Shown piece after piece: positions 1 through 64,000 of a DNA stretch of 64,000 nt. The first letter of the stretch is position 1, and the number at the start of each line of letters is the position of its first letter. The notes under the pieces are model-generated. The model did not search any database, was not told the DNA's origin, and saw only the letters and a list, made by a program, of their open reading frames with translations. Source of the stretch: Rhodopseudomonas faecalis (GTDB taxonomy: Bacteria; Pseudomonadota; Alphaproteobacteria; Rhizobiales; Xanthobacteraceae); assembly GCF_003217325.1 (NCBI RefSeq), contig NZ_QJTI01000016.1, positions 1-64,000 on the forward strand, read 5' to 3'. Both the position numbers and the translations under genes were made by a program.

Positions 1-1
1 A

Positions 2-256
2 TCCGATCGCCAGCCGCTCTGCCGCGGATGGCCGTCCGCGGCAGAGCATTCCTTTCGGAACACCCCAACGATATTCGATTTCGCTATTACAAGGGTGGGT
101 TAGCGCGCAGCGCGTAACCCACCAAGCAACGCTCCGACCCACAGAAACCCACGTTCCAACGCAAAGATGGTGGGTTACGGCGCAAGAGCGCCTAACCCAC
201 CCTACGTTGCTGATCAGCATGGCGGCGGCAATGATGGTGACGAAATGCCTGGTCAT
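2..256 (-). CDS. Partial secreted-type ORF with an in-frame palindromic element
   Basis: An open frame starts at the ATG at 254-256 and runs leftwards off the window edge without a stop (85 codons read by hand). The first 16 residues (MTRHFVTIIAAAMLIS) look like a signal peptide. They are followed directly by about 39 residues encoded by a copy of the 116-bp palindromic element (positions 90-205), then by non-repeat sequence that stays open. No good ribosome binding site is visible. It may be a real secreted protein into which the element inserted in frame, or a chance open frame; the rest of the gene lies outside the window. Confidence 0.3.
   Translation of the reverse strand, partial: MTRHFVTIIAAAMLISNVGWVRRSCAVTHHLCVGTWVSVGRSVAWWVTRCALTHPCNSEIEYRWGVPKGMLCRGRPSAAERLAIG
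17..46. terminator. Perfect 12-bp hairpin
   Basis: CTCTGCCGCGGA (17-28) pairs perfectly with TCCGCGGCAGAG (35-46) across a 6-base loop. There is no strong T-run, so it is a hairpin or weak terminator. It lies inside the partial open frame at the window edge, which lowers confidence in one or the other. Confidence 0.35.
90..205. repeat. 116-bp palindromic element, solo copy
   Basis: This solo copy has the same structure as the array at 346-828. It carries two hairpins (GGGTTAGCGCG/CGCGTAACCC and GGGTTACGGCGC/GCGCCTAACCC) and imperfect terminal inverted repeats of the type GTAGGGTGGGTTAG / CTAACCCACCCTAC. Its left end has diverged (CAAGGG instead of TAGGG). It sits inside the partial leftward ORF. 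Confidence 0.85.
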
Positions 257-345
257 GACAACGGGTCCGGTTGGGAGCGCGGACCGTATGAGTGGCACAT
301 GACGGGTCGATGACGAAGACTCGTTCAGCCCTCGCCAGTCAGAAT

Positions 346-828
346 GTAGGGTGGGTTAGCGCGCAGCGCGTAACCCACCAAGCAACGCTCCGACGCACAG
401 AAACCCACGTTTCAACGCAAAGACGGTGGGTTACGGCGCAAGAGCGCCTAACCCACCCTACGTTGCTATGCGGCGCCCCGGAATAACATTGAACACACGC
501 CGAATTGTAGGGTGGGTTAGCGCGCAGCGCGTAACCCACCAAGCAACGTTCCGACGCACAGAAATCCACGTTTCAACGCAAGGATGGTGGGTTACGGCGC
601 AAGAGCGCCTAACCCACCCTACGTTGCTATGCGGCGCCCCGGAATAACATTGAACACACGCCGAATTGTAGGGTGGGTTAGCGCGCAGCGCGTAACCCAC
701 CAAGCAACGTTCCGACCCACAGAAATCCACGTTTCAACGCAAGGATGGTGGGTTACGGCGCAAGAGCGCCTAACCCACCCTACGTTGCTATGCGGCGCCC
801 CGGAATAACATTGAACAGACGCCGTCGT
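346..828. repeat. Tandem array of three 161-bp units with palindromic cores
   Basis: Three near-identical units start at 346, 507 and 668, a period of 161 bp. Each has a 116-bp palindromic core (346-461, 507-622, 668-783) and a 45-bp linker that begins GTTGCTATGCGGCGCC. Units differ at only a few positions. Each core folds into two hairpins and has terminal inverted repeats. The array ends just before the argG stop codon, so in the argG transcript it would be the 3' trailer. ORFs called here on both strands are translations of the repeat. Confidence 0.9.
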
Positions 829-835
829 TTGCGCC

Positions 836-2239
<1,404 letters not shown>

Positions 2240-2286
2240 TTAATGGCATGGGGCGCCAATCGCGGCGCCCGCCTCGCCACGCGCGG

Positions 2287-3063
2287 TTACGCCACCGGCG
2301 CTGCGCCGACGTCGCGGCCGCGCCATTTCGAGCGCAGCCGGTACAGCGGCCAGGCGAAGCGGGTCAGCGCCGCGTCGATCCGCTCATCGGTCAGCCGGGT
2401 GCGCGGCCAGCGATAGATCAGCGCGTACATCAGCCAGATGGTGATGAAGGTGACGAGGCCGGCGATCGCGACGTCGGTGAAGAAATGGCCGCCAAACGCC
2501 ATGCGCAGCACGCTGGTCACGGTGCCGAAGGTGAAGGCGGCGGCGTAGGCCAGCGGCCGCCACGGCGCCGGCGCCAGCGCGGCCGGCGCGAAGGTCCAAT
2601 AGGCGGTGGCGCCCTCGCCCGAGAAGAACGAGCAGTTTTTCGGGCACGCGCCGCGCGGGTCCCACCACGGCACAAAGGTGTTGGTGCCGGCGAATTCGGT
2701 GACGAAGATCGGCCGCGGCCGGCCCCAATGGCTCTTGAAGGTCAAATTGGTGAGGATGCCGGCGGCGAGCGTCATGGTCACCACCAGAAACATCACGGTG
2801 CGGCCGCGCACCAATAGCGGCTTGTCCGGGCGCACCAGCTTCACCACCAGCGCGATGATCGACGGCGCCGCGAACGCCCAGGCGATCCACATCGCCGCGT
2901 CGCGCGCGAAATTGGCAAAAGGCACCGATTTCAGCGGGAAGCTGCGGGTGGCAGGGTCGAAGAACAGCCCGGCGAGCCACAGGTCGAGTTCGGGATAGAG
3001 CCCGAACAGCAATCCAACCGCGGCGAACAGCCCGAGCGCGATGTAGAGTCCGGTCCGGTTCAT
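2287..3063 (-). CDS. PAP2-family membrane phosphatase
   Basis: Integral membrane phosphatase of the type 2 phosphatidic acid phosphatase superfamily, likely acting on a lipid phosphate or isoprenoid pyrophosphate at the periplasmic face. The three signature motifs are visible: K110-x-x-x-x-R115-P (KSHWGRP), S148-G-E (FFSGEG, in place of the usual PSGH) and R187-x5-H193-x3-D197 (RMAFGGHFFTD). Several hydrophobic segments flank them. The 258-residue length fits the family. A lipid A or phosphatidylglycerophosphate phosphatase role is possible, but the substrate cannot be read from the sequence. It is on the same strand as argG, about 110 bp upstream of it. Confidence 0.8.
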   Translation of the reverse strand: MNRTGLYIALGLFAAVGLLFGLYPELDLWLAGLFFDPATRSFPLKSVPFANFARDAAMWIAWAFAAPSIIALVVKLVRPDKPLLVRGRTVMFLVVTMTLAAGILTNLTFKSHWGRPRPIFVTEFAGTNTFVPWWDPRGACPKNCSFFSGEGATAYWTFAPAALAPAPWRPLAYAAAFTFGTVTSVLRMAFGGHFFTDVAIAGLVTFITIWLMYALIYRWPRTRLTDERIDAALTRFAWPLYRLRSKWRGRDVGAAPVA

Positions 3064-3115
3064 GGCAGCGGTTTAGCCGAGGGTAAGGGACAAGGAAAGC
3101 CGGGCACGCAGCCCG

Positions 3116-3607
3116 TTATGGCCGCGGCGCGGCGGGCGGCGGCGCCTGCGGCAAAGGGGCGCGCGGCGCAGGTGGCTGCCGCCAGGCGCCGGAGTTGCGG
3201 CCGGCGATCGCCCAATACACCACCCCAGCCAAAATGCCGGCGCCGGTCATCACTTCGAGATGGCGGCGCACCAAGCCGTCGAATTGCAGCGTGCCGGGAT
3301 CGAACGGCAACAGCCCCAGATAGCACACCAGCCCGATCACCGCGCCCGCGACCGCATAGGCCAAGAGGCTGCGGATGTAGAACGCCTCGGCAATCACAGC
3401 GACCAGCATCGCGGGCAGCAGCGCAAAGCCGGACACGAACACAAAGCCGATGCCGAACAGGATGTTGCGCGGGTCATGATCGACCGGCCCGAAATCGAGG
3501 TCGGACAATTCCGGCCACAGCACCGCCCCGACCACCACGATGCCGGCGCACATCGCCGCGGTAAAAAACCCGAACAGAATGACGAACAGTCGGCCGATCA
3601 ACGCCAT
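3116..3607 (-). CDS. Hypothetical integral membrane protein
   Basis: A 163-residue protein with four predicted hydrophobic helices (about residues 5-30, 47-70, 75-100 and 115-135) and a proline/alanine-rich C-terminal tail (APRAPLPQAPPPAAPRP). I do not recognise a characterised family. The ATG at 3605-3607 is preceded by an in-frame GTG. It lies 52 bp upstream of the PAP2 gene on the same strand, so the two may be co-transcribed. Confidence 0.7.
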   Translation of the reverse strand: MALIGRLFVILFGFFTAAMCAGIVVVGAVLWPELSDLDFGPVDHDPRNILFGIGFVFVSGFALLPAMLVAVIAEAFYIRSLLAYAVAGAVIGLVCYLGLLPFDPGTLQFDGLVRRHLEVMTGAGILAGVVYWAIAGRNSGAWRQPPAPRAPLPQAPPPAAPRP

Positions 3608-3668
3608 CACAGCGCCTCCGCGACCGGCAGGCGCAGCCAGATTATACCAGCGGCTCCTCCCATTGACT

Positions 3669-3760
3669 CGTCATGCCCGCGCTTGTCGCGGGCATCCACG
3701 TCTTGAAAGCGTTGCAAGATCAAAGACGTGGATGGCCGGGACGGAGCCCGGCCATGACGT
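3669..3760. repeat. Family A palindromic intergenic element
   Basis: Double-arm element: CATGCCCGCGCTTGTCGCGGGCAT hairpin, then CCACGTCTT, a short variable middle, AAGACGTGG, and a GGCCGGG...CCCGGCC hairpin ending CATGACG. The central ACGTCTT/AAGACGT arms pair with each other, giving a cruciform-like fold. Full copies also occur at 10395, 17678, 28145, 31667, 40719 and (degenerate) 54859. Confidence 0.85.
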
Positions 3761-3836
3761 GCGGAGAGGTTGGTATCAATCACCGTTGGGATTAGTCCAT
3801 TGAAACGCCCGACGGTCCGTCGCAGCGCGCGGGCAT

Positions 3837-4000
3837 CTCCCCTCCCGACACGGAGCGCAGCGAAGTGGCGGGGAGGGGTCGGGGGTGGGGGGCAATTCAG
3901 CCGTTCCGCAGCCCGTGCGGTCTCGGATGGAAGCATCCCCCCACCCGACCGGCCTGCGGCCGGCCACCCTCCCCGCCGCTCGCCAAGCTCGCGGGGGGAG
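3837..4000. repeat. Family B palindromic intergenic element, paired copies
   Basis: Two opposed copies of the CCCTCCCC/GGGGAGGG element lie at 3837-3893 and 3935-4000. The second contains CACCCGACCGGCCTGCGGCCGG followed by CCACCCTCCCCGC. The same element recurs at 17817, 23170, 40940, 55011, 60479 and 60625. Confidence 0.8.
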
Positions 4001-4073
4001 CGAAAACCTGCACCCGCCGACCTGCCATCGGCAGGGGGGGCACTGACCGTGCCGGGCAACGATGCCATCGCCA

Positions 4074-5279
4074 TCAATCCGTGAGCGCCATGGCGCGCAG
4101 CGCCTCGCGCTCGCGCGCCGACAGCTTTTCAGTCTCGGATTTCAGCTGACCGCAGGCCGCCAGGATGTCGCGGCCGCGCGGCGTGCGCACCGGCGAGGAA
4201 TAGCCGGCGTTGAAGATGTATTCCGAGAAGCGCTCGATCTGATCCCAATCCGAGCACTGATAGGCGCTGCCGGGCCAGGGATTGAACGGGATCAGATTGA
4301 TCTTGGCCGGAATGCCCTTGAGCAGCTTGACCAGCAGCTTGGCGTCGTCGAGCGAGTCGTTGACGCCCTTCAGCATCACATATTCGAAGGTGATGCGCCG
4401 GGCATTGGAGGCGCCGGGATAATCGCGGCAGGCCTGCAGCACTTGCTTGAGCGGATATTTGCGGTTGAGCGGCACCAGCACGTCGCGCAGCTCATCGCGC
4501 ACCGCATGCAGCGAGATCGCCAGCATCACGCCGATTTCCTCGCCGGCGCGCACGATGTTCGGCACCACTCCCGAGGTCGACAGCGTGATCCGGCGCCGCG
4601 ACAACCCGATGCCCTCATTGTCGGACACCACCAGCAGCGCATCGCGCACCGCATCGAAATTGTAGAGCGGCTCGCCCATGCCCATCATCACGATGTTGGT
4701 GACGAGCCGGTTGCTGCCGTCCTTCTTCTCGGCATCGAGCGCCAGCGGCCAATCGCCGAGCCGATCCTTGGCGACCATCACCTGGCCGACGATCTCGCCG
4801 GCGGTCAGGTTGCGCACCAGCTTCTGGGTGCCGGTGTGACAGAACGCGCAATTGAGCGTGCAGCCGACCTGGCTCGACAGACAGAGCGTGCCGCGATCGG
4901 TCTCCGGGATGTAGACGCACTCGACCTCATGGGCGCGCTCGCCGGCCAGCCCGCTCGGCAGCCGCAGCAGCCATTTGCGGGTGCCGTCCGCCGAAATCTG
5001 CTCGGCGACCACTTCGGGACGATCGACCGTGAAATGCTCGGCGAGCTGGCCGCGCAGCTCCTTGGAGATGCTGGTCATGTCCGCGAACTGGGTGACGCCG
5101 CGCACATAGATCCAATGCCAGAGCTGCTGCGCGCGCATCTTGCGCTGCGAGGCCGGCACGCCGATCCCTTCCAGGCGCTGCATCAGCTCGGCGCGCGACA
5201 GGCCGATCAGCGACGGCTTGGCGAGCTCGACATAACTTTCCTGAGCGGTCTTTTCGAGAGCAGCGGCAGCGAGGGTCAT
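4074..5279 (-). CDS. rlmN: 23S rRNA A2503 / tRNA A37 C2-methyltransferase RlmN
   Basis: Radical-SAM enzyme that methylates C2 of A2503 in 23S rRNA and of A37 in some tRNAs. The 401-residue protein has the [4Fe-4S] motif C140-x3-C144-x2-C147 (CTLNCAFC), the upstream C121 and the C-terminal cysteine in [10 protein letters not shown] that forms the methyl-carrying residue. Start taken at the ATG at 5277-5279; an upstream TTG would add seven residues. It is a single gene flanked by repeats downstream. Confidence 0.93.
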
Positions 5280-5524
5280 GGCATCCCGTGGGTCTGGCAA
5301 GCAACGCCCTCATGCCCAGCGGCCGCGATCCGGCCCCGTCTGAGCGACGAAGGAGCGATAATCCGGCCTCCAGGTCCGGCACGCCCGCAAGCAGGCGGTG
5401 CGCCATGGAGGTCAAAAAGAGCGCGACCGGCGCCCGATGCTGCTTCAGATAGGCGTTTCCGCCGCCCCTGCAAAGACGGGAAATGCGCCCGCGGCCCATG
5501 ATCGGCCGCCGGCGCTGGGTGTCG

Positions 5525-6103
5525 TCAGCGGCGGCAATCCTGGGCCAGCCGGTCCAAAGCCTGCGCCAAGCCCTTGAGCGAGAAGGTGTCGATGCTCTGG
5601 GTGCCCTTGCTGGAGGTGCCCTTTACGACCAGATCGCCGGCCCGGCGCATCGCCTCAACCAGGCGTTCCTCGTCGGCGGCGTTCTTGATCCACAGCCCGT
5701 CGCCCTGGGTGTACATGGCATAGCTCGAGCCACCGACCTCGAGCGAGCCTTCCGAGCCCGGCTTGAGCGGGTAGCCGATCATCACCGAGACCTCGTTGAT
5801 GACCTTTTCCGACGGCCGGGTCGAGATGAACACGTAGGACGGGTCACGCGGCCGGTTCGGCGGATTGGTCTTGGACGATGACGGCTTGGCGAGCGCGAAG
5901 CAGACCTTCCGGCCGTTCGGATTGGCGACATAGGCGCCCCAGGAACCAAACTGGCCGATCAATTGCGGCTCGGCGCCGCCACTGCTTGCCGCGACCGGCG
6001 CGTTCTTGGCGCCCTTCGCAGCCGACTGCGCCAGCGCAAGGTTTGATGCCCCACACAGCAATCCGCAGATCGAAAGCCCCAAAACCATGCGCCGCAAGTA
6101 CAT
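5525..6103 (-). CDS. Invasion-associated locus B (IalB) family protein
   Basis: A 192-residue exported protein. An N-terminal signal peptide ends near LALAQ (about residue 26). The mature part has the IalB core (FGSWGAYVANPNGRKVCFALAKP, here seen as a block from about residue 53). The family was first linked to erythrocyte invasion in Bartonella but is common in free-living Rhizobiales, where its function is unclear. I chose the ATG at 6101-6103 because an ACGAGG lies just upstream; an ATG at 6119-6121 is also possible. Confidence 0.8.
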   Translation of the reverse strand: MYLRRMVLGLSICGLLCGASNLALAQSAAKGAKNAPVAASSGGAEPQLIGQFGSWGAYVANPNGRKVCFALAKPSSSKTNPPNRPRDPSYVFISTRPSEKVINEVSVMIGYPLKPGSEGSLEVGGSSYAMYTQGDGLWIKNAADEERLVEAMRRAGDLVVKGTSSKGTQSIDTFSLKGLAQALDRLAQDCRR

Positions 6104-6387
6104 GCCAGCCTCGTCCCCCATGAATGTGACTGCATAATGGCCCGGGCCGCAGCGACCCCGCCTGCAATAACCGCCCCGCGCGATTCTGCAAAGACGGCGG
6201 TTGGTCATGGCTCATGCGCCTCAGCGGCCCAACCGCTGCGCCGCGTTATTTCCCATGGTGGAAAATCATTGATCTACAACGCTTTTTTGACGATTGGCGC
6301 GAGCCTTGGCAGCGCCGAATGCAATTGTCCTTGGCCGGCAAATCCGGCACAAAGCGCCAGACCAAGAAAAATCATGCGGGTGGATTC

Positions 6388-7362
6388 ATGAAAGCGATTC
6401 TCTGCTCCCACTATTGCGGCCCCGACGACCTCGTGCTCACGGACATTGCCGATCCGGTCGCCGGCCCCGGCGAAGCAGTGATCGCGATCAAGGCCGCAGC
6501 GCTGAATTTCTTCGACCTGCTGATGATCCAGGGCAAGTATCAGATCAAACCGCCGTTCCCGTTCTCGCCGGCCGCGGAAGTCGCAGGCGTGATTGAATCG
6601 GTCGGCGACGGCGTCACCAGCCTCAAGCCCGGCGACCGGGTGGTGGCGTCGTGCGGCTACAACGGCGCGCGCGAAAAGATCGCGCTGCCGGCGGCCTCGA
6701 TCATCAAAATCCCCGACTCGCTCGATTTCGACCGCGCCAGCGGCATCATCATCACCTACGGCACCGCGCTGCATGCGCTCGAGGACCGCGCCAGCCCGAA
6801 GCCCGGCGAGACGCTGGCGGTGCTCGGCGCGGCCGGCGGCACCGGCCTTGCGGCCTGCGAAATCGGCAAACAGCTCGGGCTCAAGGTGATTGCCTGCGCG
6901 TCCTCCGATGAGAAGCTGGAATTTGCCAAGCAGCACGGCGCCGAGCTGACGCTGAACTACGCCAAGAACGACCTCAAGGACGGGCTGAAACAGCTCACCG
7001 GCGGCAAGGGCGTCGATATCGTGTTCGATCCGGTCGGCGGCCCCTATGCCGAGGCGGCGCTGCGCTCGATCGCCTGGGAAGGCCGCTTTCTGGTGATCGG
7101 CTTTGCCGCCGGCGACATCCCGAAAATGCCGCTCAATCTGGCGCTGCTGAAAGGCTGCGACATTCGCGGCGTGTTTTGGGGCGCGTTCGCCAATCTCAAC
7201 CCGCAGAAAAATCGCGCCAATCTCGAACGGCTGGTGCAATGGGCGGCCGAGGGCAAAATTTCGTCACACGTCGATCGCATTTTTCCGCTGGCGCAAACCG
7301 CCGACGCCTTGAAGGTGCTGGCCGAACGGCAAGCCATGGGCAAGGTGATCCTGCATCCGTGA
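6388..7362 (+). CDS. Zinc-free NADPH:quinone oxidoreductase (MDR family)
   Basis: Medium-chain dehydrogenase/reductase of the quinone oxidoreductase type, 324 residues, beginning MKAILCSHYCGPDDL. It has the substrate-binding N-terminal domain and a Rossmann domain with LGAAGGTGLAACEIGK near residues 150-165. The structural and catalytic zinc ligands of alcohol dehydrogenases are absent, as expected for the quinone reductase branch. The ATG at 6388 matches the family start better than the upstream in-frame ATG at 6214, which lies in the divergent promoter region shared with the IalB gene. Confidence 0.85.
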   Translation: MKAILCSHYCGPDDLVLTDIADPVAGPGEAVIAIKAAALNFFDLLMIQGKYQIKPPFPFSPAAEVAGVIESVGDGVTSLKPGDRVVASCGYNGAREKIALPAASIIKIPDSLDFDRASGIIITYGTALHALEDRASPKPGETLAVLGAAGGTGLAACEIGKQLGLKVIACASSDEKLEFAKQHGAELTLNYAKNDLKDGLKQLTGGKGVDIVFDPVGGPYAEAALRSIAWEGRFLVIGFAAGDIPKMPLNLALLKGCDIRGVFWGAFANLNPQKNRANLERLVQWAAEGKISSHVDRIFPLAQTADALKVLAERQAMGKVILHP

Positions 7363-7732
7363 TTGCCGCGCTTGCGCGCTCGAGGATCGAACTGAGCGCC
7401 GGCTTGTTAAGTGCCGCTTGTTAGTTGCGCTCGTGGCGCGGCTGGCGAACAGCGCTGATAACGCCGCGTTGATAGCGCGCGATTCGCTCGCGCGCCTCCG
7501 CTTGCCCGCCATACGCGGCGCGGCACCGCTGACGCTGTCCACATGGCACGACGATCACTTGCGGCTCTGCTGACAATTCCCGACGCAAATCGGCACATGT
7601 TCGCGCCGTGCGCCGCGCTCACTGTCCAGTTTCGATACAGTTTCTGTCGCGGTGATGCCGAGAATCCACACGTTAACCGATAATTAACGATGGACCTTGA
7701 AGGCGGGCCGCTGACTTGCTTTGATTGCCGTC
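7363..7732. other. Intergenic stretch, no gene seen
   Basis: About 370 bp of GC-rich sequence with short local inverted repeats near 7370-7395 and 7470-7500. No convincing ORF, tRNA or riboswitch is visible. The AT-richer 7670-7700 segment may carry the promoter for the downstream acetyltransferase gene. Confidence 0.4.
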
Positions 7733-8242
7733 ATGAGCACGACGTTGATCGAGGTTCGGCCGGCCAAAACTGCGGATGCAGCCGCAGTCGCCGCGACGCA
7801 TGACGAAGCCTGGCGCTCCGCATACCAGGGCATCATCCCTGGTGCCGAGCTGGAACGCCTCATCAATCGCCGCGGTCCCGCATGGTGGGACTCGGCCATC
7901 CGCAAGGGCAGCCGCGTCAGCGTGTTGTGCTTCGGCGACCAGGTTGCCGGCTACGCCAATTACGGCCGCAACCGCGCCCGTAGCCTGCAATTCGACGGCG
8001 AGATCTACGAGTTGTATCTGCGCCCGGAATTTCAGGGACTCGGCTTTGGCCGCCGGCTGTTTGCCGCGGCCAAGCGCGATTTGGTGCAGAGCGGGTTGAA
8101 GACGCTGGTGATCTGGGCGCTGTCCGACAACGAGCCCGCCACCGAGTTCTATCGCAACCTCGGCGGCCGCATGGTGGCGCGTTCCTCGGAGCGGTTTGGA
8201 CCGAAGTCGCTGGACAAAGTCGCGTTCGCTTGGACCAACTGA
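7733..8242 (+). CDS. GNAT-family N-acetyltransferase
   Basis: A 169-residue acetyl-CoA-dependent acyltransferase. The acetyl-CoA-binding motif A is clear ([14 protein letters not shown], around residues 101-114), followed by the [16 protein letters not shown] block typical of motif B. The acceptor is unknown. The start is the ATG at 7733; a TTG 12 bases upstream is in frame. It precedes ppa by 76 bp on the same strand. Confidence 0.85.
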
Positions 8243-8318
8243 AGCTTTCAGGCTGGCGGAACCGCGCGGTAGCGGCTATTGGGTAGTCACACTACCCTCA
8301 ATCAGTCTGGAGATTTCG

Positions 8319-8855
8319 ATGCGCATCGACGCAGTGTCGATTGGCGTCAATCCGCCGTATGACGTCAATGTGATCATTGAAGTTCCCGTCGGTGGCGAGC
8401 CAATCAAGTACGAGATGGACAAGGCCGCGGGAACGCTGGTGGTCGATCGGTTCCTGTATACCTCGATGCATTATCCGGGGAATTACGGCTTCATCCCGCA
8501 CACGCTGTCCGATGACGGTGACCCGTGCGACGTGCTGGTCGCCAACACCCGCGCCATCGTCCCCGGCGCCGTGATGAGCGTGCGTCCGGTCGGTGTGCTG
8601 TATATGAGCGACGAAGCGGGCCACGACGAAAAGATCCTCGCGGTGCCGTCATCGCAATTGACGCGGCGTTATGACCGGATTCGGACCTACTCCGACATGC
8701 CGGACATCACGCTCAGCCAGATCCAGCACTTCTTCGAGCACTACAAGGACCTCGAACCCGGCAAGTGGGTCAAGGTGCTGCGCTGGGGCGGCGCCGATGA
8801 AGCGCACAAGCTGATCCTGGAAGGGATCGAGCGCGCCAACGCCGCCAAGAAATAA
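8319..8855 (+). CDS. ppa: Inorganic pyrophosphatase, family I
   Basis: Hydrolyses pyrophosphate in the cytoplasm and so pulls biosynthetic reactions forward. The 178-residue protein carries the family I signature with metal-binding aspartates ([10 protein letters not shown]66, D68, D71), and K30 and Y52 near the active site. The ATG at 8319 is preceded by a good GGAGA. The length matches bacterial hexameric enzymes. Confidence 0.96.
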
Positions 8856-8887
8856 GGCATCTGGAGACAAGCCGCTAGGAGACAGCG

Positions 8888-10369
8888 ATGCGACGATTGC
8901 TACGGATCCTCCGCAACATCGTCGTATCACTGCTCCTCGGCATCACTGTTCTGGCGGGCGTGCTCGCCTACAACACGCTGAGCCACGGCTCGCGGCAATT
9001 GCAGGTGGCACCATTGCCGCCGCAGCCGATCGACCAGGCTGGCGCCGCGCAGCGGCTGGCCGAGGCGATCCGCTTCAAAACCATCTCGAATTTCCTCAAT
9101 CCCGATCAGGCCGCCGAGCCGCTCAAGGCGCTGCACGCCCATCTTGCCGCGAGCTTTCCGGCGTTTCATGCCGCCTCAAGCCGCGAGATCGTCGGCCAAT
9201 ACAGCCTGCTATACGCTTGGCAGGGCAGCGATCCGGCCGCCAAGCCGATCGCGCTGCTAGCGCATCAGGACGTGGTGCCGATCGCGCCAAAGACCGAGGC
9301 CGATTGGAGCCACCCGCCCTTCGACGGCGTGATCGCCGACGGTTTTGTGTGGGGCCGCGGCTCCTGGGACGACAAGGGCAATCTGTACGCAATCATGGAA
9401 GCCGCCGAGGCGCTCGCCAAAGCGGGCTTTCGCCCCAAGCGCACGATCTATTTCGCGTTCGGCCATGACGAGGAAGTGTCGGGGCTGCGCGGCGCCAAGG
9501 CGATCGTCGAGCTGCTGGCGAGCCGCGGCGTCAAACTGGAGTTCGTGCTCGACGAGGGGCTGCTGATCACCGACGGCATCATGACAGGGCTGTCGCAGCC
9601 GGCGGCGCTGATCGGCGTCGCGGAAAAAGGCTATGCGACGTTGATGCTGACCGCACGCGCCACGCCCGGCCATTCGGCGATGCCGCCGCGCGAGACCGCG
9701 ATCGGCATGCTGGCAGCGGCATTGACCCATCTGGAGGACAACCGGCTGCCGATGCAATTGCGCGGCACCGCCGCAGAAATGTTCGCGACGCTGGCGCCGG
9801 AGATGAGTCTTCCCAACCGCGTGGTGCTGTCCAATCTGTGGCTGTTCAAGCCGCTGCTGATGCGCGAACTCGCCAAAAGCGCGGCAATCGAGGCCAATCT
9901 GCGCACCACCACGGCGCTGACCGTGTTCAACGCCGGCGAGAAAGACAATGTGCTGCCGGGGATCGCCGAAGCTGCGGTGAATTTCCGGCTGCTGCCCGGC
10001 GACACCATCAGCAGCGTCACCGACCATGTCCGCACCACCATCGGCAACGACAAGATCGCGGTCAGCGGCTTTCCGGGCAATTTCGATCCGCCGCCGGTGT
10101 CAGCCACCGACAGCGCGGCGTTCAAGGCGCTGAACCGCACCATCCGCGAAGTGTTTCCCGATGTGGTGGTAGCGCCGGGGTTGATGGTCGCCGCCACCGA
10201 CTCGCGGCATTTTTCCGCGATCGCCGACAGCGTGTTCCGGTTCTCACCAGTGCGCGCCACCGGCGAGGACCTGAAACGTTTTCACGGCACCAATGAGCGG
10301 CTCAGCATCACCAACTACGCCGACATGATCCGCTTCTATCAGCGGCTGCTGCAGACGACGGCGGGTTGA
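8888..10369 (+). CDS. Membrane-anchored M20-family metallopeptidase
   Basis: Di-zinc amidohydrolase/carboxypeptidase of family M20, 493 residues, closest in layout to PM20D1-like proteins. Residues 10-30 form an N-terminal membrane anchor or uncleaved signal. Metal and catalytic residues are in HQD (H126, D128), DDKGN (D161/D162) and GHDEEVSG (E195/E196), with a C-terminal HGTNE ligand. The catalytic domain should face the periplasm. It begins 32 bp after ppa, so the two may be co-transcribed. Substrate unknown. Confidence 0.82.
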   Translation: MRRLLRILRNIVVSLLLGITVLAGVLAYNTLSHGSRQLQVAPLPPQPIDQAGAAQRLAEAIRFKTISNFLNPDQAAEPLKALHAHLAASFPAFHAASSREIVGQYSLLYAWQGSDPAAKPIALLAHQDVVPIAPKTEADWSHPPFDGVIADGFVWGRGSWDDKGNLYAIMEAAEALAKAGFRPKRTIYFAFGHDEEVSGLRGAKAIVELLASRGVKLEFVLDEGLLITDGIMTGLSQPAALIGVAEKGYATLMLTARATPGHSAMPPRETAIGMLAAALTHLEDNRLPMQLRGTAAEMFATLAPEMSLPNRVVLSNLWLFKPLLMRELAKSAAIEANLRTTTALTVFNAGEKDNVLPGIAEAAVNFRLLPGDTISSVTDHVRTTIGNDKIAVSGFPGNFDPPPVSATDSAAFKALNRTIREVFPDVVVAPGLMVAATDSRHFSAIADSVFRFSPVRATGEDLKRFHGTNERLSITNYADMIRFYQRLLQTTAG

Positions 10370-10394
10370 TACCAACGCGCGCCCAATTGTGACT

Positions 10395-10486
10395 CGTCAT
10401 GCCCGCGCTTGACGCGGGCATCCACGTCTTCAGGGCCGTGCAGTCTTAAAAAAACGTGGATGGCCGGGACGAGCCCGGCCATGACG
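10395..10486. repeat. Family A palindromic intergenic element
   Basis: Full double-arm copy. The right inner arm is eroded (AAAAACGTGG instead of AAGACGTGG). Confidence 0.82.
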
Positions 10487-10511
10487 GAATGATTGCGGCG
10501 TAGCGCACTGA

Positions 10512-10536
10512 ATTGCTTCGCTGCGCTCGCAATGAC
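10512..10536. repeat. Short ATTGCTTCGCT...CGCTCGCAAT repeat
   Basis: A small imperfect hairpin, ATTGCTTCGCTGCGCTCGCAAT, recurring almost unchanged at 62024-62045. It is a short dispersed intergenic repeat distinct from families A and B. Confidence 0.6.
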
Positions 10537-10556
10537 GGGGAAAATCCCGTCGTCGA

Positions 10557-11444
10557 TCACACCGCCGGCTTGGGCAGGCCGTGAATGGCGCAGGCAGCGC
10601 GCACGGTGTTGACCAACAGGCACGCCACCGTCATCAGCCCGACGCCACCCGGCACCGGGGTGATGGCGCCGGCGACTTCCTTGGCCTCATGGAACGCGAC
10701 GTCGCCAACCAGCTTGTCCTTGCCGCCATCGGGCGAGGGGGTGCGGTTGATGCCGACATCGATCACGGTCGCGCCCGGCTTGATCCAATCGCCCTTGACC
10801 ATTTCCGGCCGGCCGACCGCGGCAAACACCAGATCGGCCTGACGGCACAGCGCCGGCAGATCGCGGCTGCGCGAATGGGCAATGGTCACCGTGGCGTTCT
10901 CGTTGAGCAACAGCTGCACCAGCGGCTTGCCGACCAGATTGGAGCGGCCGATCACGATGGCATTCATGCCCTCAAGCGAATTGTGCACCTGCTTGGCCAT
11001 GATGATGCAGCCGAGCGGCGTGCACGGCGTCAGCGCGAACAGGCCGGAGGCCAGCCGCCCGGCATTGACCGGGTTGAGACCGTCGACATCCTTGGCCGGG
11101 TCGATCGCGTCGATCACCACGGTGGAATCGAGCCCCTTGGGCAGCGGCAATTGCACCAGAATGCCGTGCACCGACGGATCGGCATTGAGCTTCTTGATCA
11201 AGGCCAGCAGCTCGTCCTGCGCGACATCGGCCGGCAGCCGGTGCTCGAACGAGGCCATGCCGGCTTCGTTGGTCTGCTTGTGCTTGGAACGGACATAGAC
11301 TTCCGAGGCGGGATCATTGCCGACCAGCACCACCGCCAGACCGGGGGTAATGCCGTGCTCGGCCTTCAGCCGCTTGACCTCGTCGGCGACGCGGGCCCGC
11401 ACATCGGCTGAAATCACTTTTCCATCAATAATCCGCGCCGTCAT
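10557..11444 (-). CDS. folD: Bifunctional methylene-THF dehydrogenase/cyclohydrolase FolD
   Basis: Interconverts 5,10-methylene-THF and 10-formyl-THF in one-carbon metabolism (NADP-dependent dehydrogenase plus cyclohydrolase). The 295-residue protein has the catalytic Y50-x3-K54 (YVRSK) and the nucleotide-binding segment [11 protein letters not shown] strong AGAGGA precedes the ATG at 11442-11444. It is the last gene of a leftward yggT-DUF167-folD run; the gap to the upstream DUF167 gene is 9 bp. Confidence 0.95.
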
Positions 11445-11453
11445 ATCGTCCTC

Positions 11454-11777
11454 TTAATCAGTGCTCGGGGTGGCGGTCAGCTTGCGCAGCGCCGCGCCCA
11501 ATTGTTCGGGATTGCCATCGACGGCAACCTGTTTCAGCCGTGAGGTGGCGCCTGACAGCAGCCGCACCGCGCGCTTTGGCACGCCCAGCGCCTTCGCCAG
11601 CAGCTCGGTCACCGCGCGATTGGCCTCGCCGCCCTCGGCGATCGCCCGCACCCGGACTTTGACCACGGTGCGGCCATTGGCCAGCGTTTCCAGCCCATCA
11701 ATATCGTCGCGCCCGCCGCGCGGCGTCACCCGCAACGCCACGCTGATTCCCTGCGGCGAATAGCGCCAAGCTTCCAT
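11454..11777 (-). CDS. DUF167 (YggU) family protein
   Basis: A 107-residue small basic protein with the DUF167 core (VKVRVRAIAEGGEANRAV, about residues 39-56, then a KRAVRLLSGATSRLK stretch). The family has a known fold but no firmly assigned function. It sits between yggT and folD, 9 bp from folD and 21 bp from yggT, and yggT next to a DUF167 gene is a common bacterial pairing. Confidence 0.88.
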   Translation of the reverse strand: MEAWRYSPQGISVALRVTPRGGRDDIDGLETLANGRTVVKVRVRAIAEGGEANRAVTELLAKALGVPKRAVRLLSGATSRLKQVAVDGNPEQLGAALRKLTATPSTD

Positions 11778-11798
11778 GATCGGCTCGGCGCCGGTCGC

Positions 11799-12089
11799 TT
11801 AAAACACTGCCGGATAGATGTAGTAGGAAATGATGCGCTGGATGAACATGATGATCAGGATCACCACGATCGGCGAAATATCCAGGCCGCCGAGATTCGG
11901 CATGATGTTGCGGATCGGCGCCAGCACCGGCTCCGTGATGCGATAGAGGAATTCCGAGACCGAGGCCACGAACTGGTTGCGCGTGTTCACGACGTTGAAC
12001 GCGATCAGCCAGGACAGAATCGCCGAAGCGATCAACAGCCAGATGTAAAGGTCGAGAACGATCTGAACGATGTCGAGAATGGCACGCAT
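11799..12089 (-). CDS. YggT-family membrane protein
   Basis: A 96-residue protein with two hydrophobic segments (about residues 5-30 and 62-90) and the YggT signature around residues 45-60 (RITEPVLAPIRNIMPN). Related proteins affect cell-envelope or osmotic traits, but the mechanism is unknown. It is first in the leftward yggT-DUF167-folD cluster. Confidence 0.88.
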   Translation of the reverse strand: MRAILDIVQIVLDLYIWLLIASAILSWLIAFNVVNTRNQFVASVSEFLYRITEPVLAPIRNIMPNLGGLDISPIVVILIIMFIQRIISYYIYPAVF

Positions 12090-12291
12090 GGCGGGGGATA
12101 ACTCGCGGAGGGGTTTGGCGCAGGGTTTTTGGCTGTCCCGTAGATATCGGTTCGATCCAAGGCAAACAAGGGAACCGCCCGGTTAAAATGAATCAGCAAA
12201 ATCTCATGTCATGCGTCCTTGACTTGGCGCGGAATGCCACTGTAAATGGCGCCGTCTACCGGCCGCTTCGCCCCATCGACGCGGCCATGAC

Positions 12292-12367
<76 letters not shown>

Positions 12368-12576
12368 ACCTCCCTCAAATGGCTGGTTCGGTGTTAGCCG
12401 TCGCGCGTTACTCCCATCCGATATTCCCACCCGATCGCAGACACACATCAATACCGCTTCTGCTTAATCCCGGCTCAACGCATCCGTTTCAGCGCGTCTC
12501 CTTTTTGGTGCCTCCCGTGCCCCTGATTCGAAGCGCGGATTCGATTCGCGCCGTTTCGGTTCGCGTTTGACGGCGC

Positions 12577-13356
12577 TCAGCGCCGCCGCAATTGAAACTT
12601 GGTGACGCCGGCCAGGATGAACCAGCGCGGGAACAGCCGCAGCAGCACCGGCACGATCTTGATGCCGAGCCCCGGCAGCACCGTGCGCTTATTGGCCATC
12701 AGCCCTTCAAACGCCTGGCGCGCCACCTCAGCCGGCGAGACATTGAGGATCGCCGAATCGAAGCCCGGCTCGAAACCGGCGCGATCCTGGAATTCAGTCA
12801 GCACCGGCCCGGGACAGAGCGCGGTGACCCGCACGCCCTGCCCGGCCAGTTCGGCGTGCAGCGCCTCCGTAAACGACAGCACGAACGCCTTGGAGGCGTA
12901 GTACACCGCCATGCCCGGTCCCGGCAGAAAGCCGGCGATCGACGCCACGTTGAGAATACCGCCGCGGTGCTTGACCACGCTGTCGACGAACCGCAGCGTC
13001 AGATCGGTGAGCATGCGGTTGTTGAGATCGACAATGCCGAGCTGGCTGTCACGATCGAGTTCGATAGCCCGGCCAAACAGGCCGTAGCCGGCGTTGTTGA
13101 CCAGATACTCAACCTCGACATTGGCGGCGGCGAGCGCAGCGACCACGGCCTCGGCGGACTTGGGCTGTTGCAGATCGCATGCGATTACCAGCGGCGGTTT
13201 ACCACCGGCGGCCACGATCGCCTGCGCCAGCTCATTGAGGCGATCTTCGCGCCGGGCGACCAGCGCGACACGGTGCTGATTCGCAGCAAATACCCGCGCC
13301 AGCTCCGTCCCGATTCCAGCCGAAGCGCCGGTTATCAACGTCACACGTTCAGTCAC
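12577..13356 (-). CDS. Short-chain dehydrogenase/reductase
   Basis: Classical SDR of 259 residues. It has the cofactor motif TGASAGIG (residues 9-16), the NNAG motif (VNNAGYG) and the catalytic YxxxK (YYASK, about residues 152-156). The arginines after the Rossmann motif suggest an NADP preference. The start is a GTG at 13354-13356. Substrate unknown; the C-terminal hydrophobic stretch KIVPVLLRLFPRWF suggests membrane association. Confidence 0.87.
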   Translation of the reverse strand: MTERVTLITGASAGIGTELARVFAANQHRVALVARREDRLNELAQAIVAAGGKPPLVIACDLQQPKSAEAVVAALAAANVEVEYLVNNAGYGLFGRAIELDRDSQLGIVDLNNRMLTDLTLRFVDSVVKHRGGILNVASIAGFLPGPGMAVYYASKAFVLSFTEALHAELAGQGVRVTALCPGPVLTEFQDRAGFEPGFDSAILNVSPAEVARQAFEGLMANKRTVLPGLGIKIVPVLLRLFPRWFILAGVTKFQLRRR

Positions 13357-13495
13357 GATGCTGGTACTCTTTGCGATGGCGAACGATTGGTGATGCGCAG
13401 ATCACCACAGGCCGAAGGTGCAATGCAAGAGCCGTGCAACGCGCCTGTTTTCCCGTACCGCGCGACGCGCAGAGTTGCAGCCGCGACGCCCGCCG

Positions 13496-13999
13496 TCAGT
13501 TGGCGGCGTCGTCGATCGGTTCGCGTAGAGTACCGCGCTGCAGATCAAACGCCGCGCGCCGCTTCAAATTGATGCGGTCGCGTGCCGATACCGCGAGCAG
13601 GTCGGCGGCACGCCACACCACGTTCTCCTCGAACTCGGTGACGTTACCGTCGGCATAGACCACTTCCCACATCATCTCGATGATGCGCAGCCGGCCTTCC
13701 TCATTGACGGTGCGCATCAGCACGCTGGTGAACTGATAGAGGTCAACCGCATCGCTTTCGGCGCGGGCCGCGAGCGCCATCAGCTTGCTGGCGGCTTCGG
13801 CATCGAGATTGAAGCGATCCTCCAGCAACAGCTGCAATTTGCGGCGCTCGACCGCCGACGGCTCGCCGTCGAGCGAGATCACATGGATCAGCAGCGCGGC
13901 AGCGGCCAGCCGGTAGCCATTGTCGTCCAGCGTCAGTTCCGGCCGCGGCCCAGCGGGGGCAATCACGTCTTCTATAAACTGGCGCAATCTGCTGAGCAT
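13496..13999 (-). CDS. TerB-family (tellurite-resistance-like) protein
   Basis: A 167-residue all-alpha protein of the TerB/COG4103 type, with conserved acidic pairs in LDGEPSAVERRKLQ and VYADGNVTEFEE that resemble metal-binding TerB helices. The ATG at 13997-13999 follows a strong GGAGAAG, so an upstream in-frame start giving 198 residues is less likely. No other ter genes are nearby, so tellurite resistance is not implied. Confidence 0.75.
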   Translation of the reverse strand: MLSRLRQFIEDVIAPAGPRPELTLDDNGYRLAAAALLIHVISLDGEPSAVERRKLQLLLEDRFNLDAEAASKLMALAARAESDAVDLYQFTSVLMRTVNEEGRLRIIEMMWEVVYADGNVTEFEENVVWRAADLLAVSARDRINLKRRAAFDLQRGTLREPIDDAAN

Positions 14000-14181
14000 C
14001 GCGGCTTCTCCGGCATTGATCAGGACAAGGCGACCCCGCCATTGTTCCAGGCATTCTGGCCAACAGTTAAGCAGGCCTATCGCGGCGGACAACTGCGTCG
14101 TCGTCGCAGTCGTGCCAGCGTCAACGTTGTCGGAAAAGTCAGGTTCCCGCCAGCGGACCGGCGGGCTGTCCGCCAGGCGGT

Positions 14182-14403
14182 TTAGCGGCCGTTATCGGCC
14201 AGTACCTTCGCGCAGGTCTTGCTGAGCTTGGCGCGGTTCTGTTGCAGGCAGGCCAGCACCGCCATGTCGCCCTGGTCGAGCACCGCGCGGCAGAACCGCG
14301 AGGCATCGCGGCCGCAGCCGGGATCGGTGCGCTGGGTTTGCTGGGCAAAGGCGGTGGTGGCCGCCAGCAGCAGCGCAGGCGTGAGCAGGAGAGTTCGCAG
14401 CAT
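14182..14403 (-). CDS. Small exported cysteine-rich-repeat protein
   Basis: A 73-residue protein with a clear signal peptide (cleavage after about residue 20, TAFAQ). The mature part has four cysteines spaced as in cysteine-rich GLG1-type repeats (DPGCGRDASRFCRAV...MAVLACLQQNRAKLSKTCAKVL). Probably periplasmic with two disulfides. Function unknown. Confidence 0.7.
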   Translation of the reverse strand: MLRTLLLTPALLLAATTAFAQQTQRTDPGCGRDASRFCRAVLDQGDMAVLACLQQNRAKLSKTCAKVLADNGR

Positions 14404-14493
14404 CGCATCAACCTCGTGTCGGAAGAAGGCCGTTACGCCGCTGGCTCGCGAGCGGCAGGCGTCGATGGTTCAACCAACGGCCGAGCCGGAAAA

Positions 14494-14569
14494 TGGTGCC
14501 GCAAGAGGGATTCGAACCCCCGACCCCATCATTACGAATGATGTGCTCTACCGGCTGAGCTATTGCGGC
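14494..14569 (-). tRNA. tRNA-Thr (anticodon CGT)
   Basis: Reading leftwards: acceptor GCCGCAA/TTGCGGC (perfect), D-arm GCTC/GAGC, anticodon stem CATCA/TGATG, loop TTCGTAA giving anticodon CGT (reads ACG), T-arm GGGGG-TTCGAAT-CCCTC and encoded CCA. 76 nt. Confidence 0.95.
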
Positions 14570-14592
14570 GAATCAAGCAGCGAGCCCGATTG

Positions 14593-16245
14593 CTAAGATC
14601 GTAGCGGCCTGCCGGGCGGTTCCGCCACGGCAGAGCGCATTTGAACGGCCGCTTCATAGCGGGAAAGGTTGCTGTCGTCAAAGTGCTGATCGCGCCCGGC
14701 GGTGGCGATTTGCGGCCCGCCGGCCGCCCCGCCCAGCTCGCGGATGGCATGGCCCAGCACCAGGCCGGCCATGCACAGCATCAGCCCGAGCGCCGGCGGC
14801 GAAAACAGCGCCTCCTCCTGGAACAGGCCGTTGACCAATATGATCAGGATACCGAACGCCGCCATGCCCTGGGCCAGCAGGCCGGAGCGGGCGTACAGCC
14901 GCCAGATGGTCAGCGCCAGCGCCAGGCAGAAGCCGAGCGGCAACAGCGCGGCCGCGCCCATCTGATAGAGCAGCACGCCGACCGCGCTCTCAAAGGCGCC
15001 CTGCACGGCGCCAAGATGCTGGGCCGCCTCCCAGTCGATCGAATTGAAATCGCCGCCAAGATTGCCGCCGATGCCGAGGCCGCGGCCGAACGGCTGCTGC
15101 AGAAAGCCGTTCACGCCGCCCATCAGGCCGATCACGTGATAGTCGCCGATCCGGAGGCCGCTGACGATCACCACCGCGGCGTAGACGGCGAGCCCCATCA
15201 GCGCCAGTGCCAGGGTCAGCACCGGCCCGATCAGCCGGGTGGCCACCAGCGCCGCCAGCACGAACAGCACCATCAGCAGCGCGCCTTTGACGCTGCACAG
15301 GATCAGCAGCGCAAACCCGGCCAGCGCCAGCAGATAGCGGCCGGCCGCGGTCAGAAACAGCACGAAGAAGCCGACGCCATAAGCGAAGCTGATGGCGCTG
15401 ATATTGGGGCCGAAAATGCGCAGCACGGTGGTCAGGCCGAGCGGCTCCAGCAGCGGCGTGTTGAAGAACGACACCCGGAAGCGGTCGAACAGATCGACCA
15501 TCACCGAGCCGGTGGCGCGCATCTGCTTTTCCCAGACCCCGGCTTCCATCGCCTTGAGGCCGTCGAGATACCAATAGGTGCGGCCATTGGTGAGGGTGAG
15601 CCAGGTCTCGCGGAACGCAAACTCAAATAAGCCGCAGCCGATGAACACCACCGCGATCGCCACCAACAGCGGCGTGACACGCAGCCGGTAACGGCTCGCG
15701 GTCCATAGCGCGAGCTGGAACAGCAGGAACGGCAGCACGATGTTGCGCAGATAGATCGCGGCGGCCTTCGGGTCCTGCAGCACGCCGACCATCAGATAGA
15801 AGCCGATCGCGGCCAGCACCACGGTGCTGGCCAGCATCCAGCGCTGCAGCAGCGGGTGACATTGCCGGCGCAGCGCCAGATAGCGCACGAACGCCACCAG
15901 CCACAGCAGCACGCAGCTCAGAAAATTGTAGCCCTTGATGAATTCCAGTTGCGACGGATCGCTGGCGTACAGCGGCGAGCAGATCGACACGAACACGTTC
16001 TGGAACAGCAGCACCACGATCGCGACCACCGGCCCGTAATTCGGCAGCGCGATCGCGATCGACAAGGCAAGCAGCGTCTGCACCGCAAGGCCGAGCAGCG
16101 GGCTGACGGCGTTCAGCGCCGGCCCGAACATGGTCGAGATCAACGCGATCGACAGCGGCAGCACGATCGAGCCGAACCGCGTCGCGGCCGGCACCGGCGC
16201 GGCGGGCGCGTTCGGTCTCGGCTGTGCCATCGCTTCGACAGACAT
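14593..16245 (-). CDS. O-antigen ligase/polymerase-like membrane protein
   Basis: A 550-residue polytopic protein with roughly a dozen hydrophobic helices and a large loop after about residue 230 (FRETWLTLTNGRTYW). This architecture resembles Wzy/WaaL-type O-antigen polymerases or ligases and similar exopolysaccharide proteins. I see no short diagnostic motif. The conserved-looking GLGIGGNLGGDFNSIDWEAA segment near the C-terminal third is typical of such proteins' periplasmic loop. Start chosen at the ATG at 16243-16245; an upstream in-frame start would add 32 residues. The acyltransferase gene just upstream on the same strand supports a surface-polysaccharide role. Confidence 0.6.
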   Translation of the reverse strand: MSVEAMAQPRPNAPAAPVPAATRFGSIVLPLSIALISTMFGPALNAVSPLLGLAVQTLLALSIAIALPNYGPVVAIVVLLFQNVFVSICSPLYASDPSQLEFIKGYNFLSCVLLWLVAFVRYLALRRQCHPLLQRWMLASTVVLAAIGFYLMVGVLQDPKAAAIYLRNIVLPFLLFQLALWTASRYRLRVTPLLVAIAVVFIGCGLFEFAFRETWLTLTNGRTYWYLDGLKAMEAGVWEKQMRATGSVMVDLFDRFRVSFFNTPLLEPLGLTTVLRIFGPNISAISFAYGVGFFVLFLTAAGRYLLALAGFALLILCSVKGALLMVLFVLAALVATRLIGPVLTLALALMGLAVYAAVVIVSGLRIGDYHVIGLMGGVNGFLQQPFGRGLGIGGNLGGDFNSIDWEAAQHLGAVQGAFESAVGVLLYQMGAAALLPLGFCLALALTIWRLYARSGLLAQGMAAFGILIILVNGLFQEEALFSPPALGLMLCMAGLVLGHAIRELGGAAGGPQIATAGRDQHFDDSNLSRYEAAVQMRSAVAEPPGRPLRS

Positions 16246-16407
16246 GGTGCTGCGCCCGGGATCATCGGTGATCGGCGGCTTGGCCGCGATCTGGTTTGAG
16301 GCGTATTGCGACAGCCGCGAAAGCCAATGCCGCGCCTGCACCAGCTAGCGCACAAGTCGCAAGAAACCGTTAACCATCGGACCAGCCCGCCGGCTGGCCG
16401 CGCGCGT

Positions 16408-17487
16408 TCAGGACGCGGTCACCGGACGCTCCGGCGGCTGCAGCCGGGCGCGCAGCTTGAGGAACCTCGCGAACGCCAGATCGCACAGCGCCGGCATCGG
16501 CGTCGGGCCTGCCCAGCACGCCTGCATCGGCACGGCATGGGTCGCGAATTTGTCCTTATAGGCTTCGTCGCCGATGGTGAGGTCGAACACGGTGTCGCCG
16601 CGGGCGATGCATTGCTCGATCACGCTTTCGATGAACAGCAGGCCGATCGAGTAGTTGCGCAGCCGCTCGAAATCGAAGGCGAGCAGCACGAACAGAAACC
16701 GACCGCGATGGCGCAGGCCGAACATCACCGCGCCCGGCGCGCCGATGGCGTCCATCCGGTACATCCAGCAGAAGCCGCTGGCCTGCCCGGCGCGCGCGAC
16801 GTCGAGATAGAACGCGAAATTCGCCGGGTCCTGCAGAGAGTCGTTCGGCCAGCGCTTGGCGCGGAACGCGACCATGGTGTTGAGCGCGGCTTCCATCTCG
16901 GCCGGGTCTTGCAGCGCCGTCAGCATGATCTCGCCCTTTTTGGCGAGCAGCCGGCGCTTCTTGTCGAGGAAATGGCTGAATGCCGGATCGAGCGTGCGGC
17001 TGCGCCATTCGTCAAACGGCGCCGACAGCGCGACTTCATGGGCGTTCACTTCCATGAAAGTGGCGCGGCTGGCGCCAAGACTGTTGACCAGCGCGATCTG
17101 CTCCGGCCGCACCTTGCGGATCCGGGTCAGCGCCCAGCGCGGCAGCGCGCGGTGCAGCTGATTGCGCAGCGCCTCATCGCGCTCCAGCGCGGCGAGCAGC
17201 GTGCGATCGATCACCGGCGCGTTGTAGTCGGACACGCCGAGATCGGCGGCATCATAGAGCGATAACGGCCCGAACCGGCGCCGGATCAGCGGCATCACAA
17301 ACACCAGACGGCCGCGATACCGGCCGAGCAGTGTCACCGCTTCGGCGCCGCGCGCCGGCACCAGCACCTTGTGCAGCCGGTCGAGCCAGATCGGATGCTG
17401 AAACGCGGTCGCGTCAGAATGCGCGAACAGCTCGGCATAATCCTCACTGAGGAAGTCGAACGATTCCTGCTGGCTGATCTCGATCAT
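16408..17487 (-). CDS. CelD/BcsL-type GNAT acyltransferase
   Basis: A 359-residue cytoplasmic protein with the BioF2-like/FemAB-like acetyltransferase fold found in CelD/BcsL proteins of exopolysaccharide and cellulose loci. The C-terminal half shows the typical GLRHRGRFLFVLLAFD and FDLTIGDEAYKDKFAT blocks. The start is the ATG at 17485-17487, with an AGGT upstream. It lies about 160 bp upstream of the O-antigen-type gene on the same strand, which suggests that the pair acts on a surface glycan. Confidence 0.75.
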   Translation of the reverse strand: MIEISQQESFDFLSEDYAELFAHSDATAFQHPIWLDRLHKVLVPARGAEAVTLLGRYRGRLVFVMPLIRRRFGPLSLYDAADLGVSDYNAPVIDRTLLAALERDEALRNQLHRALPRWALTRIRKVRPEQIALVNSLGASRATFMEVNAHEVALSAPFDEWRSRTLDPAFSHFLDKKRRLLAKKGEIMLTALQDPAEMEAALNTMVAFRAKRWPNDSLQDPANFAFYLDVARAGQASGFCWMYRMDAIGAPGAVMFGLRHRGRFLFVLLAFDFERLRNYSIGLLFIESVIEQCIARGDTVFDLTIGDEAYKDKFATHAVPMQACWAGPTPMPALCDLAFARFLKLRARLQPPERPVTAS

Positions 17488-17677
17488 CAATGTGCTACCT
17501 GCTGCGCCGGCCCTGGCTTTGGCGCGGGGTCTGGCGATGCGCCCGTGATGCGGGCGCGGACCGTAACACACGATGTTAACGGTTCAGCTTGTGGCCGACC
17601 CGCAATGCAATTGTTGGTTAAGTGCTGTCAAACACCGGCCCGCGCGCCGGATCGGCGATTGATCCCAACCACTGCGC

Positions 17678-17768
17678 ACGTCTTGGCCGGGCTCGTCCCC
17701 GCCATCCACGCCTTTGTTCTTGCAGCGTTTTGAAGACGTGGATGCCCGCGACAAGCGCGGGCACGACG
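17678..17768. repeat. Family A palindromic intergenic element
   Basis: Full copy in reverse order (GGCCGGG arm first, CCCGCGACAAGCGCGGGC arm last). The outer flank CGGCGATTGATCCCAACCACT is shared with the copy at 28145. Confidence 0.8.
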
Positions 17769-17816
17769 ATCATCGATGGAACCCGAGGCTCAGTCTGGCC
17801 CGGAACCCGTGCACTT

Positions 17817-17877
17817 TCCCTCCCCCCGCGAAGCGGTGGGGAGGGTGGCCGGCCTTTAGGCCGGTCGGGTGGGGGGC
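17817..17877. repeat. Family B palindromic intergenic element
   Basis: CCCTCCCC...GGGGAGGG hairpin followed by GGCCGGCCTTTAGGCCGG and a GTGGGGGG end. With the family A element it fills most of the 410-bp gap between the acyltransferase and hemY. Confidence 0.8.
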
Positions 17878-17897
17878 TTTGCGCCCCCAAGCCCAGC

Positions 17898-19610
17898 CTA
17901 GCCGTCGCGACGCGGCAGGTAACCGCGCCAGCTGCTGCCCTGCGACGGGGTTTTGTTGTCGAAATCGCCGCTGCCGTCGTCGTCGACGCCCGGATCATCG
18001 GGCGCGCGCACGATCGGGATCACCGGCGCGGCGGTTTGGCGGCGGTGAAACAGCGGCAGCGCGCTATCGCTGCTGGCGGCGGCCGGGGCCGCGGAAGCGG
18101 CCGCACTCGCCGTTGAGGTCGGGGTCGACACCGGGCGGGTGTCAGCCGGTTCCATCACCACTTCGACCGCGGCACTGGCGGCCTTGGTCTTGGGCGCGGC
18201 CGGCTTGGGCTTTTCCGGCTCGGCGGCCACCGGCTCGGCGATCACGGTTTCGGCCTCGTCGTCGCTCGGCGGCTCGATCAGGGTTTCGTCGAACAGATCG
18301 CTTTCCAGCACCATGCCGCGGTCGGACGGCAGCTCGGCGAGCGGCGTGGTCCAGACAAAGGCGTCGAGCCGCCCGGTGACCGGCGACACCGGCCGCCAGC
18401 GATCGGACACGCAGCCATCCGCCGTCCAGGCCGGATCGCGCAGCGCACGCACCGCGCGCAAGGTCCAGGCGCGCGCCGCGCGGCTGTCATTGCGATCGGA
18501 ATGTTCGATCTCGGCCATCAGCATGGCGACGCGCTGGGTCGGGGCATCGATATAGGGCGCCAGCGCATTGCGGGCGCGGGTGAACTCAGAGGCGTCGATC
18601 GCGGCGCGGGCGATCGCCAGCGCGCTTTCGATATGGCCGGGCGCCTTGGCCGCCAGCGTTTCGATGCGCGACAGCCGGGCATTGGCGCTGTCGCCGGAGC
18701 GGATATGGGCATAGGCCTCGGCGAGATCGGGATGAGGCTGCGCGCTCCAGGCGGTCTCGATGATCTTGAGGGCGCGGCGCAGCTGATGCGCTTCGCTCAT
18801 ATATTTGGCGGCCAGCACCGCGGCCGGCACCAGCGTCGGCGCCAGCTTGATCGCTTCCAGCGCGCTGTCGCGCGACAGGCTGACATCGGAATCGGCGCAT
18901 TCGATCGCGCGCGCGGTGAGCAGCACGCCGCGCTGCCGGCGATAGGCCTTCTTGTCGATCAGGCCGGACGCCAGATTGTTTTCGAGAATGTCGAGCGCGC
19001 CCGACCAGTCGCTGCGCGCGCAGCGGAAACCGAGCACGGCGTGCGCGGCCCAATGCGAGCCCGGCGACAGGCGCAGCGCTTCTTCGGCAATGGTCAGCGC
19101 GGCATAGGGGTCTTCGGCACGCTGCGCTTCGATGAACAGCCCGCGCAGGCCGAGCGACTTGGTGTCGTCGCGATTGGCCATCGCCAGGAACGCGCGCTTG
19201 GCGCCCTCGCGATCGCCATCGAGCTGCGCCGCCTGCGCCTGCAGCAGCAGCGCCAGCGGATCGTTCGGCGCATGACGGCGCGCGGCATTGGCCTGCGAGC
19301 GCGCCTGCGCGGCATCGCCATGGCCAACGGCCAGCAGCCCCTGGGTGATGGCGCGGCGGGCGCGTTCAAGGCGCCGCTCGCGGCGGCTGTGCCGCAGCCG
19401 GCCCGGCGAGCGCCAAATGCCAGCCAGGATCGCCCAGGTCAGCAGCGCCGCAATCAGGACGCCGCCGACCACCATCGAAAACACGGCCACCGACGCTTCG
19501 GCCTGCCAGCCGTTCCAGGACAGCACGACATTGCCGGGCTGCTCAGCGAGCCATGCGGCACCGGTGGCCGCAACGGCGATCACGACAAGAAACAGGATGA
19601 TACGAAGCAT
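17898..19610 (-). CDS. hemY: HemY N-terminal-domain/TPR membrane protein
   Basis: A 570-residue inner-membrane protein. Two N-terminal transmembrane segments (about residues 2-20 and 43-66) are followed by a periplasmic or cytoplasmic helical TPR-like region to about residue 420 and a low-complexity Pro/Ala/Glu C-terminal tail. This is the HemY family historically named in heme synthesis; it is distinct from protoporphyrinogen oxidase HemY. It is third in a leftward hemD-mic60-hemY cluster, 16 bp after mic60. The ATG at 19608-19610 has an AGGA upstream. Confidence 0.85.
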   Translation of the reverse strand: MLRIILFLVVIAVAATGAAWLAEQPGNVVLSWNGWQAEASVAVFSMVVGGVLIAALLTWAILAGIWRSPGRLRHSRRERRLERARRAITQGLLAVGHGDAAQARSQANAARRHAPNDPLALLLQAQAAQLDGDREGAKRAFLAMANRDDTKSLGLRGLFIEAQRAEDPYAALTIAEEALRLSPGSHWAAHAVLGFRCARSDWSGALDILENNLASGLIDKKAYRRQRGVLLTARAIECADSDVSLSRDSALEAIKLAPTLVPAAVLAAKYMSEAHQLRRALKIIETAWSAQPHPDLAEAYAHIRSGDSANARLSRIETLAAKAPGHIESALAIARAAIDASEFTRARNALAPYIDAPTQRVAMLMAEIEHSDRNDSRAARAWTLRAVRALRDPAWTADGCVSDRWRPVSPVTGRLDAFVWTTPLAELPSDRGMVLESDLFDETLIEPPSDDEAETVIAEPVAAEPEKPKPAAPKTKAASAAVEVVMEPADTRPVSTPTSTASAAASAAPAAASSDSALPLFHRRQTAAPVIPIVRAPDDPGVDDDGSGDFDNKTPSQGSSWRGYLPRRDG

Positions 19611-19626
19611 CGGAATCCTATGGCGA

Positions 19627-21048
19627 TTATTTCGAGAGCGCGGCCATCGCGGCGGCGGCGAACTGGCGGGAAGCAGACAGCGCGGCGTCGCGGGCATTGG
19701 CGCGATTGAGCCACTCTTGGGCGGGCGCCCGCTCGGACGGCTCCAGCACGCTCAGCTCACGCTTGGCCTCGGCGAGGTCGTTGCGCTGCGCGGCCGAAAT
19801 CATACGCGCCAGCACCGCGCTGCGATCCTTGGTGCCGGGCGCACCAGGACGCTGAATCCGCACCAGGCGGTCGGCGCCGGCCTGCAGCCGGTCGAGAATG
19901 CTCGCGGTAGAGTCGAGCGGATCGTAACCGGGGATCAGCTTCGGCAGCAGTGCGATCAGCTCGCGGCACAGATCCTTGGCGCTCGGCACGCCATTGGCGG
20001 CAAACGGTTCCAGCGGCTGCAACGCGGCCGGATCGGGTGCCAGCGACTTGGCGGTGCCGAGCAATCCGGCATAGGCCTCGCCATGTTGCACGGCGCTTTC
20101 CAACAGCGCGGCGGCCACCACGCGGCGCAGGCCGCTGTCGTCGAGCACCGGCGGCGGCTTATCGACCGCAACTTCCAGCTTGCTGAGCCGCTCATTGACC
20201 GGGGCGAGATCGACCGGCGCGGGCGGCGGCGGCAAGGCGGCCACCGCGGCCTGCAGCTTGGTCAAGCGTTCGCCAAGCTCGGCGAGTTCGGCAGCCGTGG
20301 CAGCGGGAACGCTCGGCGTCGCCGGCGCAGCGGCCTCAGCCGTGCTCGGCTCGCCAGGCGTAGCATCGCTGGCTGCGGCCGGCTTCAGATTGCCGAGCGC
20401 AGCCGACAGCTGCACGGTCTTGTCCTTGGTGGCGGCGAGCTCGTCATGGAGCGCTGTCAGCGACTTTTCCAGAGTGTCGATGCGCTTGATCAGCGCCGGA
20501 TCGGGCTCGGCCGCAGCCGGCGCGGCCGCGCTTGCGACGGCGGGCGCCGAGGCCGCGGCATTGGCCTTGGCTTCGACGCTGGCCAGACGCGCCGTCAGCG
20601 ATTCCAAAGCGGCGCTGTCGCCGCTTTGCGAGGTGAGCGGCAGGTTCTGACCGACCGCGAACCATGCGCCGCCCAGGACCAGCGCGGCACCGACGGCGCC
20701 GGACAGCAGGGGCAGGATCGGTGATGAGCCGCGCGGCGCCGCAGGTTCCGCAGCCTTGTCAGCTGCGGACTGTTCGACAGCAGCCTTTTCAGCAGCAGCT
20801 TTGGCCGCGGCGGGCGCCGCGTCCTCCGGCTCGGAAGGCGCGGCCTCGGCGGCGGCAGCAGCAGCCACTGCATTGGCCTGATCGCCATCAACCTGATCGG
20901 CAGCCTGATCGACATCGCGTCCGACCTGCTCGGTCTCCTCGATGAACTGGGCTTCCCGGGCGGGCGGTGCCGAGCCGGTAGACTCCTCGCCGATCGCTTC
21001 TGGGTGTTCCTTCAGGTGATCCTTGTTGTCGGGCTTACCCTCGACCAT
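19627..21048 (-). CDS. Mitofilin/Mic60 homologue
   Basis: A 473-residue protein with an acidic Ala-rich N-terminal cytoplasmic part, a single transmembrane segment (about residues 110-133), a predicted coiled-coil region (about 140-300) and a conserved C-terminal mitofilin domain (from about residue 310, LRRVVAAALLESAV onwards). Alphaproteobacterial Mic60 is the accepted ancestor of the mitochondrial crista-junction protein and shapes intracytoplasmic membranes. Its position between hemD and hemY is the hallmark context. ATG at 21046-21048; a GTG directly before it is also possible. Confidence 0.88.
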   Translation of the reverse strand: MVEGKPDNKDHLKEHPEAIGEESTGSAPPAREAQFIEETEQVGRDVDQAADQVDGDQANAVAAAAAAEAAPSEPEDAAPAAAKAAAEKAAVEQSAADKAAEPAAPRGSSPILPLLSGAVGAALVLGGAWFAVGQNLPLTSQSGDSAALESLTARLASVEAKANAAASAPAVASAAAPAAAEPDPALIKRIDTLEKSLTALHDELAATKDKTVQLSAALGNLKPAAASDATPGEPSTAEAAAPATPSVPAATAAELAELGERLTKLQAAVAALPPPPAPVDLAPVNERLSKLEVAVDKPPPVLDDSGLRRVVAAALLESAVQHGEAYAGLLGTAKSLAPDPAALQPLEPFAANGVPSAKDLCRELIALLPKLIPGYDPLDSTASILDRLQAGADRLVRIQRPGAPGTKDRSAVLARMISAAQRNDLAEAKRELSVLEPSERAPAQEWLNRANARDAALSASRQFAAAAMAALSK

Positions 21049-21103
21049 CACTCGATTTCCCTAATTGGCTTTCGCAGCCGCCCCCGCTGGCACGGGCCGC
21101 CCG

Positions 21104-21847
21104 TTACGACGGCAAGCCGAGCGCGCGGTCCAGCACTTCAAACATCGCGGCTTCGCTGGGCGCGCGCGCGACAATCACCCGCGTCGCACCGGCTTCACGC
21201 ACCACCGAAGCCACCGCTTCCGAAATGCAGCAATGCACGATCGCCAGCGCCGAGATCTCGATACCGGCAGCCCGCGCCGCATCGAGGAACGATCGCGCGC
21301 TGCGACCGGAATAGTGCATCACGGTGTCGATCCGGCTGCCTGCGAACGCGCTGCACACGTCGTCCGGCAGGCTGTGGACCGGGACCATCTTATACACTGT
21401 CTGCGCGACGACATTGTACCCGAGACCGCGTAGTTCGGTGGCGATATCCCGGGCCAGATCGGCGCCGACCAGCCACAGCAGCGGCTTGGAACGATCCATG
21501 TTGCGCTCGCGCACGGTGGCGATGATGGTATCGCGCAGCGAGATCGCGTCGCCTTCAGCAACCACCAGATCGCGGAATCCGAACGCCTCCGCCACGTCCG
21601 CTGTATGCGGACCAACCGCAAACAGCGGCAAATCCAGCAATCTCGTCAGTGACGGCTTGCCTTCCATCGCTCGAAACGCATTGGCACTGGAGACAATGAC
21701 GCCGCCATATTCAACCTCTGGATCGATGTCGAACGCCACAGGTTCAAACCGCAGCATCGGCGCCAACAGCACCTCGACCCCCTTCGCCCGCAGCAAGGCG
21801 GCAGTCGCCTCGTTGTCAGGCTGGGGCCGTGTAACGAGCATGGCCAC
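21104..21847 (-). CDS. hemD: Uroporphyrinogen-III synthase
   Basis: Cyclises hydroxymethylbilane to uroporphyrinogen III, the branch point for heme, bacteriochlorophyll and cobalamin. The 247-residue protein has the two-lobed family pattern, starting LVTRPQPDNEATAALL, with the SSANAFRAM block and the C-terminal HYSGRSARSFLDAA segment. The start is a GTG at 21845-21847 with GGAGA 8 bases upstream, or an ATG two codons later. It is first in the hemD-mic60-hemY cluster. The usual neighbour hemC is not between it and tsaD. Confidence 0.85.
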   Translation of the reverse strand: MAMLVTRPQPDNEATAALLRAKGVEVLLAPMLRFEPVAFDIDPEVEYGGVIVSSANAFRAMEGKPSLTRLLDLPLFAVGPHTADVAEAFGFRDLVVAEGDAISLRDTIIATVRERNMDRSKPLLWLVGADLARDIATELRGLGYNVVAQTVYKMVPVHSLPDDVCSAFAGSRIDTVMHYSGRSARSFLDAARAAGIEISALAIVHCCISEAVASVVREAGATRVIVARAPSEAAMFEVLDRALGLPS

Positions 21848-21987
21848 TCTTCAGATCTCCACAGAAAATTTCAAGGAAGGACGCAACGCACGCGGGATAT
21901 TAGCACCCGGACGGCAGTTTTGCCCTGCCGATCCCGATGCTGCGCCGGGGGATTGCCAACCGGACGATTGCATTCTGAGACCCCGCA

Positions 21988-23133
21988 ATGCTACGCCGGG
22001 GCAGCAAAGCGCAAGTCTGCCTGCAAACGCAAGGGCTCAATTTGGCTATTGACACAGCCTCGCTGGTGTTGGGGATCGAGACCACTTGCGACGAAACCGC
22101 AGCGGCCGTGATTGAGCGTGGCAGCGACGGTCGTGGTCGGATTCTCTCCAACATCGTGCATTCGCAAATCGAGGATCACGCGCCGTATGGCGGTGTGGTT
22201 CCCGAGATTGCGGCGCGCGCGCATGTCGATCTGCTCGACGGCGTGATCGCGCGCGCGATGCGCCAGGCCGATGTCGGCTTCGTGCAACTGAGCGGCGTCG
22301 CCGCCGCGGCTGGCCCCGGCCTGATCGGCGGGGTGATTGTCGGCCTGACCACCGCCAAGGCCATTACGCTGGTGCATGGCACGCCGCTGATCGCGGTGAA
22401 CCATCTTGAAGCGCACGCGCTGACGCCGCGGCTGACGCACGCGCTGCCGTTCCCGTATTGCCTGTTCCTCGCCTCCGGCGGTCACACTCAGATCGTCGCG
22501 GTGCTCGGCGTCGGTGACTATGTACGGCTTGGCACCACCGTCGACGACGCGATGGGCGAAGCGTTCGACAAGGTGGCGAAGATGCTCGGCCTGCCCTATC
22601 CCGGCGGCCCGCAGGTGGAACGCGCCGCCGAAACCGGCGATCCGGAGCGCTTTGCGTTCCCGCGGCCGATGCTCGGCCGCCCCGATGCCAATTTCTCGCT
22701 ATCCGGACTGAAAACCGCGGTGCGCAATGAAGCGAGCCGGCTGGAACCGTTGGAGCGCCAGGACGTCTGCGATCTGTGCGCCGGTTTCCAGGCTGCGGTA
22801 CTGGAGACCATCATCGATCGTCTCGATGTCGGGCTGACGCAGTTCGCTGAGCGGTTCGGCCCGCCGCAAGCGCTGGTCGCGGCTGGCGGCGTGGCGTCCA
22901 ACCAGGCGATCCGCGGCGCGCTGCAAACCGCCGCCGACCGTGCCGGCACCGAGTTCATTATCCCGCCGCCGAAACTGTGCACCGACAATGGCGCCATGAT
23001 CGCCTGGGCCGGCGCCGAACGGCTGGCGCTGGGGCTGACCGATCCGCTCGAAACCGCGCCGCGCGCGCGCTGGCTGCTTGATGCCAATGTCACGACGCCG
23101 GCGAAATTCGCCAACACCCGCGCCGGGTTCTGA
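21988..23133 (+). CDS. tsaD: tRNA N6-threonylcarbamoyladenosine transferase TsaD
   Basis: Transfers the threonylcarbamoyl group to A37 of ANN-decoding tRNAs, with TsaB, TsaE and TsaC. The 381-residue frame contains the ASKHA fold with [10 protein letters not shown] (residues 28-37) and the metal-binding HxxxH (H139, H143 in NHLEAH). The start is uncertain: the ATG at 21988 gives an atypical extension before the conserved LVLGIETT, while a TTG at 22042 with AAGGG upstream would give a more typical N-terminus. Divergent from hemD. Confidence 0.93.
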
Positions 23134-23169
23134 CGATGAACGCGCTGGCGCCGCCCCGAGCTTGGCTTC

Positions 23170-23304
23170 ACCTCTCCCCGCGTGCGGGGAGAGGTCGACC
23201 GGCCGAGCGCAGCGAAGCCGGTCGGGTGAGGGGGCGCGCCAACGCAACGCGGACTCATCAGCCCCCTCACCCCACCCCTCTCCCCGCAGGCGGGGAGAGG
23301 GAGC
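23170..23304. repeat. Family B palindromic intergenic element, paired copies
   Basis: CCTCTCCCCGCGTGCGGGGAGAGG (perfect hairpin), GACCGGC...GCCGGTC, then a second hairpin CCTCTCCCCGCAGGCGGGGAGAGG at about 23277-23300. Fills most of the tsaD-gpsA gap. Confidence 0.8.
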
Positions 23305-23349
23305 AGGCTGATCGCTGCGCAACCGGCATTTTGATGTGATGGAAGACCG

Positions 23350-24339
23350 ATGACCATGATGAGTTCGATCGCCGTGCTGGGCGGCGGCGCCTGGGGCACC
23401 GCGCTGGCGCAGACCTGCGCCCGCGCCGGCCGCAAGGTGATGCTGTGGGAACATGACGCCGGTAATGCACAGCAACTGGCGAACGCCCGCGAAAGCCTGT
23501 TTTTGCCCGGCGTGAAACTGGAACCGGCGATCCAGGTGACGCGCGATCTTGCGGAAGCCGCGCGCGCCGATGCGATCCTGTTGGTCATTCCGGCGCAAGT
23601 GCTGCGCGCGGTGGTGAGCCAGCTGGCGCCGCTGATTGCGCCGCGTACGCCGCTGATCGCCTGCGCCAAGGGCATCGAACGCGGCACCCATCGTTTTATG
23701 ACGGAGATCATCGCCGAATGCGCGCCGGAAGCGGTGCCGGCGATCTTGTCCGGGCCGAGCTTTGCCGCCGACGTGGCGCGCGGCCTGCCGACCGCGGTGA
23801 CGATCGCCGCGACTGACGCCGCCGTCGCCGAAGCGCTGGCGCAGGCGATCAATTGCGGCAGCTTCCGGCCCTATCACTCGACCGACGTGCGCGGCGTCGA
23901 ACTCGGCGGCGCCACCAAGAACGTGCTGGCGATCGCCGCCGGCATCGTCGAGGGCAAGAAACTCGGCGCCTCGGCACTGGCGGCGATGACCACGCGCGGC
24001 TTTGCCGAGCTGGTGCGGTTTGGCAAAGCCTATGGCGCCAAGACCGAGACCATGATGGGGCTGTCCGGGCTCGGCGATTTGATCCTGACCTGCGGCACGC
24101 CGCAGTCGCGCAATTTCTCGTTCGGCATGGCGCTTGGCAAAGGCGAGAGCGTGGACACCGCCTCGCATGGCAAGCTCGCCGAAGGCGCGTTCACCGCGCC
24201 GGTGCTGCTGGAGATGGCGCACGCCAAAAATATCGAGATGCCGATCTCGGAGGCCGTGGCGGCGGTGCTGGCCGGGCAGACCACGGTCGATGCCGCGATC
24301 GGCGCATTGCTGACCCGTCCTTTGAAATCGGAGCTGTAG
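23350..24339 (+). CDS. gpsA: Glycerol-3-phosphate dehydrogenase [NAD(P)+]
   Basis: Reduces dihydroxyacetone phosphate to sn-glycerol 3-phosphate for phospholipid synthesis. The 329-residue protein has the dinucleotide motif [11 protein letters not shown] near residue 10, the [12 protein letters not shown] catalytic-lysine block and the GLGDLILTC segment. ATG at 23350, with GGAAG upstream. tsaD upstream and the EVE gene downstream are on the same strand. Confidence 0.95.
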
Positions 24340-24340
24340 C

Positions 24341-24754
24341 TTGGCGTATTGGCTGGTGAAGTCCGAACCCTCGGTGTGGTCCTGGCAGCAGCAGCTCGAC
24401 AAGGGCGCCGCGGGCGAAGCCTGGACCGGGGTTCGCAATCACAGTGCCAAGCAGCATCTGATGCGCATGAAGGTGGGCGAGCGCGCGTTCTACTACCACT
24501 CCAATGAGGGCAAGGAGATCGTCGGCATCGCCGAGATCATCCGCGAGCACTATCCCGACCCGACCGATCCGTCCGGCAAATTCGTGTGCGTCGACCTCAA
24601 GGCGGTCGCGCCGCTGAAAACCCCGGTGACGCTGGCGACGATCAAGGCCGAACCGAAGCTCGCCGAAATGGCGCTGCTCAAGCAGTCGCGACTGTCAGTG
24701 CAGCCGGTCACCGACGCCGAATGGCGGCTGATCTGCCAGATGGGCGGCGTTTAG
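24341..24754 (+). CDS. EVE-domain protein
   Basis: A 137-residue single-domain protein of the EVE/PUA-like fold, thought to bind modified bases in nucleic acids. The family core is clear (AYWLVKSEPSVWSW, WTGVRNHSAKQHL, VGERAFYYHSNEGKEIVGIAE). The start is a TTG at 24341, one base after the gpsA stop, so translation is probably coupled. Stand-alone EVE genes are common in housekeeping contexts; only fused or defence-island versions imply defence, which I do not see here. Confidence 0.88.
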   Translation: MAYWLVKSEPSVWSWQQQLDKGAAGEAWTGVRNHSAKQHLMRMKVGERAFYYHSNEGKEIVGIAEIIREHYPDPTDPSGKFVCVDLKAVAPLKTPVTLATIKAEPKLAEMALLKQSRLSVQPVTDAEWRLICQMGGV

Positions 24755-24884
24755 CCGCCATCACGCCGCTTGCGGTGTGACCCCATCCGCGCACAGTGTT
24801 TGCGTTCGTAGCAGGCATCAGCACCGCCACGTGCCGCGCGGCGTGGCGCTGGACTTTTGTCATGCCGCCCCGCATCACCGCGCG

Positions 24885-25544
24885 ATGAGCACCGCCATCA
24901 CCGACCCGATCGCTTTCATTCACGCCAATACCAGGCTGCGGCCGGTGCCGCTGGTGCCGGAAGTGGCGTTGCATGTCGCCGACGAGGCGCTGCCGCTGTG
25001 GAGCAAGACCGAGGAAGAACTGGGCGAGGCCGGGCTGCCGCCGCCGTTCTGGGCCTTTGCCTGGGCGGGCGGCCAGGCGCTGGCCCGCTACCTGCTCGAT
25101 AACCCGGACACGGTCGCCGGCAAGGAGGTGATCGATCTCGCCTCCGGCTCCGGACTGGTGGCGATCGCGGCCATGAAGGCCGGCGCGCGCCGCGTCACCG
25201 CCTTTGATATCGACCGCTTTGCCTGCGCGGCGATTGCCATCAACGCCGCCGCCAATGATGTCGCGGTGAAGGTCAGTGGTGCCGACCTGCTGAGCGCGCC
25301 CCATCCCGAATTCGCGGACACCGTGCTGGCCGGCGACATCTTCTACCAGCGCGATATTGCCGAATTGGCGCTGCAATTTCTCAGCAGCCGCGCCGCTGAC
25401 GGCGCAAGCGTGCTGATCGGCGATCCCGGCCGCAGCTATCTGCCCAAGGACCAGCTCACTCAGCTCGCCCAGTTCGGCGTGCCGGTGTCGCGCGATCTGG
25501 AAGACGCCGAGATCAAGAACACCAGCGTCTGGACGCTGCGCTAG
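24885..25544 (+). CDS. ETFB-lysine-methyltransferase-like SAM methyltransferase
   Basis: A 219-residue class I methyltransferase. PPPFWAFAWAGGQALARYLLDNPD (around residues 50-73; quoted in parts here: FWAFAWAGGQAL, ARYLLDNP) and the SAM loop DLASGSGLVAIAA match the METTL20/ETFBKMT group, whose bacterial members methylate lysines next to the docking loop of the electron-transfer flavoprotein beta subunit. An annotation as ribosomal protein L11 methyltransferase is the usual near miss. ATG at 24885 is inferred from the conserved start; no clear RBS. It follows the EVE gene by 130 bp. Confidence 0.72.
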   Translation: MSTAITDPIAFIHANTRLRPVPLVPEVALHVADEALPLWSKTEEELGEAGLPPPFWAFAWAGGQALARYLLDNPDTVAGKEVIDLASGSGLVAIAAMKAGARRVTAFDIDRFACAAIAINAAANDVAVKVSGADLLSAPHPEFADTVLAGDIFYQRDIAELALQFLSSRAADGASVLIGDPGRSYLPKDQLTQLAQFGVPVSRDLEDAEIKNTSVWTLR

Positions 25545-25568
25545 CCGCGGCGCTTTGCCGCGGCTAGC
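25542..25568 (+). terminator. 10-bp stem hairpin overlapping the methyltransferase stop
   Basis: CTAGCCGCGG (25542-25551) and CCGCGGCTAG (25559-25568) form a perfect stem with a 7-base loop; the stop TAG lies within the left arm. No T-run follows, so it is a hairpin that may stop transcription or stabilise the 3' end. Confidence 0.55.
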
Positions 25569-26078
25569 TAACAATCAGTGCAAAATTCGCCTGCTGATCA
25601 CTTCGCAGCTGCGAAATTCAATTTCGCGCCGCAGCGTCGCATTGATCGCACCGCACTATCTCGCCTTTGCCCGGCTGGCGGAATTCTTGGCGATAACAGC
25701 ACCCGGCACCCTCGGTTGGATGCCAAAATGAGAGATTTTGGCCCTGTTAGCTCACCGCTCGCTACGCACTACCAACTTGATTGCACTGCACAATCAGCGG
25801 TGTAGCACCGCCTAACAGGGCCAAAAGTCCTATACAGGACGGCTTGTCGGCGCCCCGGGCGGCAACGCATAATCGTATCAATAGCCGGAGGGCGGGACGA
25901 TCGCATCTCTCGTGGCCGGTGACGCTTATCCATCAGGCTTAATGCAGACTTTGCCGGAACGTTCGACGCCCGGCGAAGTCGTCGGCGCTGATGGTAAGCC
26001 GCCGGGAAGCGCGGTTGCGGTCGAAGGGCACTGACGGCGGGTGCGGCAATGACCGCTCATTGGGGTGTGGAGGAACGA
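25569..26078. other. Long gene-free region upstream of acs
   Basis: About 510 bp with no convincing ORF. It contains the 91-bp inverted-repeat structure described separately, and presumably the acs promoter. No tRNA or riboswitch seen. Confidence 0.5.
25736..25826. repeat. 91-bp element with 15-bp perfect inverted repeats
   Basis: TTTTGGCCCTGTTAG (25736-25750) and CTAACAGGGCCAAAA (25812-25826) are exact reverse complements. The 61-bp centre is AT-richer than its surroundings. It resembles a small MITE-like element or the remnant of one; no transposase is present. Confidence 0.75.
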
Positions 26079-28028
<1,950 letters not shown>

Positions 28029-28059
28029 GCGCCAAGCGGCCTCCACATCCGCAACATCC

Positions 28060-28084
28060 AATGCCCGGGCTGGTCCCGGGCATT
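28060..28084 (+). terminator. acs terminator hairpin
   Basis: AATGCCCGGG (28060-28069) pairs with CCCGGGCATT (28075-28084) over a 5-base loop and is followed by GTCATTT. Placed 32 bp after the acs stop. Confidence 0.65.
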
Positions 28085-28144
28085 GTCATTTCAGGACGAG
28101 ATGATGGCGCTCAGACCAACGGCGATTGACACCAACCACTCCGC

Positions 28145-28236
28145 ACGTCATGGCCGGGCTTCGTCCCGGCCATCCACGTCTTTGATCTTGCGGCGCTTTC
28201 AAGACGTGGATGCCCGCTACGAGCGCGGGCATGACG
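28145..28236. repeat. Family A palindromic intergenic element
   Basis: Full reverse-order copy. The outer flank CGGCGATTGACACCAACCACT extends the homology about 25 bp beyond the hairpins. Confidence 0.82.
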
Positions 28237-28260
28237 GGTCAATGGTAGGAGCCGCCGGTA

Positions 28261-29952
28261 TCAGGCGTCGACCGCGGCGCGCTTGATGATCGCCGCGCAA
28301 TCGACGCCGCGCGGCAACGCGCCGAGATTGCGCTCGCCGAGGCCATCGAGCCGCGAGGCGCAGAACGCATCGGCCACGAACGCCGGCGCATGCTGCACCA
28401 AGAGCGCCGCCTGCAGCGCCAGCGCCATGCGATCGACCAAACCGCGGCTGCGGAATTCGAGATCGCCAAGATCAGCAAACTCCTGGCGCAGATCGGCGAT
28501 CCAGCGATCGAGCCGGGCATTGCCGCCCTTGGCCTTCATCACTTCGGCGAAATACACCTGCAAGCCCTCCGGCTGCTTGCCGAAGGCACGCAGCACGTCG
28601 AGGCACTGCACATTGGAGCTGCCCTCCCAGATGGCGTTGACCGGCGATTCCCGGAACAGCCGCGGGAACGGGCTGTCTTCCATCACGCCCGAGCCGCCCA
28701 GGCACTCCATCGCTTCATAAGCGTGGTTCGGGGTGCGCTTGCAGATCCAGTATTTGCCGGCCGCGGTGCCAAAGCGCATCAACAGTTCTTCGGCGCGATC
28801 GGCGCGGTGATCGATCGCCCGGCCGATGCGCATCGCCAGCGTCAGCGACGCTTCGCTTTCCAGCGCCAAATCGGCGAGCACGTTCTGCATCAGCGGCTGA
28901 TCGACCAGCTGCTTGCCGAACGCGGCGCGGTGCGTGCAGTGATGGATCGCCAGCGTGGTGGCGATGCGCTGGCCGGCCGATGAGCCGATCATGCAATCGA
29001 ACCTGGTCATCGCCACCATGTCGATGATGGTGCGGATGCCCTTGCCTTCCGGGCCGACCATCCAGCCGAGCGCGCCGCGCAGCTCGGTCTCGCTGGTGGC
29101 GTTGGAGGCGTTGCCCATCTTGCGCTTCAGGCGGATGATCTGCAGCGGGTTCTTGGTGCCGTCGGGACGCCAGCGCGGCATCAGGAAGCACGACAGCCCG
29201 CCGCTTGTATGCGCCAGCGTCAGGAACACGTCCGACATCGGCGCCGACACGAAGAATTTGTGGCCGACCAGTTCGTAGAGCTGGCCTTCGCCCTCGGCGC
29301 CGACCGGGAACGCTTGGGTGCTGTTGCTGCGCACATCCGAGCCGCCCTGCTTTTCGGTCATCGCCATACCGACCACCAGCGCCTGCTTGTCGCGGTCCGG
29401 CACGTTGCGCTGGTCATAGGCGCACGCGGTGATCTTCGGCTCCCAGATCTTGGCGACCTCGGGCGTGGCGCGCAGTGCCGCCACCGCGGCATGGGACATC
29501 GACACCGGGCAGCCATGGCCGGCTTCGACCTGGGCCTGCATGTAGAACCGCGCGGCACGCGCCACCTGCGCGCCGGGACCGGGGCTGGTCCAGGGCGAGG
29601 AATGCAGGCCGTGCTCGAAGGCGACCTTCATCAGCTGGTGATAGGCGGGGTGGAAGTTGACCTGATCGATGCGGTTGCCGAACCGATCGTGGGTTTCCAG
29701 CTCCGGCTTCACATGGTTGGCGACGATGCCCAGCTCGCGATACTCGGCCTGGCCGGTGAGCGCACCGAACGCGGTCAGCTCGTCCTGCGCCCAACCGGCA
29801 GCCTCGCGCTGCACCGCCTGCTGCAACACAGCGTCCTGGGTGAACAGATTGTAGTCGCGCAGCTCGCGCGCGACGTTGACGACCTCATGGGTCGAGGCGA
29901 GCGACTGCTCGGCCTTGGTGGCGACTGCAAACACATTCACCGGCGCGTTCAT
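28261..29952 (-). CDS. aidB: AidB-type acyl-CoA dehydrogenase family protein
   Basis: A 563-residue flavoprotein matching E. coli AidB in length and in distinctive blocks: FHPAYHQLMK, ARAARFYMQAQVEAG, GMAMTEKQGGSDVRSN, AGGLSCFLMPRW-like GGLSCFLMPRW, GMxTRFDC-type AMTRFDCMIGS and ESPVNAIWEGSSNVQCLDVLR. AidB is induced by alkylating agents in E. coli and binds DNA; its catalytic substrate is unsettled. GGGAGG precedes the ATG at 29950-29952. Divergent from a PaaX-family regulator with 178 bp between start codons if that gene begins at 30131. Confidence 0.88.
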   Translation of the reverse strand: MNAPVNVFAVATKAEQSLASTHEVVNVARELRDYNLFTQDAVLQQAVQREAAGWAQDELTAFGALTGQAEYRELGIVANHVKPELETHDRFGNRIDQVNFHPAYHQLMKVAFEHGLHSSPWTSPGPGAQVARAARFYMQAQVEAGHGCPVSMSHAAVAALRATPEVAKIWEPKITACAYDQRNVPDRDKQALVVGMAMTEKQGGSDVRSNSTQAFPVGAEGEGQLYELVGHKFFVSAPMSDVFLTLAHTSGGLSCFLMPRWRPDGTKNPLQIIRLKRKMGNASNATSETELRGALGWMVGPEGKGIRTIIDMVAMTRFDCMIGSSAGQRIATTLAIHHCTHRAAFGKQLVDQPLMQNVLADLALESEASLTLAMRIGRAIDHRADRAEELLMRFGTAAGKYWICKRTPNHAYEAMECLGGSGVMEDSPFPRLFRESPVNAIWEGSSNVQCLDVLRAFGKQPEGLQVYFAEVMKAKGGNARLDRWIADLRQEFADLGDLEFRSRGLVDRMALALQAALLVQHAPAFVADAFCASRLDGLGERNLGALPRGVDCAAIIKRAAVDA

Positions 29953-30029
29953 GGTGAATTCCTCCCGATCTGGTGGTGACTGCGGGCAGTCACTGGCGGC
30001 TTTGGCCGTTATGGATGATCGGGGAATTG

Positions 30030-30064
30030 TTACATTGCGAAACGATCGCGGTCAATCTATGTAA
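30030..30064. promoter_or_regulatory. Inverted repeat TTACAT-N23-ATGTAA in the aidB/paaX-like divergent region
   Basis: TTACAT (30030-30035) and ATGTAA (30059-30064) are inverted repeats in an AT-rich patch between divergent genes. It could be an operator or promoter element for either gene; purely positional evidence. Confidence 0.3.
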
Positions 30065-30130
30065 TATTTCATGACAGCGTGTTCCCGCTCGGCTTGCGCG
30101 GCGTCCGACGGATCGTCATTGTCGTCGGCA

Positions 30131-30952
30131 ATGACCGACCTTGCCCAACCGTCGCCCCGCCACCTTCTGATGAATCTGCTGCGCGCCGCCGACAAGGGCT
30201 GCCTGACCGCGGCCGAGGCGGTGGCCGCCGGGGAATTGTTCGGCATCTCCGGCAATGCCACCAGAGTGGCGCTGGCGCGGCTGGCGGCGGCGGGCTTGGT
30301 CGATGCCAAAACCCGCGGCAGCTATCGGCTCGGCCAGGCCGGGGTGGCGCTCGATAATGAGGTGTCGGCCTGGCGCAGCGCCGAGGCGCGGGTGGTGCCC
30401 TGGAGCGGGCGCTGGATCGCGGTGCTGACCACCGGGCTGCCGCGCACCGACCGCGCCGCCTGGCGCGCCCGCGAGCGCGCGCTGTCGCTGCTCGGGCTGC
30501 GTGAGCTGCAAGGCGCGCTGTTCGTGCGCCCCGACAATCTCGATGGCGGCGTCGCCTCGGTGCGCGCTCGCCTGGCCTCGCTCGGGGTCGGCGCCGAAAC
30601 CCCGGTGTTTTGCGCCGATCAATTCGATGACGCGCTCGATCAGCAGGCCCGCCAGCTCTGGAACGCCGACGAGCTGATGCGCTCCTATCGCGACGGCTGC
30701 GCGCGGCTGACGCAGTGGCTGGCCGGCGCCGCCAGCCTGCCGGAAGGCATCGCCGCCAAGGAAGCGTTCTTGATCGGCGATCACGCGATCCGGCAATTGG
30801 TGTTCGATCCGCTATTGCCCGATCCGCTGATCGATGCGGCATTGCGCCGCCGCTACCGCGATACGGTGATCGCCTTCGATCAACAGGGCCGCGCGATCTG
30901 GTCGACTTTCCTCGCCGCGGCGCGCGCCAGGACCACGGTTTCCGCCGCCTGA
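30131..30952 (+). CDS. PaaX-family transcriptional regulator
   Basis: A 273-residue regulator with an N-terminal winged helix (PRHLLMNLLRAAD...ISGNATRVALARLAAAGLV) and the PaaX-type middle and C-terminal domains (LLGLRELQGALFVRPDNL). PaaX proteins repress phenylacetate catabolism through phenylacetyl-CoA, but no paa genes are visible; the divergent neighbour is aidB. Start uncertain: the ATG at 30131 begins at the conserved part, while the ATG at 30071 would add 20 weak residues and overlap the promoter patch. Confidence 0.8.
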   Translation: MTDLAQPSPRHLLMNLLRAADKGCLTAAEAVAAGELFGISGNATRVALARLAAAGLVDAKTRGSYRLGQAGVALDNEVSAWRSAEARVVPWSGRWIAVLTTGLPRTDRAAWRARERALSLLGLRELQGALFVRPDNLDGGVASVRARLASLGVGAETPVFCADQFDDALDQQARQLWNADELMRSYRDGCARLTQWLAGAASLPEGIAAKEAFLIGDHAIRQLVFDPLLPDPLIDAALRRRYRDTVIAFDQQGRAIWSTFLAAARARTTVSAA

Positions 30953-31042
30953 CCACCGGCAAATTGCAGCCACCGTCGCCGCGTCGTATCGTGCGCCGGC
31001 GCGGCAAGGCCGCGGCCAGCTGAGACATTTGGGGAGAGATCA

Positions 31043-31546
31043 ATGGCGTTTTCGGTGCGCAGCAACAGCTTCAAGGACGGCGACTATCTGCCGAAGCCGC
31101 ACATCCTGTCGGAGGATTTCGGGTTCGGCTGTGCCGGCGGCAATCAGTCGCCGCATTTGGCCTGGTCCGGCGCGCCGGAAGGCACCAAGAGCTTTGCCGT
31201 GACCTGCTATGACCCGGACGCGCCGACCGGCAGCGGTTTCTGGCACTGGCTGGTGGTCAACATCCCCGCCAACGTCACCGAGCTGGAGCTCGACGCCGGC
31301 AATCCACGCGCGCCAAAGCTGCCCGCAGGCGCGCTGCAGACCCGCACCGATTTCGGCGCGCCTGGCTATGGCGGACCGTGCCCGCCGCCGGGCGATCATC
31401 CGCATCGCTATTTCTTCACGGTGTTCGCGGTTGGCGCCGAAACGCTGCCGGTGGCCGCCGACACTTCGGCGGCGGTGGTCGGCTTCAACCTGCATTTCAA
31501 CACGCTGGCCAAGGCCGCGATCGTCGGCCTGTTCAAGCGCGACTGA
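31043..31546 (+). CDS. PEBP (YbhB/YbcL) family protein
   Basis: A 167-residue phosphatidylethanolamine-binding-protein-like protein with the conserved YDPDAPTGSGFWHWLVVNIP region (split: YDPDAPTG, FWHWLVVNIP) and GGPCPPPGDHPHRYFF ligand-pocket motif. No signal peptide, so cytoplasmic. The bacterial function is unknown. GGGGAGA upstream of the ATG at 31043. Confidence 0.9.
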   Translation: MAFSVRSNSFKDGDYLPKPHILSEDFGFGCAGGNQSPHLAWSGAPEGTKSFAVTCYDPDAPTGSGFWHWLVVNIPANVTELELDAGNPRAPKLPAGALQTRTDFGAPGYGGPCPPPGDHPHRYFFTVFAVGAETLPVAADTSAAVVGFNLHFNTLAKAAIVGLFKRD

Positions 31547-31588
31547 CGCGGCGCACCAGCTGTGATCGGTTGATAGCAACTGATCGAC

Positions 31589-31827
31589 ACGTCATGGCCG
31601 GGCTTGTCCCGGCCATTTTCGTTGTTGCTGCCGTACCGTCTGATACCATCGGGTCGTATCAATGACCGTCATGCCCGCGCTTGTCGCGGGTATCCACGTC
31701 TTAAAATCGCTGCAAGCGCAAAGACGTGGATGGCCGGGACGAGCCCGGCCATGACGTGCGGATAGGTTGATATCAATTGCCGTTGGTATCAAACGAACAT
31801 GCCCGCGACAAACGCGGGCATGACGTC
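31589..31827. repeat. Cluster of family A elements (half, full, half)
   Basis: A GGCCGGG half-element at about 31589-31616, a full element at 31667-31757, and a CCCGCGACAAACGCGGGC half-element at about 31799-31827. The spacers contain the shared flank GATATCAATTGCCGTTGGTATC. The whole 313-bp gap holds no gene. Confidence 0.8.
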
Positions 31828-31859
31828 TCAATGCTGGTCAAGCGTGATCGCGCCGCCGC

Positions 31860-33005
31860 CTACAGCGAGCGCGCGATCAACAGCTTCATCACCTCGTTGG
31901 TGCCGCCATAGATCTTCTGAATGCGGGAATCGATGAACATCCGCGAGATCGGATATTCCTGCATGTAGCCATAGCCGCCATAAAGCTGCAGGCATTCATC
32001 GACGGTCTCGACCTGCTTCTGGGTGCACCACCATTTCGCCATCGAGGCGGTGACGGCGTCGAGATCGCCGGCAATCAGCCGCTCGATGCAGAAATCGACG
32101 AACACCCGCGCGATCATCGCCTCGGTCTTGCGCTCCGCCAGCGTGAAGGCGGTGTTTTGGAACTCGATGATCGGCTGGCCGAACGCCTTGCGCTCCTTGG
32201 TGTACTCCGCGGTGAGACGTACCGCGCGCTCCATCGCCGCCACCGCGCCGACCGCGATGATCAGCCGTTCCTGCGGCAATTGCTGCATCAGCTGCGCAAA
32301 GCCCTTGCCCTCTTCGCCGCCGAGCAGGTTTTCACGCGGCGCCACGGCGTTTTCGAAAAACAGCTCGGAGGTGTCGGAGGCGTGCAGGCCGATCTTGTCG
32401 AGGTTGCGGCCGCGCTTGAAGCCGGGATTGTCCTTGGTCTCGAGCACGATCAGCGACAGGCCCTTGCCGCCGGTGCCGCCGGTGCGCGCCACCACCACAA
32501 TCAGATCGGCGGTCTGGCCGTTGGTGATGAACGTCTTCTGGCCGTTGATGACGTAGTTGTCGCCGTCGAGCTTGGCGGTGGTGCGGATGCTCTGCAGATC
32601 GGAGCCGGTGCCGGGCTCGGTCATCGCGATCGCGCCGATCAGCTCGCCGCGCGCCATGCCGGGCAGCCAGCGCTGCTTCTGCTGCTCCGAGCCGTAATGC
32701 AGGATGTAATGCGCGACGATGCCGCTCGACACGGTGACGCCGGACAGCGCGTCCGGCACGATCGCTTCCATGTCCTCGAACACCGCGGCGTCATAGGCGA
32801 AGGTGGCGCCGAGCCCGCCATAGGCTTCCGGAATGCTCGGCAGCAGCGCGCCCATCTCACCAAGCTTCAACCACGCGGAGCGGTCGACCATCTTCTGCGC
32901 CCGCCACTTGTCGGCGTGCGGCGCCAGATCCTTGGCCAGAAACCGGCGGAACTGATCACGGAAGGTTTCCAGCTCTTCGGTCATCCAAGGGGAGCGGTAC
33001 TGCAT
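31860..33005 (-). CDS. Acyl-CoA dehydrogenase, long-chain (LCAD) type
   Basis: A 381-residue FAD enzyme of fatty acid beta-oxidation. FAD/substrate motif AMTEPGTGSDLQ (residues 127-138) and C-terminal YGGYGYMQEYPISR. The C-terminal position that holds the catalytic glutamate in short/medium-chain enzymes is glycine here (IYGGTNEVMK). Instead the glutamate in LPQERL (E246) matches the helix-G catalytic base of long-chain and isovaleryl enzymes. This subgroup assignment rests on motifs. Start ATG at 33003-33005. Confidence 0.88.
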   Translation of the reverse strand: MQYRSPWMTEELETFRDQFRRFLAKDLAPHADKWRAQKMVDRSAWLKLGEMGALLPSIPEAYGGLGATFAYDAAVFEDMEAIVPDALSGVTVSSGIVAHYILHYGSEQQKQRWLPGMARGELIGAIAMTEPGTGSDLQSIRTTAKLDGDNYVINGQKTFITNGQTADLIVVVARTGGTGGKGLSLIVLETKDNPGFKRGRNLDKIGLHASDTSELFFENAVAPRENLLGGEEGKGFAQLMQQLPQERLIIAVGAVAAMERAVRLTAEYTKERKAFGQPIIEFQNTAFTLAERKTEAMIARVFVDFCIERLIAGDLDAVTASMAKWWCTQKQVETVDECLQLYGGYGYMQEYPISRMFIDSRIQKIYGGTNEVMKLLIARSL

Positions 33006-33178
33006 GTTTCCTCGCTTTGTTTTTGTCGATCGCTACGCCCGACGATCATCGATCATCGTCGTGAACGGTGAGCCGCCTTTCTAATGCGGCACTGCGCCGA
33101 GATAAACCGTATCGGCGTCCGCTTGTGATCGACAAGCGCGCCGATATTGCGCGCGATGGCATGTCGGCCAATTCATCA

Positions 33179-33799
33179 TCACGCCCGCGGCTTCCAGGCG
33201 ACCAGATCAATCAGCGCCGACATGCCGCTGTGGCCGGCGCCTTCTTCGATCACCGCGTCATATTCCTGGATGCACAAGCGCTCGAAATCACCAAACGCCT
33301 GTTCCAGCAGCGCGCGGGTGTAGAGCTTCTCCGGCTGTTTGGGACCGCCGGTGCCATAGCCGATCTGCTCGGGCCGATAGCCTTCGATCAGCAGCAACCC
33401 GCCGGGCTTGAGCGCGGCGCGGATACGCTCGAACAGCAGCGCGCGCTGCTCGGGCTCGGCGAACTGAAAGAAGATGCCGACCACGACGTCGAACTCGCCC
33501 GGCCATTGCCAAGTGAACAGATCGACCTGCTCGGTTGCGATGGTGACGCCGCGCGCTGCGGCCAGACGCTGCGCCTTGCGCTGCGCGGACGGCGCGTAAT
33601 CGACCGACAGCACCGACAGACCACGCTGCGCCAGAAATACGCCGTTGCGGCCCTCGCCATCGGCGATCGACAGCGCGCAGCCACTTGGCGGCAAAAGGCC
33701 GCAGCTCGCCGCCAGAAACGCATTCGGCTCGGTGCCGAACACGAACTCGTCGCTCGAAAACCGCGTTTCCCAGCGCAAAAACTCTTCTTCAGCGCTCAT
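33179..33799 (-). CDS. SAM-dependent methyltransferase
   Basis: A 206-residue class I methyltransferase. The SAM loop ALSIADGEGRNGVFLA (about residues 42-57) and the acidic residue in VLSVDYAPSA are visible. It resembles TehB/thiopurine-type small methyltransferases; the substrate is unknown. I start at the ATG at 33797-33799 (MSAEEEF); an upstream GTG-type extension overlaps the divergent promoter of the SQR-like gene. Confidence 0.8.
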   Translation of the reverse strand: MSAEEEFLRWETRFSSDEFVFGTEPNAFLAASCGLLPPSGCALSIADGEGRNGVFLAQRGLSVLSVDYAPSAQRKAQRLAAARGVTIATEQVDLFTWQWPGEFDVVVGIFFQFAEPEQRALLFERIRAALKPGGLLLIEGYRPEQIGYGTGGPKQPEKLYTRALLEQAFGDFERLCIQEYDAVIEEGAGHSGMSALIDLVAWKPRA

Positions 33800-33971
33800 A
33801 CGCACCCTGATCACAAGCCGATCAATTTCCCGTGTCACGGCCGCGATCTGCGCATCTTGCCGCAGTTCTCACAATCTGCCGCGCTAGCGCCCTTGTTCGC
33901 AGTGACATGGTCACAGAGATAACGCCACGCTTCATGCGACACGGCAAGTCAGTGGTGGCGCGGACAGGACG

Positions 33972-35114
33972 ATGACCAACATCACCATCATTGGTTCTGG
34001 GTTTGCTGCTTTGGCGGCCGCGCGCGAATTGCGTCGCCGCAAGGTCGATGCCGACATCACCATGGTGTCGCCGCGCGATCAGCTGCATTTCCTGCCGAGC
34101 GTGATCTGGCTGCCGCCGCGGCTGCGCAGCGCGAATGCGCTCAAAGTGCCTCTGGCGAACTTCTTCGCCAAACACCACATCAATTACGTGCAAGGAACGG
34201 TTTCCAGTCTGAAGGATGGCGGGCGGGTCGTGGTGACCGACCGCGGCGAGCTGCGCAACGATCATCTGATCGTGGCGTGCGGCGCGCGCTTCATGCGTGA
34301 CCTGCCCGGCCTTGAGCATGCGCTGATTCCCGGCGACCAGGTGGCTGACGACGGCCTCGATACCGGCGAGGAAATCGCCCGGCGCATCGAGGCGATGAAG
34401 GGCGGCACGATCGCGGTCGGCTTTGCGGGCAATCCCGAGGAGCCGAGCGCGGTGCGCGCCGCACCGATGTTCGAGCTGTTGTTCATCATCGACAAACTGC
34501 TGCGTCGGCGCGGCAAGCGCCCCGGCTTTCAGCTGGCGTTCTTCAGCCCGGCGTCGCGGCCGGGAGCGCGGCTCGGCGACCGCGTTCTCGACGGGCTGTT
34601 TGTGGAAATGAAGAAGCGCGGCATCGTGGATCTACGAGGCCGCAAGCTGCTGCGCTTCGAGGACGGCAAAGTGGTCGCCGACGGCAGCGAGTTCGACGCC
34701 GACCTGATCCTGTTCATGCCCGGCCTGACCGGGCCGCAATGGCTGGCCGACAGCGGACTAGCGCTGTCGCCGGGCGGCATGATCCGCGCCGACGAGCTGT
34801 GCCGCGCCGAAGGCGCGACCAATGTCTGGGTCGCCGGCGACGTCGGCTCGTTCCCGGGGCCGGACTGGATGTCGAAGCAGGCGCACCAGGCCGGGCTGCA
34901 AGCGCTGGCGGTCGCCGCCAATATCGACGCGATCGAGAGCGGCGAAGAGGCCAACACCCCGTTCAAACCCGAAATGATGTGCATTGTTGACGCGCTCGAC
35001 GCCGGCACACTGGTATTTCGTAACGAACACTTTGATTTTGTACTGCCTAATTCGAGAATCGCTCACTGGCTGAAGCGGGCCTATGAGCGACACTACCTGA
35101 CCACATACCGCTGA
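33972..35114 (+). CDS. SQR-like FAD-dependent oxidoreductase
   Basis: A 380-residue two-dinucleotide-binding-domain flavoprotein similar to sulfide:quinone oxidoreductase and type II NADH dehydrogenase. N-terminal FAD motif IIGSGFAALAAARE (residues 6-19) and C-terminal FAD contact WVAGDVGSFPGPDW. Its cysteines are C103, C277 and C337. The central SQR cysteine in a CPPAP-like context is replaced by GNPEEPSAVRAAP. The C-terminal membrane-binding part is short. Sulfide, NADH or another donor is possible. A 60-codon gene follows after 13 bp. Confidence 0.7.
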   Translation: MTNITIIGSGFAALAAARELRRRKVDADITMVSPRDQLHFLPSVIWLPPRLRSANALKVPLANFFAKHHINYVQGTVSSLKDGGRVVVTDRGELRNDHLIVACGARFMRDLPGLEHALIPGDQVADDGLDTGEEIARRIEAMKGGTIAVGFAGNPEEPSAVRAAPMFELLFIIDKLLRRRGKRPGFQLAFFSPASRPGARLGDRVLDGLFVEMKKRGIVDLRGRKLLRFEDGKVVADGSEFDADLILFMPGLTGPQWLADSGLALSPGGMIRADELCRAEGATNVWVAGDVGSFPGPDWMSKQAHQAGLQALAVAANIDAIESGEEANTPFKPEMMCIVDALDAGTLVFRNEHFDFVLPNSRIAHWLKRAYERHYLTTYR

Positions 35115-35127
35115 CGAGGACCGTGCC

Positions 35128-35310
35128 ATGGCAAGCGAACCGAACAACAAGCCTGTCGAGCAGACCGACGCCATCCGGCGCCACATGGGAGCCACGCTCG
35201 ATGCCTTGATCGTCACACTGCTCGCGATGGCGCGGCCGCTGCCCCCGCAGCCGGTGTTGCAGCCGGTGCCGGTGGTGCGTCGCCGGCGGCGGCAGTTGCC
35301 GGCTAAGTAG
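35128..35310 (+). CDS. Small hypothetical protein downstream of the SQR-like gene
   Basis: A 60-residue ORF with GAGGA a few bases before its ATG, 13 bp after the SQR-like stop. One short hydrophobic helix (about residues 23-36, LDALIVTLLAMA) and a Pro- and Arg-rich tail ending RRRRRQLPAK. It overlaps the convergent hotdog gene by 8 bp. No family recognised. Confidence 0.5.
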   Translation: MASEPNNKPVEQTDAIRRHMGATLDALIVTLLAMARPLPPQPVLQPVPVVRRRRRQLPAK

Positions 35311-36229
35311 CCTCGGCACCTGCTTCCGATGCTTCGCGACGCAGCATGAAATGACCGTAGCACGATGCGATCGGCTCGTCGGGGCTGGACTGGTAGGCTT
35401 GCGCCTCGAAAGCCACCACCCGCCGGCCCTGCTTGACGATCGACACTTTGGCGAAGGTATCGAGCGGACGCCCTGAGCGCAGATAGTTGACCGTGAGCCC
35501 GATCGGCTTCGGCGGCGCGCTCAGTGCCATTTCGCGGCCGACCTGGACCACCGCCGCCGTCTCCAGAAACGCGCCGATCACCCCGCCATGCAGCGCCGGC
35601 AGGATCGGGTTGCCGATCAGCTTGGGCTGATACGGCATCATCAGCGTGTGGTCGTCGGCGTATTTGATCCCCAGAAAGCGCGGATAGGGATTGCGCTCGA
35701 ACAGGCCGGTCGGGTCCGCGGGCGCTTCCAGCGGCGGCAGTTGATCGTACGGCACCTTGGAGGTCTGGTGCAGCATGTCGGAGCGGTTGGCGCCGAGCAT
35801 GAAGATCGCGGTGGCGCTCGCCACCGGCACCTCTTCGGAATCCTGATAGGCGGTGGCGCGCACGAAGGCGATCGAGCGCGTCAGCCGGTAGCAATGGGCG
35901 TGGGCGCGAATCGCCTGACGCGGCGCGGCCGGCCGCAAGTAATCGATGCGCAGATCGAGCGTCGCGATCGCCCCGGTCGCTTCCGCCGCGAGTTGCACCG
36001 CCATCCCGCAGCTTTCATCGAGCATGATGGTGACGACGCCGCCATGCATCACGCCGCTGGCGTCATCGCCGACAAACACCGGATGAAACGGCAGGATGGT
36101 CCAGGCCTGCGCCGGCTCGGCGCGTTCGAGCTGCAACCCGACCAGCGTACCGTGCAGCGAGCGGCGATTGCGGATGCGGTGCAGCTTGGCTTCAAACCAG
36201 GGCGACGCGGCGGAGGGAGTGTCATGCAT
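35303..36229 (-). CDS. Tandem hotdog thioesterase-family protein
   Basis: A 308-residue protein with two PaaI-type hotdog domains. The first active-site-like motif is GVMHGGVVTIMLDESCG and the second is ALHGGVIGAFLETAA. Most bacterial members have a single about 140-residue domain that dimerises; here the two halves could form an internal pseudodimer. Likely acts on acyl-CoA, substrate unknown. ATG at 36227-36229. Confidence 0.78.
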   Translation of the reverse strand: MHDTPSAASPWFEAKLHRIRNRRSLHGTLVGLQLERAEPAQAWTILPFHPVFVGDDASGVMHGGVVTIMLDESCGMAVQLAAEATGAIATLDLRIDYLRPAAPRQAIRAHAHCYRLTRSIAFVRATAYQDSEEVPVASATAIFMLGANRSDMLHQTSKVPYDQLPPLEAPADPTGLFERNPYPRFLGIKYADDHTLMMPYQPKLIGNPILPALHGGVIGAFLETAAVVQVGREMALSAPPKPIGLTVNYLRSGRPLDTFAKVSIVKQGRRVVAFEAQAYQSSPDEPIASCYGHFMLRREASEAGAEAT

Positions 36230-36636
36230 GTCAGATCGCCTCTTTCCGGGCTTGCGGAGGTCGGCGACCGGCACGGCCAGGATCGCGGCAGCACGCTACA
36301 CGACCAGGCGCGGCGATCTCGGCTCTCCGACTATTCGTTTCCTCGTCGAGCCGGGTTGGCCCGTGGTTGTTGTTGGCCCGCCATGATGCAGCGGGCATTG
36401 CAGCACAATAGGCGTCAGCTTGTTGGCGCTGCAAGCGCGCTACAATCTGCACTTGTGAATCGGCCATGCAGCGTAACCCGGGCCATCCAGCGCGGGCCCG
36501 CTGCGAATCACTAGCGCCTGACGCGACTGCAACGGCTTGACCTCGCTGGTCAGAGGGCCACGCAATGCCGATAGTCCCTCGCAAATGCGCCAAGCCCTTG
36601 AAGAATGCGGTAACGTTCGGTAGGTAGGCTGCGTTG
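36230..36636. other. Intergenic stretch, no gene recognised
   Basis: About 400 bp. A 153-codon open frame exists on the minus strand (36231-36692), but it has no family features and a poor start. Nothing else seen. Confidence 0.4.
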
Positions 36637-36816
36637 ATGTCAACCAATGTCACCGACCGAGCCATGGACGAGACAATTGCGAGACTGAACATCGACCATT
36701 ACCGCCGGCTTCTGGATACCGAGCCTGATGAAATCAGGCGCAAAGCCATTTTGCGACGGATGGACGAAGAACAGTCTAAGCTGGAGCGCAAGCTCCGATC
36801 AGGTGCGATCGGCTGA
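36637..36816 (+). CDS. Small conserved-looking hypothetical protein
   Basis: A 59-residue acidic/basic helical protein whose core, from MDETIARLNIDHYRRLL at 36664 onward, has the character of small conserved proteins common in Bradyrhizobium-type genomes (recalled, not checked). ATG at 36637 has TAGGTAGG upstream; the ATG at 36664 is an alternative start. Function unknown. Confidence 0.55.
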   Translation: MSTNVTDRAMDETIARLNIDHYRRLLDTEPDEIRRKAILRRMDEEQSKLERKLRSGAIG

Positions 36817-37029
36817 TCCGATTCCTTGTGATCAGCCAGATGTGAGGCACTGACCACACATCGAGGCACATCGCTGCGCGATTGCCATTGATACAATTCG
36901 ACTGCCTACAATCCCGCATCGATGACGAGCTGAAGCTAAACGCGGCAGCCCGCGAACCCGTATTTTTACGGGCATCGCGGCTCCGCGCGCTGCTTGCGCA
37001 TCTACCGATAACCCCATCTGCATAAGCAA

Positions 37030-37320
37030 TTAAAGCGTCGGGTCTGCCAGATAGCGCGGCCACTGCGCCTCGAATTCGGGGAAGTAGCGCGAGATCACCG
37101 CGACATCGAATTCGCGCAGGATCGCCTCTTTCGGCTCGCGCGCCAGCAGAAAGCGAAACGCCGCTTCCACGCAGCGCTCCGGCGGATGCTGATCACCCAC
37201 GAGCCGACTACGCAGCGCGCGGGCCATGGTGACGCGGTACTGACTGCTGCCGGCGGTATCCCGCACCGCGACCTGGTAAATACCAGGATCGCCGTCATGG
37301 AGTTGCCTGACATTGATCAT
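37030..37320 (-). CDS. Small hypothetical protein with strong RBS
   Basis: A 96-residue soluble protein (MINVRQLHDGDPGIYQVAV...). A near-perfect GGAGG lies 6 bases before the ATG at 37318-37320, which rules out a longer upstream start. No recognised domain; the sequence is compact and evenly charged, typical of a real protein. Confidence 0.65.
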   Translation of the reverse strand: MINVRQLHDGDPGIYQVAVRDTAGSSQYRVTMARALRSRLVGDQHPPERCVEAAFRFLLAREPKEAILREFDVAVISRYFPEFEAQWPRYLADPTL

Positions 37321-37485
37321 GCTATTCCTCCATTCTCCGGCAGGCTTGAGCCGACGCGCACCGCATGGCGAACAGCAGCGGACCGGCAACGCCGTGGTGC
37401 GGCTTGTTTATCGCGCGGCGCCTTGTAGGAATAGCCGCTCCTGACCCAGGGCTCTCACCCGACGATCAAGCAAGGATCACCCGGC

Positions 37486-38226
37486 ATGCGCGCGTTTCTC
37501 GTTCTGTCCGCCCTGCTGTGCGCACTGCCCGCCGCCGCGGCCGACGTGGTGGTCCGAGACGGCCGGACCCTGCAGATCGGCAGCACCAGCTACCGGCTGG
37601 CCGGCATCGACACACCGGATATGGACCAGATCTGCCTCAATGACCGCGCCGACCCCTGGGCGTGCGGCGTCGGCGCCCGCGACGCCTTGGCCAAGCTGAT
37701 CGGCGAGCGCGCCGTCAGCTGCCGCGATCTCGGCGCCGACCCACTCTATAAAGCGCGCCGGCTCGGCGCCTGCACCATCCAGGGCGAGACGGTGAGCCTC
37801 GGCCAGCAGATGGTGCAGCAGGGCTTTGCCATCAACCTGCCCGGCAGGGACCGCTTTGCCGGCGACGAGGCCAAGGCGCGGATCGAGCACAGCGGGCTGT
37901 GGCGCGGCTGCTTTGCGGCGCCGCAGAGTTTTCGGCGCTCTGACCGCGACGCGGTGCTGCTCGGCGCCTCCTGCCGCGACGACAAGCGCGCCGAGACCGT
38001 CGAGCTGTTGTTCCCGGCACGCACCACCATGCCGCCCGGCTGCTCGATCAAGGGCAAGTTTGCCCGGCGGGCGCGGCTGACCGGCAATGTCGGCGTCTAT
38101 CACCACCAGGGCTGCCGCAGCTATGCAGGCAACACCAAGCCGGACCGCTGGTTCTGTTCAGAAGATGACGCCAAGGCCGCCGGGTTCCGCCGCGCCTATA
38201 ATTGCCGAGCCAGCAGCGGCAATTGA
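37486..38226 (+). CDS. Exported SNase-like (thermonuclease family) protein
   Basis: A 246-residue protein with a signal peptide (residues 1-19, cleavage after PAAAA). The SNase-like OB-fold block YRLAGIDTPD... is followed by ARRLGACTI and LGQQMVQQGFA. The residue matching the catalytic glutamate of staphylococcal nuclease (TPE) is aspartate here (TPD). A cysteine-rich C-terminal extension (HHQGCRSY...WFCSEDDAKAAGF...YNC) adds about 90 residues. Likely periplasmic; nuclease activity uncertain. Confidence 0.75.
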   Translation: MRAFLVLSALLCALPAAAADVVVRDGRTLQIGSTSYRLAGIDTPDMDQICLNDRADPWACGVGARDALAKLIGERAVSCRDLGADPLYKARRLGACTIQGETVSLGQQMVQQGFAINLPGRDRFAGDEAKARIEHSGLWRGCFAAPQSFRRSDRDAVLLGASCRDDKRAETVELLFPARTTMPPGCSIKGKFARRARLTGNVGVYHHQGCRSYAGNTKPDRWFCSEDDAKAAGFRRAYNCRASSGN

Positions 38227-38514
38227 CGTCTGAAGGCCGCCCAGCCGGAAATTGGTATCCAGATCCTGCCGTCAGCATTGTTGGCGGCCGCAAACGGTAT
38301 TGAATTGCAGTCGCCGGTTCCGTTCGGAAGAACGTTCATGATAATCATTTCGCGAAGGGCGGCCCTGCATTGCTGTCGATTGCGAATGGAACCGTTTGCT
38401 GTGCAAAAGATGTAGACAGCTCGTGCGAGAAATTTGCGCTAGCTCAAATCATCAGCTCATGATTTGGTCTTATTAGGAAGCACAAGCAACAAGCTGCCCT
38501 GCCGAAGGCTCAGA
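38227..38514. other. feoAB upstream region
   Basis: About 290 bp without a gene. It holds the Fur-like palindrome at 38338-38348 and AT-richer sequence consistent with the feo promoter. Confidence 0.5.
38338..38348. promoter_or_regulatory. Fur/iron-box-like palindrome upstream of feoA
   Basis: ATGATAATCAT is a perfect palindrome and matches the core of the Fur consensus (GATAATGATAATCATTATC). It lies about 167 bp upstream of the feoA start. Confidence 0.5.
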
Positions 38515-38802
38515 ATGCCCCAATCCGGAACACGAAACCACAAACGAGCAACCGTCAAATTGCTCGGCAATGCCCGGCGCGGGTTTTGCGGAACCGTCCA
38601 CGCCATTGAGGCGCAGGACGTGACCTCCACCCTGCATCCGACCGAGCTGGAAAGCCGGCTGATCGAGCTGGGTTTTGTCGAGGGGGCTCGGATCGAGGTC
38701 CTGCACGAAGGTGTTATTGGACGCGACCCGATTGCGGTCCGCGTCGACAATAACACCATCGCGGTGCGGCGGCGCGAGGCCATGGCGGTCGTGCTGGGCT
38801 GA
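38515..38802 (+). CDS. feoA: Ferrous iron transport protein A
   Basis: A 95-residue SH3-like protein that assists FeoB in Fe(II) uptake. Core LESRLIELGFVEGARIEVLHEG and IAVRVDNNTIAVRRREA are typical. The ATG at 38515 has AAGG upstream; a longer in-frame start at 38464 has no support. The gap to feoB is 10 bp. Confidence 0.9.
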   Translation: MPQSGTRNHKRATVKLLGNARRGFCGTVHAIEAQDVTSTLHPTELESRLIELGFVEGARIEVLHEGVIGRDPIAVRVDNNTIAVRRREAMAVVLG

Positions 38803-38812
38803 CGGCCACCTG

Positions 38813-40696
38813 ATGAGTTCCATTGTTGAGCTTCAATCGCTGCGCCTGGCGCTAGTCGGCACCCCAAACTGCGGAAAAACATCCCTTTTCAATGCCTTGA
38901 CCGGCAGCCGGCAACGGGTCGCGAATTACCCGGGCGTCACGGTCGAGCGCAAAGCCGGCACCTTCACCACCCCGGCCGGCCGTAACGTCACGCTGATCGA
39001 CCTGCCCGGCACCTATTCGCTGCGCGGTCGCAGCCCGGACGAAGACATCACCCGCGATATGGTGCTCGGCCGCTTCCCCAATGAAGCGCCGCCCGATCTG
39101 GTGCTGTGCGTCGCCGATTCCACCAATCTGCGCCTGACCTTCCGGCTGCTGCTGGAGCTGAAGCAGACCCGGCGGCCGCTGCTGCTGGTGCTGAACATGT
39201 TCGACATCGCCACCCGCCGCGGTGTGCAGGTCGATCTTGAGCGGCTGTCCGCTGAACTCGGCGTGCCGGTGGTGACTTCGATCGCGGTGCGCAAGGGCGG
39301 CACCGAGGCGCTGCTACAGCGCACCGACGAACTGGCGGCGCAGCACGTTTCCGCCGAGGTCGAAAACAATTGGAAGCCGATGACGGTCGCCGAGCTGCGC
39401 GCGTTGCAGCGCGAGGCCGATCACATCATCGCCGCCTGCATCAGCCTGCCGGCCCGGCCGGAGACGCTGACCTCGCGCATCGATCAAGTGGTGCTGCACC
39501 CGGTCGCCGGGCTTTTGGTGCTGGTGCTGATCCTGTTCTTGATGTTCCAGGCGGTGTTCAGTTGGGCACAGCCGGTGATGGAACTGTTCTCCGACAGCTT
39601 TGCCGCGCTCGGCCAACTGGTCCATGACAACCTGCCCGATGGCCTGCTGCAGAGTTTTCTGCAGAACGGCGTGATTTCCGGCGTCGGCAGCGTGGTGGTG
39701 TTCCTGCCGCAGATCGTGCTGATCTTCCTGTTCATCCTGCTGCTGGAAGACTTCGGCTACATGGCGCGCGCCGCGTTCCTGATGGACCGCATCATGGGCG
39801 GCGCCGGGCTGCATGGCCGCGCCTTCATTCCGCTGCTGTCGAGCTTTGCTTGCGCCATTCCCGGCATCATGGCGACGCGGGTGATCGACAATCGCCGCGA
39901 CCGGCTGACCACGATTCTGATCGCGCCGCTGATGACCTGCTCGGCGCGCATTCCAGTCTATACGCTGATCATCTCGGCTTTCGTGCCGGCCAAACAGATC
40001 TGGGGCTGGGTCAGCTTGCAGGGCTTGGTGATGTTCGGGCTCTATGCCGCAGGCATCCTGAGCGCGCTCGCGGTGTCGTTGGTGATCAAGCTGACCATGT
40101 GGCGCGACTATGAGCCGGCGCCGTTCATGCTGGAATTGCCTGACTACAAGATGCCGCGGCTGCGCAGCGTGGTGATCGGCGTCTATACCCGCGCCAAGAT
40201 GTTCCTGCAGCGCGCCGGCACCACGATCTTCGCGATGATGGTGCTGATCTGGTTCCTGGCCTCGTTCCCGCGGCCGCCGGCAGGCGCCACCGAGCCCGAC
40301 ATCAATTACAGCCTGGCATCGATGATCGGCCACGCGATCGAGCCGCTGCTGGCGCCGCTCGGCTTCAACTGGCAGATCGCGGTGGCGCTGATCCCCGGCA
40401 TGGCGGCGCGCGAGGTGGCGATTGCCGCGCTCGGCACGGTCTATGCGATCGAGGGCGGCAAGGAAGCCGCCGAGCAGATCGGTCAGGTGCTGGCCAGCAA
40501 ATGGAGCCTCGCCACCGCGCTGTCGATCCTGGTCTGGTACATTTTCGCCCCGCAATGCGCCTCGACGCTGGCGGTGATCCGCCGCGAAACCGGCAGCTGG
40601 CGCTGGGTGGCGGTGTCGTTCACCTACATGATGACGCTGGCCTATTTCGCCAGCTTTGCCACCTACCAGATCGCCCGCAGCCTCGGCGCCGGCTAG
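38813..40696 (+). CDS. feoB: Ferrous iron transporter FeoB
   Basis: A 627-residue inner-membrane Fe(II) transporter with an N-terminal G-protein domain: G1 GTPNCGKTS, G3 DLPGTYSL, G4 NMFD (about residues 133-136). Two Gate-type membrane repeats follow, containing SFACAIPG and TCSARIPVY. It is shorter than the 773-residue E. coli protein, mostly at the C-terminus. ATG at 38813; a longer frame start at 38675 overlaps feoA and is a shadow. Confidence 0.94.
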   Translation: MSSIVELQSLRLALVGTPNCGKTSLFNALTGSRQRVANYPGVTVERKAGTFTTPAGRNVTLIDLPGTYSLRGRSPDEDITRDMVLGRFPNEAPPDLVLCVADSTNLRLTFRLLLELKQTRRPLLLVLNMFDIATRRGVQVDLERLSAELGVPVVTSIAVRKGGTEALLQRTDELAAQHVSAEVENNWKPMTVAELRALQREADHIIAACISLPARPETLTSRIDQVVLHPVAGLLVLVLILFLMFQAVFSWAQPVMELFSDSFAALGQLVHDNLPDGLLQSFLQNGVISGVGSVVVFLPQIVLIFLFILLLEDFGYMARAAFLMDRIMGGAGLHGRAFIPLLSSFACAIPGIMATRVIDNRRDRLTTILIAPLMTCSARIPVYTLIISAFVPAKQIWGWVSLQGLVMFGLYAAGILSALAVSLVIKLTMWRDYEPAPFMLELPDYKMPRLRSVVIGVYTRAKMFLQRAGTTIFAMMVLIWFLASFPRPPAGATEPDINYSLASMIGHAIEPLLAPLGFNWQIAVALIPGMAAREVAIAALGTVYAIEGGKEAAEQIGQVLASKWSLATALSILVWYIFAPQCASTLAVIRRETGSWRWVAVSFTYMMTLAYFASFATYQIARSLGAG

Positions 40697-40718
40697 GCGT
40701 TGCGCTTCCACCCATGAC

Positions 40719-40812
40719 ACGTCATGCCCGCGCTTGTCGCGGGCATCTACGTCTTATGGAGCGGTGCAGTATCCAAAGACGTAGATGGCCGGGACGAAGC
40801 CCGGCCATGACG
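40719..40812. repeat. Family A palindromic element with compensatory change
   Basis: Full copy in which the inner arms read CTACGTCTT and AAGACGTAG, instead of CCACGTCTT and AAGACGTGG as in other copies. Both sides changed together, preserving pairing. Confidence 0.82.
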
Positions 40813-40939
40813 GGTGGGTTAGTGATCGCCGTCGGGATCACCGGCGCCCTCCCGCCGCCGCTCGCAGCACTGGCTGTTACGTTATTTGACAGCTCGACCG
40901 CGATGCCGCCTCGCGCGATGACTTATCCGTTTTTCAGGA

Positions 40940-40996
40940 GCCCCCACCCGACCGGCCTTACGGCCGGCCACCCTCCCCGCAAGGGGGAGGGAAAAT
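40940..40996. repeat. Family B palindromic intergenic element
   Basis: CCCCCACCCGACCGGCC-TTAC-GGCCGGCCACCCTCCCCGC followed by AAGGGGGAGGG (quoted in parts). Lies between feoB and the YeeE gene. Confidence 0.78.
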
Positions 40997-41030
40997 CCCT
41001 CAGGCACCACTCACAACACCGGCGCTCGCG

Positions 41031-42104
41031 TTATTTGGCGGCGATGGCTGCGGTGGCGGCCGGCCGATCGACCAAAAGATGGGTCGCCATCGCGCCGATC
41101 CACATCGCCAGCAGCGCCACCCAGGCGGTGACCGCAAAGATCGCGCCGCCGGTGACGCCAGCGCCGACCGCGCAGCCGCCGGCCAGCATACCGCCAAACC
41201 CCATCAGGATCGCGCCGATCGCGTAGCGCGTCATGCTCGGACCATCGTGAAAGCCCTGCAGCTTCCAATCCCGGCCGGCCAGCGACGCCAGCAGCGCACC
41301 GGCAAACACCCCCGGCACCATGCCGGTATCGAAACCGAGCGGCAGCGACGGCGAGTTGATCAGCCCCATCAGCGTATCGGCCGACGGCCCGATGAAGCTG
41401 ACGCTCTTGATGGTCACCGGGGTAAAGGCCTGCTGCGCCAACAGGTAGGTGATCAGCCAGCCGCTGGCGACCGCGAGCCCAACGCCAATCGCATAGATCC
41501 CGGTGCGCAGGCTGACGCTGGCGCGATAGGCCAGCCACAGCCCTACGACCAGCAACGCGGCGCCGAGCAGCGTGCCGAACAGCGCGCCGGCATGGATCAG
41601 CGACAACAGGTTGCGCGCGGCGCCGCCCGGCACCGTCCAGAGATTGAACAATTGCTCGCGCACCGGCGATAGCAGGCCGCGCAGCGAGGCCTGCGCGACG
41701 ATGGTCAGGATCAGCCCGGTGATCAGCGCGCGCAGATTGCCGGTCGCCGACAGCACCAAGAGCCGGCTGGCGCAGCCGCGCGCCAGGATCATGCCGCAGC
41801 CGAACATCAACCCGCCGATGATCGCCCCGGACAGGCTGCCGCGTGCCGCGAGCTGGCGCGCCTCGCTGACATCGAGCACGCCGGCGAGGATCGCGCCCTG
41901 AGTGGCGATCACCGCGGCGGAAAAGGTCAGCAGCCAGATCGCCAGCTTGTTGCCGAACCGGCCTTCGGCAAATTCGATGGTGGCCGAGCGCAGGCAGAAC
42001 GTGCTGCGCTGGGCGCAGGCCCCGAAGATCACGCCGATCAGCACGCCGCCGGCGGTCAGCAGCATGTCTTCGTCGAATCGGGCAGAGAGGGCATCCAAGT
42101 TCAC
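41031..42104 (-). CDS. YeeE/YedE-family sulfur-compound transporter
   Basis: A 357-residue polytopic membrane protein of the YeeE/YedE (DUF395) family, whose characterised members take up thiosulfate through membrane-embedded cysteines. Conserved cysteine motifs: GACAQRSTFC (C30, C37), GCGMILARGCASR (C103, C111) and LAGGCAVGAG near residue 315. GTG start at 42102-42104 with GGGGAG upstream. It is last in the leftward soxYZBCD arm, so thiosulfate import is the likely role. A second paralogue is at 50356. Confidence 0.82.
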   Translation of the reverse strand: MNLDALSARFDEDMLLTAGGVLIGVIFGACAQRSTFCLRSATIEFAEGRFGNKLAIWLLTFSAAVIATQGAILAGVLDVSEARQLAARGSLSGAIIGGLMFGCGMILARGCASRLLVLSATGNLRALITGLILTIVAQASLRGLLSPVREQLFNLWTVPGGAARNLLSLIHAGALFGTLLGAALLVVGLWLAYRASVSLRTGIYAIGVGLAVASGWLITYLLAQQAFTPVTIKSVSFIGPSADTLMGLINSPSLPLGFDTGMVPGVFAGALLASLAGRDWKLQGFHDGPSMTRYAIGAILMGFGGMLAGGCAVGAGVTGGAIFAVTAWVALLAMWIGAMATHLLVDRPAATAAIAAK

Positions 42105-42221
42105 GGCCGAACTCCCCTGGGCGAAGCCGCTGCCAGCGCCCTCAGCACCCTCGCTGCGGCCCTCTGGCCGTCATTGATCTTCCGCAAGCCATCGCTGAGA
42201 CCGGCTCCGTTGCGCTTGCGA

Positions 42222-42917
42222 CTAATCGACCGCCGGGCCGTTCTTGCCTTCCGGCGTGACGTCCACCGAGATCGCCCGGCCGATCACCTTGGGCTCGTCG
42301 CGGCAATTACTCATGCAGGGCGACTTGTTCCAAAAGTGCTTTTCGGTGGTGTCGCGGTCGTCCTCATAGAAGCCGGCGGCATTGGGCATTTTGATCTTGG
42401 CCAGCGTGTTCTTGTTCAGCTCGAAATTCTCGTCCTTGATGACGTCGTTCATGCTGAGAATATAGGCCGCGACCGCATAGATCTCATCGTCGGTCAGCGA
42501 GCGGGCATTGCCATAGGGCATCGCGCGCTTGATGTAGTCGAACAGCGTGGTGGCATCGGACCAATAGGAACCGACGGTCTTGTCGGGCCGGTCGGCCTTC
42601 AGACTACCAAGACCGCCGGCCAGCACCGGATAACGCCCGACGCCTTCGCCGAACTCGCCGTGGCAAGTCGAGCAGCGCTCCTGAAAGATCGCATCGCCCA
42701 GTTTCGGCGTGCCCTTGCCGTCCGGCAGCCCGGCGCCGTCGGGACGCACGTCGGTGTCCCACGCCTTGATCTCTTCCGGCAGTGCCACCCGGCCAAGACC
42801 GAGCTTGGCGCCCGGCTTGATCGCCAGCTGCTGCTGCGCGACCGCGACCGAGGTGAGCAGGCTGAGTGCGGCCAGCGACGCCGTCAGCGCACGCAGCGCA
42901 CTAGCTGATCTCGACAT
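42222..42917 (-). CDS. soxD: SoxD, c-type cytochrome subunit of sulfane dehydrogenase
   Basis: A 231-residue exported cytochrome with a signal peptide ending near residue 27 (VAVAQQ) and one heme site C82-S-T-C85-H86. SoxD partners SoxC to oxidise the sulfane sulfur on SoxY. Paracoccus SoxD is a larger diheme protein; only one CXXCH is visible here, plus a C-terminal CMSNC. The ATG at 42915-42917 lies 17 bp inside the end of soxC, so the genes overlap and are probably translationally coupled. Confidence 0.88.
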   Translation of the reverse strand: MSRSASALRALTASLAALSLLTSVAVAQQQLAIKPGAKLGLGRVALPEEIKAWDTDVRPDGAGLPDGKGTPKLGDAIFQERCSTCHGEFGEGVGRYPVLAGGLGSLKADRPDKTVGSYWSDATTLFDYIKRAMPYGNARSLTDDEIYAVAAYILSMNDVIKDENFELNKNTLAKIKMPNAAGFYEDDRDTTEKHFWNKSPCMSNCRDEPKVIGRAISVDVTPEGKNGPAVD

Positions 42918-44181
42918 TTTCCGTTTCCCCGTTGGCGCGGACGAGCCAGGTCTGGATGCCGTTGTTGTGGTAGATCGAGTTGACGCCGCGGATCTTGCGC
43001 AGCTCCGGCTTGCTCGGCTGCACATAGCCGGTGTCGTCGATGGCGCGCGACTGGATCATCATCTCCTGACCGTTCCAGTCGAAATCGACATAGAACCGCG
43101 TCAGCGACTTATCGAGGATCGGGCCATCGAGCCGCGCCGTGCCCCAGTTGCGGCCGCCATCGATCGAGACGTCGACGCGCTTGATGGTGCCGCGTCCGGA
43201 CCAGGCAAAGCCGCTCAGTACGTTGCGGCCCTTGTGCTTGAGCGGCGCCTGCGGCGATGGATTGGTGACCACCGACTTGGCATCCATGACGAAGGTGTGC
43301 TTACGCGCCCGGCCATCCGGCATCAGGTCGGTGTATTTCGAGGTTTCCTCGCGGGTCTGCCACGGCATGTCGCCAGCTTCGATGCGGCGCAGCCACTTGA
43401 CCCACATATTGCCCTGCCAGCCCGGGATCACCGCGCGCAGCGGATAGCCCTGCTCCGGACGCAGCGCCTCGCCATTCATGGCGAACGCGATCAGCACGTC
43501 ATTGAGCGCTTTGTCGATCGGCAGCGAACGATTGAGGCCCGCGGCGTCGGCGCCTTCCAGCATCAGCCATTTCACGTTCGGCTTCAGCCCGGCTTCGTCG
43601 AGCAGCACTTTGAGCGGCACGCCGGTGTACATGACATTGTGCACCATGCCGTGCGTGAACTGGCAGCCATTGAGCTGGGCGCCGCGCCATTCCATGCCGG
43701 AATTAGCCGCGCATTCCAGGAAATAGATGCGGTTGACGCGCGGCATGCGCTTGATGTCTTCCATGGTGAAGACCAGCGGCTTTTCCACCAGGCCATTGAT
43801 CATCAGCCGATGGTCGGCGGGATTGATCTCGGCAACGCCGCTGTGATGGCGCTCAAAGCACAGCCCGGACGGGGTGATGATGCCGTCGAGTTCGTGCAAC
43901 GGCGTAAAATTCACCGAGGATTCCGCCGAGGCGGTCAGCCAGCCGACATCGCGGCGCACGACATGCTTTTCGTATTTCGACGGCATGCCATAGGGCCGGC
44001 GATCGACGCCGTCGCCGAGCAGCTTGTTGAAGTCGTGGACTTCGGTGATCGCCGGATCGGGCTGCGCGGCGGCTTCGGCCTTGGCCTTGCCGATCGGCAG
44101 CGCGGCGCCGGCGGCCAGCAGCCCCGCTGCACCCAGGAAACCACGGCGGTTGAGGACGTCTTTGGGGGCTTGCTTGCTCAT
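42901..44181 (-). CDS. soxC: SoxC, molybdenum subunit of sulfane dehydrogenase
   Basis: A 426-residue sulfite-oxidase-family enzyme that, with SoxD, removes six electrons from SoxY-bound sulfane sulfur. Tat signal with RRGFLGAAG (residues 12-20). The Mo-coordinating cysteine is C157 in FLECAANSG. Its presence predicts oxidation of thiosulfate all the way to sulfate rather than sulfur-globule storage. ATG at 44179-44181. Confidence 0.94.
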   Translation of the reverse strand: MSKQAPKDVLNRRGFLGAAGLLAAGAALPIGKAKAEAAAQPDPAITEVHDFNKLLGDGVDRRPYGMPSKYEKHVVRRDVGWLTASAESSVNFTPLHELDGIITPSGLCFERHHSGVAEINPADHRLMINGLVEKPLVFTMEDIKRMPRVNRIYFLECAANSGMEWRGAQLNGCQFTHGMVHNVMYTGVPLKVLLDEAGLKPNVKWLMLEGADAAGLNRSLPIDKALNDVLIAFAMNGEALRPEQGYPLRAVIPGWQGNMWVKWLRRIEAGDMPWQTREETSKYTDLMPDGRARKHTFVMDAKSVVTNPSPQAPLKHKGRNVLSGFAWSGRGTIKRVDVSIDGGRNWGTARLDGPILDKSLTRFYVDFDWNGQEMMIQSRAIDDTGYVQPSKPELRKIRGVNSIYHNNGIQTWLVRANGETENVEIS

Positions 44182-44229
44182 CGCAATCGCTCGTGCTCCG
44201 GCGTTCGAACTATCCAGCTTCGATCGGTT

Positions 44230-45927
44230 TCAGCTTCCCAAAACCTTCACGGCGTTGTTGGGCGTCACCGACACCACCTTGTGGCGCTCGACATGGGCCG
44301 CCAGCACATCCCAGATCGGCGGGCCCTGCGTGCCTTCATTGACGCTGGCCCAGCCGGCGACGCTGTAGCGCTTCGACGCTTCGATCGGCTTGCCGCTCTT
44401 GAGATGGGTGAGATCGGAAATGCGCGCGCCAGCCGGCTTGGCAATGTCGATCGCGTAGCCCATGCCGCCGACCCGCACCATGTCGCCGCCGCCCTGGAAA
44501 TACGGATCGGGATGGAAGATGTTGTCGGCGATATCTTCCAGCACCTCTTTGAGCTGCTGGCCGGTCATCTCGATCCGGTAGCAATTCGGATAAGTGATCG
44601 CGGTGGCGTTGGTAACGTGTTCCCAGGTGATCTCGTCATTGGGTAGCAGCGAGCCGCCCCAGCGGAAGCCGGGCGACAGCGCGATCTCGACGTCACGCTG
44701 CTCCAGCATGGCGTTACAGATCAGATCGTCGAAAGTGCCGTTGAAATTGCCACGCCGGTACAGCAGCGAGTCGGTGCGGCCGATGGTGCGTTGCAGATCC
44801 TTGGCATAGGGCGCGCGCACTTGCTCGATCAGCTTGGCCATCGCCAGATCGGGCGCGATCGCGTCGGCGAACACCGGCATCAGCTTGAAGCGCAGCCCGC
44901 CGACCTTGCCATTCGCCACATCGATATCGAGCCTTGATACGAATTTGCCGTGCGAGCCCGACGCCACCAGCACGGTGTCGCCGACCCGGACCAAGCCCGG
45001 CATGGCATCATGGGTGTGGCCGGTGAGAATGACGTCGATGCCTTTGACGCGGCTGGCGAGCTTGCGATCGACGTCAAAGCCATTATGCGACAGCAGCACC
45101 ACCACGGCGGCGCCTTCGGCGCGCGCGGCATCGACCTGCTTCTGGATATCTTCCTCGCGAATGCCAAATTCCCAGCGCGGAAACATCCAGCGCGGATTGG
45201 CAACCGCGGTTCGCGGCAACGCCTGACCGATCACCGCAACCTTGACGCCGCCGCGCTCAAACGTCTTGCGCGCCTCGAACACCGGCTCCTGCCATTCGTT
45301 GTCGCGCACGTTCTGCGCCAGGAACGCGAAGGGCGCAGCATCGACGATCGCCTTGACGCGATCGGCGCCGAGCGTGAATTCCCAATGCGCGGTCATGGCG
45401 TCGAGCTTGAGCGCCGACATGACATCGACCATGTCCTGGCCGTCGGTCTTGAGCGCGGTCCAACTGCCCTGCCAGGTGTCACCGCCGTCGAGCAGCAGCA
45501 CATTGTCGGCGCCGCGCTCGGCGCGCACTGCGGCGACCAGCGTCGCGATGCGGTCGAGCCCGCCCATGCGGCCGTAATTGCGCGCCAGAGAGATGAAATC
45601 ATCAGAGGTCAGCGCGAACGCATCGGCCGATCCGGTGGCGATTTTGAAATAGGCGCGAAACTCGGCGTCGGTGAGATGCGGCGGCTGTCCCTTGACCTCG
45701 CCGACCCCGAGATTGATCGACGGCTCCCGGAAATGCAGCGGCATCAGCTGCGCGTGGATGTCGGTGACGTGCAGGATGGTGAGGCGACCAAGCGCATCGA
45801 ACTTCGTGATGTCGGCCTGCGTCAGGCGCTGCTGCGCCGCGACCTGGCCGAGCGGCCCGAGCCCGGAGCCGAGCACCAGCGTCGAGGCAGCCGCCGTCGC
45901 TTGCAGGAATTCCCGCCTTGAAATCAT
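44230..45927 (-). CDS. soxB: SoxB, thiosulfohydrolase
   Basis: A 565-residue di-manganese hydrolase that releases sulfate from SoxY-bound intermediates. Tat signal MISRREFLQA at the N-terminus. Metallophosphatase motifs DIHAQL (about residues 56-61), DGGDTWQGS, LLSHNGFDVD and GHTHDAMP, then a C-terminal 5'-nucleotidase-like domain. Exported to the periplasm with the other Sox proteins. ATG at 45925-45927. Confidence 0.95.
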   Translation of the reverse strand: MISRREFLQATAAASTLVLGSGLGPLGQVAAQQRLTQADITKFDALGRLTILHVTDIHAQLMPLHFREPSINLGVGEVKGQPPHLTDAEFRAYFKIATGSADAFALTSDDFISLARNYGRMGGLDRIATLVAAVRAERGADNVLLLDGGDTWQGSWTALKTDGQDMVDVMSALKLDAMTAHWEFTLGADRVKAIVDAAPFAFLAQNVRDNEWQEPVFEARKTFERGGVKVAVIGQALPRTAVANPRWMFPRWEFGIREEDIQKQVDAARAEGAAVVVLLSHNGFDVDRKLASRVKGIDVILTGHTHDAMPGLVRVGDTVLVASGSHGKFVSRLDIDVANGKVGGLRFKLMPVFADAIAPDLAMAKLIEQVRAPYAKDLQRTIGRTDSLLYRRGNFNGTFDDLICNAMLEQRDVEIALSPGFRWGGSLLPNDEITWEHVTNATAITYPNCYRIEMTGQQLKEVLEDIADNIFHPDPYFQGGGDMVRVGGMGYAIDIAKPAGARISDLTHLKSGKPIEASKRYSVAGWASVNEGTQGPPIWDVLAAHVERHKVVSVTPNNAVKVLGS

Positions 45928-46016
45928 CGTTCCACCCTTGGCCGTCTAATCGCCGCCAATTCGGCGGTCATTATCGTTGCGTGCGCGGCCGCGGCGTGAG
46001 CCGGGCCGCTTGCGAA

Positions 46017-46346
46017 CTAACCGACGGTTATTTTGTTTTTGGAGACGTAGTTCGAGCCGTCATCATCCTTCCAGGTGAAGGTGAATTCGCCGCTCTCGGC
46101 GGCCTTGTAGAAGAACGACTGGAACGGATTCGACGAGATCGCCGGATTCCACTCGGCTTCAAAGAACGGCTTGCCGTTAAACTCGGCCACGAATTTGTTG
46201 ATGATCTTGCGCGGCACGATCTTGCCGGAGGCGTCCTTGCGCTGACCGGACTCCATTTCGTGGGAGATCAGCGTCTTGATTTCGATCAGTTCGCCCGGCT
46301 TGGCCTGGGCGGGAACACGGACGCGGGGGGTGGGTGCGCTCGACAT
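46017..46346 (-). CDS. soxZ: SoxZ, sulfur-carrier partner
   Basis: A 109-residue immunoglobulin-fold protein that forms the SoxYZ carrier. Conserved blocks MESGQRKDASGKIVPRKI and FTWKDDDGS. No signal peptide of its own; it is presumably exported with Tat-exported SoxY. GAGGAAA precedes the ATG at 46344-46346. Confidence 0.95.
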   Translation of the reverse strand: MSSAPTPRVRVPAQAKPGELIEIKTLISHEMESGQRKDASGKIVPRKIINKFVAEFNGKPFFEAEWNPAISSNPFQSFFYKAAESGEFTFTWKDDDGSNYVSKNKITVG

Positions 46347-46382
46347 GATGTATTTCCTCGCCTTGTTTCGTTGAACGGGCCG

Positions 46383-46847
46383 TTAGCCGCCGCAGCCGCC
46401 GATCGTCACTTTGACGTTGGCTTTGGCCGTGTAGAGGCTGCCGTTCGACATTTCGGCAACGCAGATGATGTTCTGGGTCTGCGCGAGCCGCATCCGTGTC
46501 GATGCCGCCGCCTTGCCGCAGGCCGGCGAGAATTTGTAGCTGACGATGCCGGGCAGCGGATTGCCATCGGCAAAGACGTGGACCGCCTTGACGTAGTCGG
46601 CCTCGGTCATCGGGCTATCAACTTCGACCGAGATCGGCACCACCAGGCCGTTTTCGGCGATTTCCGGCACGTCGAGCTTGATCTTGCCGGCCTCGAACTT
46701 CTTGTCGCCGTATAGTTTCTTCAGTTCGGCATCGACCATTTGCTGGTCAGCGAATGACAGCCGCGGCGCCAGCAGCGCGGCGAACCCCGCGATGGCTGCC
46801 AGCCCCAGAGCTTCACGACGAGACGGTTTGCCCGCATTCCAACCCAT
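46383..46847 (-). CDS. soxY: SoxY, covalent sulfur carrier
   Basis: A 154-residue protein with a Tat signal (PSRREALGLAAIAG) and the diagnostic C-terminal swinging arm GGCGG, whose cysteine carries the thiosulfate-derived sulfur. The strong GGAGGA before the ATG at 46845-46847 excludes the longer frame. First gene of the leftward soxYZBCD arm. Confidence 0.95.
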   Translation of the reverse strand: MGWNAGKPSRREALGLAAIAGFAALLAPRLSFADQQMVDAELKKLYGDKKFEAGKIKLDVPEIAENGLVVPISVEVDSPMTEADYVKAVHVFADGNPLPGIVSYKFSPACGKAAASTRMRLAQTQNIICVAEMSNGSLYTAKANVKVTIGGCGG

Positions 46848-47018
46848 GGTGACGTCCTCCAACGGGAGTCTGCGCTCCCTGGCGATAGTTTCGCTTGACG
46901 ATATCAAGCCGCCGCTATCAAGATACAAATATCATTATATCGATTTTCTTGAATGTAAAGATACCCGACAGAAGTCGATTGATGGAGCCGCTCCAAGACG
47001 GCCAACAGGGAGGAGTTG
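46848..47018. promoter_or_regulatory. Divergent soxY/soxA promoter region
   Basis: 171 bp between divergent sox arms. The AT-rich patch 46915-46965 contains the inverted repeat TCAAGA (46918-46923) ... TCTTGA (46947-46952) around ATATCATTATATCG, a likely regulator or polymerase site. TGAATGTA occurs at its right edge and again upstream of the flavocytochrome genes. Confidence 0.5.
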
Positions 47019-47864
47019 ATGAGAGCAGCGGCGATCGCGGCTGGCGCACTGATGCTGCTTTGCAGCATGGGCGTCATGGCTCACGCTCAGAACAATAAGG
47101 ACGCTCAGGACAATAAGGACAATGGCGAGAAGGAGATCGAGCGCTACCGCGCGATGATCTCCGATCCGATGTCCAATCCCGGTTACCTCGCGGTCGATCG
47201 CGGCGAAGCGCTGTGGAAGCAGCCGCGCGGCGCCAACAATGTCTCGCTGGAACAATGCGATCTCGGGCTCGGCGCCGGCAAGCTGGAAGGCGCCTATGCC
47301 AAGCTGCCGCGCTACTTCGCCGACGCCGACCGGGTGATGGATCTCGAGCAGCGGCTGTTGTGGTGCATGGACAAGCTGCAGGCGCTGGATACCAAGGATG
47401 TGATCGCGCGGCGCTTCTCGGCGCCGGGACGCGCCTCCGACATGCAGGATCTGGTGGCGTTCATCGCCAACAAATCGAGCGGCATGAAGATCGAGCCGCA
47501 GCTCAGTCACCCCAAGGAAAAGGAGATGGCGGCGGTCGGCGAGGAAATGTTCTATCGCCGCGGCGGCGTGATGGATTTTGCCTGCGCTACCTGTCACGGC
47601 GAAGAGGGCAAGCGCATCCGCCTGCAGCAATTGCCGAACTTCTCCAAGCCCAGCCCGCAGGCCCAGGAAGCGATGGGCTCCTGGCCGACCTATCGGGTGT
47701 CGCAAGGCGCGCTGCGTACCATGCAGCACCGCTTGTGGGACTGCTACCGGCAACAGCGCTGGCCCGTGCCTGAATATGGCTCGGACGGCATCACCGCGCT
47801 CACGCTGTTTCTCAATAAGCAGGCGGCGGGCGGCGACATCAACGTTCCTTCCATCAAGCGCTGA
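47019..47864 (+). CDS. soxA: SoxA, c-type cytochrome of SoxAX
   Basis: A 281-residue exported cytochrome that couples thiosulfate to SoxY. Signal peptide (residues 1-23, cleavage near AHAQ). One CXXCH heme site (C189-A-T-C192-H193). The second-heme position of diheme SoxA is replaced by C80 and C116, which probably form a disulfide, so this is a monoheme SoxA. The active-site cysteine ligand is C242 in [12 protein letters not shown] at 47019, with GGGAGGAG upstream. First gene of the rightward arm. Confidence 0.93.
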
Positions 47865-47876
47865 GGGCCGGCTGCC

Positions 47877-48620
47877 ATGACCAGGATGACCTTCGCCAAG
47901 ATGAACTATGTCAAAACCTTCGCCGTGATTGCCGTGGCCGTGGCCGTCGCCGGTGCGGTGGCCGGCCACGCCGCCGATCTGCCGCTGCCGGTGGCCAAGC
48001 CCGCTATCAGCCAGGACGTGGTCAGCCAAACCGTGGTCAGCCAAACCGTGGTCAGCCAAACCGTGGTCAGCCAAGCCGTGGTCAGCCAAGCCGTGGTCGA
48101 CAATTATCTGCAGGCGACCTTTGGCAAGGCGCCGCCGGAATGGCAGGCCAAGATCGTACCGGATGAGGCGATGAAACTATGCAGCAGCTATCGCAACGAG
48201 CCGCCGCCGGCGCTGGCTGAAAAGCTGATCGCCGAGGAGAGCCAACGGGTGGTGCTGCCGGCCGACGGCCAGTTCCTCGGCGATTGGAAGTCCGGCGCCA
48301 AGATCGCCAATAACGGCCGCGGCGGCCAGTTTTCCGACGACGCCAACACCGTGAATGGCGGCAATTGCTACGCCTGCCATCAGATGGAGCAATCGGAAGT
48401 GTCGTTCGGCACGCTCGGGCCGAGCCTGACCCACTACGGCAAGGACCGCCACTACGACGCGGCCGAAATCAAGCGCGCTTATATCAAGATCTACAATTCG
48501 CAGGCCGTGGTGGCGTGCTCCAACATGCCGCGCTTTGGCGCCAACAAATTCCTGACCGAGCAGCAGATCAAGGACGTGATGGCGTTCCTGTTCGATCCGC
48601 AATCGCCCGTGAACAAATAG
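47877..48620 (+). CDS. soxX: SoxX, c-type cytochrome with a VVSQ repeat insert
   Basis: A 247-residue exported cytochrome, the electron-accepting subunit of SoxAX. N-terminal hydrophobic signal (about residues 14-31). Heme site C164-Y-A-C167-H168 and a likely axial Met in SNMPRFG. Residues 48-72 are five near-identical VVSQ(T/A) repeats encoded by a 15-bp minisatellite, which inserts a flexible linker between the signal and the SoxX core. It starts 12 bp after soxA. Confidence 0.9.
   Translation: MTRMTFAKMNYVKTFAVIAVAVAVAGAVAGHAADLPLPVAKPAISQDVVSQTVVSQTVVSQTVVSQAVVSQAVVDNYLQATFGKAPPEWQAKIVPDEAMKLCSSYRNEPPPALAEKLIAEESQRVVLPADGQFLGDWKSGAKIANNGRGGQFSDDANTVNGGNCYACHQMEQSEVSFGTLGPSLTHYGKDRHYDAAEIKRAYIKIYNSQAVVACSNMPRFGANKFLTEQQIKDVMAFLFDPQSPVNK
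48018..48092 (+). repeat. 15-bp coding minisatellite in soxX
   Basis: Five tandem units of GTGGTCAGCCAAACC (last two with GCC), 48018-48092, in frame. Units 1-3 are identical. Copy number could vary between strains without breaking the frame. Confidence 0.9.
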
Positions 48621-48650
48621 CCCGCAACAAACAAACTGGGATTGCTGATC

Positions 48651-49151
48651 ATGATGCTCCGCTCTGTGCTCATCGCCCTGCTCGCCGCCAGCGCTATTGC
48701 GGCGGCCGCCCGCGCGCAGGACGCGCTGGTCACCTACAAGGCGCTCAGCCCGGAACTGGCGCTCGACTGCGCGCGCGCCGCACTCAACGAATGCCGCACG
48801 CGCGGCTTTCAGGTCGGGGTCGCGGTGGTCGATCGCTTCGGCCTCACGCAAGTGACGCTGCGCGACCGCTTTGCCGGCGCGCACACCATTCCGACCGCGA
48901 CCGGCAAGGCCTGGACCGCGGCGACGTTCCGCACCGCCACCACCGATCTGCAGAACTTAAGCCAGCCGGGCTCGGCGCTGTCCGGTCTGCGCAGCGTGCC
49001 GGGCGCGCTGATCCTGGGCGGCGCGATCACCATCGACGCGGCCGGCTCGCTGGTCGGCGCGATCGGCGTGTCGGGTGCGCCGGGTGGCGACATCGACGAA
49101 GCCTGCGCCAAAGCGGGCATCGACGCCATTCGCGAACGGCTGGATTTTTAG
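48651..49151 (+). CDS. HbpS/GlcG-family heme-binding-like protein
   Basis: A 166-residue exported protein with a signal peptide (cleavage near RAQDA) and the HbpS/GlcG (DUF336) fold (LDCARAALNECRTRGFQVGVAVVD, GAHTIPTATGKAWTAATF, GGAITIDAAGSLVGAIGVSGAP; given as separate blocks). HbpS proteins bind heme, and such genes often sit in sox loci, suggesting heme handling for the Sox cytochromes. Start uncertain: ATG at 48651 or 48654. Confidence 0.78.
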   Translation: MMLRSVLIALLAASAIAAAARAQDALVTYKALSPELALDCARAALNECRTRGFQVGVAVVDRFGLTQVTLRDRFAGAHTIPTATGKAWTAATFRTATTDLQNLSQPGSALSGLRSVPGALILGGAITIDAAGSLVGAIGVSGAPGGDIDEACAKAGIDAIRERLDF

Positions 49152-49214
49152 CGCTATCGCGAAAGACCGAGCGGCCGCGCTCATACCCGCGGCCCTCGAT
49201 ACCCAACTGTCCAG

Positions 49215-49252
49215 TCGTCGTGGCCGGGCTTCGTCCCGGCCATCCGCGTCTT
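49215..49252. repeat. Family A half-element
   Basis: CGTCGTGGCCGGGCTTCGTCCCGGCCATCC followed by GCGTCTTGG; only the GCCGGGC arm is present. The rest of the 333-bp gap (49152-49484) holds no gene apart from the palindrome at 49455. Confidence 0.7.
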
Positions 49253-49454
49253 GGCCTTTTGAACGCGCGTGACGCCGGTGACTAGGCCTGACGAATCACC
49301 ACAGCGCCGCTGCTATCAGCCGATATCGCCGAGCGCGGGAAAGGTTGCCACAGCCAGTTCGAGACCTGCGGCATGGCGCCGGACAGGAACATCAGCCCGG
49401 CCCTACCGCTCCGATCCAAGAGATATTGGCCGTCAAGGGCGGTAGGCTCTGGTA

Positions 49455-49480
49455 CACATATGCGAATTCGATTATATGTG
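49455..49480. promoter_or_regulatory. CACATAT-N12-ATATGTG palindrome at the soxS start
   Basis: CACATAT (49455-49461) and ATATGTG (49474-49480) are perfect 7-bp inverted repeats that abut the soxS start codon. The geometry suits an ArsR-family dimer, and the repressor gene is the next but one downstream. Confidence 0.5.
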
Positions 49481-49484
49481 CGCT

Positions 49485-49883
49485 ATGTCGAAGGGGTGGA
49501 GACCGCAACTTCTGTTTGCAGCGCTGCTATTGGCGTTGATGCCGATGCGCGCCATGGCGGCTGAGTTGATCGTGTTTGAACGCGATGGCTGCCCCTGGTG
49601 CCAGCGCTGGAATCGCGAGGTCGGCGCCGTTTACGACAAGACCGACGAAGCGAAACGGCTGCCGCTGCGGCGCGTCAATCTCGACCGCGGCACGGCGCAG
49701 GGCCTGCGGCTCGATATGCCGGTGCGCTTTACGCCGACATTCGTGGTGGTGGACCAGGACCGTGAGGTCGGGCGCATCACGGGTTACATCAATGACGATA
49801 CGTTCTGGGGCTTGCTTGGCACCTTGATCGCCAAACTGCCGCCCCCGGTTGCTGAGAGTTCAGTATCGGCCATCCAACGCTAG
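49485..49883 (+). CDS. soxS: SoxS-like exported thioredoxin
   Basis: A 132-residue protein with a signal peptide (about residues 1-26) and a thioredoxin fold with the redox motif DGCPWCQ (C36, C39). SoxS-type thioredoxins reduce or reactivate the SoxY cysteine in the periplasm. ATG at 49485 chosen; the ATG at 49476 lies inside the palindrome and would add three residues. Confidence 0.8.
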   Translation: MSKGWRPQLLFAALLLALMPMRAMAAELIVFERDGCPWCQRWNREVGAVYDKTDEAKRLPLRRVNLDRGTAQGLRLDMPVRFTPTFVVVDQDREVGRITGYINDDTFWGLLGTLIAKLPPPVAESSVSAIQR

Positions 49884-49901
49884 AGCGGATCCTTCAGCAT
49901 C

Positions 49902-50279
49902 ATGGCATCGATCCTTCCCGACGATATCGAAACGGAACTGCGAGACGGCGCGGAATATTCGCCGGAACTCGAAACGCTGATGCGCAATGCGCGCAAGGCC
50001 AGCAACTTCCTGAAAGCGCTGTCGCATGAAAGCCGGCTGCTGCTGCTGTGCCTGCTCGCCGAGGGCGAACGCTCGGTCAGCGAACTGGAGAGCATTCTGT
50101 CGTTGCGGCAATCTGCTGTGTCGCAGCAATTGGCGCGGCTGCGCTATGACGGCATGGTCGATACCCGCCGCGACGGCAAGACGATCTACTATAGTCTTGC
50201 CAATGACGACGTGCGCCGTGTGATATCTGTCGTGTACGATATCTTCTGCGCAACCGCGAAGGCCGACAAGAAGCCATAA
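49902..50279 (+). CDS. soxR: ArsR-family repressor with two sensing cysteines (SoxR/SqrR/BigR type)
   Basis: A 125-residue winged-helix regulator (HTH about residues 58-80, SLRQSAVSQQLARLR). C50 in LLLCLLAEGE and C116 in YDIFC match the two cysteines that form a tetrasulfide bridge in SqrR/BigR when persulfides are present, lowering DNA affinity. It is the likely repressor of both sox arms and of the flavocytochrome genes. 18 bp after soxS. Confidence 0.85.
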   Translation: MASILPDDIETELRDGAEYSPELETLMRNARKASNFLKALSHESRLLLLCLLAEGERSVSELESILSLRQSAVSQQLARLRYDGMVDTRRDGKTIYYSLANDDVRRVISVVYDIFCATAKADKKP

Positions 50280-50355
50280 CTCCGCCGGGACGCCGAAAGG
50301 CTCGGACCGCGCTTGCCAAGGCGAGCAGCGGCCTTGCGCGCAACGGGAGGTCCCT

Positions 50356-51441
50356 GTGCAGAGTTGGTCCGCCTGGATCATCGCGTTTGCCGGCTTCGCG
50401 ATCGGGCTGATCGCCGGATTTGCCGTGCGACAAGCCAAGCTGTGCTCATTCGGCGCGATCGAAGATCTGCTGATCGGCGGTGACAGCCGGCGTATGCGGG
50501 TGTTCGCGCTCGCGCTCGGCATTGCGCTGCTTGGTACGCAAGCGCTGATCGCATTCGGCGTGCTGGCGCCGGATCAAACCTCCTACACGCCAAGCGCGCT
50601 GCCGCTGCTTTCGACCGTGACCGGCAGCATCCTGTTCGGCATTGGCATGGCGCTGGTCGGCACCTGCGGCTTTGGCTCGCTGGTGCGGCTTGGCACCGGC
50701 GATCTGCGCAGCCTGGTGGTGGTGCTGGTGCTGGGCGCGCTGGCCTACGCCACGCTGCGCGGCATTTTCGCAGCGCCACGGATCACGGTGCTGGAGGCGG
50801 TCGCCGTTCCGATGCCTGATGGCCTGCGCTCCGACCTGCCATCGCTGATCAAATATCTGATCGGCTCGGAATGGCGCGGCGCGCTGGCGCTGACCCTCGG
50901 CGCGGCGCTGTGTTTCAGCGCGCTCGGCAGCAGCCGGATGTGGCGGACGCCGCGATTGCTGACGGCTGGCGCCGTGCTCGGCGTGATGGTGACGCTGGGC
51001 TGGCTGGCGACCACGCTGTTGCATGATGACTTCGCCGGGCCGGCGCGGCCGCAAAGCCTGACCTTCGTTTCGACGGTCGGCAAGGCATTGTTTGCCAGCC
51101 TGATCAGCACCGCCAATCTCGCCGATTTCGGCGTCGGCTCGGTGTTCGGCGTGATCGCGGGCGCGTTCTTGTCGGCCTGGTGGTCCGATGATCTGCGCTG
51201 GGAAGCGTTCGATGATGATCGCGAGATGCGCCGTCATCTCACCGGCGCGGCGCTGATGGGCGTTGGCGGCATTCTCGCCGGCGGCTGCACCATCGGCCAG
51301 GGACTAACCGCCGGATCGCTGCTATCGTTGTCCTGGCCGTTTGCCGTCGGCGGCATGATCCTGGGCGCCCGGATCGGCATCGCGTTTCTGATGGGTGACA
51401 TCCCCTTGCGGGCCCGGCGCGGCAAGCAGCGGCTGACTTAG
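50356..51441 (+). CDS. soxT: SoxT-like YeeE/YedE transporter
   Basis: A 361-residue polytopic protein, paralogous to the transporter at 41031. Cysteine motifs RQAKLCSFG (C30), LVGTCGFGSLVR (C104) and LAGGCTIGQG near residue 323. SoxT proteins are linked to thiosulfate uptake or to sulfur signalling with the neighbouring SoxR. GTG start at 50356 with GGGAGG upstream. Confidence 0.82.
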   Translation: MQSWSAWIIAFAGFAIGLIAGFAVRQAKLCSFGAIEDLLIGGDSRRMRVFALALGIALLGTQALIAFGVLAPDQTSYTPSALPLLSTVTGSILFGIGMALVGTCGFGSLVRLGTGDLRSLVVVLVLGALAYATLRGIFAAPRITVLEAVAVPMPDGLRSDLPSLIKYLIGSEWRGALALTLGAALCFSALGSSRMWRTPRLLTAGAVLGVMVTLGWLATTLLHDDFAGPARPQSLTFVSTVGKALFASLISTANLADFGVGSVFGVIAGAFLSAWWSDDLRWEAFDDDREMRRHLTGAALMGVGGILAGGCTIGQGLTAGSLLSLSWPFAVGGMILGARIGIAFLMGDIPLRARRGKQRLT

Positions 51442-51444
51442 CCA

Positions 51445-51459
51445 CCCGCTCGCAGCGGG
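51445..51459 (+). terminator. Short hairpin after soxT
   Basis: CCCGCT (51445-51450) and AGCGGG (51454-51459) form a small hairpin three bases after the soxT stop; no T-run. Weak candidate. Confidence 0.3.
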
Positions 51460-51566
51460 CAAATAACAATCACCGCTGTCACTTGCGGCAGTGCAGCACG
51501 GATAATTGCCGCGCGCATCAGCAAGACCACGCACTAACACTTGCCCAAACGCATCTTCGTATTATT

Positions 51567-51588
51567 ATGTTCAAAAAGCTGAATGTAT
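51567..51588. promoter_or_regulatory. Candidate operator upstream of the flavocytochrome genes
   Basis: AT-rich patch with ATGTTCA...TGAATGTAT, an imperfect inverted repeat. TGAATGTA also occurs in the soxY/soxA region, so a common regulator (SoxR) is possible. Low confidence. Confidence 0.3.
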
Positions 51589-51681
51589 CTCTGCAGAGAG
51601 CGGCGGCCACGCTGCTACTGACAAGAGAACGAAGTCGCGCAACGGCCACTACCACAGGCCGCCGACGAAAGGGGCAAGGAA

Positions 51682-52197
51682 ATGCCGGGCAGCCGCCGCA
51701 AGGCGATACTGCTTTGCGGAGCATGGGCAGCACAACCGCAACTCGCCTCCCATGATTCGCAGCGCGCACCAACGCCGGCCGAGGCCGCACGGCGAGCCGA
51801 CCGCGTTGGCCGAGGCCGTCGCAGCGATGTTGTCGTCAGCCTCCAGATCACCAAGGTCGCCGCGCTCGTCATCGGCGCGGTGCTGATGACCACCGCCACG
51901 GCGAAAGCCGGCGGCGATCGCGAGCTTGGCGAATATCTCTCCACCGAATGCGTCACCTGTCATCAGCTCAGCGGCCGCAACGACGGCATTCCTTCGATCG
52001 TCGGCTGGCCGGAATCGAGCCTCGTGCAAGCGCTGAGCGATTTTCGCGAGCACCGCCGCGACAATGCGGTGATGCGCTCGATCGCCATCAAATTCACCGA
52101 TGACGAATTGGCGGCGCTGGCTGCCTATTTCGGCAGTCTGGCACCGGATCATGAAACACAGTCGGTCGCCGCCAGCGACGGGGCCACAACCAAATAA
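51682..52197 (+). CDS. Monoheme c-type cytochrome of the sulfide dehydrogenase
   Basis: A 171-residue class I cytochrome c with heme site C90-V-T-C93-H94 and the ITKVAALVIGAVLMTTATAKA export segment at about residues 56-76. An unusual ~50-residue Arg-rich N-terminal extension precedes it. The ATG at 51682 has GGGG 7 bases upstream, and no better start is available downstream, so the extension may be real. It sits directly before two FccB-like flavoproteins and likely passes their electrons on (SoxE/FccA role). Confidence 0.8.
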   Translation: MPGSRRKAILLCGAWAAQPQLASHDSQRAPTPAEAARRADRVGRGRRSDVVVSLQITKVAALVIGAVLMTTATAKAGGDRELGEYLSTECVTCHQLSGRNDGIPSIVGWPESSLVQALSDFREHRRDNAVMRSIAIKFTDDELAALAAYFGSLAPDHETQSVAASDGATTK

Positions 52198-52213
52198 GCA
52201 GGGAGGAATAAGC

Positions 52214-53482
52214 ATGTCCACGATCACCCGACGCCGGTTTTCGGCATCCGTTCTGGCCGCCGCCGGCGTCCTGGCTGCCCCGGGCGTGCTGCGCGCCCAA
52301 GGCAAACCCAAGCTGGTGGTGATCGGCGGCGGGCCAGGCGGCGCCACGGTCGCGAAATATGTCGCGCGCGATTCGCAAGGCGCGATCGATGTCACCATGG
52401 TCGAGCCGCTCGACGCTTTCATCACCTGCTTCCATTCCAATCTGGTGCTCGGCGGCCTGCGCAGCTACGACTCGATCATCCACCCCTACAAGCTGTCGAA
52501 TTACGGCGTGAAGCACGTCCGGCAGATGGCGGCCGCGATCGATCGTGACAAGAAGCAGGTCCGGCTCGCCGATGGCAGCACGCTGCCCTACGATCGCCTG
52601 GTGGTCGCGCCCGGCATTGATATCAAGTTCGATTCCGTGCCCGGCTACTCCGAAGAGGCCGCCGCGATCATGCCCCATGCCTGGAAGCCGGGCGCGCAGA
52701 CCTTGCTGCTGAAGAAACAGCTCGACGCGCTCAGTGACGGCGCGACCATCGTGATGCTGGCGCCGCCCAATCCCTATCGCTGCCCGCCGGGGCCCTATGA
52801 GCGCGTGTCGTGTATGGCCGCCGTGCTGAAGGCCAAGGGCCACACCAAGTCGCGCATTGTGGTGATCGACCCCAAGGAAAAATTCTCCAAGATGGCGCTG
52901 TTCCAGGAAGGCTGGCAGAAGCACTATCCGGGCATGGTCGAGTGGATGGACCCGAAGATGCACGGCGGCGTCAAGGCGGTCGATCCCAAGGCGATGACCG
53001 TGACCACCGACCTCGAAACCATCAAGGCCGACCTTGTCAACGTGATCCCGGCGCAGATGGCAGGCAAGATTGCGCGCGACGCCCAACTGACTAATCAGAT
53101 CGGCTATTGTCCGATCGATCCGAACAATATGAAGTCGGCGGTCGATCCGAACATCTATGTGCTCGGCGACGCCGCGATCGCCGGCACCATGCCGAAATCG
53201 GCTTTCTCCGCCAACAGCCATGCCAAGGTGGTGGCGATGGCGGTGCGCGGCGAACTCGCCGGCAGCCGCACCTTCCCGGCGCGCTATGCCAACACCTGCT
53301 GGTCGGTGATCGCCAAGGACGACACCGTGAAAATCGGCGGCCGCTATGAAGCCAAGGACGGCGCGATCGCCGAAGTCGAAGGCTTCGTCTCCAAGACCAA
53401 CGAAAATCCGGAAGTGCGGCTGCAGACCAGCGAAGAAAACATGGGCTGGTACTCCGGCATCACCGCAGACATCTTCACATGA
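52214..53482 (+). CDS. soxF: FccB/SoxF flavoprotein 1 of flavocytochrome c sulfide dehydrogenase
   Basis: A 422-residue periplasmic flavoprotein. Tat signal TRRRFSAS at the start; FAD motif VIGGGPGGATVAKY (about residues 36-49). C72 in FITCFHSN corresponds to the cysteine that binds FAD covalently in Allochromatium FccB. The redox disulfide is C190 (PYRCPPGPYER) with C362 (NTCWS). Oxidises sulfide or related sulfur to sulfane sulfur. GGGAGG before the ATG at 52214, 16 bp after the cytochrome gene. Confidence 0.88.
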   Translation: MSTITRRRFSASVLAAAGVLAAPGVLRAQGKPKLVVIGGGPGGATVAKYVARDSQGAIDVTMVEPLDAFITCFHSNLVLGGLRSYDSIIHPYKLSNYGVKHVRQMAAAIDRDKKQVRLADGSTLPYDRLVVAPGIDIKFDSVPGYSEEAAAIMPHAWKPGAQTLLLKKQLDALSDGATIVMLAPPNPYRCPPGPYERVSCMAAVLKAKGHTKSRIVVIDPKEKFSKMALFQEGWQKHYPGMVEWMDPKMHGGVKAVDPKAMTVTTDLETIKADLVNVIPAQMAGKIARDAQLTNQIGYCPIDPNNMKSAVDPNIYVLGDAAIAGTMPKSAFSANSHAKVVAMAVRGELAGSRTFPARYANTCWSVIAKDDTVKIGGRYEAKDGAIAEVEGFVSKTNENPEVRLQTSEENMGWYSGITADIFT

Positions 53483-53528
53483 CAGCTCGCCGCGCTTCGC
53501 CCGGCGGAGCGCGGCAAGGAGACCGGCT

Positions 53529-54797
53529 GTGACGACCTCTCCCCTCCTGACCCGACGCAGCATGATCGGCGCCCTGGCCGCGACGGCTGCGTTCGGCTGT
53601 CCCGCGATCGCCAAAGCCAAGCCACGGATCGTGGTGGTGGGTGGTGGCCCTGGCGGCGCCACCGCGGCCCGCTATCTGTGTCACGGCTCGGACGCGCTCG
53701 ACGTGACGCTGGTGGAGGCCAACCGCAACTACGTCACGCCGTTCACCTCCAATCTCTATCTCGGCGGCCTCAAGAATTTTGAGGCGCTGAACTTTGGCTA
53801 TTACGGCGTGGCCGCTTCCGGCGCCAAACTGGTGTTCGACCGCGTCACCGCGATCGAGCGCGACGCCAAACAGGTGCGGCTCGCGGGCGGCGGCCGGCTC
53901 GATTACGATCGGCTGATCCTGTCGCCCGGCATCGATTTTCGCTGGAACTCGGTGCCGGGCTATTCGCAGCAGGCGGCCGCGGTGATGCCGCATGGCTATC
54001 AGGGCGGCGAGCAGTTTCAGCTCGTGAAGCGTCAGCTCGATGCGCTCGGCGATGGCGGCACCATTGTCATCATCGCGCCGCCGACGCCCTATCGCTGTCC
54101 GCCGGCGCCTTATGAGCGCGCCTCGATGATGGCCAATGCGCTCAAGACGCGCGGCGTCAAGAATGTCCGGATCGTGATCCTGGACTACAAGGATCACTTT
54201 GCGATGCAGCCCTTGTTCACCGATGGCTGGGAGCGCCACTATCCCGGCATGGTGGAGTGGCAGGACCCGACCATTCACGGCGGCATCAAGGAAGTCGATC
54301 CGCGCACCATGACCGTGGTCACTGACCTCGAACAGATCAAGGCAGCCATGGTCAATGTGATCCCGGCGCAGACCGCGGGCCAGCTCGGCCGCGACGCTGG
54401 CTTAGTCGATGAAAGCGGTTTTTGCCCGGTCAATGCCGACACCATGACCTCGCTGATCGATCCGGCGATCCACGTTATCGGCGACTCGGCGATCGGCGGC
54501 GATTTCCCGAAATCGGGTTTTGCCGCCAACAATGAGGGCAAGCTGACCGCGATGATCATCCGCGCTGAACTGGCCGGTGGTCGGCGGCTGCCGTTCCGCT
54601 TCACCAATCATTGCTGGAGCACGCTGGCGCCGAACGACGCCGTCAAGAACGGCGCGCGCTACGAGCCGCGCGACGGCCGGATCGTGATGATCGAGCCCTA
54701 TACCTCACAGCTCGACGAAAGCGCCGAGCTGCGCGCCAAGCAGGCGCGCGAAGCCACCGGCTGGTATGCCGGCATGACCACCGACATTTTTGGGTAA
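53529..54797 (+). CDS. FccB/SoxF flavoprotein 2, lacking the FAD-linking cysteine
   Basis: A 422-residue paralogue of the preceding protein with the same layout: Tat-like TRRSMIG signal, FAD motif VVGGGPGGATAARY, redox pair C190 (PYRCPPAPYER) and C362 (NHCWS). The position that would carry the covalent FAD cysteine is P71 (VTPFTSN). GTG start at 53529 preceded by AAGGAGA. It may use non-covalent FAD, a different substrate, or a different cytochrome partner; only one cytochrome gene is present. Confidence 0.85.
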   Translation: MTTSPLLTRRSMIGALAATAAFGCPAIAKAKPRIVVVGGGPGGATAARYLCHGSDALDVTLVEANRNYVTPFTSNLYLGGLKNFEALNFGYYGVAASGAKLVFDRVTAIERDAKQVRLAGGGRLDYDRLILSPGIDFRWNSVPGYSQQAAAVMPHGYQGGEQFQLVKRQLDALGDGGTIVIIAPPTPYRCPPAPYERASMMANALKTRGVKNVRIVILDYKDHFAMQPLFTDGWERHYPGMVEWQDPTIHGGIKEVDPRTMTVVTDLEQIKAAMVNVIPAQTAGQLGRDAGLVDESGFCPVNADTMTSLIDPAIHVIGDSAIGGDFPKSGFAANNEGKLTAMIIRAELAGGRRLPFRFTNHCWSTLAPNDAVKNGARYEPRDGRIVMIEPYTSQLDESAELRAKQAREATGWYAGMTTDIFG

Positions 54798-54858
54798 GGT
54801 TGAGTTAGTTCGGATCAAACAGAACTAACTCCAGCGACAATTGAATCCACTACGCCGC

Positions 54859-54980
54859 GCGTCATGGCCGGCCGCGTCTTGGACAATCGCGTCTTGGCCA
54901 TCCACGTCTTGGCCATCCACGTCTTGGCACCTGCACCGCTGCGAAGACGTCGATCCCCGCGACAAGCGCGGGGATGACGT
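54859..54980. repeat. Degenerate family A element with reiterated core
   Basis: The GTCTTGGCCATCCAC core is repeated three times between the two outer arms, as if by slippage; the right arm CCCCGCGACAAGCGCGGGG is intact. Lies in the 461-bp gap between the sox locus and the RND operon. Confidence 0.7.
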
Positions 54981-55010
54981 GAAGCAGTGAGGAGAAACGC
55001 GCTCACCATC

Positions 55011-55209
55011 CCTCCCCCCGCGTAGCGGTGGGGAGGGTCGGCGCGTAGCGCCGGGGTGGGGGGAGTTTTGCCGATCACACGGATCGACGCTTCATTTCGA
55101 TAGTCGGGCAGTAAACGGTAGGCAGAACGAAACTGCGCGCCTCCTCGTCCCCCCACCCGTCCGGCCCGATCAGCATCGGGCCGGCCACCCTCCCCGCAAG
55201 GAGGAGGGA
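55011..55209. repeat. Family B palindromic intergenic element, paired copies
   Basis: Copies at 55011-55064 and 55149-55209, in opposite orientation; the second has GGCCCGATCAGCATCGGGCC. Confidence 0.75.
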
Positions 55210-55258
55210 CAGAGAAGGCGTTGCACCGTCTTGCCGCAACACAAGCGTATTGCGCCCG

Positions 55259-58200
55259 CTACTGCTTGGCCTTGCCCGCGAACCGCTCGCGCAGGCCCTT
55301 GATCGACGGCAGCCAGCGCAGCTCGCCGCTGTTTTCGCGCATCCGTTGGAACACGACGTACAGCATCGGGATGAAGATGATGCCGATCAGGCTGGCCGCC
55401 AGCATGCCGGAGAACACCGGCGTGCTGAGATTGCGCCGTGCCAGCATCGCCGCGCCGTGCGCCCACACCAGCGGCACCAGGCCGAGGATAAAGGCGATCG
55501 AGGTCATCATCACCGCGCGGAACCGCAGCTTCGCGCCCTGCTCGGCGGCTTCCTTGATCGAGCGCCCCGCCTCGCGTTGCTCCTTGGCGAACTCCACGAT
55601 CAGAATGCCGTTCTTGGCAGCCAGCGCGATCAGCACCACGAGGCCAATCTGGGCATAGAGATCGAGCGTGACGCCGGCAATCAGCACGCCGACAAACGCA
55701 CCGAACACCGCGATCGACACCGACAGCAGCACCGGGATCGGGATGATCCAGCTTTCATAGAGCGCCACCAGGAACAGGTAGGCGAAGATCACCGCCAGCG
55801 CGATGATGTAACCGGTTTTGCCGACTGCCTGATGCTCCTGATAGGCCGTGCCGGTCCATTCAAAGGCATAGCCGGGCGGCAGCGTTTTTTGCGACACCTC
55901 GGCCATCGTCGCCATCGCGGTGCCGGACGACACGCCGGGCGCCGGCGAGCCGTTGATCGAAACGGCACGATAATTGTTGTAGCGGGTGATCACCGCGGGC
56001 CCCGTGACGGTGCGCACCGAGGCGATCGATTGCAGCGGCACCATCTCGCCCTTGGCACTGCGCACATAGATGTCCCACAGCGCCGGCAGATCGCGGCGGC
56101 CGCTGGCATCGCCTTGCAGATTGACCTGCCAGGTGCGCCCAAACATGTTGAAGTTGTTGATGTAGAACCCGCCGAGCGAGATCTGCAACGCCGAGAACAC
56201 GTCATTGATGGTGACGCCGAGCGACTGCGCCTTCTCGCGGTCGATGTCGAGGAACACCGACGGCGCGCTGGCGCGATAGGTGCTGAACACCCGCGTCAGT
56301 CTCGGGTCCTGGTTCGCCGCCGCGAGCAGGCCGTTGGTAACCGCGCCCATCGCCGCCGGTTCGGCGCCTTCGATCGATTCCAGCTGATACTCAAAGCCAC
56401 CCGCTGTGGACAGGCCGACCACCGGCGGCACGTTGAACGCCAGCACCATCGCCGAATTGACCTGCTGCACCGCGCCGAACGTTTTCGCGATCAGCACCTG
56501 CGCCGATTGGCTCGCGGCCTTGCGGTCCGCGAACGGTTTGAGCTGCACGATGATGAAGGCGTTGTTGGACGCCGAGTAATTGTCGAGCAGCGACAGCCCG
56601 ACGATCGACACCACGTCGCGCACTTCCGGCATCTTGCGGATGATGTTCTCGACCTCGATCACGGTCTTTTCGGTGCGCGCCACCGAAGCGCCGTCCGGCA
56701 ATTGCACGTTGACGAAGAACGCGCCCTGATCTTCTTCCGGCAAGAAGCCAGTCGGCGTCTTCCACGACAGCCCGAGCACGCCGATGCCGCACACCACCAC
56801 GGCCAGCAGCGAAAGCGCCGGTCGGCGCAGCGCGATCCGCACCACGCCGATATAGCCGTCGCGGGCGCCATCGATGCGGCGGCCGAACCATTGCATGATG
56901 CCGCGCCGCGGCCCGCTGTGGCGCAGGAACAGCGCGCACAGTGCCGGCGACAGCGTCAGCGCGTTGATCGCCGAGATCAGCATCGCGGCGCTGATGGTCA
57001 CCGCGAACTGCCGGAACAGCTCGCCCATGATGCCGGGCAGGAAGCCGATCGGCACAAACACCGACAGCAGCACCAGCGTGATCGCGATGATCGGCGCGGT
57101 GACCTGCGCCATTGCTTTCTTGGTGGCCTCAGCCGGCGTCAGCTCCGGCTCCTCCTCCATCACCCGCTCGACGTTTTCGACCACCACGATCGCGTCATCG
57201 ACCACGATGCCGATCGCCAGCACCAAGGCCAGCAACGACACGGTGTTGACGGAGGCGCCGAGGGCCACCAGCACCGCAAAGGTGCCGATCAGACTGACCG
57301 GAACGGCGATGGTCGGAATCAGCGTGGCGCGCAGGCTGCCCAGAAACACGAACACCACCGCGGTCACCAGCACGAACGCTTCCAGCAGCGTCGAGATCAC
57401 CGCATTGACGGTGTCGTTAACGAACACGGTAGAATCATAGGCGATCCGCGCCACCACCGATTCCGGGAAGCGCGGCCGCAGCTGATCGAGCTTGGCCTTG
57501 ACCGCTGACGCCGTGTTCAGGGCGTTGGCGCCCGGCGCCAGAAACACGCCGATGCCGATGGTCGGATTGCCGTTGAAGCGCGCGTAAGTATCGGCATTCT
57601 GCGGCCCGAGCTCGACGCGCGCGACGTCGCCAACCCGCAGCACCGAACCATCCGGATTGGCGCGCAGCACGATCGCGGCGAATTCCTCCGGCTTGGTCAG
57701 CCGGCCCTGGGTTTGCAGATTGAGCTGAAACTGCTGATCCTTCGGCACCGGGCGCGCGCCGATGCGGCCGACCGGGGCCTGCACGTTCTGGGCGCCGATC
57801 GCGGCGGCGATATCGGATGGCACGAGGCCCAGACTCGAAATCTTCTCGATGTCAAACCAGACCCGCATCGAATAATTGTTGCGGCCGAACAGCATCGCTT
57901 CGCCGACGCCGGGCACGCGCGACAGCTCGTCCAGAACGTTGATCAGTCCGTAATTGGTCAGGAACAGCTGGTCGTATTTCTCGCCCTCGCTGAACATGTT
58001 GATGACCTGCAGCATCGACGACGACCGTTTCTGGACGTTGACGCCTTGCAGGCGGACTTCGGGCGGCAGCTGCGACAGCGCGTTCTGCACCCGGTTATTG
58101 ACGTTCACCGTGTTGATGTCGGGATTGGTGCCGAGCGCGAACGAGACGTCGAGCGTGTAGGAGCCGTCATTGCCGCTCGAACTCTTCATGTAGAGCATCT

Positions 58201-58423
58201 TGTCGACGCCAACGACTTTGGCTTCGATTGGCTGCGCCACGGTGGCTTCCAGCACCTCGGCCGATGCGCCGGGAAACACCGTGGACACGCGCACCTGCGG
58301 CGGCACGATGTCCGGCAATTGCGACACCGGAATGCGATACAGCGCCAGCGCGCCGACCAGCGTGGTGATCAGCGCGATGACCGCGGCGAGCCGCGGCCGG
58401 TCGATAAAAGTATCGGCAATCAT
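55259..58423 (-). CDS. RND efflux permease (HAE1 family)
   Basis: A 1054-residue inner-membrane proton-driven drug efflux pump. N-terminal transmembrane segment [19 protein letters not shown], large periplasmic loops and the proton-relay aspartates D409-D410 ([16 protein letters not shown]). Length and layout match AcrB/MexB-type pumps. 3 bp after the adaptor gene. Substrates unknown. Confidence 0.93.
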
Positions 58424-58426
58424 GGC

Positions 58427-59572
58427 TTACCTCACGCTGGCAGCGGTCGGGCGCGGCGGCAGCGGCGACGGCGCCACCGGTGCGTTCGGCCGCACGCGAT
58501 GCAGGCCTTCGACCACGATGTGCTCGCCCTCTTTCAGCCCGTCGACGATCGCGGCGGTGTCGGGCGTCGACTGGCCGAGCTTGACGCGGCGCTGGCGCAC
58601 GATGTCCTTGTCATCGACCACGTAGACGTAATCGCCCTGCTGATCGGTCAGCACCGCGGCGCGCGGGATCGCCAGAATCTCGCGCGGCTTGGCGCTTTCC
58701 AGCACCACGCGCACCAATTGATCATGGGTCAGCTCGCGATCGCCGCTCGGCAGCAGCGGATTGGGGATCACGGCGCGCAGCATGATGGTGTCGGTGTCGC
58801 GCGCCACGCTGATATCGACAAATTGCAGCCGGCCGGTTTCCTGATAGAGCCGGCCGTTCGGCAATTTGAGCTGTACGCGCAAGCCTTCCAGACTGCCCTG
58901 ATCGGCGAATTGTTCCCGCAGCAGCAGCAGCCGTTTTAGCGGAATCGGGAAGGTGACATAGATCGGGTCCTGGCTGACCACCGAGGCGAGCGGCCCCGAC
59001 GCCGGGCCGACCACGTTGCCAAGCGTGATGTTGACCCGGCCGATGCGGCCATCGATCGGCGATTTGATTTCGGTGTAGTCGAGATTGATTTCGGCCTGCC
59101 GCAATTGCGCCTGCGCGGCGCGCACTTGCGCGGCGGCGGTCTTTTGCGCGGCACGGGCGTTGTCGGCGGTGCTCTGGCTGCCGGCCGAGGTCTTCAGCAA
59201 TTGTTCGGCGCGGCTCAGTGCCAGATTGGCATAGTCAAGCTGCGCTTCGCTCTGCGCCACCGCGGCGCGCTTGGCTTCAACATCGGCCTGGAATGGCCCC
59301 TGCTCGAGGCGGAACAGCAACTGGCCTTTCTGCACCTCGGCGCCTTCCACGAATAATTGCTCGTGCAGATAGGCGTTGACGCGCGCGGTCAGTTCGACCC
59401 GGCCGATCGCCTGGATGCGGCCATTGATTTCCGAGGTTTCGGTGATGGTCTGGCGCGAGGCCATCATGGTGCCGACCGCGGGCGGACCGCCGCCCGGCAT
59501 TTGCGCGAGCGCGGGCGACGCGCTCAGCAGAACAGCGAGAACCGCCAGGGGACGAAGAACGAGCGATGACAT
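58427..59572 (-). CDS. RND periplasmic adaptor protein
   Basis: A 381-residue membrane-fusion protein with a signal peptide (LAVLLSASPALAQ), lipoyl/barrel-sandwich region (EINGRIQAIGRVELTARV), long alpha-hairpin (about residues 100-160) and beta-barrel domains. Links the permease to an outer-membrane channel, whose gene is not in the window. ATG at 59570-59572. Confidence 0.9.
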   Translation of the reverse strand: MSSLVLRPLAVLAVLLSASPALAQMPGGGPPAVGTMMASRQTITETSEINGRIQAIGRVELTARVNAYLHEQLFVEGAEVQKGQLLFRLEQGPFQADVEAKRAAVAQSEAQLDYANLALSRAEQLLKTSAGSQSTADNARAAQKTAAAQVRAAQAQLRQAEINLDYTEIKSPIDGRIGRVNITLGNVVGPASGPLASVVSQDPIYVTFPIPLKRLLLLREQFADQGSLEGLRVQLKLPNGRLYQETGRLQFVDISVARDTDTIMLRAVIPNPLLPSGDRELTHDQLVRVVLESAKPREILAIPRAAVLTDQQGDYVYVVDDKDIVRQRRVKLGQSTPDTAAIVDGLKEGEHIVVEGLHRVRPNAPVAPSPLPPRPTAASVR

Positions 59573-59605
59573 GGGCAGATTCCAAATGGCCAAGGCAGGA
59601 AATTC

Positions 59606-60280
59606 TCAAACAGCGGCAAGGTCGACCGGCCGGCCCGGCGGCGCCTCCGTCGGTCGGTACGCGGCCACAAACACCCGGATGCCGCCCTCGATCAGCGCCT
59701 GATATTCCGCGCGTGTCGGCGGGTTCAGCGACAATTCCCAGCGCAGATGCATGCGGCCCTGCACCAGGCTGAGAAACTGGGTGGCGGCGAGCGCAATATT
59801 CGGGATCACCAATGCGCCGCGCGCGACGGCGAGCTTCAGAAAACCCTCGACTTCCTGTTCGCAGCGCCGCGGGCCAGCGGCCAGAAACACTTCGGCGAGT
59901 TTGGGAAAGCGCGGCGCGGTGGTCATGATCAACCGATGCATGCCAAGGCCGCGATCATCCAGGAAGAACGCGGTGTAGCTCTCCGCGATGGCCGACAGCG
60001 CCTGTTCGAGATCGAGCGGGCCGTCTTGCGGCTGCCACAGCGCCTGCGGGCCGAGCCTTCGGCATTCCTCATCGACCAGCGTCACCAGCAGATCGTCCTT
60101 GCTGGCGAAGTGCACATAGAGCGTCGCCTTGGAGACGCCGGCCTGCCGGGCGATCATATCCATGCTGGTGGCGTCGAAGCCGAGCTCGACAAACAGGGTG
60201 CGCGCCGCTTCCAGAATCTGCCGGTATTTCCGGTTTTCGCCAGACAATTCAGTGGCATCGCATTTATTGGGCCGGGCCAT
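59606..60280 (-). CDS. TetR-family regulator of the RND operon
   Basis: A 224-residue repressor with an N-terminal HTH (RTLFVELGFDATSMDMIARQAGVSKATLYVHF; quoted in parts) and an AcrR-type ligand domain. First gene of the leftward regulator-adaptor-permease cluster; likely autoregulates and represses the pump. Confidence 0.88.
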   Translation of the reverse strand: MARPNKCDATELSGENRKYRQILEAARTLFVELGFDATSMDMIARQAGVSKATLYVHFASKDDLLVTLVDEECRRLGPQALWQPQDGPLDLEQALSAIAESYTAFFLDDRGLGMHRLIMTTAPRFPKLAEVFLAAGPRRCEQEVEGFLKLAVARGALVIPNIALAATQFLSLVQGRMHLRWELSLNPPTRAEYQALIEGGIRVFVAAYRPTEAPPGRPVDLAAV

Positions 60281-60341
60281 GTTGCGCTCCGCTGCGGTCG
60301 TCGATCGCTGCTTGTAGCCCGTTGCTGGCGCCAGCGCAATA

Positions 60342-60365
60342 AAACTGAACGGTTTAGTATAGTTT
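60342..60365. promoter_or_regulatory. Candidate TetR operator/promoter patch
   Basis: AT-rich patch AAACTGAACGGTTTAG...TATAGTTT with short inverted repeats AAACT/AGTTT (60342-60346, 60361-60365), about 60 bp upstream of the TetR gene. Positional evidence only. Confidence 0.35.
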
Positions 60366-60478
60366 ACAAAACGTCACCGCGGGTGGGCGGGTGGCGAACT
60401 GGTGAGGACACGGGGCGGGCTGTTGGTGCCGCAGGCAGAGCCTGCGCCGGCCAAAGCAGGGGCGTTCAAGACGCGCTT

Positions 60479-60541
60479 GTCCCTCCCCCCTTGTGGGGAG
60501 GGTGGCCGACCCGATGCCAATGGGTCGGCCGGGTGGGGGCA
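60479..60541. repeat. Family B palindromic intergenic element
   Basis: CCCTCCCC...TGGGGAGGGTGGCC with centre GACCCGATGCCAATGGGTC and GTGGGGG end. Part of the 664-bp gap between TetR and the hydrolase gene. Confidence 0.75.
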
Positions 60542-60624
60542 TCCGGCCAGCACCTTAGGCATTGCGGACAGCAATGTGATCGGTCTCGGCCAAGCTCAAC
60601 GACAGAGCAACTTCACTTCAATCG

Positions 60625-60686
60625 CCCCCCACCCGACCGGCCTTACGGCCGGCCACCCTCCCCACCGCTTCGCGGGGGGAGGGAAA
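60625..60686. repeat. Family B palindromic intergenic element
   Basis: CCCCCCACCCGACCGGCC-TTAC-GGCCGGCCACCCTCCCCACC, ending CGGGGGGAGGG (quoted in parts); opposite orientation to the copy at 60479. Confidence 0.78.
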
Positions 60687-60944
60687 AATGCGCCTCACAA
60701 TGCGGCTCACTTGGCTACACGCACGTTCCATTGATCTCTGCGATCCCCCTCCCCGTCATTGCTGTGCATGTTCAACAATTCGGTGATCGAATCCCCCTTC
60801 AGGGAGGCTTCGATGCGCGACAGCGGCACCAAAGGCCAAGTGCCGATGGAAGTGCAGGCGTAGGCGGAGGTAGCGGCGGCGGCGCCGGCATGTCAGCATC
60901 GGCGCAACCCATCAGGCCAAAAGGCCGCCAGCCCCTATCGAGCC

Positions 60945-61817
60945 ATGTCCGTTCCAGAAAGCCGCTTCTATCAATCGCACGGCCTCAATCTGCACTATGC
61001 CGATTGGGGCAATGACGGCGCGCCGCCGCTGTTGCTGGCGCATGGTGGCCGCGACCATGGCCGTAGCTGGGACCGGATCGCCACCGCGCTGCAGCCGCAT
61101 TATCACGTGCTGGCGCCCGATCTGCGCGGCCATGGCGATTCCGACTGGACCAGAGGCGGCAGCTACAGCCTGCCGGAATATGTCTACGATCTGCGCCGCC
61201 TGGCGCAGCAGCTCGGCGACGCGCCGCTGACGCTGATCGGCCATTCGATGGGCGGCATGGTGGCGTCGGTCTATGCCGGTGCGTTTCCAGCGGGCGTGGC
61301 AAAGCTGGTGATCATCGACGGCATCACCGTGCTGCCGAGCACGGCGCGCACGCCGGCGCCAGAGCGGCTCGGCAAATGGGTCAGCGATCTCGAGCGGCTG
61401 GAACAACGCACGCCGCGCCGCTTTGCGACCCTTGCCGATGCCGCCGCGCAGCTGCGGCTGCGCAATCCACGCCTGGCGCCCGAGCTGGCCGACCATCTCG
61501 CCAAGCATGGCACCAGGCTCCATGACGATGGCCGCTATGGTTGGAAATTCGATCCCTGTCAGCGCGTGATGGCGCCGCATCGGCTGTGGCCGCAGGACTA
61601 TATCGAGTTCTGGACAAAGATCAGTTGCCCGACTTTGCTGCTGCGCGGCGCCGATAGCGCGCTCGGCGACCCGGCCGCCGCTGGCATCACCCGTTACTTC
61701 CACAACGCGCATGTCGAAACCATCAGCAACGCCGGCCACTGGCTGCATCACGATCAGCCGCAGCACACGATCGAATTGATCTGCCGTTTTCTCGGGCAAC
61801 CCGCGCCCGCGCTGTAA
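60945..61817 (+). CDS. Alpha/beta hydrolase
   Basis: A 290-residue alpha/beta-hydrolase-fold enzyme with oxyanion motif HGGRDHGRSW, nucleophile elbow GHSMGG (S101), acid residue in RGADSALGD (about residue 240) and catalytic histidine in NAGHWLHHD (about residue 268). Esterase, epoxide or dehalogenase-like activity cannot be told apart. ATG at 60945. Confidence 0.85.
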   Translation: MSVPESRFYQSHGLNLHYADWGNDGAPPLLLAHGGRDHGRSWDRIATALQPHYHVLAPDLRGHGDSDWTRGGSYSLPEYVYDLRRLAQQLGDAPLTLIGHSMGGMVASVYAGAFPAGVAKLVIIDGITVLPSTARTPAPERLGKWVSDLERLEQRTPRRFATLADAAAQLRLRNPRLAPELADHLAKHGTRLHDDGRYGWKFDPCQRVMAPHRLWPQDYIEFWTKISCPTLLLRGADSALGDPAAAGITRYFHNAHVETISNAGHWLHHDQPQHTIELICRFLGQPAPAL

Positions 61818-62137
61818 CCAGCCGATACACGATTAGCTGATACGACGCGACATCGGCGCCGCTGGACAGCCACGCGGCGAGCGTTATGTTTCACTGAATA
61901 GATCGCTACGATGGGAGACAGTCACCCCGTCATCATACCGCCCGCGGCTGCGACATTAAGGCCGCGCCGCTGGGCACGACGCTTGCAACACCTGCTAGCG
62001 GTAAGCGCACGCGATTGCGCTGGATTGCTTCGCTTCGCTCGCAATGAAGGATGCGGGTTTTCTGCCAAACGGAATCTCGGATCGTTTCGTCGCGGGCAGC
62101 CCCCTGTCGCAACGACCATCATGGATCAGGACTCATC
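61818..62137. other. Intergenic region with a short dispersed repeat
   Basis: 320 bp with no gene. Contains the ATTGCTTCGCTTCGCTCGCAAT repeat at about 62024-62045 also seen at 10512. Presumably holds the ABC operon promoter. Confidence 0.45.
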
Positions 62138-63130
62138 ATGAACCACACGCTGTCTCGCCGCACCGCGCTCGCCGGATTGGGCGCCCTCGGCCTGTCACCG
62201 CTGCTGCCGCCGTTCGCGGCGGCCGCGCCGCAACCCGGCCTGGAAATTCTCGGCGCGCCGAATGGCTCGACCGTGGTGCTGGCGCAGCTGTTGGAATCCG
62301 GCGCACTCGCCGCAGCGGCGCCCGGCGCCAGCTTCCGGCTGTGGCGCACCACCGACGAGCTGCGTGCCGGCATCGTGTCGGGCAAGACCAAGCTGTTCTC
62401 GACGCCGAGCCATGTGCCGGCCAATCTCGCCAATCGCGGCCTGCCGCTGCGCATGCTGTGCCTGCTCGGCATGGGCCATCTGTCGATCATCACCAGCGAC
62501 GACAGCATTCAGGATTTCCGCGATCTCGCCGGCAAGCCGGTGCTCGGCTTCTTCCGCCACGACATGCCCGATCTCACCTTCCGCGCGATCGCCAAGATGG
62601 AAGGGCTCGATCCCGACAAGGACATTCAGCTCAGCTATGTGCAGACCTCGATCGAGGCCGCGCATCTCTTGGCAGCCGGCCGCGCCACCACCGCCGTGCT
62701 CTCTGAACCGCCCGCGACCGCGGCGATGATGATGGCCGCCAAGGAAGGCCGCAACCTGCGCCGCGCCTTTGAGCTCAACACGATCTGGGGCCGGCACAAG
62801 GGCCAGGCGCGCATTCCGATGGCCGGCATCGCGCTGCATGCCAGCCTGCTCGACGAAGCGCCGGAACTAATAGCGGCACTGCGCGCCGGTTTGCCCGCTG
62901 CCAAGCAGCAGGTGATCGGCAATCCCGCGGCCGCCGCCAAGCTCGCGGAAAGCCGCATGGAAATGCGCGCGCCCGTGTTCGAGAAGGCGCTTCCGTTCCT
63001 GCATGTCGACCTTGTGTCCGCCAAGGCGGCGCAGGCCGAGCTACAGGAATTCTACCAGACGCTGCTTGAGATCGAGCCGGGCGCGCTCGGCGGCAAGCTG
63101 CCGTCCGACGATTTCTATCTCGATCTGTGA
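62138..63130 (+). CDS. ABC importer substrate-binding protein, NMT1/THI5-like
   Basis: A 330-residue periplasmic protein with a Tat-like signal (SRRTALAGLGALG). NMT1/SsuA-type layout: TKLFSTPSHVPANLANRG and TSIEAAHLLAAGRATTAVLSEPPATAA blocks that sense a ligand and leave an EPPATAA hinge (quoted in part). Such proteins bind nitrate, sulfonates, thiamine precursors or similar. AGGA before the ATG at 62138. Overlaps the next gene by one base (TGATG). Confidence 0.82.
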   Translation: MNHTLSRRTALAGLGALGLSPLLPPFAAAAPQPGLEILGAPNGSTVVLAQLLESGALAAAAPGASFRLWRTTDELRAGIVSGKTKLFSTPSHVPANLANRGLPLRMLCLLGMGHLSIITSDDSIQDFRDLAGKPVLGFFRHDMPDLTFRAIAKMEGLDPDKDIQLSYVQTSIEAAHLLAAGRATTAVLSEPPATAAMMMAAKEGRNLRRAFELNTIWGRHKGQARIPMAGIALHASLLDEAPELIAALRAGLPAAKQQVIGNPAAAAKLAESRMEMRAPVFEKALPFLHVDLVSAKAAQAELQEFYQTLLEIEPGALGGKLPSDDFYLDL

Positions 63131-63963
63131 TGACCGGCTGGCGCAGGCGAGCTGCGGCGCTGATCTGGCCCACACTTGGCATCGCGGCGCTGCTGATGGT
63201 GTGGGCGCTGGTTCACCACGCCTATGGCGCGCTGGTGATGCCGAGCCTTGCCGACACCGCGGCAGCGCTGCAGCGGATCGCGGCGTCGGGCACCCTGATC
63301 AACGCACTAAGCTCGACACTGCTACACGCGGTTGGCGGCGTGCTGCTCGGCATCAGCACCGGCTTCGCGCTCGGCCTCGCTGGCGGGCTGATCGTGCCGC
63401 TCGGCGCGGCGCTGGCGCCGATCGCTTCGATCATTTTGGCGATTCCGCCGATCGTCTGGGTGGTGCTGTCGTTTCTGTGGTTCGGCGTCGGCGGCTTGGG
63501 CGCGCTGATCACGGTGGCGATCACCACCATGCCGGTGATCTTTGCGGCGACGCTGCAAGGCTACCGCGCGCGCGATCCGCTCTTGGCCGAAATGGCCACC
63601 GTGTTTCGCCTGCCATGGCGAAGCCGCCTGTTCCGAATAACGCTGCCCGGCCTTGCGACCGTGCTGGCGCCGGCGCTGACCACCGCGATCGCGATTTCCT
63701 GGAAAGTGGCGCTGACCGCCGAAGTGCTTGGCGACGGCTCCGGAATCGGCGGCCGGTTCGCCGAGGCGCGCGCCCATCTCGATCTTGCCGAAGCGATGGC
63801 CTGGATCGCGCTGGTGGCGTGTCTGGTGCTGGTGGTCGATAAGATCAGCTTGGGCTCGCTGCGCCACTGGCTGCAGCGCGCGCAGCCGGCCTCGCCTTCA
63901 GCACTGATTGAACAACCGGCACGCTGCGCCGCGCCGCCCGCTGCGACTGAGCGACGATGCTGA
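63130..63963 (+). CDS. ABC importer permease
   Basis: A 277-residue inner-membrane permease of the BPD_transp_1 family with about six helices. The coupling-helix EAA-type loop lies near residues 147-166 (ARDPLLAEMATVFRLPWRS), which docks on the ATPase. Stop overlaps the ATPase start by seven bases. Confidence 0.88.
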   Translation: MTGWRRRAAALIWPTLGIAALLMVWALVHHAYGALVMPSLADTAAALQRIAASGTLINALSSTLLHAVGGVLLGISTGFALGLAGGLIVPLGAALAPIASIILAIPPIVWVVLSFLWFGVGGLGALITVAITTMPVIFAATLQGYRARDPLLAEMATVFRLPWRSRLFRITLPGLATVLAPALTTAIAISWKVALTAEVLGDGSGIGGRFAEARAHLDLAEAMAWIALVACLVLVVDKISLGSLRHWLQRAQPASPSALIEQPARCAAPPAATERRC

Positions 63964-64000
63964 CGCTGTCCAACATCGCGATCACGCTCGGCGGCCGCCT
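63957..64000 (+). CDS. ABC importer ATPase, 5' end only
   Basis: Starts MLTLSNIAITLGG at 63957, overlapping the permease stop; the reading frame runs to the window edge. The N-terminal beta-strand pattern and context indicate the importer ATPase. Walker motifs would lie outside the window. Confidence 0.6.
   Translation, partial: MLTLSNIAITLGGR

Follow-up and report, generated by a model that had tools for sequence, protein, structure and literature searches.

The Sox locus of Rhodopseudomonas faecalis carries two adjacent flavoprotein genes of the FccB/SoxF type, and in the second of them the FAD-linking cysteine of the family is replaced by proline. This raises the question of whether the two copies do different work, as the first-pass annotation had proposed from the missing cysteine. 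In what follows, the window is the whole stretch of 64,000 nucleotides that was analysed; the ordinary, cysteine-bearing form is called C-type, and the second copy with its orthologs forms the P-type class. The features concerned, in window coordinates, are the following.

42222 to 48620, both strands: Sox cluster, with SoxD-, SoxC- and SoxB-like proteins, SoxZ and SoxY on the minus strand, and SoxA and SoxX on the plus strand (the SoxB, SoxC and SoxD names are assigned from fold family and position).
51682 to 52197, plus strand: monohaem c-type cytochrome, SoxE/FccA-like (Pfam Cytochrom_C, 23.6 bits; motif CVTCH).
52214 to 53482, plus strand: C-type FccB/SoxF partner copy (P0002), 422 residues (Pfam, PDB alignments).
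52427 to 52429, plus strand: codon of C72, the FAD-linking cysteine of the first copy (PDB alignments, translation).
53516 to 53521, plus strand: ribosome-binding site AAGGAG, 7 nt ahead of the GTG start (sequence).
53529 to 54797, plus strand: P-type FccB/SoxF-like flavoprotein (P0001), 422 residues by translation, with the N-terminal twin-arginine motif TRRSMIG.
53739 to 53741, plus strand: codon of P71, at the site of the FAD-linking Cys42 of 1FCD (PDB and family alignments).
54096 to 54098, plus strand: codon of C190, the redox cysteine equivalent to Cys161 of 1FCD (alignment).
54609 to 54614, plus strand: codons of H361 and C362 (Thr336 and Cys337 of 1FCD), a class-specific His and the second redox cysteine.

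The coordinates, reading frames and lengths of the tandem pair, as well as C190 and C362 in each protein, were confirmed. The start of the second gene, a GTG at 53529, is well supported and lies 46 nt past the stop of the first, and its product harbours cysteines at positions 24, 51, 190, 299 and 362. By domains, sequence and predicted fold, this protein is a member of the FCSD family (FccB/SoxF). It scores 137.5 bits with FCSD_central (PF21706; cut-off 27) and 67.5 bits with FCSD-flav_bind (PF09242; cut-off 26), and aligns over its whole length with the FccB structures 1FCD, 3VRD and 5N1T in HMMER searches, with E-values from 1.9e-95 (5N1T) to 3.4e-88. Its AlphaFold model (pLDDT 92.3) has the FccB fold and superimposes on 5N1T, 3VRD and 1FCD with Z scores of 57.7, 57.6 and 55.9, respectively, and an rmsd of 1.5 to 1.7 over 390 to 391 residues. 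SQR shares the superfamily fold, but its best Z score is 38.6 compared with 57.7 for FccB, and the only SQR model listed (NF049943, a type III selenoprotein subtype) gives 74.7 bits, below its cut-off of 525. The redox pair C190 and C362 and the active-site E196 (Cys161, Cys337 and Glu167 of 1FCD) are kept in this protein and in all 22 P-type sequences, and an RR motif can be read at the N-terminus of 21 of them.

With regard to electron acceptors, the pair is accompanied by a single cytochrome gene, as the first-pass annotation had stated. Its start codon is uncertain, and the conserved core amounts to about 80 residues around CVTCH. Comparison of 20 P-type loci (five genomes occur twice among them) shows it at the same place ahead of the pair in 18; the sequence of the other two, L065 and L067, starts some 200 bases ahead of the first flavoprotein match. 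In 11 of the 13 named loci (all but L065 and L067), the DNA beyond the second flavoprotein, about 8 kb in ten loci and 2.2 kb in L064, yielded no CxxCH-bearing ORF of 70 to 449 codons, counted from one stop to the next. In all 22 P-type loci, the second copy is preceded on its own strand by a C-type copy whose stop falls 218 to 436 nt before the TPFTSN codons. A promoter and terminator scan of 51400 to 55260 returned one promoter-like and two terminator-like matches, not above shuffled sequences, and is mute on co-transcription.

The position of the cytochrome–flavoprotein–flavoprotein module relative to the Sox genes varies. In the window and in a near twin (L022/L057), it is part of the soxAX arm; in the remaining P-type loci that have both arms (L023–L027, L058–L064, L066, L068 and L069), it follows soxYZB on the opposite arm. 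This placement looks as if the module or the Sox arms had been swapped. In addition, two membrane proteins of the Sulf_transp (YeeE-like) type are encoded next to or inside the Sox cluster of the window (41031 to 42104, minus strand; 50356 to 51441, plus strand). Another contig of the same genome carries a third FccB paralogue (G000:C6:145194-146468, L036), which is 40% identical to the P-type protein and has kept the cysteine.

The P-type class was found in 22 of 391 genomes drawn from the host's family, namely that of the window and 21 others at 70% to 98% identity, the next best match in these genomes being at 57%. Thirteen of the 22 carriers have names in the GTDB-220 collection and belong to Rhodopseudomonas, Rhodoplanes, Blastochloris sulfoviridis and 'Rhodovulum sp. 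PH10'. A scan of that collection gave 78 loci among the best 80 of 480 relatives, of which the 65 beyond the 13 P-type ones are at most 53% identical. In 385 genomes sampled class-wide, matches beyond the window's own genome reach 56% at best. The paralogue pair that the first-pass annotation had suggested looking for in Rhodopseudomonas is indeed there: 12 of the 16 genomes sampled from the genus have it, as do relatives. The other four of the 16 have neither a P-type nor a close C-type copy, so that the pair is present or absent together in this genus. None of the 22 P-type genomes comes from genus g49, possibly Bradyrhizobium.

Carriers of the class are, with one exception, phototrophs by gene content: reaction-centre genes (PF00124) occur in 21 of the 22, versus 28 of the 369 other genomes of the family. 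Among genomes with a SoxF-group copy, defined by a best E-value better than about 3e-126 (a threshold chosen by hand from the match list), the figures are 21 of 22 P-type carriers versus 3 of 68 with the C-type only. As the C-type copies of the carriers form one clade, the Fisher values for these contrasts are inflated, and the link to phototrophy amounts almost to one evolutionary event. The exception, G174 (L041), is a single-contig genome that carries the pair and has no PF00124 match; horizontal gain of the pair or loss of photosynthesis is possible there. A sox operon is reported for B. sulfoviridis and B. tepida, and its absence for B. viridis, in the available part of one source (PMC7193936). 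In the open-access literature, as far as its accessible parts extend, we found no description of this paralogue pair, of its missing cysteine or of the biochemistry of the P-type class.

In FccB of A. vinosum, Cys42 is the site of covalent FAD attachment and Cys161 and Cys337 form the disulfide, according to the accessible section of PMC3504083, and a thioether FAD link together with redox cysteines is likewise described for FCC enzymes in the portion available of PMC12010331. The HMMER alignments place P71 opposite the Cys of YYTCYLSN (1FCD), YYTCYMSN (3VRD) and YTTCPFSN (5N1T), and a 167-row family alignment matches P71 with Cys42, C190 with Cys161 and C362 with Cys337 of 1FCD. C72 of the partner copy, which otherwise has cysteines 190, 200, 299 and 362, aligns with the FAD-linking Cys of the structures. 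The first-pass reading of a cysteine in the first copy and a proline in the second thus holds at the FAD-linking site. A misalignment of P71 was considered and is ruled out by the three PDB alignments, the family alignment and the common TPFTSN motif. The proline is kept, always as TPFTSN and beyond chance, in all 22 P-type orthologs, as is the motif TNHCWS, so none of the 22 has the cysteine for thioether-bound FAD that a strict definition of SoxF/FccB demands. The only invariant cysteines of the class are C190, C299 and C362; with no replacement among them, a relocated cysteinyl FAD link is unlikely. The simplest reading of these alignments is that the P-type protein in all likelihood holds FAD non-covalently. 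Flavin that lacks the 8-alpha thioether should be dissociable, and its potential is probably lower.

Such a loss has occurred elsewhere in the family. In a phylum-wide sample, PF09242 matched in 95 of 398 genomes; the listed matches comprise 100 besides three from the window's own genome, of which 99 were readable and 97 cover the position (Chlorobi fall outside the sample). At the position of Cys42, these 97 FccB proteins have 81 Cys, 14 Gly, one Leu and one Asn, i.e., 16 are Cys-less, but since all 14 Gly proteins (YYSGPLSN) come from two families, f213 and f218 (for instance L174, L165 and L183), these are not 16 independent cases. Another survey, skewed to relatives of the query, started from 211 ORFs; removal of exact duplicates and of matches below 250 bits left 165, plus two PDB rows. 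Its 167 rows have 140 Cys, 23 Pro and four Ser, the prolines being those of the 22 P-type proteins and of one independent case, L120. In a 215-row tree, built with the link region removed by a quick search under a simple model, parsimony counts at least ten changes between Cys and non-Cys, returns included. L199, a Gly-type FccB, groups with Cys-bearing rows on this tree.

Ten of 12 genomes carrying a Cys-less protein have one FccB match at an E-value of 1e-40 or better (G917 has two and G1034 three), several of the 12 being incomplete or of unknown completeness. The Gly-type protein is the sole FccB in four of five genomes checked, and all seven loci examined have an ORF with the motif CGKCH or CSKCH immediately before it. 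From these comparisons, the covalent flavin bond of FccB is an evolvable trait whose cysteine has been lost repeatedly, and loss of the cysteine, as judged from the sampled sequences, is by itself neither distinctive nor rare in the family. Because a Cys-less FccB can be the sole copy behind a cytochrome gene, cysteine loss alone does not imply a new substrate or acceptor. On its own, the missing cysteine lends the proposed split of function less weight than was first assumed.

These same observations favour plain redundancy, in which both copies would share substrate and cytochrome, the dispensable cysteine would have drifted away and the second copy would serve dosage; the repeated changes, the Cys-less proteins encoded as single copies with an upstream cytochrome gene, and the one cytochrome gene serving the pair all fit it. 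A drifting copy, however, is hard to reconcile with an identical TPFTSN in all 22 proteins, with 14 class-specific positions besides P71, with the constant company of both copies in the 22 loci, or with a long stem followed by strong conservation. We regard redundancy as an unlikely account, albeit one of some substance.

The history of the class bears on this point. P-type proteins form a single clade with support of 100/100, on a stem of 0.62 changes per site; with 12 representatives taken per clade, the stem of the partner clade measures 0.12. The tree places them inside an alphaproteobacterial group of copies that includes Paracoccus. A tree joining the P-type and partner clades, as a local tandem duplication would give, is not the best one and is not rejected either (AU p 0.289), the tested tree being flagged for long branches that join at the P clade. 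The median pairwise dN/dS is 0.265 in the P-type class (231 pairs) and 0.19 in the partner copies (105 pairs, from the 15 of 22 loci passing a motif filter); the somewhat higher value leaves room for some relaxed constraint. None of the 22 P-type matches contains an internal stop, and in 15 P-type sequences aligned, the redox cysteines, Glu196 and the glycines of the FAD motif are invariant. Decay to a pseudogene is ruled out by the lack of stops, the kept catalytic residues and the dN/dS. The P-type copy is a retained, diverged paralogue with one origin, under purifying selection. Rapid change first and constraint afterwards is a pattern more in keeping with a new or narrowed function than with decay. 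A second copy that is constrained yet diverged is also what a split of function would lead one to expect, and this support for the proposal stands.

Better, though circumstantial, evidence for a split comes from residues peculiar to the class, next to the redox cysteine and in the C-terminal domain, which the first-pass annotation had not noticed. At fifteen positions, the P-type class has a fixed residue that is rare (at most 5%) in the 140 C-type rows. Among them are P71 and T73 in the loop of the flavin link, G323, F326 and N335 past the GD motif, and H361 immediately ahead of C362; His223 is class-specific as well and present in all 22 proteins. In a set of 266 rows (22 P-type and 244 others, a few genes, for instance those of G603 and G521, occurring in both surveys and being counted twice among the latter), Phe at the position of Met301 of 1FCD (F326) is found in 22 of 22 P-type versus 0 of 244 other rows, and His at the position of Thr336 (H361) in 22 of 22 versus one, the exception being L083, with a broken C-terminus. 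This FccB of Chenggangzhangella methanolivorans (7911 to 9059) seems to end early and to lack the second redox cysteine, possibly owing to a frameshift or a broken gene.

Seven of the 15 sites fall in residues 357 to 421, the C-terminal domain (p 0.005), and six near landmark motifs (p 0.009), both values being exploratory since the windows were chosen after seeing the sites. In FCC enzymes, the C-terminal domain binds the electron acceptor, according to the part consulted of PMC12010331. Cys-less proteins outside the P-type class have kept Thr336 in 17 of 21 cases, so H361 and its companions do not simply follow from the loss of the flavin link. Next to C362, H361 could serve in acid-base catalysis on a thiol or persulfide substrate.

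Remodelling of the C-terminal domain might also reflect a heteromer, in which both flavoproteins and the single cytochrome would make one enzyme and the P-type subunit, with little turnover of its own, would be structural or regulatory. The C-type neighbour in all 22 loci and the one cytochrome gene would suit such an assembly; the invariance of the redox cysteines, Glu196 and the FAD-motif glycines in the 15 aligned P-type proteins is unexpected for an inactive subunit, however, and SoxF is described as monomeric in the accessible part of PMC5358917. We deem a heteromer improbable.

That FAD is still covalently held through another residue, such as a histidine, is the least credible alternative: 8-alpha-histidyl flavins exist and His361 and His223 are class-specific in all 22 proteins, but His361 adjoins the redox cysteine, which from the layout of 1FCD makes a link there unlikely, the 8-methyl edge of the flavin presumably facing the Cys42 position.

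On balance, we favour a diverged SoxF/FccB paralogue that would hold FAD non-covalently and differ from its covalent partner in substrate range, redox potential or acceptor. Individual parts of this reading differ in strength. Judging from its conserved residues, the P-type protein is quite likely an active enzyme, and a changed substrate or acceptor is slightly more probable than an unchanged one. It probably does a slightly different job from that of the C-type copy. The SoxF gene would have been duplicated once, in the Rhodopseudomonas/Rhodoplanes/Blastochloris line or earlier; the second copy would then have changed fast, both around the flavin/disulfide site and in its C-terminal acceptor domain, before becoming constant. 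Tat translocation exports proteins that are already folded, and the RR motif suggests that the protein would reach the periplasm in this way with FAD bound. A reduced sulfur compound would there attack the C190–C362 disulfide, and electrons would pass from the disulfide to FAD and on to a c-type cytochrome.

A fuller version of this scheme is tentative, and we hold it doubtful as a whole. The second SoxF of Rhodopseudomonas, Rhodoplanes and Blastochloris, with dissociable FAD and a His–Cys redox centre, might act on a sulfur species other than free sulfide (e.g., persulfide or polysulfide, possibly carrier-bound) and feed the cytochrome pool of the photosynthetic reaction centre, leaving sulfide oxidation to its covalent twin.

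SoxF is a periplasmic monomer with covalent FAD and the SoxE cytochrome as redox partner, according to the section available of PMC5358917. The P-type protein shares with it the fold, the redox cysteines, the twin-arginine motif and a Sox locus beside a monohaem cytochrome; unlike SoxF, it has no FAD-linking cysteine, carries His beside the second redox cysteine and Phe at the Met301 position, and sits second in a tandem behind an ordinary copy. It matches FccB (1FCD, 3VRD and 5N1T) over its whole length, with the Z scores given above and with Cys161, Cys337 and Glu167 kept, and differs in the proline at Cys42 and in that no cytochrome gene of its own is seen. Gly-type FccB likewise lacks the linking cysteine and keeps the redox pair, but has a separate origin, is without the P-class residues at 336 and 301 and, unlike the P-type, is mostly the sole copy with its own upstream CGKCH or CSKCH ORF.

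A split of function between the two copies is plausible, as the retention of the paralogue and the remodelled flavin/disulfide site and acceptor domain suggest. An adjacent pair of the same fold, differing at the flavin-linking residue and a few active-site positions, would offer a natural test of the role of the covalent flavin bond in sulfide dehydrogenases. Given the repeated loss of the cysteine, an FccB should not be annotated automatically as a covalent flavoprotein. Such a division of labour may account for the retention of two SoxF genes in these purple non-sulfur bacteria.
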